Positions 1 through 35,909 of a DNA stretch of 35,909 bases are shown here, in pieces. Location: NCBI GenBank assembly GCA_021778335.1, contig JAJYCN010000015.1, positions 1 through 35,909 of the forward strand, read 5' to 3'. Made by a program: the position numbers and the translations under genes. The stretch is from Acidobacteriota bacterium (GTDB lineage Bacteria > Acidobacteriota > Terriglobia > Bryobacterales > Bryobacteraceae). The stretch's first letter is position 1; the number at the start of each line of letters is the position of its first letter. Below the pieces are notes generated by a model. That model was not told the DNA's origin. It made no database searches and saw only the letters and a program-made list of their open reading frames with translations.

Positions 1-313
1 GTCACGACTGGGTTACGTGAAAAGGGGCTCGAGCTGTGAGCCGAAAGGTGGGATGCGAACGAGGTCCCAGACAATATGCTGGAAACCCGTTCGTTTCGCG
101 AGCAGACTTCAGCAGTGTAGCAAGGGCGGGGCGATTTGTAAAGAGCGGTTTGGCGTGGGGAAGGGGTGGAGGGTCGGGGCGTCTTCGGGCGTGGTATGAT
201 CGGACCACTGGAAAGGGGGGAGCCTTGGAAAGAGGGCGTCCCATCACGATCGGCGCGGTATTACGGGCAAACGGCGCGGTTCGTTCAGCAAACATCATTA
301 CGGAGGTTGAGCG

Positions 314-1390
314 ATGAGTGGGCTATTGTCGCTCCGCGCGATATTCGTTTTTCTTTTGGCCATCACGGGGTACTGGCTGCACCCGTTCGGGTTGGGGCGC
401 TGGTACGGAGCGATGGTGGGCGCGGCGGTGGGCGCCGCTCTGATGTTTTTCGAAATGCAGGTGCGGCGCATTTCGCTGAAGCGTCTGATTGGCGCGACGG
501 CGGGTTCGATTGTGGGCATTTTGGCGGCTTATTTGATGTCGCTGGTGCTGGGTCATGCGGGCGCGGGGAGCGCGAACGTGGTTCCGTTTGTGGAGATCGC
601 GCTGCTGGCGGCGACGACGTATCTGGGGCTGGTGGTGGGGGCGAGCAAGGGCGACTCGTTGAATCTTTCGGCGCTGGGCGGGCTGTTCGGGTCGGAGCGG
701 GCGGGCGCGGCGTCGTTGAAGCTGCTCGATACGAGCGTGATCATCGACGGGCGGATCGCGGACATTGTCGAGAGCGGGTTTCTGGACGGGACGCTCGCGA
801 TACCGCAGTTTGTGCTGCGGGAGCTGCAGATGGTGGCCGATTCCTCCGACTCGATGAAGCGGAACCGCGGGCGGCGGGGCCTCGATGTGCTGCAGCGGAT
901 TCAGAAGCTGCCGGGGTTGAAGGTGGAGATTCTGGAGGATGATTTTCCGCAGGTGCGCGAGGTGGACCTGAAGCTGATCGAGCTGGCGAAGCTGCGGGAG
1001 TGCAAGATCGTCACCAACGATTTCAACTTGAACAAGGTGGCGCAGTTGCGGGGCGTCGAGGTGCTGAACATCAACGAACTCGCGAATGCGCTGAAGCCGG
1101 TGGTGCTGCCGGGCGAGACGATGCGGGTGTTCATATTGAAGGAAGGCAAGGAGTACAGCCAGGGGGTGGCGTACCTGGACGACGGCACGATGGTGGTGGT
1201 GGACAACGCGCGGAAGATGATTTCGCGGACGATCGACATCACGGTGACGAGCGTGCTGCAGACGACGGCGGGGAAGATGATTTTCGGGCGGTTCGACGAG
1301 CGGTTGCACGCCGTGTACGACAAGCAGCAGCAGGCGGACAGGGCCGAGCGGGCGGCGCGGGAAGGACCGGCGGGGGCTCAGGCGGGGTAG
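314..1390 (+). CDS. yacL: PIN/TRAM domain membrane protein, YacL-like
   Basis: N-terminal TM segments, then PIN motif LLDTSVIIDGRIADIVESGFLDG, conserved FVLRELQ.VADSSD..KRNRGRRGL, C-terminal TRAM-like region; located upstream of ispD-ispF as in other bacteria. Confidence 0.9.
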   Translation: MSGLLSLRAIFVFLLAITGYWLHPFGLGRWYGAMVGAAVGAALMFFEMQVRRISLKRLIGATAGSIVGILAAYLMSLVLGHAGAGSANVVPFVEIALLAATTYLGLVVGASKGDSLNLSALGGLFGSERAGAASLKLLDTSVIIDGRIADIVESGFLDGTLAIPQFVLRELQMVADSSDSMKRNRGRRGLDVLQRIQKLPGLKVEILEDDFPQVREVDLKLIELAKLRECKIVTNDFNLNKVAQLRGVEVLNINELANALKPVVLPGETMRVFILKEGKEYSQGVAYLDDGTMVVVDNARKMISRTIDITVTSVLQTTAGKMIFGRFDERLHAVYDKQQQADRAERAAREGPAGAQAG

Positions 1391-1455
1391 CGGGGAACTC
1401 AGCGCTTCGGGCGGGGCGCGGCGCGAGCGTGTTTCGTGCTGGTTGATCCTTAGTC

Positions 1456-1483
1456 TTGGCTAGAAACGGCGATAGGTTATAAT
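1456..1483 (+). promoter_or_regulatory. sigma70-like promoter for ATPase/DUF4276 cassette
   Basis: TTGGCT (1456-1461), 16 bp spacer, TATAAT (1478-1483), 24 nt before ATG at 1508, which has AGGA at 1494-1497. Confidence 0.6.
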
Positions 1484-1507
1484 TCGGGCGTCCAGGAAAA
1501 CGCGTAG

Positions 1508-2716
1508 ATGCAGCCCGGCATCAACAGCATAACCATCCAGAACCTTTTGTCCTTTGGCGAGGCGTTAACGATCGAGCTGCGTCCTCTCAATGTGCTCATC
1601 GGCCCAAATGGCTCGGGGAAATCCAACCTGATTGAGGTCCTCGGATTGTTACAGAACGCGCCCGGAGACCTTGCGACAGCCATTAACAACGGTGGGTCCA
1701 TCGACGATTGGCTTTGGAAGGGCGCTGCAAAGACTCCTACGGCCGCGATTCATGTTACGGTTCCCCGTCCGGCGGATTCGCGGGATGCGGGTGGTCAAGC
1801 GTTGCGTTACCGTCTTGCTTTCACGAAGGCTGGATACCGCTTCCAGATAGTAAGCGAGTTCGTCGAGAACGACGGACCCATACCTGATCAGGAAGGGCTG
1901 GACCGTGGGCTCGTTCCTCCAGATTTCTACTATGGGTACGTGAACGGGAATCCGATGTTCGTAAGTGGAGGGGAGAAAGTTTCTCTCCGGTTGGAGGCAA
2001 CCAATCCGCAGCTTTCGATCCTCGCTCAACGGAAGGATCCCGAGCATTACCCGGAAATGACGCATCTCGGCAACCTGTTTGCGAAAATCCGGCTATATCG
2101 CGACTGGGAATTCGGCGGGCTCGCCGATGTGCGCGAGCCTTGCGATGCCGGCCTCCCCAATGAGTACTTGGAGGAGGACGGGTCGAACCTCGGGGTCGTT
2201 CTGGACCGCCTTTTGTCCCGACCGGAGGTCAAGGGGCAAATCCTGGAATCCTTGCGCACGTTCTATGAGGGCGCCAGGGATCTGCGCACGAACGTTGAAG
2301 GCGGGAAGGTGCAGACGCGGCTCGAGGAGGCGGGTCTCCGGTCGACGATCCCACTCGTCCGGATGTCCAATGGCACCGTGCATTGGCTTGCTCTGCTGGC
2401 GATACTCCTGAATCCCGATCCGCCGCCTCTGGTCTGCATTGAGGAGCCGGAACTCGGCCTGCACCCGGACATGATCCGGGAGTTGGCCAAACTGCTGATT
2501 GATGCGTCGTCGCGGATGCAACTGGTCGTCACGACACATTCGGATCGTCTCATTGAAGAGCTTTCCGAGATGCCGGAAGCCGTAGTTGTTTGTGAAAAGC
2601 AGAACGGGAGTTCGATTCTGCGGCGTCTCAATAGGCATGAACTCTCGTCGTGGTTGGAGGAATACAGTCTCGGGGAGTTGTGGACCAAGGGGCAACTCGG
2701 GGGAACGCGCTGGTGA
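1508..2716 (+). CDS. AAA/ABC-type ATPase (RecF/OLD-like, AAA_21 style)
   Basis: Walker A GPNGSGKSN, Walker B PPLVCIEEPELGLHP, H-loop region VVTTHSDRLIEEL. Confidence 0.9.
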   Translation: MQPGINSITIQNLLSFGEALTIELRPLNVLIGPNGSGKSNLIEVLGLLQNAPGDLATAINNGGSIDDWLWKGAAKTPTAAIHVTVPRPADSRDAGGQALRYRLAFTKAGYRFQIVSEFVENDGPIPDQEGLDRGLVPPDFYYGYVNGNPMFVSGGEKVSLRLEATNPQLSILAQRKDPEHYPEMTHLGNLFAKIRLYRDWEFGGLADVREPCDAGLPNEYLEEDGSNLGVVLDRLLSRPEVKGQILESLRTFYEGARDLRTNVEGGKVQTRLEEAGLRSTIPLVRMSNGTVHWLALLAILLNPDPPPLVCIEEPELGLHPDMIRELAKLLIDASSRMQLVVTTHSDRLIEELSEMPEAVVVCEKQNGSSILRRLNRHELSSWLEEYSLGELWTKGQLGGTRW

Positions 2717-3300
2717 GTTTGCTGGTGTATGTCGAGGGCGGAGGTGACCGCCGCTCATACACGGCATGTAGAAAGGCCTTCGGCGCGTTCTTCGGGCGTG
2801 TGCTCGGTGACCGGCCGAAAGCTCGCATTGTTGCATGTGGGGCGCGCCACCAGGCTTACGAGGATTTCCGGCGGTCGCTGAAGGACGATCCCAAAATCTT
2901 CGCGGTTTTGTTGGTCGACTCCGAGAATCCCGTGATGGAGGGAGTGGACGCCGCTACGCATCTGCGTAAACAGGACGACTGGACGGATCTTCAGCCGGGC
3001 CAGAGCATTCATCTGATGGTCCAGTGCATGGAGTCCTGGTTTCTTGCGGACAAGAGGGCGCTCTCCACGTACTACGGGGACGGGTTCAGGGAGCAGACAT
3101 TGCCGGCGAATCCGCGTATTGAACAGATCCCAAAGGGAGATGTTCTGAGTGGCCTTAGAATCGCCACGCGTGGGACGCGAATTGGGAGCTACCACAAGAC
3201 CAGGCATGCGTTCGACATCCTCGAGCGGATTGACCCGGAGATGGTAAAGAAAGCATCCCCTTTCGCCGAGAGGCTTTTCCGCGCTCTGCTTGAAGGTTAG
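2713..3300 (+). CDS. DUF4276-like protein (TOPRIM-like), partner of the upstream ATPase
   Basis: GTG start overlapping upstream stop (GTGA, 2713-2716); LLVYVEGGGDRRSY and AVLLVDSENPV (TOPRIM-like acidic motifs), VQCMESWFLADK. Confidence 0.7.
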   Translation: MSLLVYVEGGGDRRSYTACRKAFGAFFGRVLGDRPKARIVACGARHQAYEDFRRSLKDDPKIFAVLLVDSENPVMEGVDAATHLRKQDDWTDLQPGQSIHLMVQCMESWFLADKRALSTYYGDGFREQTLPANPRIEQIPKGDVLSGLRIATRGTRIGSYHKTRHAFDILERIDPEMVKKASPFAERLFRALLEG

Positions 3301-3400
3301 TCTCTTCATTGGAACCTGGCGGTCAGACGATATTTCCGCCGCGGACGCGGGTGGGTGCGGGGGTGGCGCAATCCGGGTATGCTGGGTGTGAGTTGCCGAG

Positions 3401-4132
3401 ATGAGCCAGGTATCAGTTATTCTTCCGGCCGCGGGGCTTGGGACGCGGATGAGCAAGTCGCAGGCGGAGCGGATGGGGACGAGCCGCAAGCAGTTCATGC
3501 TGCTGGACGGGTCGCCGATTTTGATCCATACGATTCGCAAGTTTGTGGCGGCGCCGCCGGTGGCCAACCTAGTCGTCGCGCTGCGGGCCGATGACATCGA
3601 CTGGGCGTCGAAGCTGATTGCGGCGGAGAGGTTTCCGAAGCCGGTTCGGGTGGTGGAGGGGGGCGAATCGCGGCAGCAGTCGGTCGAGAACGCGCTGGCG
3701 GCGCTGGCGCTCGAAGGGGACGCGCTGGTGGCGGTGCACGACGCGGTGCGGCCGTTCATCGACATCGAAACGATCGAAAAAGTGGTGGCGCTGGCGGCGC
3801 AGACGGGCGCGGCGATTGTGGGCATCGTTCCGGTGGACACGGTGAAGCAGGTTCACCTGAACAAGATCCGGGCGACGATTCCGCGGGAAAAGCTGGTGAT
3901 GGCGCAGACGCCGCAGGTGTTCCGCTACGACCTGTTGATGGAGGCGTTCGAGCAGGCGCGGCAGGACAACTTCACGGGCACGGACGAGTCGAGCCTGGTG
4001 GAGAGGCTGGAGAAGGTGGACGTGAGCGTGGTGGCGGGGAGCGACCGCAACATCAAGATCACGCGGCCTTCGGATATGGACCTGGCGCGGCTGTTTCACG
4101 CCGAAGAACTGGCGCAGAGTCCGAGAGAATGA
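3401..4132 (+). CDS. ispD: 2-C-methyl-D-erythritol 4-phosphate cytidylyltransferase
   Basis: VILPAAGLGTRM...KQFMLLDGSPIL, VAVHDAVRPF, AQTPQVFRYDLL, TDESSLVE. Confidence 0.95.
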   Translation: MSQVSVILPAAGLGTRMSKSQAERMGTSRKQFMLLDGSPILIHTIRKFVAAPPVANLVVALRADDIDWASKLIAAERFPKPVRVVEGGESRQQSVENALAALALEGDALVAVHDAVRPFIDIETIEKVVALAAQTGAAIVGIVPVDTVKQVHLNKIRATIPREKLVMAQTPQVFRYDLLMEAFEQARQDNFTGTDESSLVERLEKVDVSVVAGSDRNIKITRPSDMDLARLFHAEELAQSPRE

Positions 4133-4614
4133 GCCCGGTCCGGATGGGTCTGGGCTGGGACGTGCATCGCATCGCGGCGGGGCGTCCTTTGATTCTGGGC
4201 GGGGTCACGGTGCCGAGCGAGTTCGGCTTCGAAGGGCACTCGGACGCGGATGTGCTGAGCCATGCGATCACGGACGCGATTCTGGGGGCGGCGGCGCTGG
4301 GCGACATCGGGATGCATTTTCCGGATACGGACGCGCGGTGGAAGGGCGCGGATTCGCTGGTGCTGCTGAGCGAGGCTTGCCGGATGGCGCGCGAGGCGGG
4401 CTTCGAAATTGTGAACGTAGACAGCACGGTGATACTGGAGCGGCCGAAGCTGAAGGATTTCCGGATGGCGATCCGGGAGAGGCTGGCGGGGACGCTGGGG
4501 ATCGCGGTGGAGCGGGTTTCGGTGAAGTTCAAGACGGCGGAGAAGGTGGGGCCGGTGGGGGAAGGGCGGTCGGCGGAGGCACAGGCGATCGCGACGCTCG
4601 AGCAGCGGGGCTGA
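4129..4614 (+). CDS. ispF: 2-C-methyl-D-erythritol 2,4-cyclodiphosphate synthase
   Basis: GLGWDVHRIAAGRPLILGGVTVPSEFGFEGHSDADVLSHAITDAILGAAALGDIGMHFPDTD; ATGA overlap with ispD. Confidence 0.95.
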   Translation: MSPVRMGLGWDVHRIAAGRPLILGGVTVPSEFGFEGHSDADVLSHAITDAILGAAALGDIGMHFPDTDARWKGADSLVLLSEACRMAREAGFEIVNVDSTVILERPKLKDFRMAIRERLAGTLGIAVERVSVKFKTAEKVGPVGEGRSAEAQAIATLEQRG

Positions 4615-4618
4615 GGCG

Positions 4619-5947
4619 ATGGAACGGCCGCCGGGTCCGCGTTCGCGTTCGCCGCTGGGGTTGCTGCCGGAGTTCCGGAAGGGTCCGAATCTGTTTTTCG
4701 AGCGCGTGGCGCGGGAGTACGGGGACGTGGTGTATTTCCGGCTGGGGGTGCAGCGAACTTACCTGGTGAGCGACCCGGAGTTGATCCGCGGAGTGCTGGT
4801 GACGGACCAGCGGCGGTTCGTGAAGAGCCACGCGCTGCACCGGCTGAAGATACTGTTGGGCGAGGGTCTGCTGACGAGCGACGGGGAGTTTCACCTGCGG
4901 CAGCGGCGGCTTTCGCAGCCGGGGTTTCATCGCGAGCGTCTGGCGGGGTATGCGGCGGCGATGGTGCGGCGGGCGGTGGCGGCGCGGGAGCGTTGGCGCG
5001 ACGGGGAGACGGTGGATCTGCATCGGGAGATGATGCGGCTGACGCTGGGGATTGTGGGCGAGACGCTGTTCAGCGCGGATGTCGAGGGCGAGGCGGAGGA
5101 GATCGGCGCGGCGCTGAACGATATTCTGGCGCAGTTTCACACGCTGCTGATTCCGGGGACGCAGTATCTGGGGTGGCTGCCGTTCGGGAGCGCGAAGGTT
5201 TTCCAGCGGGCGCTGGAGCGGCTGAACCGGACGGTGTACCGGATCATCGGCGAGCATCGGGCGAGCGGGGCGGACCAGGGGGATCTGCTGTCGATGCTGC
5301 TCGAGGCGGTGGACGAAGAGACGGGCGAGCGGATGAGCGACCGGCAGGTGCGGGACGAGGCGATGACGCTGATGCTGGCCGGGCATGAGACGACGGCGAA
5401 CGCGCTGACGTGGTCGTTTTATTTGTTGAGCCAGAACCCGGAGTGCGAGCGGAGGCTGCACGAGGAGGTGGACGGGCTGGGCGGGCGGGCGCCGGGGTTT
5501 GAGGACTTGCCGCGGCTGGGATATGCGGAGATGGTGCTGGCGGAGGCGATGCGGTTGTATCCGCCGGCGTGGAGCATTGGGCGGCTGAGTCCGGGGGAGT
5601 ACCGGTTGGGCGAGTGGACTGTGCCGGCGGGTTCGGTGATCGCGATGAGCCAGTGGGCGGTGCATCGGGACGCGCGGTGGTGGCCGGAGCCGGAGCGATT
5701 CGTGCCGGAGCGGTTTGCGGCGGAGGAGCGGGAGAAGCGGCCGAAGTTCGCGTACTTTCCGTTTGGGGGCGGGACGAGGCAGTGCATTGGGGAGCGTTTT
5801 GCGTGGATGGAGGGGACGCTGGTGCTGGCGGCGATTGCGCAGAAGTGGCGGACGCGGCTGGTGGATGGTCAGAAGGTGGAAACGGAGGCGCGGGTGACGC
5901 TGCGGCCGCGGTGGGGGATGGGGATGAAGATGGAGGAGAGGGAGTAA
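4619..5947 (+). CDS. cytochrome P450
   Basis: I-helix LAGHETTANAL, ExxR (EAMR), heme-binding FPFGGGTRQCIGERFAWME. Confidence 0.95.
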   Translation: MERPPGPRSRSPLGLLPEFRKGPNLFFERVAREYGDVVYFRLGVQRTYLVSDPELIRGVLVTDQRRFVKSHALHRLKILLGEGLLTSDGEFHLRQRRLSQPGFHRERLAGYAAAMVRRAVAARERWRDGETVDLHREMMRLTLGIVGETLFSADVEGEAEEIGAALNDILAQFHTLLIPGTQYLGWLPFGSAKVFQRALERLNRTVYRIIGEHRASGADQGDLLSMLLEAVDEETGERMSDRQVRDEAMTLMLAGHETTANALTWSFYLLSQNPECERRLHEEVDGLGGRAPGFEDLPRLGYAEMVLAEAMRLYPPAWSIGRLSPGEYRLGEWTVPAGSVIAMSQWAVHRDARWWPEPERFVPERFAAEEREKRPKFAYFPFGGGTRQCIGERFAWMEGTLVLAAIAQKWRTRLVDGQKVETEARVTLRPRWGMGMKMEERE

Positions 5948-5997
5948 GGAGCAGGAAGCAAGGAGTAAGAAGCCGGAAGCAAGAAGCAGGGAGCAAG
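5942..5997 (+). repeat. 21-bp imperfect purine-rich tandem repeat (about 2.7 units) spanning the P450 stop codon
   Basis: GAGTAAGGAGCAGGAAGCAAG / GAGTAAGAAGCCGGAAGCAAG / AAGCAGGGAGCAAG. Confidence 0.75.
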
Positions 5998-6078
5998 GAG
6001 GGGGAAACGCAGAGCGCGGCGAGAGGGTACGAGGGGAGCGTTGATTTAAGCGCGGCGGGCAGTACGCGCGGGGGCCTA

Positions 6079-8241
6079 GTGTGGTTGGCGATATGCGGAC
6101 TCCTGCTGGCGCCGGCGATGGTTTGGGGCCAGAGCGCGGAAGCAGGCACGGCTCGGGGGATTCCTGTTGGGCTTGACGCGTACCGGGAATGGGGGCGGTG
6201 GCCGGAACAAAGAATCGGGATGCGGGCCTATATGCGGAGCACTTACGACAGGGCAGGAGGAAATGAGGGGGCGGATGCGTCGCATTTTCTTTATCAAGTT
6301 GGCGACAGGTTCAGCGTTACGCTCGATGTTGAAGGGGCGGGAATGCTTGTCTTCAGCCGGTTCAACCACTGGCACGGCAGCCCATGGCATTTTGTCGTGG
6401 ATGGCGTTGACAACATCGTGCAGGAAACGAGTACGGCGGACCCGATTCATCCAAATCCATCGTCCGTGTTCTTGCCGCAGGCGCCATTCCCTCCGCCGCT
6501 CAACTACACGTGGGCGACAACGAAGGGGGCGGATCTGATCTGGTCTCCGATCGCGTTCGAACGCAGCCTTCAGCTTGCCTATACGCGAACGCATTATGGG
6601 ACCGGGTATTACATCTATGACCAATTTGTACCGGGCACACCGCTTTCCCGCCCGCTTGAGAGTTGGAATGAGAGGACTGTGCCCGGCGGCGATGTACTGG
6701 ACTTGATATCGCGGGCCGGTAGCGACATTGCTCCGAAGACCGGCGCCACAGAGATGAAGGGGACCGTGGATGTTCCCGCGTCCGGCGCCGCGAGGGCGGT
6801 GACTCTAAAGCGTGGCTCCGTGATCCGCGTCCTGACCTTCTCGATTGACAGGAGACAGTCGGCCGCATTTCAGAATGTTCGCCTTCGCGTCACGTGGGAC
6901 GGGCGGGAGCATGCATCCGTCGATGCGCCGATCAGCCTGTTCTATGGCGCCGGCACGCTGTATAACAGGACAAATCGCGAGTATCTCGTGAAGGCGTTCC
7001 CGGTCAATATACGGTTTACGGCGACTCGCATCTATCTTGCGTGCTATTTCCCGATGCCATTCTTCCGGTCGGCACGGATCGAATTGGCCGGCGCGGGGCA
7101 GAAGGTTTCCGGCGTCGAATGGTACGTCCGTACACTGCCTTTAGGCGAGCGGCCGAACCGGCTCTCGTACTTCCACGCAACTTATCGCGACACGCCGGCG
7201 CCAGTGCCGGGAAAAGATCTGACCTTACTCGATACACGCGGCGAGGAAGGCGCGGAGGGGTGGTCGGGGAGCCTGGTTGGGACCTCCTTCATTTTTTCCC
7301 ATGCGGCAAACTTAACGACGCTTGAAGGAGATCCCCGCTTCTTCTTCGACGACAGCCGTACGCCGCAGGCGCAGGGAACCGGAACGGAAGAGTGGGCGGG
7401 CGGAGGCGATTACTGGGGCGGCGAGAATATGACGTTACCTTTTGCCGGTCATCCGGTTGGGGCGCGCGGCGCAAAGTCGGCGGTGAATGACGAAGATAAG
7501 ATTGAGTCCGCTTACCGGTTTCTGTTAGGCGACCTCATGCCATTCGGGAAGAATGCGGTTGTCGGTCTGGAGCATGGCGGCAGAGACGATTCGACCGAGC
7601 ATTACGAAACGATTGCTTATTGGTATGGGCTGCCGGCTCCTTCTTTGATCGAAACCGATGAACTCAAGGTAGGCGATGTTGGGTCTGAAAGAGCGCATGA
7701 TTATCGTGCAACGGAAGGTTCGGCATCATACACGATTGTGTCCCGTTATGAGGTGGGCGTTGACACGATGAACGGCAAGGCCATCTATCCGCCCGAGAGC
7801 GACAGCGGGCGAGTTACTAAGGTTGCTTCGGAATTTACTTTGAAGTTACGGCGCGACAACCTGGGAGTGCTGCTTCGGCGCAAGCTGGACTATTCTTACC
7901 CGGACCAGAGAGCCGAAGTGTATATATCCGATACGCGAAAGCCGCTGTGGAAGTTAGCGGGTGTATGGTACCTGGCCGGATCGAATATGTGTTTGTATTC
8001 GAATCCCAAGGAGGAACTGGGCGCCGCGGCGCCGGTTGTCGAGACGTCGAATCGGCGATTTCGGGACGACGAGTTTCTGATCTCGCGTGAGCTGACCGGG
8101 AACAAACGGTCGATTCGCGTGCGGATAAAGGTGATGCCGGTGAATCGGCCTTTTCTTTCCGGATCGAGTGTGCATGCCCGACTTTGGAGCGAAATCAAAT
8201 ACACGGCGTATTGTTTTGTCAGGCCGCGCTTTCGAAGGTAG
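6079..8241 (+). CDS. secreted DUF2961 family protein
   Basis: Signal-like LVWLAICGLLLAPAMVWGQS; internal DPRFFFDDSRTPQAQGTGTEEWAGGGDYWGGENMTLPFAGHP typical of DUF2961; start (GTG 6079) uncertain, ORF is open upstream. Confidence 0.75.
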   Translation: MWLAICGLLLAPAMVWGQSAEAGTARGIPVGLDAYREWGRWPEQRIGMRAYMRSTYDRAGGNEGADASHFLYQVGDRFSVTLDVEGAGMLVFSRFNHWHGSPWHFVVDGVDNIVQETSTADPIHPNPSSVFLPQAPFPPPLNYTWATTKGADLIWSPIAFERSLQLAYTRTHYGTGYYIYDQFVPGTPLSRPLESWNERTVPGGDVLDLISRAGSDIAPKTGATEMKGTVDVPASGAARAVTLKRGSVIRVLTFSIDRRQSAAFQNVRLRVTWDGREHASVDAPISLFYGAGTLYNRTNREYLVKAFPVNIRFTATRIYLACYFPMPFFRSARIELAGAGQKVSGVEWYVRTLPLGERPNRLSYFHATYRDTPAPVPGKDLTLLDTRGEEGAEGWSGSLVGTSFIFSHAANLTTLEGDPRFFFDDSRTPQAQGTGTEEWAGGGDYWGGENMTLPFAGHPVGARGAKSAVNDEDKIESAYRFLLGDLMPFGKNAVVGLEHGGRDDSTEHYETIAYWYGLPAPSLIETDELKVGDVGSERAHDYRATEGSASYTIVSRYEVGVDTMNGKAIYPPESDSGRVTKVASEFTLKLRRDNLGVLLRRKLDYSYPDQRAEVYISDTRKPLWKLAGVWYLAGSNMCLYSNPKEELGAAAPVVETSNRRFRDDEFLISRELTGNKRSIRVRIKVMPVNRPFLSGSSVHARLWSEIKYTAYCFVRPRFRR

Positions 8242-8535
8242 GGTGACGGGGTGGATTTCAACAGGGAGGGTGGAATGAGGACGCCTCCGGTGTTACTCGT
8301 TTCTTGTCGAGCCTGCGCCTCAGAGAGCCTGACGGGTTTAGCAGATTGCCTATGCCGCGGGATGCGCCCAGAGAGCGGGCGCGGTGCTCTGCAAGCGCTA
8401 GCCCGGTTGGATGAGGATGCGCGTATAGTCGCGGAGGCAGCGGTGAGGTCTTCTCGGGAGAGGCGTTCGGCGGTATGCTTGGACGAGGGTATGAGCAGGC
8501 GCCGGGAGGCGACGAAGCGAATTGGGACGCACACG

Positions 8536-8781
8536 ATGAGCGCAGCGAAGCCGTTCGAAGAGATCATTGATTTCATCGCGGCGGGAACGACGCCGGAGGC
8601 CGTACTCGCATTTCGTCCCTCCGATGCCGTTCAGCGGCGCGTGGCGGAACTGGTCGAGCGGTCGAAGGACGGGAGCATTTCGGCGGAGGAGCAGTCGGAG
8701 CTCGAAGACACGTTGCAGCTCGATCACATCATGATCATGGCAAAGGCGCGAGCTCGCCAACACACCCACCTTGGGAAATGA
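8536..8781 (+). CDS. small (81 aa) conserved-type protein upstream of HNH endonuclease
   Basis: MSAAKPFEEIIDFIAAGTTPEAVLAFRPSDAVQRRVAELVERSKDGSISAEEQSELEDTLQLDHIMIMAKARARQH; overlaps HNH ORF. Confidence 0.7.
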   Translation: MSAAKPFEEIIDFIAAGTTPEAVLAFRPSDAVQRRVAELVERSKDGSISAEEQSELEDTLQLDHIMIMAKARARQHTHLGK

Positions 8782-9184
8782 CATCCGCGAGCCGCTGCGC
8801 CTTCTCGTTGCCGAGCGGGCCGACCGGCGGTGTGAGTATGGTCCGCTTCATGAAGACGATTCTTATTCGCCGCACCAGGTGGACCATGTCATCAGCCGCA
8901 AACAGGGTGGGCGATCAGAGGCTGACAACCTGGCTTTTGCCTGTCTTCGGTGCAACGCGTGGAAGGGCAGCGATGCCGGCTCCCTCGATCCTGAAAGCGG
9001 TGCTTTTGTAGCTCTGTTCGACCCTCGGCGGCAACACTGGGAGGATCATTTCATGCTGCGCGGAGGACTCATCGAGCCACTAACTCCAGAGGGCCGGGTA
9101 ACGGCGCGTTTACTGAGGCTCAACCTGGACAAGCGCGTAATTGAGCGGCGGTTGCTGATTGCAGCCGGGCGATACGGGCGGTAG
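8771..9184 (+). CDS. HNH endonuclease family protein
   Basis: HQVDHVISRKQGGRSEADNLAFACLRCNAWKGSD; TTG start overlapping the small upstream gene by 11 bp. Confidence 0.85.
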   Translation: MGNDIREPLRLLVAERADRRCEYGPLHEDDSYSPHQVDHVISRKQGGRSEADNLAFACLRCNAWKGSDAGSLDPESGAFVALFDPRRQHWEDHFMLRGGLIEPLTPEGRVTARLLRLNLDKRVIERRLLIAAGRYGR

Positions 9185-9247
9185 ATCACGGCGGGTTGTG
9201 AAACCGCGCCCCTCCGCGTGATACCCATGGAGGGAAGGGACCAATCA

Positions 9248-10159
9248 ATGAAGCTGGGATTTGTGAGTGCGATTTTGGCGGAGGCGACGCTGGAAGAGGT
9301 GATGCGGTTCGCCGCGGCGGAGGGGTTCGATTGCGTTGAGGCGATGTGCTGGCCGGCGGGGAAGGCGGAGCGGCGGTATGCGGGGGTGACGCATGTCGAT
9401 GTGACGGCGCTCGATGAGGCGGGGGTGGAACGGATCCGGGCGCTGGTGGAGGAGACGGGGGTGGGGATCAGCGGGCTGGGGTATTATCCGAATCCGCTGG
9501 CGCCGGACGAGGCGGAGGCCGCGGTGTATCAGGCGCATATCCGGAAAGTGATCGAGGCGGCGCGGAAGCTGGGGGTGGGCGTGATGAACACGTTCATCGG
9601 GCGGGACTGGAAGAAGAGCGTGGAGGAGAACTGGCCGCGGTTTGAGAAAGTGTGGCCGGGGATCATCGCGTTCGCCGAGGACAACGGCGTGAAGGTGGGG
9701 ATTGAGAACTGCCCGATGGCGTTCACGGCGGACGAGTGGCCGGGCGGGAAGAACCTCGCCACCACGCCGGCGATATGGCGGCGGATGTTCGAGCGGATTC
9801 CGAGTAAGAATTTCGGGCTGAACTACGATCCTTCGCACATGGTGTGGCAGCAGATGGATTACCTGGCGCCGATGCGGGAGTTTGCTTCGCGGCTGGTGCA
9901 TGTACATGCGAAGGACGCGCGGATCGACCGGGCGCGGTTGAACCAGGTGGGGATCATGGCGCATCCGCTGGAGTTTCACACGCCGAAACTGCCGGGGCTG
10001 GGAGAGATCGACTGGGGCAAGTTCTGCTCGGTGCTGATGGATACGGGGTACGACGGTCCGTTGTGCATTGAGGTGGAAGACCGGGCGTATGAGAAAACCC
10101 GGGAGCTGCGGGAGAAGTCGCTGCGGCAGAGCGGGCGGTATTTGCGGAATTTTCTGTGA
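9248..10159 (+). CDS. sugar phosphate isomerase/epimerase (xylose isomerase-like TIM barrel)
   Basis: [35 protein letters not shown]...GIENCPM...[13 protein letters not shown]...[19 protein letters not shown] upstream. Confidence 0.88.
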
Positions 10160-10174
10160 GAGGGGAGAGACGGG

Positions 10175-10963
10175 ATGATTGAGAACTGGCGCGGGAAGTG
10201 GGCGCTGGTGACGGGGGCGAGCGCGGGGATCGGGGTGGAACTGGCGACGGCGCTGGCGGCGGGCGGGACGAACCTGGTGCTGACGGCGCGGCGGCGGGAG
10301 AGGCTGGACGAGTTGGCGACGCGGCTGCGGTCGTTGAACGGGGTGAGCGTCGAGATTGTGACGGCGGACCTGGCGAAGGCGGATGCGGCGGAGCGGATTC
10401 ATTCGTTCACGATGGACCGGCGGCTGGAGATTGAGCTGCTGATCAACAACGCCGGGTTCGGCGTGTACGGGGAGTTTCACCGGAACGCGCCGCAGCGGGA
10501 GCTGGATATGATCCGGGTGAACTGCCTGGCGGTGGTGCACCTGACGCAGATGTTTTTGCCGGCGATGATTGAGCGGCGGAGCGGGTCGATTCTGATTTTG
10601 TCGTCGACGGCGGCGTATCAGGCGGTGCCGTACATTTCGACGTATGCGGCGACGAAGGCGTTCGACTTACTGTTCGCGGAGGGGTTGGCGCATGAGGCCG
10701 GGCGGTATGGGGTGAAGGTGTGCGCGCTGTGTCCGGGGCAGACGGAGAGCGAGTTTCACGAAGTGGCGGGCGCGCCGGGGCAGGGGAAGGGCGCTTCGGC
10801 GCGGGAGGTGGCGCTGCTGGGTTTGCGGGCGTTGGCCGAAGGGAAAGCTTCGGTGATTCACGGGTTCCGCAACAACGCGTTTGTGGAGTTGCAGCGGCTG
10901 GCGCCGCGGCGGTTTGTGACGGACTCGGCCGGAAAGATGTTCCGGCCGAAGTCCGCGAAGTAG
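10175..10963 (+). CDS. SDR family NAD(P)-dependent oxidoreductase
   Basis: ALVTGASAGIGVELA, INNAGFGVYG, SSTAAYQAVPYISTYAATKAF (YxxxK). Confidence 0.92.
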   Translation: MIENWRGKWALVTGASAGIGVELATALAAGGTNLVLTARRRERLDELATRLRSLNGVSVEIVTADLAKADAAERIHSFTMDRRLEIELLINNAGFGVYGEFHRNAPQRELDMIRVNCLAVVHLTQMFLPAMIERRSGSILILSSTAAYQAVPYISTYAATKAFDLLFAEGLAHEAGRYGVKVCALCPGQTESEFHEVAGAPGQGKGASAREVALLGLRALAEGKASVIHGFRNNAFVELQRLAPRRFVTDSAGKMFRPKSAK

Positions 10964-10978
10964 GAGACTGCTTTCGCG

Positions 10979-11830
10979 TCAGGCCTGGGCCCGGGAGACG
11001 CGCATCGAGGCCGGGACGGCGCCAATCTGCTGCATCATGGCGAGGCGGTCCCATGCGCTGTGTTGTTCAACGACCTTGCCGTTGGCGATTCGCAGCGTAT
11101 AGACGATCGTGAAGCGGACAGATTTGCCGCTCGCATTGTAGTCACCCAACTTACCGGTGTGAGTGCCAGTTACTGTGCAGCGTAGGGCTACGCGGTCGCC
11201 TTCGCACATCACATCGTCGACCTGAATGTGGGTGTCCGGGAAGGCAGAGATGTAAGTGTGATAATCGTCCCGCAAGCCCCGCGGGCCGCGCTGGGTTCCG
11301 TCCGGCGTGTATCTGACGAATTCTTCGGTGATGAAGTGGGAGATCATCTCGGGCTTCTTGCGGTTCCAGATTTCCTCGAGGAAACGACGGGCGAGGGCTT
11401 TGTTGGCTTCGGTCTGCGTCATGCCGAGCCCGAGCTGATCGAGGACCGACTGGAGGTTCCAATCGGCCCACAGTTCGAGGATTTTGCCGTTTTTCAGGCG
11501 ATGGATGGTTGTGCCCGAGACGATGGCCGAACGGTTTGTGGGATCGGCTCCGAGGAACTTTCCGCGGTGCGTGCCGCGGGCGGTCCAGTGGATGACGACT
11601 TCGTCGCGCTCGGTGATGACGTCATCGACGGAAAAGGCGAGGTCCGGGAACGCGTCCCGGCACATTTGAATGTGGCGTTTGTAGCTGTCGGCGCCGGGGG
11701 AGAGAGAGGGAAAGGCTGCGTCGTGGAGGCGGCAGGTTGATGAAACGGTTTCGTCGACTGCTTTGAGGAGACCTTGATTCCAGGCTTCTTCGAGCAGGCG
11801 CCGGCAGGCTTTTTTGTTTTCCTCGGACAT
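10979..11830 (-). CDS. SnoaL-like / NTF2-fold ester cyclase with two tandem domains
   Basis: Two homologous halves: ...FPDLAFSVDDVITERDEVVIHWTARGTHRGKFLG... and ...FPDTHIQVDDVMCEGDRVALRCTVTGTHTGKLGD... Confidence 0.85.
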   Translation of the reverse strand: MSEENKKACRRLLEEAWNQGLLKAVDETVSSTCRLHDAAFPSLSPGADSYKRHIQMCRDAFPDLAFSVDDVITERDEVVIHWTARGTHRGKFLGADPTNRSAIVSGTTIHRLKNGKILELWADWNLQSVLDQLGLGMTQTEANKALARRFLEEIWNRKKPEMISHFITEEFVRYTPDGTQRGPRGLRDDYHTYISAFPDTHIQVDDVMCEGDRVALRCTVTGTHTGKLGDYNASGKSVRFTIVYTLRIANGKVVEQHSAWDRLAMMQQIGAVPASMRVSRAQA

Positions 11831-12006
11831 GGTGCTTTACTCCTTTTTTGACCATGGACCGGGGTGCCGGACTGACCAGGATAATCCTGCCACTGCCACT
11901 CCCGGCCTGGAGGTATTTTACACCCGAGGGTCCGGAGTGAAGCCTGTTATTTTTGGAACGGGGATGTGCTGTAAAGACGCGGCGGAAGGATGATAGATAA
12001 GCAAGC

Positions 12007-12993
12007 ATGCGACTGATGGTTGTGTTGGGTCTGGCGGCCGGCTCGGTGTTTGGGCAGGCGGTGGTGGCGCCGGGGGCGCGGAGCGAGATGGATGCGCACA
12101 ATTGCTATCCGTACGACGGGCGCTGGGAGGACCGGGTGGACCGGGCGCTGAGCGCGGGGACGCCGGTGGCGATTGAGCAGGATTTGGCGTGGTACACGGA
12201 TGCGAAGACGGGGCGGTCGCGATCGGTGGTGACGCACGGGGGCAAGCATGTGACGGGAGACGAGCCTTCGATGCGGGAGTATTTTTTCGAGAAGATCCGG
12301 CCGTTGATGGAGCGGGCGTTGCAGGAGGGCGACCACGGCGACTGGCCGCTGGTGACGCTGAACCTGGACTTCAAGACGGACGAGGCGGCGCATCATGCGG
12401 CGGTGTGGAAGCTGCTGCAGGAGTACGAGCCGTGGTTGTGCACGGCGGAGCGGATGAAGGATGAAAGCAAGGTTGCGCCGATGAAGGCGGGTCCGCTGCT
12501 GGTGCTGACGGGGGAAGCGGATTCGCAGGCGCGGGATTTCGAACAGATTGTGCCGGTGGGCGGGCGGCTGCTGTTGTTTGGGGCGGTGAAGACGGCGCGG
12601 CATTTGAACGCGGCGATGGCGCCGGAGCAGATTGTGGAAGGCGGGGCGACGAATTACCGGCGGTGGTGGAACAATCCGTGGGGCGTGGTGGAGGCGGGCG
12701 GGCAGCGGGCGGCGGGTGAGTGGACGGAGGCGAGCGAGGCGCGGCTTCGGACGCTGGTGAAGTACGCGCATGCGCATGGGCTGTACATCCGGTTCTATAC
12801 GCTTGACGGGGCGCCTCAGACGGAGATGGAGGCGAACGGGTGGTTTATGGAGTATGACTTCGGGTCGCTCGATGCGGCGAAGGCGCGGTGGTTGGCGGCG
12901 GAGCGGGAGGGTGTGGATTATATTGCGACGGATGAGTATGAGGAGTTGGGGAAGTTTTTGCGGGGGAGCGGGGTGAGGGCGGGGGTAAGGTAG
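12007..12993 (+). CDS. secreted phosphodiesterase-like protein (GDPD/PI-PLC TIM-barrel type)
   Basis: Signal-like N-terminus, AHNCYPYDGRWEDRVDRALSAGTPVAIEQDLAWYTD, C-terminal YIATDEYEELGKFL. Confidence 0.65.
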   Translation: MRLMVVLGLAAGSVFGQAVVAPGARSEMDAHNCYPYDGRWEDRVDRALSAGTPVAIEQDLAWYTDAKTGRSRSVVTHGGKHVTGDEPSMREYFFEKIRPLMERALQEGDHGDWPLVTLNLDFKTDEAAHHAAVWKLLQEYEPWLCTAERMKDESKVAPMKAGPLLVLTGEADSQARDFEQIVPVGGRLLLFGAVKTARHLNAAMAPEQIVEGGATNYRRWWNNPWGVVEAGGQRAAGEWTEASEARLRTLVKYAHAHGLYIRFYTLDGAPQTEMEANGWFMEYDFGSLDAAKARWLAAEREGVDYIATDEYEELGKFLRGSGVRAGVR

Positions 12994-13018
12994 GGAGCGT
13001 CCGGTCTGCGGCGGAGGG

Positions 13019-13450
13019 CTATTTCTGGGGCCGGGCGGACGGGTAAATGCGGAAGCGCTTGCGGCCTTCGATGCGGTAGGTGGTGAAGTCAGCGTGGTCT
13101 ACGGTGAAGACGGTGGTGAGGCGTTCGCGGCGGGCGAGGTAGACGAGGGTTGAGTCGGCGAAATCCATGGGGCGGTCCGAATAGCGGGACATGAGGGCTT
13201 GGACTTCGGGGAGTTCGGAGTCTTCGAGCGGCAGGAGACGGAGTGCGCCGGAGCGGACGAATTTCCAGGCGGTCTCTATTTCGTGACGGCTATCGCCCAC
13301 CAGGTGGAAGAGCTCGGTGAGCACGGCCTCGGAGGTGAGGAGGGGCAAGCGGAGTTGGTGGAAGGCTTCTACGCAGACATCATGCCAGCGGTCCGTCCTG
13401 TCGAGCAGGGCGAGGATAGCGCCGGTATCGACGAGGGTGTCAGCGGCCAT
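13019..13450 (-). CDS. PIN-domain toxin, VapC-like
   Basis: TLVDTGAILALLDRTDRWH..., LTSEAVLTELFHLVG, MDFADSTLVYLARR..TVFTVDHADFTTYR; overlaps antitoxin ORF. Confidence 0.88.
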   Translation of the reverse strand: MAADTLVDTGAILALLDRTDRWHDVCVEAFHQLRLPLLTSEAVLTELFHLVGDSRHEIETAWKFVRSGALRLLPLEDSELPEVQALMSRYSDRPMDFADSTLVYLARRERLTTVFTVDHADFTTYRIEGRKRFRIYPSARPQK

Positions 13451-13721
13451 GACGTTTGCGCAGGCGCTGGCGGAGGGTCTGGGAGGCGGTCTCGGCGCGC
13501 CTTCGATTGCCGCTTGCGAGTGTACCGAGGAGGCGTGAGGCGGCCTCTTTTAGACGGAGTTGTTCCTCGTCGCCGTCGTGTGCGGCGCTGCCTTTGTCGA
13601 GCCACTCGCGGGCGGCGAGGTCGAGGGCGGCGGACATGGAGATTTTCCGGCGGCGGGCTTCGTGTTCCAAGCTTGTTTTGAGCGCGGGGGAGAGGCGCCA
13701 GGTGTACACTTCAGTCTTCAT
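13440..13721 (-). CDS. putative antitoxin (VapB/RHH-like)
   Basis: MKTEVYTWRLSPALKTSLEHEARRRKISMSAALDLAAREWL; 11-bp overlap with downstream PIN gene. Confidence 0.75.
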   Translation of the reverse strand: MKTEVYTWRLSPALKTSLEHEARRRKISMSAALDLAAREWLDKGSAAHDGDEEQLRLKEAASRLLGTLASGNRRRAETASQTLRQRLRKRHGR

Positions 13722-13740
13722 TGCATTACATTGTAGTGCA
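13722..13740. promoter_or_regulatory. palindromic candidate operator at TA promoter
   Basis: TGCATTACA-T-TGTAGTGCA (one mismatch), directly abutting the antitoxin start codon; contains TACAAT (-10-like) on the minus strand. Confidence 0.6.
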
Positions 13741-13810
13741 TTTTGGGCGGAAGACTCTCACTGGCGGCCGCGGCTCGGTTTCAGGTTCGGCGGGTCATGG
13801 CGGGTGGGGG

Positions 13811-16411
13811 CTAGGTTACTCGGATGAGGGCGGAGGCGGGGGTAAGGCCGGGGGATTGGGCCTGGAGGGTGGCGGGGCCGGGGAGGAGTTTGGGGCGGAG
13901 GATGGCGAGGGCGCGGCCGTGGTAGGTGGTGAGGCGGGGGCCGCGGAAGCTGGCGACGTCTTTCGGGTTGGCGGCGCCGGAGGCGGCGAGTTCCGCCGGG
14001 CCGCGGAGGGTGAAGGCTACGGGGACGGCGGCGTCGGGGACGAGGCGGCCGGCGGAGTCGTGGACTTCGAGGGTGACGAAAGAAAGATCGTTGCGGGAGC
14101 GGAGGATGGTTGGGCGGTCCGCGAGTAAGTGGAGTCTCGCGGGGGCGCCGGCGGTAGTTATAGTAAGTTCGGCTATCTTATCGTTGTTAGCCGAGAGGGC
14201 GACGGCTTTGAGCTCGCCGGGCGAGTAAGTAAGTTCGAATTCGGCTTTGTACTCGGTTTCGGCCGATACAGGCTTGGTTCCGAATTCTTTTCCGTTGAGC
14301 ATTAGTTGGACGCGGGCGGCGGTGGAGTAGACGCGGACGTTGACCTTCTTGCCCTCGGCGCCGGGCCAGGTCCAACTGGAGAGTTCGTCGGACCAACCCC
14401 AGGGGCTGATGAGTTCTTTGTGGCCTTCGGGGACGGGGCGCTGGACGGCGACTTCGAGTTTGCTGAGTCCCCAGAGGACGCGGCGGTAGAGCCACTGGGG
14501 CTTGGACTGGCCGATTAAGTCGATATCGCCGCAGTAGCAGTTGAACCAGGGGAATGGAAGGAAGATGGTGGAGCCGCCGAAGAAATCGGCCATGCTGCCG
14601 GTGGGTTGTTTGGCGGATGTTTGCGGGGAGGGCCCGGCGGGTTTGGGCGGAGGGCCGAAGGTGGCTGAGTGCGGGTTGTCGAGTTGGGCGTTGCCGATGG
14701 AGGATTCGCCGAGGTGGTCCATGCCGGTCCAGACGAAGTCGCCGATGACGTAAGGATGTTCCTGGACCGGAGTCCAGCTTTGGAAGGCGGCGCGGGGGAA
14801 GGACTCGGTGCCGAGCATGATGCGCTGGGGAAGGCGTTCGTGGTCGGGCGCGTAGGCATTGGGGAGATAGTTATAGCCGGCGACGTCGAGGGATTCGAAG
14901 GCGGGGTCGAGGGCGGTTCCGGGCCGGAAGCCGTTGATGGCGGCGGTGATGGGGCGGGTGGAGTCGAAAGAGCGGAGGTGGGTGCGAAGCTCGCGGGCGA
15001 GTTCGACGCCGCGGGGTTGGGCGCGTTCGGGGATTTCGTTGCCGATGCTCCAGAGGATGACGCAAGGGTGATTGCGATCGCGGCGGACCATGGCTTCGAT
15101 GTCGCGCTGCCACCATTCGTCGAAGTAGAGGTGATAGTCCCGCGGGTTTTTGGGGCGTTCCCATTGGTCGAAAGCTTCTTCGAGGACGAGCATGCCGAGG
15201 CGGTCGCAGGCGTCGAGGAACGCCGGAGAGGGCGGGTTGTGGGCGGTGCGAATGGCGTTGAAGCCGTGGGCCTTCATGAGCTCGACGCGGCGCTGGTCGG
15301 CGCGGTCGATGGCGCAGGCGCCGAGGAGGCCGTTGTCGTGGTGCATGCAGCCGCCGCGGATTTTGTGGGGTTCGCCGTTGATGCGGAGGCCGTGTTCGGC
15401 GTCGATTTCGACTTTGCGGATGCCGAAGGGGACGGTGATGGAGTCGGCTGGGGAGTTGAGTTCGACTTCGGCGCGGTAGAGGTGGGGCGCGGCGGGCGAC
15501 CAGAGTTGCGGGTTGGCGATGGTGAGATCGAGTTCGTGCTCGATGTTCGCGTTGGCGGGGAGGGAGTGGGTGGAGGCGGCGGTGGCGGCGGTGCGGCCGT
15601 CGGGGTCGAGGAGGCGGATGCGGACGGAGGCGCCGTGCGGGTGGGTGGCGCGGTTTTCGATGTGGAAGGCGACTTTGACGGCGGCGTGGTCCGCGGAGAC
15701 TTCGGGGGTGGTGACGAAGACGGTCCAGATGGGCAGGCGGAGGGGGGCGGTGGAGTTGAGCCAGACGTGGCGGTAGATGCCGGAGCCGGAGTACCAGCGG
15801 CTGTTGCGGCCTTCGTTGCGGATGCGGACGGCGAGGACGTTGGGGGCGTTGCGGCGGAGGTGGGAGGTGAGGTCGTAGGAGAAGGGCGTGTAGCCGTAGG
15901 GGTGGTTGCCGAGGTGGTTGCCGTTGAGCCAGACGTCGGAGTTCATGTAGACGCCGTCGAACACGATTTCGAGTTGGGCGTCGATGGGGAGGACGGAGGC
16001 GGAGAAGTGTTTGCGGTACCAGGCTGTGCCGCCGACGAGCCAGCCGGTGTCGCGGCCGCCGGCGCTCAATTGGGTGTCGAAGGGGCCGATGCGGGTGGGG
16101 AGGATGGCGGCGCCCCAGACTTCGTCCTGGCCGTTGGAGTCGGCGCGGCGCGGGGGCAGGTCTTCGACGGAGAAGTCGTGCGGGAGGTCGAGGAGGCGCC
16201 AAGAGGAGTCGTCGAATTCGGGGTTTTCGGCGCCTGGGGCGCCGGCGCGGAGGAAGCGCCAGTTGTCGTCGAAGGGCTGGTTGCGCTTGAGGTGGAGGGC
16301 GGCGGCGGAGGGGGCGGGTGTTTTGGTTTGCTGGGCGTAGAGCGGGGCACCGGCAAGGGAGGCGAGAGTTTTGAGGGCTTGGCGGCGGCCGAGGGCGGGG
16401 TCCGATGGCAT
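13811..16411 (-). CDS. glycoside hydrolase family 2 (beta-galactosidase-like), secreted
   Basis: GH2 motifs DNWRFLRAG, WYRKHF, IRTAHNPPSPAFLDACDRLGMLVLEEAFDQW, RDRNHPCVILWSIGNEIPE; twin-Arg-like N-terminus GRRQALKTLASLAGAPLYA. Confidence 0.92.
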   Translation of the reverse strand: MPSDPALGRRQALKTLASLAGAPLYAQQTKTPAPSAAALHLKRNQPFDDNWRFLRAGAPGAENPEFDDSSWRLLDLPHDFSVEDLPPRRADSNGQDEVWGAAILPTRIGPFDTQLSAGGRDTGWLVGGTAWYRKHFSASVLPIDAQLEIVFDGVYMNSDVWLNGNHLGNHPYGYTPFSYDLTSHLRRNAPNVLAVRIRNEGRNSRWYSGSGIYRHVWLNSTAPLRLPIWTVFVTTPEVSADHAAVKVAFHIENRATHPHGASVRIRLLDPDGRTAATAASTHSLPANANIEHELDLTIANPQLWSPAAPHLYRAEVELNSPADSITVPFGIRKVEIDAEHGLRINGEPHKIRGGCMHHDNGLLGACAIDRADQRRVELMKAHGFNAIRTAHNPPSPAFLDACDRLGMLVLEEAFDQWERPKNPRDYHLYFDEWWQRDIEAMVRRDRNHPCVILWSIGNEIPERAQPRGVELARELRTHLRSFDSTRPITAAINGFRPGTALDPAFESLDVAGYNYLPNAYAPDHERLPQRIMLGTESFPRAAFQSWTPVQEHPYVIGDFVWTGMDHLGESSIGNAQLDNPHSATFGPPPKPAGPSPQTSAKQPTGSMADFFGGSTIFLPFPWFNCYCGDIDLIGQSKPQWLYRRVLWGLSKLEVAVQRPVPEGHKELISPWGWSDELSSWTWPGAEGKKVNVRVYSTAARVQLMLNGKEFGTKPVSAETEYKAEFELTYSPGELKAVALSANNDKIAELTITTAGAPARLHLLADRPTILRSRNDLSFVTLEVHDSAGRLVPDAAVPVAFTLRGPAELAASGAANPKDVASFRGPRLTTYHGRALAILRPKLLPGPATLQAQSPGLTPASALIRVT

Positions 16412-16489
16412 GGGCGCTCCTTGGGGGGGTGGAGGGATTAGCGTAGCAGAAGCGGGTGGTGGGTGAGTGGCTTCGTTGCCGCGCGGAGG

Positions 16490-16828
16490 TCAGAAGCTGG
16501 CCATATGGCAGATGGCGCGGAGCTTTTTGGGCGCGAGGCCGTGGAGGTCGTCTTCGGTGAGATGTCCGTCGCGGAGCAGAGAAGCGAGGACGACGGGCAG
16601 GACGGAGTAGCGGAACTCGAAGGTGCGGTCGAACCGGTGGCGGCGTTCGGTGAGCCAGCGCTCCAGTTCCCAGAGTCCGGCGGCTTGGGTGGTACGCGCA
16701 GCGCGCTCCCGGGTTTGGCGGATGACAGCATCGAGTTCGCGGCGGCGTGCGAGGTAGAAGGCCCGGCGGGCGTCTACCGCGTCGTGAGGGTAAGCGGTGG
16801 GGGTCGTGATTGTTTTGTGCCAGGTCAA
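16490..16828 (-). CDS. hypothetical protein
   Basis: Coherent sequence HKTITTPTAYPHDAVDARRAFYLARRRELDAVIRQTRERAARTTQAAGLWELERWLTERRHRFDRTFEFRYSVLPVVLASLLRDGHLTEDDLHGLAPKKLRAICHMASF; TTG start at 16828 inferred. Confidence 0.5.
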   Translation of the reverse strand: MTWHKTITTPTAYPHDAVDARRAFYLARRRELDAVIRQTRERAARTTQAAGLWELERWLTERRHRFDRTFEFRYSVLPVVLASLLRDGHLTEDDLHGLAPKKLRAICHMASF

Positions 16829-16925
16829 TCGATGGTAGGGAAGAGGAGCGGGCGGGCGGGAGGGCCGCTCCGTTTGGCCGCGGAACGGCGCTAGGACCGA
16901 GAGGGTGAAAGGCGGTGAGCGCCGT

Positions 16926-18020
16926 TCAGTAATAGATGACGAACGCGCCGCTGGGGCGGGCGATGACGGCGGGGAAGCTCCAGACGGGGACGTTCGGGGC
17001 GTGGCCTTCGGGGCCTTCGGGATGGCCGGAGGGGTCGAAGAGCTGCCAGGCGAGGGCGCCACCTTTTTTCCAGCCCATGCCTTCGGTCCAGGCGAGGAGG
17101 GTTTCGCCTTGGGCGTTGCGAGCGAGGGCGGGATAGCGGCGGGCGCCGCCGGGTCCGGGCGCGGGAGTGGGCGGAGTTGCAAGCGAGGTGGGGGAGAAGT
17201 AGACCTGGCGCTCGGTTTCCCATGCGGCTTCGACGACGGAGGCGGAAGCGGCGAAGGCGGAGGAACTCATGACGCAGGCGCCGATGTTCCATTCGGCGGC
17301 TTTGCGGCCTGTAAACGTTGCGCCGGAGTCGCGGGAAGTTAGTAAGTACATGTCGCGGTGGACGACTTCCTGGGCAGAGCGGAACAGGACATAGACGGCG
17401 CCGTCGTAGGCGTAGGCGTTCATGCCGCAGCAGCCGCAGGCGCCGACGGGAGCATCCCAGGCGACGCGGGGCATTTCGAAAGTGGCGCCGTTATCGCGGC
17501 TGCGGGCGAGCCAGACGCGGCGGCCGGCTTCGCCCTGGGTGTTGGGGAGTGGGGCGTGCCAGAAGACGTAGACGTTGCCTTGGGAGTCGGCGGCGAGGGC
17601 TCCGCCTCCGTCGATGGCGGGGTTGGGGCCGCTGACGTCGCGTTCGGGATCGAAGGCCTTCGCGCCGGGGAGGAGGCGAGTGTAGATCATGGCGGAGGGG
17701 CGGTTGGCTAAGTTCCAGGCGACGTGGATGATTCCGCCGGGAGCGAGGGCGAGGCGTGCGCCGCGGATGCTGCCGACGGCGATGGCGCTGCCGGGCTGGC
17801 TGTTGACACGCATAGGGGCGGACCAGCCGGAGGATTGGGAGTGGACGTAGTAGAGGTCGCCGTGGCCCTCATCGCCGGTGTAGTAGACCATGTGGACGAC
17901 TCCATCGGGGGCGACCGCGGTGAGAGGTTGGATGCCGGAGGCCGGGACGCGCTGAACGTCGACGTGGCCGGAGAGGCCGGCAGTGAGAGCGGCGGCAATC
18001 AGGAGCAGCATGGCCACCAT
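16926..18020 (-). CDS. secreted sialidase/BNR-like beta-propeller protein
   Basis: Signal peptide, repeats such as VAPDGVVHMVYYTGDEGHGDLYYVHS, LAPGGIIHVAWN, LARSRDNGATFEMPRVAW, LTSRDSGATFTGRKAAE. Confidence 0.75.
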   Translation of the reverse strand: MVAMLLLIAAALTAGLSGHVDVQRVPASGIQPLTAVAPDGVVHMVYYTGDEGHGDLYYVHSQSSGWSAPMRVNSQPGSAIAVGSIRGARLALAPGGIIHVAWNLANRPSAMIYTRLLPGAKAFDPERDVSGPNPAIDGGGALAADSQGNVYVFWHAPLPNTQGEAGRRVWLARSRDNGATFEMPRVAWDAPVGACGCCGMNAYAYDGAVYVLFRSAQEVVHRDMYLLTSRDSGATFTGRKAAEWNIGACVMSSSAFAASASVVEAAWETERQVYFSPTSLATPPTPAPGPGGARRYPALARNAQGETLLAWTEGMGWKKGGALAWQLFDPSGHPEGPEGHAPNVPVWSFPAVIARPSGAFVIYY

Positions 18021-18101
18021 TGTATAGCCGATACGCCTCAGCGTGGCGCGGGCGTTGGTAGACGAAATGGAGCGCGCCCCGCGCGGTGCGGCTGAGTTGT
18101 A

Positions 18102-19136
18102 TCACGACTCGACTTCGATGCGGCCGTGGCTGTGGCGGTAGGCGAAGATGAAGTACGCCGTGACGAGGACGATGCCGGGAAACCACCACATGAGGCCGAC
18201 GCGGAGGCCGTATTCGGGTGCGGCGGCGTTGTAGAGGGTGAGGCCGCGAGTGGGGTCGGTGTTCGACGGCAGGACGTAGGGGTAGACTCCGAAGACGACG
18301 CTGGTCATCATGCCGAGCAGGTAGGCGCAGGAGGCGAGGAATGCGCGGCCGTCGTGGCCGGCGCGGTTGTAATAGAAGGCTCCGGCGAGGCCGAGGAGGG
18401 CGAGGAGCGGGCAGACGGCGCCGTAGGGGGCTTCCGTGAAGCGTGCGCCGAGGTGGGGCTGGATGAAGAAGCTGACGGGGGTGATGACAACAGTCATGGC
18501 GAGGGCGGCGAACCACCAGTGGCGGGCGAAGGCGCGGGTGCGGTCGCGGAGATCGCCGGTGGTTTTCATGGCGACCCAGAGGCTGCCGTGCATGGCGAGG
18601 GCGGAGAGCGAGGCGAGGCCGGTGAGGAGGGTGTACCAATCGACGATGCCGGGATTCGGGCCGCCGGGGAGGAAGCCGGTCCAGAGGGGGAGGAAGAAGG
18701 AGCCGGTGGCATCGAGCGGGACGCCGCGGACGACGTTGCCGAGGGCGACGCCGTAGAGCAAGGCGAGGAGTCCACTGGAGGCGCCGAAGACGATATCCCA
18801 GAAGGGCATCCAGAGGGGGCTATCGATGTGGTTGCGGAACTCGATGGAGATGCCGCGGAGGACGAGCAGCCAGAGGACTATCATGAGGGCGAGGTAGAAG
18901 CCGCTGAAGCTGGCGGCATAGAGCGCGGGGAAAGCGAAGTAGAGGGTGCCGCCGCCCGCGAGCAGCCAGACTTCGTTGCCGTCCCAGACGGGGCCGATGC
19001 CGCGGAGGACGGCGTTGCGTTCGGGTTCGGTGCGGGCGGCGAATAAGTGGGCGATTCCGGCGCCTAAGTCAAATCCGTCGAAGACGACATAGGCGGCGAT
19101 CATGACAGCGACGAGCCAGAACCAGAGAGGCGCCAT
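18102..19136 (-). CDS. cydB: cytochrome d ubiquinol oxidase subunit II
   Basis: VIAAYVVFDGFDLGAGIAHLF...IGPVWDGNEVWLLAGGGTLYFAFP; immediately downstream of cydA. Confidence 0.95.
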   Translation of the reverse strand: MAPLWFWLVAVMIAAYVVFDGFDLGAGIAHLFAARTEPERNAVLRGIGPVWDGNEVWLLAGGGTLYFAFPALYAASFSGFYLALMIVLWLLVLRGISIEFRNHIDSPLWMPFWDIVFGASSGLLALLYGVALGNVVRGVPLDATGSFFLPLWTGFLPGGPNPGIVDWYTLLTGLASLSALAMHGSLWVAMKTTGDLRDRTRAFARHWWFAALAMTVVITPVSFFIQPHLGARFTEAPYGAVCPLLALLGLAGAFYYNRAGHDGRAFLASCAYLLGMMTSVVFGVYPYVLPSNTDPTRGLTLYNAAAPEYGLRVGLMWWFPGIVLVTAYFIFAYRHSHGRIEVES

Positions 19137-19137
19137 G

Positions 19138-20478
19138 TTAGTGTCCTCCCGCGAGGGCGGGATTATCCGGGCCGTGATTTACTTCGCGCGCGACAAGGAA
19201 GAGGAAGAGGACGGTGAGGATGGTGTAGAGCCCCATGAAGCCGAGTAAGGTAAAGAGGCCGTTGCCGGCGGAGACGCGGGCGGACATACCTTGAGAGGTG
19301 CGCATGAGGCCGTAGATGAGCCAGGGCTGGCGGCCGAGTTCGGCGGTCATCCAGCCGAAGGTTGTGGCGATGTAGGGGAAGGGGAAGGCGAGCATGAGGG
19401 TCCAGAGGACGGTGCGATGCTCGAATAACTTGCCGCGCCAGAGAAGGAAGGCGCTGAGAAGCATGACCAGGACCATGAGCGTTCCGAGGCCGACCATGAT
19501 GTGGTAGCTGTAATAGAGCAGCGGGATGTTATCGGGCCATTGATCCTGGGGGAAGTCTTTGAGACCTTTTACTTCAGCGGCCCAGTGCTGGTAAGTGAGC
19601 ATACTTAGCATGCGTGGGACGAGGATCGGGTTGTCGAGGGAGAGGCGCTGCATGTCGGGCTGGCCGACAAGGGCGATGGGTGCGCCCTGCATGGTGTCGA
19701 AGTGGCCTTCCATGCCGGCGAGGGTGACGGGCTGATTTACGGCGACCATGTGGCCCTGGCGGTCGCCGGTGGGGAAGATCATGAGCATGGTGGCGACGCA
19801 GCCAGCGATGACGCCGGTGCGGACGAAGGTGCGGGCGTAGGGGGTGAAGCGGTCATTTAGTAAGTAGAAGGCGCCGAGGGCGGCCATGACGAAGCTGGCA
19901 GTTACCACGGCTCCGGTCATGTTATGGGCATACTGCCAGTAGATCCATGGGTTGCCGAGTAAGGTGGCGAAACTGGTAAGTACGATCTGGCCGTCGGGGG
20001 CGACGCGGTAGCCGACGGGGTGTTGCATCCAGGCGTCGGTGGCGATGATGAAGAAGCCGGAGAGCCAGGAGCCGAGGAAGACCATGAGGGCGCTGAACCA
20101 ATGGAGCGCGGCGGAAAGCCGTTTGGCGCCATAGACGAGTAAGCCGAGGAAGGTGGACTCGAGGAAGAAGCTGAACATGCCTTCCATGGCGAGAGTTTGG
20201 CCGATGACGCCGCCGGCGGCTTTGGCGAAGGAGGCCCAGTTCGTGCCGAATTGGAATTCCATGGGGATGCCGGTGACGACGCCGAGGGCGAAGTTGACGC
20301 CGAAGATACGGATCCAGAAGGCGGCGGCGCGTTCGTAGTGTTCATCGCGGCGGCGCCAGGCGATGGTTTTGAGGATGAAGATGAGCAGGGCGAGGCCCAT
20401 GGTTAGTTGGGGGAAGATGTAGTGGAAGGTGACGGTGAAGGCGAAGTGGAGGCGGTGGATGACGAGGGCGCTATCCAT
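19138..20478 (-). CDS. cydA: cytochrome d ubiquinol oxidase subunit I
   Basis: FHYIFPQLTMGLALLIF, FGVNFALGVVTGIPMEFQFGTNWASF, TTFGWMTAELGRQPWLIYGLMRT. Confidence 0.95.
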   Translation of the reverse strand: MDSALVIHRLHFAFTVTFHYIFPQLTMGLALLIFILKTIAWRRRDEHYERAAAFWIRIFGVNFALGVVTGIPMEFQFGTNWASFAKAAGGVIGQTLAMEGMFSFFLESTFLGLLVYGAKRLSAALHWFSALMVFLGSWLSGFFIIATDAWMQHPVGYRVAPDGQIVLTSFATLLGNPWIYWQYAHNMTGAVVTASFVMAALGAFYLLNDRFTPYARTFVRTGVIAGCVATMLMIFPTGDRQGHMVAVNQPVTLAGMEGHFDTMQGAPIALVGQPDMQRLSLDNPILVPRMLSMLTYQHWAAEVKGLKDFPQDQWPDNIPLLYYSYHIMVGLGTLMVLVMLLSAFLLWRGKLFEHRTVLWTLMLAFPFPYIATTFGWMTAELGRQPWLIYGLMRTSQGMSARVSAGNGLFTLLGFMGLYTILTVLFLFLVAREVNHGPDNPALAGGH

Positions 20479-20978
20479 AACTTCATGCTAGCGCTGGGGG
20501 TTGGGGTTGGGGGGATGATGTGTTTTTACTATGAGTCACTTGGCGATGCGGCGCGCTTCCGGTACCGCAGCGGTTGGGGAGGCGTATCAACCTGTTCTGG
20601 CCGTTCCCGTGGCCTGACGAGGCCAGACCATCAGGCGATCTATATCCTGTTGTCAGCTTGCCGCGTGGCCGTTGAAGGATTCGCGTACGCTGCCTCACGC
20701 GGTTGCCGCTGCCGAGCGAGCGTGCCGTCGTCGTCTTTATCGATTGCAACTGGTGCGATGGAAGGAATAGCGTATGCGGCCTTGGGCGTAGGAGTCAGTG
20801 GCCGCGAGAGTGGTTTGGATGGTTCGCGGGAGCGCGCGTAGGTCAGGACCGGGCACCCTTTCCTGGCATGCGTGGGCGCTCGGGGCGCGTAGCCGCGCCC
20901 GTCAGGAAAATGCATGCTGGATGCAAATTGAGCGGCCTCTGCGCAGAATCGCTGCAGGGTTCGAAAATTAATTGCAGA

Positions 20979-20984
20979 TATAAT
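20979..20984 (+). promoter_or_regulatory. -10 box TATAAT 6 nt before ATPase ATG (leaderless-type)
   Basis: GATATAATACACGCATG. Confidence 0.5.
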
Positions 20985-20990
20985 ACACGC

Positions 20991-22289
20991 ATGCTGTTGC
21001 GTTACCAGTTCTCCAACTTTCAGTGCTTCAGGTCGCAGCAAGAATTTTCGCTCATCGCCAGCTTGGGCGCGGACCCGGCCGAAGATCTCCTTCCCATGAC
21101 GCCGCTGAAAGGAACGGCGCTTCGCGCTGCTGCCATTTACGGGGCGAACGCCTCTGGTAAGACTACGGTCTTGCGGGCGATGCATTTCATGGCCCGAGCC
21201 GTCGAAAACTCCCACCGCCGATGGAAGCCTGATCGACCCATTCCGGTCCGGCCCTTCCGGAGTGGTGAGGACGGGCCGTCGGCGCCGTCCGAGTTTGCAG
21301 CCGAGTTCATCCTGGGTGGGGTCCGGCATCAGTACGCGTTCAGCCTCGACGGTGCTGGAGTCGTGGCGGAATCGCTGGTGGTCTTTCCCAACGGGAAGAA
21401 ACAGGCGTGGTACAAGCGGGAGCGTGGCAAACCGATTGCTTTCGGACGGAGCTTGGCTGGGGACAACAAGACAATAGAGGGATTGACGCGCGCCAACAGC
21501 TTGTTCCTTTCAGCGGCAGCCCAGAATAATCACGAGGCGCTTTCCAGGGTGTACAACTGGTTTTCTAGTTGCTTGTCCTTCGTGAGTGGCGACCGAACGT
21601 CGCTTGGCTTGAGCGCCCGGCAGTCCCTTGCCGACGAGGAACGTCGGTCGGAGGTTGTAGAGTTGCTGCGGGTGGCGGACTTGGGTATCTCTGACGTAAG
21701 GGTTGAGGCGCCAGAGTTGAGTGAATCGGCGCGCCGTACGATCCAGGATGTTGCTCGACTGCTCGATTCGCTCCTTGAAACCGACGAGCACTTGTTGCCA
21801 GTGCTTTCGGAGATGCCTCCGTCGATTCAACTGCTTCATAAGATGGGTGGCTCCCTCGTGCCTTTTGATTTGTCAGAGGAGTCAAACGGGACGATCGCGT
21901 ATTTGGCGTTGCTTGGTCCCATAAGCAAGGTCCTGAAGGATGGCGGGGTTATCCTCGTGGATGAGCTTGACTCGAGTGTTCACCCGGTCGTCGTCGCCCA
22001 CATCCTGCGGCTGTTCAAGGGCTCGAAGACGAACCCTCGCGGTGCGCAACTGATTTTCAACACGCACGACACGAGCCTGCTCAGCAGGGGACTTCTACGA
22101 CGCGATGAGGTTTGGTTCACGGAGAAGAGCCGCGAGGGCGCGAGCCAACTATACCCGCTGACTGATTTCAAGCCTCGTAAGGAGGAGAACCTCGGCAGCG
22201 GCTACCTACAGGGCCGATATGGAGCAATACCATTCATCGCCTCTGAAACGGAGGCGGAGGAGGGGACCGACGGTGAGGAGGTTCGGTAG
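20991..22289 (+). CDS. AAA family ATPase (AbiLi/RloA-like)
   Basis: MLLRYQFSNFQCFRSQQEFSLIAS, Walker A GANASGKTT, Walker B GGVILVDELDSSVHP, LIFNTHDTSLL. Confidence 0.9.
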   Translation: MLLRYQFSNFQCFRSQQEFSLIASLGADPAEDLLPMTPLKGTALRAAAIYGANASGKTTVLRAMHFMARAVENSHRRWKPDRPIPVRPFRSGEDGPSAPSEFAAEFILGGVRHQYAFSLDGAGVVAESLVVFPNGKKQAWYKRERGKPIAFGRSLAGDNKTIEGLTRANSLFLSAAAQNNHEALSRVYNWFSSCLSFVSGDRTSLGLSARQSLADEERRSEVVELLRVADLGISDVRVEAPELSESARRTIQDVARLLDSLLETDEHLLPVLSEMPPSIQLLHKMGGSLVPFDLSEESNGTIAYLALLGPISKVLKDGGVILVDELDSSVHPVVVAHILRLFKGSKTNPRGAQLIFNTHDTSLLSRGLLRRDEVWFTEKSREGASQLYPLTDFKPRKEENLGSGYLQGRYGAIPFIASETEAEEGTDGEEVR

Positions 22290-22893
22290 ACTAAGGCGGC
22301 GCGGCGCGACACGCGAGCCGCTGGCCAGAGTTCTAATCGTATGCGAGGGACAGGTTACGGAGCCGCATTACTTCAATCAGCTTCGGCACCTGGAGCGGTG
22401 CCCGGTGGCGCTGAAGTTGCACGGCGGCGCTGTTCCGAAGACTCTCGTGGAAATGGCGGTTAAGATGAAGAAAGAATCGGGGGCTCGGGCCGGACGCAAG
22501 CGCGATCAGAACCTTCGATACGATCACGTCTGGTGCGTATTCGACGTGGATGCACATCCAAGTATCGCGGATGCGCTGCAACAGGCCCGGGATAACGGCA
22601 TCTGCACGGCTGTTTCAAATCCGTGCTTCGAGCTGTGGGCGCTGTTGCATTTCCAGGATCAGACGAAGTCCGTCACCAGGCAGGTAGTTCAGTCGCTGTG
22701 CAGGAAGCACATGCCAGGATATGCCAAGGAGCTGCCATGCGAGGAACTGATAGCTAAGTGCGAGGACGCAGTGGCTCGGTCCACGGCGTTGGTGAAGTGG
22801 CACAGCGATCGAGGTACGCCCGGCGGTAATCCGTCGACGACGGTGCATGAACTCGTTCGACTAATTCGAATGCAGAGGGCAGCGTGGAGGTGA
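22273..22893 (+). CDS. RloB-like protein (AbiLii-like)
   Basis: VLIVCEGQVTEPHYFNQL, DHVWCVFDVDAHP, SNPCFELWALLHF; GTG start with GGAGGAGG upstream (ORF open to ATG 22219). Confidence 0.88.
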   Translation: MRRFGRLRRRGATREPLARVLIVCEGQVTEPHYFNQLRHLERCPVALKLHGGAVPKTLVEMAVKMKKESGARAGRKRDQNLRYDHVWCVFDVDAHPSIADALQQARDNGICTAVSNPCFELWALLHFQDQTKSVTRQVVQSLCRKHMPGYAKELPCEELIAKCEDAVARSTALVKWHSDRGTPGGNPSTTVHELVRLIRMQRAAWR

Positions 22894-23179
22894 GGATGCA
22901 ATCTGCTTTGTCCTGGCGTCGCCCCTGTCGTACGGCAACCGTTTCCCTCTCCGGGTCGCGGGCCATGGTGAGCTTGGTTCTGATTTTGGTTGGCCGATCG
23001 CGTAGGGCTTCCGCGCCGCGGGTATAGTTGCTCCGACAGTAGCTATTCACTCGATCCGCCGCTCACCAAATAAAGATTAGAAGCCGATTCCTCAGCGTTC
23101 GAGGCCAGCGTTGTGGAGTAAACGGGGAATGAGGTTCCGCTGGTGGAGGTCATCTGCTAGGGCGACCACCGGCGATGGT

Positions 23180-24283
23180 TTACTCACGTTCCCAACCGCG
23201 GGCGATGAGTTCGGAGAGGGTGAGGGGGCTGTCCGGCTGCGTTGGAAGCGGTTCGATACGGACGGGACCGGCGTGGCCCCGCACGAAGAGCGCCCGGTTC
23301 TCGGGCGCCCAGAAGTCGATAACCTCCGGGTGGTGCGAGGCAATCAGGACCTGTGCGCCGCGCTGTTCAACGACGTCTTCCACGGCCGTCAGCCACGGTT
23401 GGATTTCGCGTAGGGATAGGAAGTTATCCGGTTCGTCGAAGATCCCCGTGCCTGCATGGGTCAGCAGGACGAAGTGAAGCACCGCGTAGAGTTCTGTCAG
23501 GCAGCGTTGGCCATCGGAGAGTTCGTTCCAAGCGTAGGTGCGCAGATCCCCGGCGGTTTGGAAGTCCGCGGCGAGCCAACTGGTTTCGTGAAGTGGGACG
23601 AAGCGGAGGGACTTGAAACCGTCCAGAACCGTACCGAGGTCCTCCGTGAGACCGCTTACGTGGAGCGGGTCGATCTGGACGAGGTGGCGGTACCAGGAGG
23701 GGAAATTGGTTAGATCGGGCCGCGGATACGGGTCTTCCTTCGCCGACGAGGCTTCTGCTTCGAACGGGTTTAGCCGGAAGGCGGAAAGGCTGCCGAGCCA
23801 GCGTTTGAAGCGCGTCAGCTTCAGGTTGTCGTTTCGCGGCGCGATCGTCGCCAGAGCGGAGCGGCACGGATCGAACGGGTATGTCGCCGTTCGCTCGAAC
23901 TCGTCGTTGTAAAGGCGGACTTCGCCGCCGACGAAATCGATGAGCGGCTTCCCATCGAGCAGTAAGTACTCAGTGTTGACCCGGGGGGGTTGGAGTGTTG
24001 GGCCACCCTCCTCCAAAAAGAGGCGGTACCGGTAGATCCCGCCATCTAGGAGGGCGTCGATTTCGAAATTCATGTGCGGCTGTTGCAACCAGCGAGTTCG
24101 ATGGCTGAACGTCTTATCCAGCAGATCCTGCCCGAAAACTCCGAACTGACGAAGGAAGAGCAGTGCGTCCACGAACGAGGACTTTCCGCTGCCGTTGGCG
24201 CCGAGGAGGAGTTCGCGGCGGGCGGGTTTGTGTTCGAACTTCTCGAAGCACAGGAAGTTGTCGATGTATACGCGGGTCAGCAC
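23180..24283 (-). CDS. AAA/ABC-type ATPase (RecF-like), no partner recognised
   Basis: Walker A LGANGSGKSS, signature LSDGQRCLTELYAVL, Walker B GTGIFDEPDNFLS, VLIASHHPEVIDFW; GTG start. Confidence 0.88.
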   Translation of the reverse strand: MLTRVYIDNFLCFEKFEHKPARRELLLGANGSGKSSFVDALLFLRQFGVFGQDLLDKTFSHRTRWLQQPHMNFEIDALLDGGIYRYRLFLEEGGPTLQPPRVNTEYLLLDGKPLIDFVGGEVRLYNDEFERTATYPFDPCRSALATIAPRNDNLKLTRFKRWLGSLSAFRLNPFEAEASSAKEDPYPRPDLTNFPSWYRHLVQIDPLHVSGLTEDLGTVLDGFKSLRFVPLHETSWLAADFQTAGDLRTYAWNELSDGQRCLTELYAVLHFVLLTHAGTGIFDEPDNFLSLREIQPWLTAVEDVVEQRGAQVLIASHHPEVIDFWAPENRALFVRGHAGPVRIEPLPTQPDSPLTLSELIARGWERE

Positions 24284-24428
24284 TCAGAATAATTTTACAT
24301 GTGGATCACGGAGATGCGGGAGGGGAAGAATTGTTACAAATCGATTACAAACCCGTATCGGCCATTAGTAGAAGTCGTTGGATTGCGCGCGGGTTGGGCG
24401 CGCATACTGCGGGTAGAGGTACCTTTTT

Positions 24429-24977
24429 ATGCGAGTCGCGATTCAGAAATTGGGACGGCCGGGCGCCGTATTGAGTGTTCTGGCGCTGGCCGGCGCGGCG
24501 GCGTTGGCCCGGGGCGAGAGCCGGGTGCAGGAGTTGCATCCGTTCACAAACCAGGCGTTGGTTCCGGCTTCGGCGGAAACCGGATCGATCCGATTTGAAG
24601 GGATCCAAGCGGTGAAGGTGTATACCAAGGCCGAGGTGAAAGACAACGTCTCATATTGCGGGCAGGCAGCGAACCGGGAGCCGGGCGGGTCGATGTTCTG
24701 CCCGGAGGTGAAGCAGGTGGCGCCGGAGCGGGCCTACCGGGTGGCCTACTCGTTTCTGAGCGCACGTTCGGCGTCGGACGAGCACGGCGGACGGTTGTAC
24801 ACGTTCATGGTGTATTTCCGCGGAGACCAATTGCCCGCGGCGTTGCGCGCGGCGGTAGATGCGCGGCGGATCAAGGGTGTGGAGGCGGCCTCGTATTTCC
24901 AGGTGACGCCGGGTGAGCGGCGCGGCGGTTATACGAGCGTGACCGTACAGCCAGTGGGGGCGGCGCCGAGAAAGTAA
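24429..24977 (+). CDS. secreted hypothetical protein
   Basis: Signal-like LSVLALAGAAALARG, coherent 182-aa sequence with two Cys in mature part. Confidence 0.6.
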   Translation: MRVAIQKLGRPGAVLSVLALAGAAALARGESRVQELHPFTNQALVPASAETGSIRFEGIQAVKVYTKAEVKDNVSYCGQAANREPGGSMFCPEVKQVAPERAYRVAYSFLSARSASDEHGGRLYTFMVYFRGDQLPAALRAAVDARRIKGVEAASYFQVTPGERRGGYTSVTVQPVGAAPRK

Positions 24978-25008
24978 CGAGAGTCTTCCTCGTATACTGG
25001 GGAAGACG

Positions 25009-25719
25009 ATGGGTGGGTTGAGCGCGGTTCTCATCGAGAAGCCGGAGGAGATTTTCTCGCGCGTGTACCGGGAGTTGCGGCCGTATGCGGCGCAGCCGAA
25101 GGTGACGGTGGAGTTCCGGCGGTTCGCCAACGCCAACAGCCGGGTTCAGCTTTTCGACGGGCGGCTGGAGGCGAAGCTGAGCGACGCATTCGCCGAGGCG
25201 CCGGCGTACGTGGTGGAGTCCCTGGCGCACATTCTGGTTTCGAAGCTGGCGCGGAAGCCGCTGGCGCGGGTGCATCGGGACCGGTACCGGCGGTATCTGA
25301 ACCGGGCCGACGTGCGGCGGCACATTGAGACGCTGCGGAAGTCGCGCGGGCGGAAACTGGTGGACAGCCCGCAGGGCGCCTGTTACGACCTGGTGGAGAT
25401 GTTCGAGGAGCTGAATGTGCGGTTCTTCGGCGGGATGATGGCGCGGCCGGAGTTGGGCTGGAGCCGGCGGGTTTCGCGGACGACGCTCGGGCACTACGAC
25501 CCTTCGCACCATGCGATTGTGATGAGCCGGCTACTCGATTCGCCGAAGGTGGCGAAGGTGGCGGTGGAGTACGTGATGTATCACGAGATGCTGCACCTGC
25601 GGTTTCCGGAGGAGCATCGCGGTCCGCGGCGCTGCGTGCACACGGGGGAATTCAAAGCGGCCGAGCGGGAGTTTCCGGAGTGGGAGACGGCGCGGAAACT
25701 GCTGCGGGCGCTCGGATAA
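25009..25719 (+). CDS. SprT-like zinc metallopeptidase domain protein
   Basis: LNVRFFGGMMARPELGWSRR...LGHYDP..HAIVMSR, HExxH-type YHEMLH, C-terminal HTGEFKAAEREFP. Confidence 0.82.
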   Translation: MGGLSAVLIEKPEEIFSRVYRELRPYAAQPKVTVEFRRFANANSRVQLFDGRLEAKLSDAFAEAPAYVVESLAHILVSKLARKPLARVHRDRYRRYLNRADVRRHIETLRKSRGRKLVDSPQGACYDLVEMFEELNVRFFGGMMARPELGWSRRVSRTTLGHYDPSHHAIVMSRLLDSPKVAKVAVEYVMYHEMLHLRFPEEHRGPRRCVHTGEFKAAEREFPEWETARKLLRALG

Positions 25720-25725
25720 GAGACT

Positions 25726-26628
25726 CTACCGATACCAGCCGGGCCAACCCCAGCGCGGGCCGAACCAGGGTCCGCCCCAGCCGCCGACACCGACCCCGAC
25801 CATGACGGGAGGCGCGGCGTAAAGCGAGGGCGGCGGGCTTTGGGCGCGGATCGGGCGGCGCTGCTGGGGCTGGGAATAATCGGATTGTTGGACCGGGCGG
25901 AAGGCGTTGTGGGAGTTGGTGGTGTCGATTTCTACCGGGGCGGTAAGGCGGAAGGTCAGCACCTGTTCGGGGGAGACTACGGCGGGTTTGCCGCGGGTGA
26001 CGAGGACGCCCATGGTGGAGGCGACGGCTCCGGCGGCGGCGCCGATACCCGCGCCCATGCCTCCCGCGGCGAGGGCGCCGATGCCCGCGCCGGCACCGGT
26101 GGTTACGCCGATGGCGGCGGCGTCACGGCCGACGCTGGTGTCGCCGTTGCGCTGGATCCACTGGGTGTGGACGGGCAGTTGCTGGCCGTCGGCGAAGCGG
26201 ACTTCGATGATTTCGAGGGCGAGTTTGGACGTTCCTTTGACGCGGCCGCCCTTTTGCGCTTCGGCGACGCGTCCGGCGATGGTCTGGCCGCGGTGGGCGA
26301 CGACGAGTCCGTTGACCACGATGGGGTGCATGAGGGTGCCGGTGAAGGCGTCGCCGGGTTGGTTATGGTCGCTCGAAAGGGGCTGATCGAGGCGGACGGT
26401 GATCCAGGTTCCGGCGGGGATGGTGAGGACGGGCGGCGTGGCGTTGGGGTCGGCGGTGGCAGGGGCGGGCGCCGGGGGGGTGGAAGGATCAGGGGGCGGC
26501 GGGGGAGCGTTGGCGGGACGGGGTTCGTCGAAGTGATGCCAGCCGGGGTCGGGGGCTTGGGATTGGTCCTGGGCCCAGGCGACAGAGGCAGCGAGGATGA
26601 GAGCGAGAAGTCCTATTCTCAGGCGCAT
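25726..26628 (-). CDS. secreted Pro-rich/glycine-zipper hypothetical protein
   Basis: Signal peptide; IPAGTWITVRLDQPLSSDHNQPGDAFTGTL; GAGAGIGALAAGGMGAGIGAAAGAV glycine zipper; Trp/Gly-rich tail. Confidence 0.75.
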   Translation of the reverse strand: MRLRIGLLALILAASVAWAQDQSQAPDPGWHHFDEPRPANAPPPPPDPSTPPAPAPATADPNATPPVLTIPAGTWITVRLDQPLSSDHNQPGDAFTGTLMHPIVVNGLVVAHRGQTIAGRVAEAQKGGRVKGTSKLALEIIEVRFADGQQLPVHTQWIQRNGDTSVGRDAAAIGVTTGAGAGIGALAAGGMGAGIGAAAGAVASTMGVLVTRGKPAVVSPEQVLTFRLTAPVEIDTTNSHNAFRPVQQSDYSQPQQRRPIRAQSPPPSLYAAPPVMVGVGVGGWGGPWFGPRWGWPGWYR

Positions 26629-26734
26629 GGCGGCAGTGTTCCTTTGCGTGATTTCAAAGGTTGAAGAGCAAACGGAGAGCCAATCGTAAGTTGTTGATGC
26701 TAAAGAACGGAATGGCGGCTGCCGTGGTTGACAT

Positions 26735-28742
26735 TCACCAAGGATGGCCGGTTTCCACCAGCAGGCCGCTTGCGCGGAGCGAGGGGGCGATGGAGGCGGC
26801 GGCGTAGAGGAGGCTTCCGTTGGAGGGGAGGTAGCAGGGGAGGCTGGGGCGCTGGTAGGTGTGGCCGTTGGGGAGCCAGCGGTTTTTGGGGGTGTCGAGG
26901 AAGAGGGCGTCGAGGGCGGTTTGGGGGCGGCCGAGGCGGGCGGCGGTGAGCGCGATGAGGGGATAGTCCCAGCCCCAGGTGGTTTCCCATTGCCAGCAGG
27001 CGAGGACTTTGTCGAGGGTGCGGCTCATGGTGGCGGGGTCGGCTTTGCGGCCTTGGAGGAGGCCGAGGGCGGCGAGCATAGAGGGGTGGTCGCGATTGCG
27101 TTCGGTGAAAGTTTGCGGGCAGTTTTCGTGGGCGAGGTAGAGGCCCTCGCGAACGGGCAGTGGGGCGAGGTGGCCGCGGACAGTTTGCCAGAGGGGGACG
27201 GGCGGAAGGCCGAGGCGGCGGCGCCAGAGGAGGGCGAGGCCGAGGGCTTCGTAGAATTGCTCGAGTTCGAAGGTGGGGTTCCAGGTTTCGCGCGGGGGGT
27301 GGTTTTCCTGGGCGGGGATGACGGGCGGGCCAAGCGAGTAGCGGCGCTGGGCGGGTTCCCAGGAGGCGAAGGAGGCGAGGAAATCGGCTGTGGCAAAAAC
27401 GACGCCTGCGTGGCGATGGAGCGTGGCGGCCTTGGGGCGGGCGCGGTAGCAGAGTTCGGCGAGGAAGATGGGGTGCGGCTGCTGCCAGACGAGGAGGGGG
27501 CCGATGGATGAGGGGCTTTCGCGGCCGCCGGGGGCGGTCATTTTCGGCCAGCGGGCGCCCCGGTAGCCTTGGGCTCGGGCGGTGGCTTGGGCGGAGGGAA
27601 GAATGGAAGCGTAGAAGCCGAGGCTGCGCTCGAGCAGGTGGGCGCGGCCCCAGAGGGCGAAGTGGGCACAGTGCCACCAGTACATTTCCATGTGGAACTT
27701 GCCGAACCAACTGTTGCAGGTGAGTCCGGTTTCCTGGGGCGGGAGGGAGCCGGCGCATTGGATGGCGGTGAGGTATTGGCTGAGGACGAGGCGGCGTTCG
27801 AGTTCGGGGGCGCGGGGGTCGCGGAAGGCGGAGGTGTCGATGGCGGCGCCGGAATTCCAGAACTCAGGCCAGTGCCGGGCGGCGGAGAGGAAGACGCGGC
27901 GGGGCGATGGGGTGGAGGGCGCGCGGGAGAACGGGGCGAAGGCGATGGTGAAGGTGAGTAAGTTGGAACGGGGTTCAAGCAGGAAGCGGTGGGGTCCGGT
28001 GCGAGTAAGTTGGGCGGGGGATTCCCAAGTAAGTTCTACGGTGCAGCCGTCGTGATCGAAGGTGTGTAAGATGCGGGCGGAGTTCGTTGTAAGTGGAGTA
28101 AGAAGGCTGGTGTGGCGATCGGGTAAGTTCCAGGCGGCGCCGGAGATAGACGGCGAGGGATAGGGGAGTTCGAGGACGACGGGGAAGGCCGGAGCGATTT
28201 CGAAGGCGAGGGCGTCGAGGGAGGGATGGCAGGCGGTTCGGGTTTCGATGCGGCGGCTAGAGTAAGTGAAGACGCTGGTGAGCAGGCCGGTCCAAAGGTC
28301 GAGGGTTTGGGTGACGGGTTCGCAGGCGGCGGAGAGCGAGAGGCCGATGCGGGCGAGGTTGTAGCGGTGCGGGTTTTCACGAAGCCAGCGGTAAGCGTCT
28401 TGCTGGCCTTCGGCGCAGTCGGGATAAAGAACCTGGCGGCCGTGAGCGTCGAAGGGGGTGAAGCGGAAGGTGTCGAGCGAGTAGCCGTGGGGATTCGGGG
28501 CGCCGTGCCAGGCCCACTGGGCCATGGTGCAGAGCGGGTAAGAGGCGGAGGGATCGGGGAAGGTTTGGAGGCCGGTGAAATCGGCGGTGAAGGCGAGTTC
28601 TCCGTTGCCGATGGTGAGCGGGGCGTTGGGCTGCGCGGCGGTGTAGGCGATGTTGTGGCGGGAAACGAGGGCGCGGCGAGGGATGGGATCGGCTGAAGAG
28701 GGGCGCGGGAGCAGCGGCGAGGAGTTGGCGGCGGGTGAGCAA
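26735..28742 (-). CDS. glycosidase-like protein ((alpha/alpha)6 type, GH65/GH95-like), signal peptide appears in a different frame
   Basis: PNAPLTIGNGELAFTADFTGLQTFPD..., FGKFHMEMYWWHCAHFALWGR; TTG-initiated MLTRRQLLAAAPAP in +1-shifted frame (ORF 28377..28742). Confidence 0.7.
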
Positions 28743-28817
28743 CCTTTGAGGATATGCGAGACGACGGCCGCCGGGGATTGAGGGGTGTTACTGCAACCGA
28801 AGGCACCCAAATCCGAA

Positions 28818-29267
28818 TTAGTACATACTGCGCGTCAGTGGCAGCGCGGGGCCTTCCCGGTCATTGACGAGCACGGCCCGGTTGGGGCCTGTAAGCCGGA
28901 GATGGAATGGAACGGGAGGATCGCCGAGCGAGCCGGGCGGGTGTGCTCGTTTATGGCTGACTTGAAACTGAAGCGTGGTCCCATCGAACTTTGGGGCGAG
29001 CATCGGCTCGGGCAGACCCGCTGTGGCGGTGCGAGGCTGGGTCATATCCTGACGTTGTTGCAGGTAGAAGAGAATTGCTCCGGCGAGAGGGCCGCCTTCG
29101 TCCGTGATGGTGAGGGCGACGGCGGGGAGATGGTTCAGTTCTCCTCGCCACACGCCCACAATGGCCGCGTCCGCGGAGGATGAATCCGCCGGGGGAGCCT
29201 TCGGGCTCTGGCCCGAAACCCCGAAGGCAATGACCGTCATTGTGGCCAAACCAAGGCGGATCGTCAT
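28818..29267 (-). CDS. secreted hypothetical protein
   Basis: Signal peptide MTIRLGLATMTVIAFGVSGQ; GVWRGELNHLPAVALTITDEGGPLAGAILFYLQQR. Confidence 0.65.
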   Translation of the reverse strand: MTIRLGLATMTVIAFGVSGQSPKAPPADSSSADAAIVGVWRGELNHLPAVALTITDEGGPLAGAILFYLQQRQDMTQPRTATAGLPEPMLAPKFDGTTLQFQVSHKRAHPPGSLGDPPVPFHLRLTGPNRAVLVNDREGPALPLTRSMY

Positions 29268-29287
29268 AGAGTTCTCCCGGCTACCGG

Positions 29288-30184
29288 TCAGCCTTGTGTC
29301 TTGCTGAGAGAGGCTGTCGCCAGCGTGCCGCCGAGGCCCATGGTTTCGACGGAGGAAGAGGGGACGATGACCATGGCGCCTTTTTCCTTGATGGCCTCGT
29401 AAAGCATATTCATGGCGCGGAGGTGGAGGGCGACGGGGTTATCGCGGTAGACCTGCGCGGCTTCGGCGAACTTGCCGGAGATCTGGGTTTCGGCGTCGCC
29501 GAGGATGATGCGCGCCTGGCGCTCGCGTTCGGCCTGCGCCTGGCGGGACATGGCGTCTTCGAGGGCTTGGGGGATTTTCACATCGCGGATTTCGACGGAG
29601 AGGACGGTGATGCCCCAAGGGTTGGTTTTCTGGTCGAGGATGCGTTGGAGTTCGTGGCCGAGGGTTTCACGTTCGGTGAGCATTTGGGCGAGGTCGTGGC
29701 GGCCGATGGATTCGCGGAGGGCGGTTTGCGCGCTGAGGGTGATGGCGTCGACGAAGTCTTCCACTTCGAGGATGGATTTCCCGGCGTTCCAGACAACCCA
29801 GAAGACAATGGCGTCGACGAAGACGGGGACGGTGTCGCGGGTGAGGGTGGATTCAGCCGAGACGCTGGTGACGCGGACGCGCTGGTCGACGAAGGGGCTG
29901 AGGGTGTCGAGGACGGGGATGAGGGAGAACAGGCCGGGGCCGCGGAGGCCGCGGTACTTGCCGAGGCGGAGCACGGCGACCTTTTGCCACTGGGTGACGA
30001 CTTTGAGCGAGAACAGCAGGTAGAGGCCGGGCAGGAGTGAGAGAGGAACGAGGTATGGGCGTTCGAGTTGTTTCGAAGCGAAGATTCCGGCGGCGAGGCA
30101 AAGGACGAAGGCCGCGAGGCCGGGGCCGCTGAAGGGAGACGCCGCGGGGCGGGTGGCGCGGGCCGGGATGGAGATGAGCGACAT
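29288..30184 (-). CDS. slipin / SPFH-band 7 family protein
   Basis: VAVLRLGKYRGLRGPGLFSLIPVLDTLSPFVDQRV...TRDTVPVFVDAIVFWVVWNAGKSILEVEDFVDAITLSAQTALRESIGRHDLAQMLTERETL. Confidence 0.93.
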   Translation of the reverse strand: MSLISIPARATRPAASPFSGPGLAAFVLCLAAGIFASKQLERPYLVPLSLLPGLYLLFSLKVVTQWQKVAVLRLGKYRGLRGPGLFSLIPVLDTLSPFVDQRVRVTSVSAESTLTRDTVPVFVDAIVFWVVWNAGKSILEVEDFVDAITLSAQTALRESIGRHDLAQMLTERETLGHELQRILDQKTNPWGITVLSVEIRDVKIPQALEDAMSRQAQAERERQARIILGDAETQISGKFAEAAQVYRDNPVALHLRAMNMLYEAIKEKGAMVIVPSSSVETMGLGGTLATASLSKTQG

Positions 30185-30196
30185 GGGATTAGCCTC

Positions 30197-30601
30197 CTAA
30201 TCGGGTAAATGGTCCTGCAAGCGCGCGCGCAGCTCCTCAAGGGTGAAGCCGAGGGAGCCGGCGCGGGCGATGAATTCGGTGACGAGTTGATCGAGTTTGC
30301 GTCCGCGCTCGACGCTGTCGCGTTTTACTTTCTGGCGGGAGATGAAGGTGCCGGTGCCCTGCTGGGTTTCGATAGTGCCGCGGAGTTCGAGTTCGCGGTA
30401 GGCGCGGAGGACGGTGTTGAGATTGATTTCGAGGTCGACGGCGGCCTGGCGGACGGTGGGGAGCTGGCCGCCGGCGGTGAGGGCGCCGGAGGCGATGCCG
30501 CCGAGGACCTGGTCGACGATCTGGCGGTAGACGGGGACGCCGCTGTGGGGGTCGAGGCGGAAGCGGAAGGGCGGGCCGTTCCGGCCGGAGCGGGTGTCCA
30601 C
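30197..30601 (-). CDS. GntR-family transcriptional regulator (YtrA-like)
   Basis: GVPVYRQIVDQVLGGIASGALTAGGQLPTVRQAAVDLEINLNTVLRAYRELELRGTIETQQGTGTFIS; GTG start. Confidence 0.93.
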   Translation of the reverse strand: MDTRSGRNGPPFRFRLDPHSGVPVYRQIVDQVLGGIASGALTAGGQLPTVRQAAVDLEINLNTVLRAYRELELRGTIETQQGTGTFISRQKVKRDSVERGRKLDQLVTEFIARAGSLGFTLEELRARLQDHLPD

Positions 30602-30606
30602 GTCTG

Positions 30607-30637
30607 CTAGTGTACTAGTGTATTATTACATTGTCAA
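30607..30637 (-). promoter_or_regulatory. GntR promoter with candidate operator
   Basis: Minus strand TTGACA (30637-30632), 17 bp, TACACT (30614-30609); palindrome TGTA-TTAT-TACA at 30619-30630 and tandem CTAGTGTA at 30607-30622. Confidence 0.65.
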
Positions 30638-30676
30638 GAGGTCCTACGCGGGTGGCCCGGCGGCGAGGGCGGGATG

Positions 30677-33466
30677 TTAGCGATAGGCGAAGACGGCGGC
30701 GTAGAGGATGAGGCCGATGAGGATGAGGCCGATGGAGAGGGCGGCGAAGCCGAAGCGGCGCCAGAGGCGGGCGGCGAGGGGGACCGGGGCGGGCATGAGG
30801 TTTTGTTCGAGTTCGCCGCGGTCGAGCATTTCCTGGTATTCGCGGGGGCGGTCCTTTTTGAACTCTTCGAGCGGTACGCCGCCGAGGAAGATGACGGTGT
30901 CGATGGGGAAGCGTTCGGGGCGGAAGTGGGTATTGAAGAAGTGGATGCTGAAGATGAAGGCGACGGCGAGGAGGGCCTCGTCGCTGTGGATGGTGCTGGC
31001 GACGTTGACGGCCCATCCGGGCAGGAAGTGAGTGAAGAAGATGGGGTACCAGAGGACGAGTCCGGTGCCGCCGATGACAGCGACGCCCCAGAAGACGGCG
31101 AAGTAGTCGAATTTTTCCCAGTAGGTCCAGCGGCCGTAATCGGGGCGTGGGCCTTTTCCGACGAACCATTTGAGGGAGGCGGCCAACTCATGGAGGTCGC
31201 GGCGGGTGAAGAGCATGCTGCCGGGGCCGAGGATGAACTGGCGCCAGGTTTGGCCGCTGGCGCGCCGGCGCCGGCGGAGATCCCAAAGGTGGGCGCCGAA
31301 GTAGCCGAAGGTAAGGAGGGCGCAGAAGCGGTGGATCCAGCCCGCGGCCTCGAAGCCGCCGAGGAGGTGGGCGAGAGCGGCGGCCCAGGGGGCGTAGGAG
31401 AACTTGAGGATCATGCCGGTTGTGGCGAGGCCGAGGAAGCTGGCGATGACGGTGAGGTGGAGGTTTCGCTCGAAGGGGCGGAAGCGGCGGACGTAGGTGG
31501 CGCCTTCGGCGGGGGCTTCGCGTTTGAGGGCGCGGCGGTATTCAAGCGAACGGGGGAGCCAGAGGGCGGTGTGGGCGCCGGAGACCATGAGGGTACCGAC
31601 GAGGAGGGTGGTCATGCCCCAGAAGGTGTAGAAGAGGATGGGATAGCGGACGGGGTCGTGATGGGTGGCGTGGGTGAGGTAGCCGGCGAACTGGCGGTGA
31701 GCGTCCTTGTGGCACTGGGCGCAGGTTTTGACGATGTTCTGGCGGCTCAAGCGGGAGCGGGGATCGATGACGGGGAGGATATCGTGGGCGCCGTGGCAGT
31801 CGTAGCACTTGGCGGTTTGTAAGTAACCGAGGCGGGAAACTTTGCCGTGGTAAGTTTCGAAGTAACTTTCGGTGATGGCCTGGTGGCACTTACCGCACTG
31901 GTCCATGATATGGAGGCGGAAGTTTGAGGCGTCGGTGCGCTGGATACTGTGAGCGGAGTGGCAGTCGCTGCAGACGGGGAGGGGTTTGGAAGTGGGGAAA
32001 GCGGTGGGAGAGTGGACGCTATTGACGAACGCCTCGAAGATGCCGCGGTGGCAGCGGCCGCAGGTTTCGACGACGTTCTTGCGGTTGACGCTGGAGGCGG
32101 GGTCGCCGGCGGGGAGTTCGCGGTGGGCGGTGTGGCAGTCGGCGCAGTTGGCGGTGACGGTGAGTCCGGCCTGGAGGAGACCCTGGCCGTGGATGCTTTC
32201 GCGGTAGTTTTCGACGATGTTGTGCTGGTCGCCGTCGTAGCGGACGGCGGCCTTCCGGCCGGTGCGGTGGCATTGCGCGCAGAGGGTGGGGACGTTGCGG
32301 GAGAAGACGGGGGACTTGGGATCTTCGGCGCCGAGGACGCCGTGAGAGCCGTGGCAGTCCTTGCAGGCCGGGGCGTCGGGGCTGCCCTGGGCGGCGAGTT
32401 GCCCGTGGGTGGAGGAGCGGTAGTCCGTGCCCTGCTGGGCGTGACAGTTTGTGCAGTCGACCTTGGAGGCGATGGTCTGGCAGGGGCGTTCGAGGGAAGG
32501 ATTGCCGCCGGTGTGGCAGGAGGCGCAGGCGATGCGGGCGTGGCGGGAGTGAGCTAACTCGTTGGCGTTGACGTAGAGCGAGACGGTTTTCCCATCCCGG
32601 GCGGCTTTCAACCGCGGGTTGCCGTGGCAGCGCTGGCAATCCATGTTGGCCATGCCCTCGGCGTAGTCGACCTTGCGGATTTTATGCGGCTCGTGGCAGT
32701 CGACGCAGGCGGGGACTAAGTGAGGTTGTTTCTCCCATAACTCGCCTCGGATGACTTTGCGGTGGACGGTTTCGATCTGGGTGTGGCATTGTTCGCAGGT
32801 GTGGGCGATGTTCTGTTTGGCGATGGAAGAACGCGGGTCGGTGTGGGGGAGGACGCTGTGGGCTGTGTGGCAGCTTGTGCAGACGGCGGTAACGGTAAGT
32901 CCCTGTTCGTAGAGGCCGCGGCCGTGGATACTATCCATGTAATTGCCGAGGATGTTGGATTCGGGGATGTTGCGGGCCACCGAGACTGGCGTGCCTTCTT
33001 TGTGGCACTGGCCGCAGAGTTTCGGGATCTGCATGGTGGAGGTGGGAGAGTCCGGTTCCGCCGGGCGTCGGATGGTGTGCGTGCCATGGCAAGTGGTGCA
33101 GGAGGGGGCGAGTTTGTCGCCATGGGCGGCGGCCCGGCCGTGGGTACTCGCGGTGAACTGGGCGTCTTCGCCGGAGTGGCAGGTACCGCAGTTGACAGGC
33201 GCGAGTTTTTCGGGGTGAGGGAGTTCGGAGATGCCGGAGTGGCAGGCGGTGCATTCGAGGGAGGCGTGGGGGGATGCCTTGAGGGCCGCGGCGTCAAAGG
33301 GTGGAGCGACGCCGGCTTCGCGTTTGCCGGTACGTTTGCCTGGGTCGTGGCAGGCGAGGCAGTCCTCATTTTTTGGCGCGTCGCTTTTGGCGGCGTCTTT
33401 TTTCGCTTCCTGGGCGAGAACCGCGGCGGCGACGAGCCAGACGGCGAGGGAGAGGCGGCGGGTCAT
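30677..33466 (-). CDS. multiheme cytochrome c (19 CXXCH) fused to b-type cytochrome membrane domain (CbcL-like architecture)
   Basis: Signal peptide, 19 CXXCH motifs counted by eye, then multiple TM helices with conserved His (NLHLTVIASF, WIHRFCALLTFGYFGAHLWDL, STIHSDEALLAVAFIFSIHFFNTHFRPERFP). Confidence 0.9.
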   Translation of the reverse strand: MTRRLSLAVWLVAAAVLAQEAKKDAAKSDAPKNEDCLACHDPGKRTGKREAGVAPPFDAAALKASPHASLECTACHSGISELPHPEKLAPVNCGTCHSGEDAQFTASTHGRAAAHGDKLAPSCTTCHGTHTIRRPAEPDSPTSTMQIPKLCGQCHKEGTPVSVARNIPESNILGNYMDSIHGRGLYEQGLTVTAVCTSCHTAHSVLPHTDPRSSIAKQNIAHTCEQCHTQIETVHRKVIRGELWEKQPHLVPACVDCHEPHKIRKVDYAEGMANMDCQRCHGNPRLKAARDGKTVSLYVNANELAHSRHARIACASCHTGGNPSLERPCQTIASKVDCTNCHAQQGTDYRSSTHGQLAAQGSPDAPACKDCHGSHGVLGAEDPKSPVFSRNVPTLCAQCHRTGRKAAVRYDGDQHNIVENYRESIHGQGLLQAGLTVTANCADCHTAHRELPAGDPASSVNRKNVVETCGRCHRGIFEAFVNSVHSPTAFPTSKPLPVCSDCHSAHSIQRTDASNFRLHIMDQCGKCHQAITESYFETYHGKVSRLGYLQTAKCYDCHGAHDILPVIDPRSRLSRQNIVKTCAQCHKDAHRQFAGYLTHATHHDPVRYPILFYTFWGMTTLLVGTLMVSGAHTALWLPRSLEYRRALKREAPAEGATYVRRFRPFERNLHLTVIASFLGLATTGMILKFSYAPWAAALAHLLGGFEAAGWIHRFCALLTFGYFGAHLWDLRRRRRASGQTWRQFILGPGSMLFTRRDLHELAASLKWFVGKGPRPDYGRWTYWEKFDYFAVFWGVAVIGGTGLVLWYPIFFTHFLPGWAVNVASTIHSDEALLAVAFIFSIHFFNTHFRPERFPIDTVIFLGGVPLEEFKKDRPREYQEMLDRGELEQNLMPAPVPLAARLWRRFGFAALSIGLILIGLILYAAVFAYR

Positions 33467-33739
33467 CGGGTGGCGGGGCCTCGGGCCGCGGGAAGTGAGT
33501 TCGATGGCGGCCGGAGGAATCCGCGCGCGCGCCGACGATCAACCACCGGGCGGTGGAGTTTCTCTGCCACGCGATGGGTTGATGCACGCTAAGTGCCAGT
33601 AGCGGGGTGCGATGGAGGGAAGGAGGGAGAGAAAGGAATCGCCGGATCGCGCAGAGTAAGGTTTGCAGCGTGCGCGAAATGGCTCTGCCCCTAAGGACAG
33701 GACCATTCCGCGTGGTAGTGAAAAACTGTTATGTGTTTC

Positions 33740-33796
33740 CCTCCTGTGTGCGGCCCGGCGTCCTGGGGGGACGTGGCGGGCCGCTATGACAGGAGG
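33740..33796 (-). terminator. long interrupted hairpin just downstream of TonB receptor stop
   Basis: CCTCCTGT..GCGGCCCG..CGTCC-TGGGG-GGACG..CGGGCCGC..ACAGGAGG (8+8+5 bp paired segments); minus-strand T-tract CAGTTTTT further downstream. Confidence 0.6.
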
Positions 33797-33803
33797 AACC
33801 TGG

Positions 33804-35909
33804 TTAGAAGAAGAACTTCACGGCCAACTGGATGATGCGGTTGCCCACAGTATTCGTCGTGGTGCCGAAATTCGGGTTGTTAACTTTGCCTGTGGTTGGA
33901 TTGAAGCTCAGGCTCAAGTTACTTCCGGTGAACGAGTACAGCGGGTGGTTCAGGAAGTTATACCCGTCGATGCGGAACTGGAGGGACCGCGATTCGGTGA
34001 AGTAGAAGTTCTTGAAGAGCGCGAGGTCTGAGTTGAAGAAAGCCGGGCCGTAGATGGCGGGCAGGATTGTGGGTCCGGCCTGACCGATTGTGGTCGGCAT
34101 GGAGAAGCAGTTCGGGTTGAGGTACTGATGGTTTCCGAGGTTTGAGCCGGGATTGCAGGTCAGGACCGGGTTGAGCTGAAGGTTGGGTGTACCGAAGATG
34201 GAAGTGTTGCTGATGAGGAAGTTCGTACCGGGGATCGTGCCATTGTTGAGGTTCATGCCGAAGTTCTGGCCTCCGAAACCGGTGAGGTCGGCGCCACTTT
34301 CGAGTTGGGTGATACCGGAAAGCTGCCAGCCGTTGCCGAGGGCCCCGAGGATCTTGTTGTTGTGGACAGGTTTGCCGAGGTCAATGGAGTAAGCGGCGTT
34401 GAAGATCTGGGTGCGATTCTGGGGCAATACGCCGTAGTCGTTGTTCAGATTGAACTGGTCGTAGAAGCCGACGATACCCAATGCTTTCGAGTAAGTGTAA
34501 TTCATGTCGATGGTATACCGGCCCTTGGTGCGGGTCCAAGTTATCTGCAGCGAGTTATAGTTCGCCCAGCCATTATTGGTAGCGACGTAGAGGTTCTGGA
34601 AGCCCTGCAATGGACGGAAGACGTTGGGGTTCAACTTATTGGGATCCGCGCCGCCGTTTTTCGAGGACCACATGGCGCCGTAGGGGACGTTGTTGAGGTT
34701 GAGCGTATTAAAGCCGAGGCTACCGCCGTTGCCGCTGCTTGGGATGTCGTGAGTCTGGTTGCCGACATAAGACACTTCGAGCAAGCTACTCCAGGGTAAC
34801 TGGCGCGAGATGGTGAAGTTATAGTTGTCGGTGTAGGGCTGCATGCTGTCCTTACTGTCGACGGCGAAGGGAGACAGCGCCTGGCTGGAGAAGGGGATCG
34901 AGCTAAGCGCGCCCGCCAGAAGCGGCCCACCGATGATGGCGGGGGACAGGTTCGCCGTTTGCACGCCGGCCGAGACGTCGAGGCCGTTGGTGAACTGGCC
35001 GGCGTGGTAGTAGTAACGGCCCCAACCGCCGCGGATGACGGTTTTGCCGGAGCCGGTTGGATCGTAAGCCAGGCCAAAGCGCGGCTGATAGAAGGCGAAG
35101 CGTGTTGGGAAGCCGCCGTTGGGTATGCTCGAGTCGCGCTTGTTCCAGAGGAATCCGCAGTATTGCTGCGGGGTGCAACTGGGGCTGTAGTCGGCGTAGT
35201 TAAAGACGGAGTAACCGTAGCCGAGCCGGTCCTGCCAGGGCTGGAAGTGAGATATTCGCAGGCCTAAGTTCAGGGTGAGGTTCTTGGTGACTTTCCAGTC
35301 GTCCTGGACGAAGGCTTCAATTGTGTTGTAGGCGATGTCATTTATGCGGTTGAAGGATGTTTCGTTGTAAGACGACATATTGCCCATCACCATGTCGGCG
35401 TAGGGATTGCCGAGCGTGTAGGGGTTGCCGGGCGGATTGAATGACAAGTCGCCGTTGGTATTGTTGTTGGCGGGCTGAGCATTGCGGATCCACTCCCAGA
35501 AACCGCCGGCCTTGATGGTATGGGTGCCGATGACCTTGGTGAGGGTGTCGCTGACGCTGGGCATCCACTTGTCGGCGTAGAGGCCCTGGGAGGCGCCGCC
35601 AGCCTCGAAACCGCCGGGGTTGAAGATGAGGGCGGTCTGGCCGCTGGAGCCGAAGGACGGGATCTGCGCGACGCCGTTCTTATAGAGGCCGGGATAGGTG
35701 TAGCCGACGTTACCGCGGTTGACCGCGGAGGGGTTTTCGAAGACGTTGGGGAAGCCGATATACGTGTAGCCGAAGACGAACTCGTTGGTCATCGAAGGGT
35801 TGAAGACGTGGGTGAGGGAGGCGGTAACGGAGTCGGAACTGTTGAGGCCCTGGACGGGAGTGGGATAGGGGACCTGGTTACCGTTGCGCCACCAGAGGCC
35901 GACCGGGAA
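33804..35909 (-). CDS. TonB-dependent receptor (Oar-like), C-terminal part; 5' end outside window
   Basis: IKAGGFWEWIRNAQPANNN...NTIEAFVQDDWKVTKNLTLNLGLRISHFQPWQDRLG..., terminal beta strand NRIIQLAVKFFF; frame open through window edge. Confidence 0.9.
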   Translation of the reverse strand, partial: FPVGLWWRNGNQVPYPTPVQGLNSSDSVTASLTHVFNPSMTNEFVFGYTYIGFPNVFENPSAVNRGNVGYTYPGLYKNGVAQIPSFGSSGQTALIFNPGGFEAGGASQGLYADKWMPSVSDTLTKVIGTHTIKAGGFWEWIRNAQPANNNTNGDLSFNPPGNPYTLGNPYADMVMGNMSSYNETSFNRINDIAYNTIEAFVQDDWKVTKNLTLNLGLRISHFQPWQDRLGYGYSVFNYADYSPSCTPQQYCGFLWNKRDSSIPNGGFPTRFAFYQPRFGLAYDPTGSGKTVIRGGWGRYYYHAGQFTNGLDVSAGVQTANLSPAIIGGPLLAGALSSIPFSSQALSPFAVDSKDSMQPYTDNYNFTISRQLPWSSLLEVSYVGNQTHDIPSSGNGGSLGFNTLNLNNVPYGAMWSSKNGGADPNKLNPNVFRPLQGFQNLYVATNNGWANYNSLQITWTRTKGRYTIDMNYTYSKALGIVGFYDQFNLNNDYGVLPQNRTQIFNAAYSIDLGKPVHNNKILGALGNGWQLSGITQLESGADLTGFGGQNFGMNLNNGTIPGTNFLISNTSIFGTPNLQLNPVLTCNPGSNLGNHQYLNPNCFSMPTTIGQAGPTILPAIYGPAFFNSDLALFKNFYFTESRSLQFRIDGYNFLNHPLYSFTGSNLSLSFNPTTGKVNNPNFGTTTNTVGNRIIQLAVKFFF

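Follow-up and report, generated by a model that had tools for sequence, protein, structure and literature searches.

A stand-alone copy of the candidate defence pair HEC-01 at a variable yacL–ispD junction in an Acidobacteriota bacterium

The gene pair between yacL and ispD

The window, which is the whole stretch of DNA analysed here, comprises 35,909 nucleotides of an Acidobacteriota genome. As shown in Table 1, the gap between yacL and ispD is filled, according to the ORF calls, by two co-directional overlapping reading frames, gene A followed by gene B. The ORFs and the Pfam matches of the flanks bear out the initial annotation, which had placed a two-gene cassette between yacL and ispD/ispF, and the GTGA coupling that it had read for the pair is found as a stop/start overlap. 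The codon usage, judged by eye to be less GC-extreme than in the flanking genes, proved to be so when GC3 was calculated (0.69 versus 0.86–0.87), with values of 0.687 for A and 0.697 for B against 0.869 for yacL, 0.864 for ispD, 0.863 for ispF and 0.873 for a P450 gene. Relative to the nearest homologue, L082, in which the ATPase is 73–74% identical, dN/dS is about 0.08 for A and about 0.14 for B, where dS is near saturation; both genes appear to be under purifying selection, which is counted in favour of the explanation preferred below.

The initial annotation had assigned the cassette its own promoter. The TTGGCT-N16-TATAAT site is present ahead of A, matches at 10 of 12 positions and is the sole sigma-70-like site in the stretch. 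However, shuffled sequences give 0.6 ± 0.8 such sites, so that the promoter alone is not above chance and carries little weight, and the site is considered only suggestive.

Table 1. Coordinates of the features discussed. Positions are those of the window unless a locus is named.
Feature	Position	Strand	Basis or remark
yacL (PIN-TRAM), left flank	314-1390	+	Pfam PIN/TRAM; 3' end is the insertion boundary
Left junction	1391-1455		homology to G001/G003 extends only a few nucleotides beyond the yacL stop codon, to 1394-1395; blastn and direct comparison
Sigma-70-like promoter site TTGGCT-N16-TATAAT, 5' of A	1456-1483	+	
Gene A (HEC-01A), OLD/SMC-type ABC ATPase, 402 aa	1508-2716	+	AAA_21 2e-33
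Walker A GPNGSGKS (G32-S39)	1601-1624	+	G32, N34, G37, K38 and S39 invariant in 53 homologues
Walker B / D-loop LVCIEEPELGLHPD	2429-2470	+	E313, P314, G317, H319 and P320 invariant
C-terminal tail of A LGELWTKGQLGGTRW	2669-2713	+	HEC-01A hallmark
Gene B (HEC-01B), DUF4276, putative TOPRIM/RloB-like nuclease, 195 aa	2713-3300	+	PF14103 7e-18
Start codon of B, GTG	2713		
GTGA stop/start overlap of A and B	2713-2716	+	
E8-G9, putative TOPRIM glutamate after strand 1	2734-2739	+	at least 90% conserved, 62 homologues
D69-S70-E71, putative TOPRIM DxD/E after strand 3	2917-2925	+	D69 invariant, S70/E71 at least 90% conserved, 62 homologues
E107-x-W109-xxx-D113, aligned with the RloB NPCFExW motif	3031-3051	+	invariant in 62 homologues; register from hhalign
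Right junction	3301-3350		homology to sister species restarts at 3350-3352, upstream of ispD; blastn and direct comparison
ispD, right flank	3401-4132	+	Pfam IspD 1.4e-54
ispF	4129-4614		Pfam
PDC-M03A/B (L072)	494-1408, 1369-2151		
A of the L078 pair	6182-7339	-	HEC-01A 1.5e-161
A of the L079 pair	929-2407	-	HEC-01A 2.6e-191

The two proteins were compared with PADLOC-DB 2.0.0, the source of the HEC-01 models, and the best of all models was taken for each. The best match of A is HEC-01A (PDLC04177, E 3.1e-151), in which residues 1-402 align to positions 1-393 of 393, and that of B is HEC-01B (PDLC04201, E 1.9e-66), over residues 2-192. The HECs are reportedly Hma-embedded candidates, said to have been presented in a preprint by Payne et al. 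in 2024. Embedding was the route by which these candidates were found; it is not required by the protein models. According to a 2026 study on archaeal immunity (PMC12988326), several HECs including HEC-06 showed antiviral activity. No mention of DUF4276, no paper on HEC-01 together with PADLOC and no description of the working mechanism of HEC-01 were found in the literature searched. The initial annotation had recognised no characterised system for this specific pair; PADLOC, however, already lists it as HEC-01. The profile matches indicate that the pair is a copy of the HEC-01 family, which is already catalogued and little studied.

The copy stands alone, outside any large defence island. 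Elsewhere in the window, at 20985-22893 on the plus strand, a second pair of ATPase and nuclease genes is found, in which AbiLi (1.4e-93) overlaps AbiLii/RloB (2.5e-30; PF13707 3e-41); the GC3 of these genes is low too (0.70 and 0.68). A lone AAA_21-type ATPase gene, weakly AbiLi/AriA-like and with no evident nuclease partner, adjoins this AbiL pair at 23180-24283 on the minus strand, and the three genes may constitute a small defence patch.

Junction contents in relatives and distribution of the family

In 25 relatives, the matches to yacL and ispD lie 18–320 bp apart on one contig, with no cassette between them. The closest sister species, G001 and G003, in which YacL is 96% identical and the DNA upstream of ispD 99–100% identical, also lack it at this junction, and B has no match anywhere in their genomes. 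That the cassette is inserted, as the initial annotation stated, is shown by this absence from the sister species and 25 other relatives. The opposite picture, for example a cassette kept at this locus in all relatives with vertical phylogeny, was not found.

As shown by the comparison of the three genomes, the junction is occupied by different DNA in each sister species. In G001, it contains about 280 bp of other DNA (L073 5928-6207), a remnant that includes a short open reading frame; a resemblance of this remnant to a nucleotidyltransferase, seen by eye, was rejected because it has no Pfam match. In G003, an insert of about 8.2 kb (L072 119-8496) lies between yacL and a partial copy of the yacL 3' end, which is 57 bp long and 93% identical in this draft assembly. 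The insert carries genes for a HipA-like protein and its HIRAN-like partner, which correspond to the candidate pair PDC-M03 (PADLOC 1.9e-82 and 2.2e-76), and additionally for a LamG protein, a large Ig-like/InlB-type repeat protein and a LuxR regulator. No direct repeat like the 57-bp repeat of G003 was seen by eye around the cassette of the window, and the 57-bp stretch is present in full just once in G000. Thus, among three genomes of one genus, all of them draft assemblies, three sister species have three junction contents, i.e., HEC-01, the PDC-M03 insert and the remnant, two of which are candidate defence pairs. These alignments and the lower GC3 indicate that this soil bacterium acquired the cassette recently, at a variable site downstream of yacL.

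The location between yacL and ispD might be taken to suggest an accessory role connected with yacL or the isp genes, that is, with RNA metabolism or isoprenoid precursor supply. However, yacL and ispD occur without the cassette in the 25 relatives described above, and the ORFs neighbouring L082 are unlike yacL and ispD in size and direction. Such a role, which is disfavoured by this comparison of genomes, is scarcely credible.

When GTDB genomes were scanned with the B family, 70 loci in many phyla were obtained, and IMG/VR contributed one more. A adjoins B on the upstream side in 67 of these 71 loci. In the 50 homologous loci where both gene boundaries were called, an NTGA overlap is present in 35, of which 28 have GTGA, and the coupling is therefore a trait of the family. 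The phyla are mixed in the ATPase tree, where several phylum groups remain intact (21 label changes, with a minimum of 13 and a shuffled mean of 33.4). DUF4276 is present in 24 of 199 genomes of the phylum, and a tblastn search of a phage collection with B gave no match. Judged from the tree and these counts, the distribution is that of a mobile accessory system.

The distribution also bears on a cellular system of the OLD type outside defence, as in the case of archaeal Cran1, in which A would serve DNA/RNA maintenance and B would be its nuclease. According to one report, a new class of OLD-family ATPases acts in cell-cycle progression and not in defence (PMC12796447). However, the patchy presence in the phylum, the absence from the sister species, the mixed phyla in the tree and a GC3 unlike that of core genes make such a cellular role highly improbable for this pair.

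Two additional, distant HEC-01-type pairs, L078 and L079, lie on other contigs of the source genome (Table 1), so that, together with the pair in the window, one genome harbours three HEC-01 subfamilies. In G025, a HEC-01B homologue (L007) is interrupted by two in-frame TGA codons or by a frameshift; this copy is likely decaying.

The ATPase and its nuclease-like partner

The product of A is an AAA_21/AAA_15 ATPase according to Pfam, and it also matches the retron Eco8 OLD protein and AriA by sequence. Its structural model has a pLDDT of 92.7, and the head fold matches those of SMC, Rad50, PtuA and OLD with E-values of 1e-12 to 6e-15. The Walker A, Walker B, signature region and H-loop are all intact. 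The C-terminal tail carries the motif LGxLWxxGxxGG, which is found in 51 of 53 HEC-01A homologues, and may be the contact with B. The tail was also considered as a motif common to AbiLi, where the AbiLi protein of the window has a similar spacing, but this was rejected because the motif is not general among the partners of RloB or of distant DUF4276 proteins.

TOPRIM domains have a glutamate after strand 1 and a DxD/E motif after strand 3. In the AlphaFold model of B (pLDDT 96.1, pTM 0.91), a strand at residues 3-7, a helix, a strand at 38-41, a helix and a strand at 63-69 follow one another in β-α-β-α-β order, E8 lying at the end of strand 1 and D69-E71 at that of strand 3, as in TOPRIM domains, and the C-terminal part is long and all-helical. 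Across 62 homologues, L67, D69, M102, E107, W109, D113 and E137 are invariant. The acidic motifs EG..D and VDSE, which the initial annotation had pointed out in B, are conserved in the residues E8-G9 and D69-S70-E71; the final D of EGGGD, however, lacks such conservation, and GGGD is missing in several homologues.

A wide DUF4276 profile aligned to RloB with an E-value of 2.3e-5 and to the OLD TOPRIM domain with 2.9e-5, which are single-pair E-values, against 0.17–0.36 for the controls ispD, yacL and ispF. In these alignments, E8, D69/E71 and E107-W109 are in register with both the OLD TOPRIM domain and RloB. The narrow B-family profile aligned to the wide profile with an E-value of 3e-30, and its direct hhalign comparison with RloB and OLD was not significant, where the yacL control scored higher. 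In the Foldseek search against viral models, the top match of the B model was RloB-like (probability 0.94, E 0.03, TM about 0.45). The search against the PDB gave no TOPRIM protein and nothing below an E-value of 0.16, all matches being implausible, and the B profile had no match among PDB sequences.

The strand order, the residues and the RloB-like fold match speak for the expected TOPRIM fold of B, but the PDB comparison does not. The profile and fold links to RloB and the OLD TOPRIM domain are weak, though independent. B is likely, though not proven, to be linked to TOPRIM/RloB on the basis of these profiles and the model, and we infer a TOPRIM fold with moderate support. Alternatively, the pair could act in HEC-01-type defence with B as another Rossmann-like enzyme, e.g., a nucleotide hydrolase or transferase. 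The outcome of the PDB search would be compatible with such an enzyme, as would the DxE in place of DxD and the extended helical C-terminal part. However, the common register with the OLD TOPRIM and RloB profiles and the RloB-like top fold match point away from it, and we regard it as unlikely.

Proposed function and comparison with known systems

TOPRIM-linked OLD-ABC pairs have been described as backup effectors within BREX operons in a 2026 survey (PMC12839542). In likeness to these, HEC-01 homologues are found inside BREX operons at five loci, where they adjoin or separate BrxC, PglX and PglZ. L092 has the pair between BrxC and PglX, L130 has it between PglX and PglZ-BrxL, and in L124 and L138 it immediately follows BrxC. 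In L081, the gene order is BrxC - HEC-01A - HEC-01B - PglXI - HEC-02A - HEC-02B - BrxHI - PglZ - BrxA. The L081 contig is labelled viral in IMG/VR, and BREX core genes flank the embedded HEC-01 and HEC-02 at 1793-17171. Other genes adjoining the homologues match PsyrT, DarG, type IV and type II restriction enzymes and type I specificity proteins, as counted per family. In contrast to the BREX loci, PglZ has no match in the source genome, the assembly of which is about 93% complete; this genome would accordingly have no BREX, and the copy here probably acts without it.

The OLD/SMC-type A, the TOPRIM-like order of B, the match to HEC-01 and the BREX-embedded homologues are all in line with the defence logic of an ATPase with a TOPRIM partner that had been put forward for this locus. 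The earlier reading is largely right, with its novelty corrected, as the pair is an already catalogued candidate.

The overlapping two-gene operon, its recent gain and the description of PARIS AriA in the PDB as "AriA antitoxin" would also suit an addiction or toxin-antitoxin module of a mobile element, in which B is the toxin and A the antitoxin, and which persists by killing the cells that lose it, with no selected role against phages. However, the homologues recur inside BREX operons between core genes and directly touch other defence genes, the pair lies at a chromosomal junction without an integrase, and B has no tblastn match in 72,556 plasmids. A toxin-antitoxin module is thus considered distinctly unlikely.

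We consider it fairly probable that the pair is a stand-alone HEC-01 copy in which an OLD/SMC-type ATPase sensor holds a TOPRIM-like nuclease that is released on infection, in a manner similar to PARIS and AbiL. On the model of PARIS, A would probably be the sensor and scaffold, which would assemble and keep B inactive in a physical complex. A would then detect a product of infection as the trigger and, by means of ATP, set B free or activate it. B would probably be a small nuclease of the RloB/OLD type, TOPRIM-like and Mg-dependent, whose acidic site is formed by E8, D69 and E71. Once freed, it may cut nucleic acid as its substrate, be it DNA or host RNA, for instance tRNA, and phage growth would stop with an abortive outcome.

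The variable yacL–ispD junction is the most interesting part of the finding. Small defence modules appear to be gained and lost there, between two housekeeping genes, in a poorly surveyed phylum. A more far-reaching reading, which we offer as a tentative and rather doubtful possibility, is that small defence modules are repeatedly exchanged at the yacL 3' end in this clade, that the 57-bp copy in G003 is the footprint of a site-directed insertion, and that HEC-01B represents a DUF4276 branch of the RloB-like TOPRIM nucleases with a substrate of its own. The pair is a compact, natural stand-alone HEC-01 in which the acidic residues are conserved and a link to RloB is likely, and it makes the mechanism directly testable.

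OLD class 1 proteins, Gabija GajA and the retron Eco8 effector share with the pair the principle of an ABC ATPase head combined with TOPRIM. Here, however, the ATPase and B are two separate proteins on separate ORFs, with yacL, ispD and ispF as neighbours, and a fused TOPRIM domain, a GajB helicase and a retron are absent. AbiL (AbiLi/AbiLii; RloB) is similar in that an ATPase gene overlaps that of a small RloB/TOPRIM-like protein, and the motif register of B is similar as well; B, in contrast, fails the RloB/AbiLii models in Pfam and PADLOC, and a true AbiL pair is present in the same window. In PARIS, AriA is the ATPase sensor and AriB a TOPRIM tRNase (PMC12409363). Its separate genes for an OLD-type ATPase and a TOPRIM-like nuclease lie in one operon, as do A and the putative nuclease gene B here; AriB, however, belongs to DUF4435, for which B has no match in Pfam or PADLOC, whereas B belongs to DUF4276 and the best match of A is HEC-01A and not AriA. 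With HEC-01, the pair shares the gene order and a match over the full or nearly full length of both proteins, and it differs in standing alone between yacL and ispD instead of being embedded in another system.
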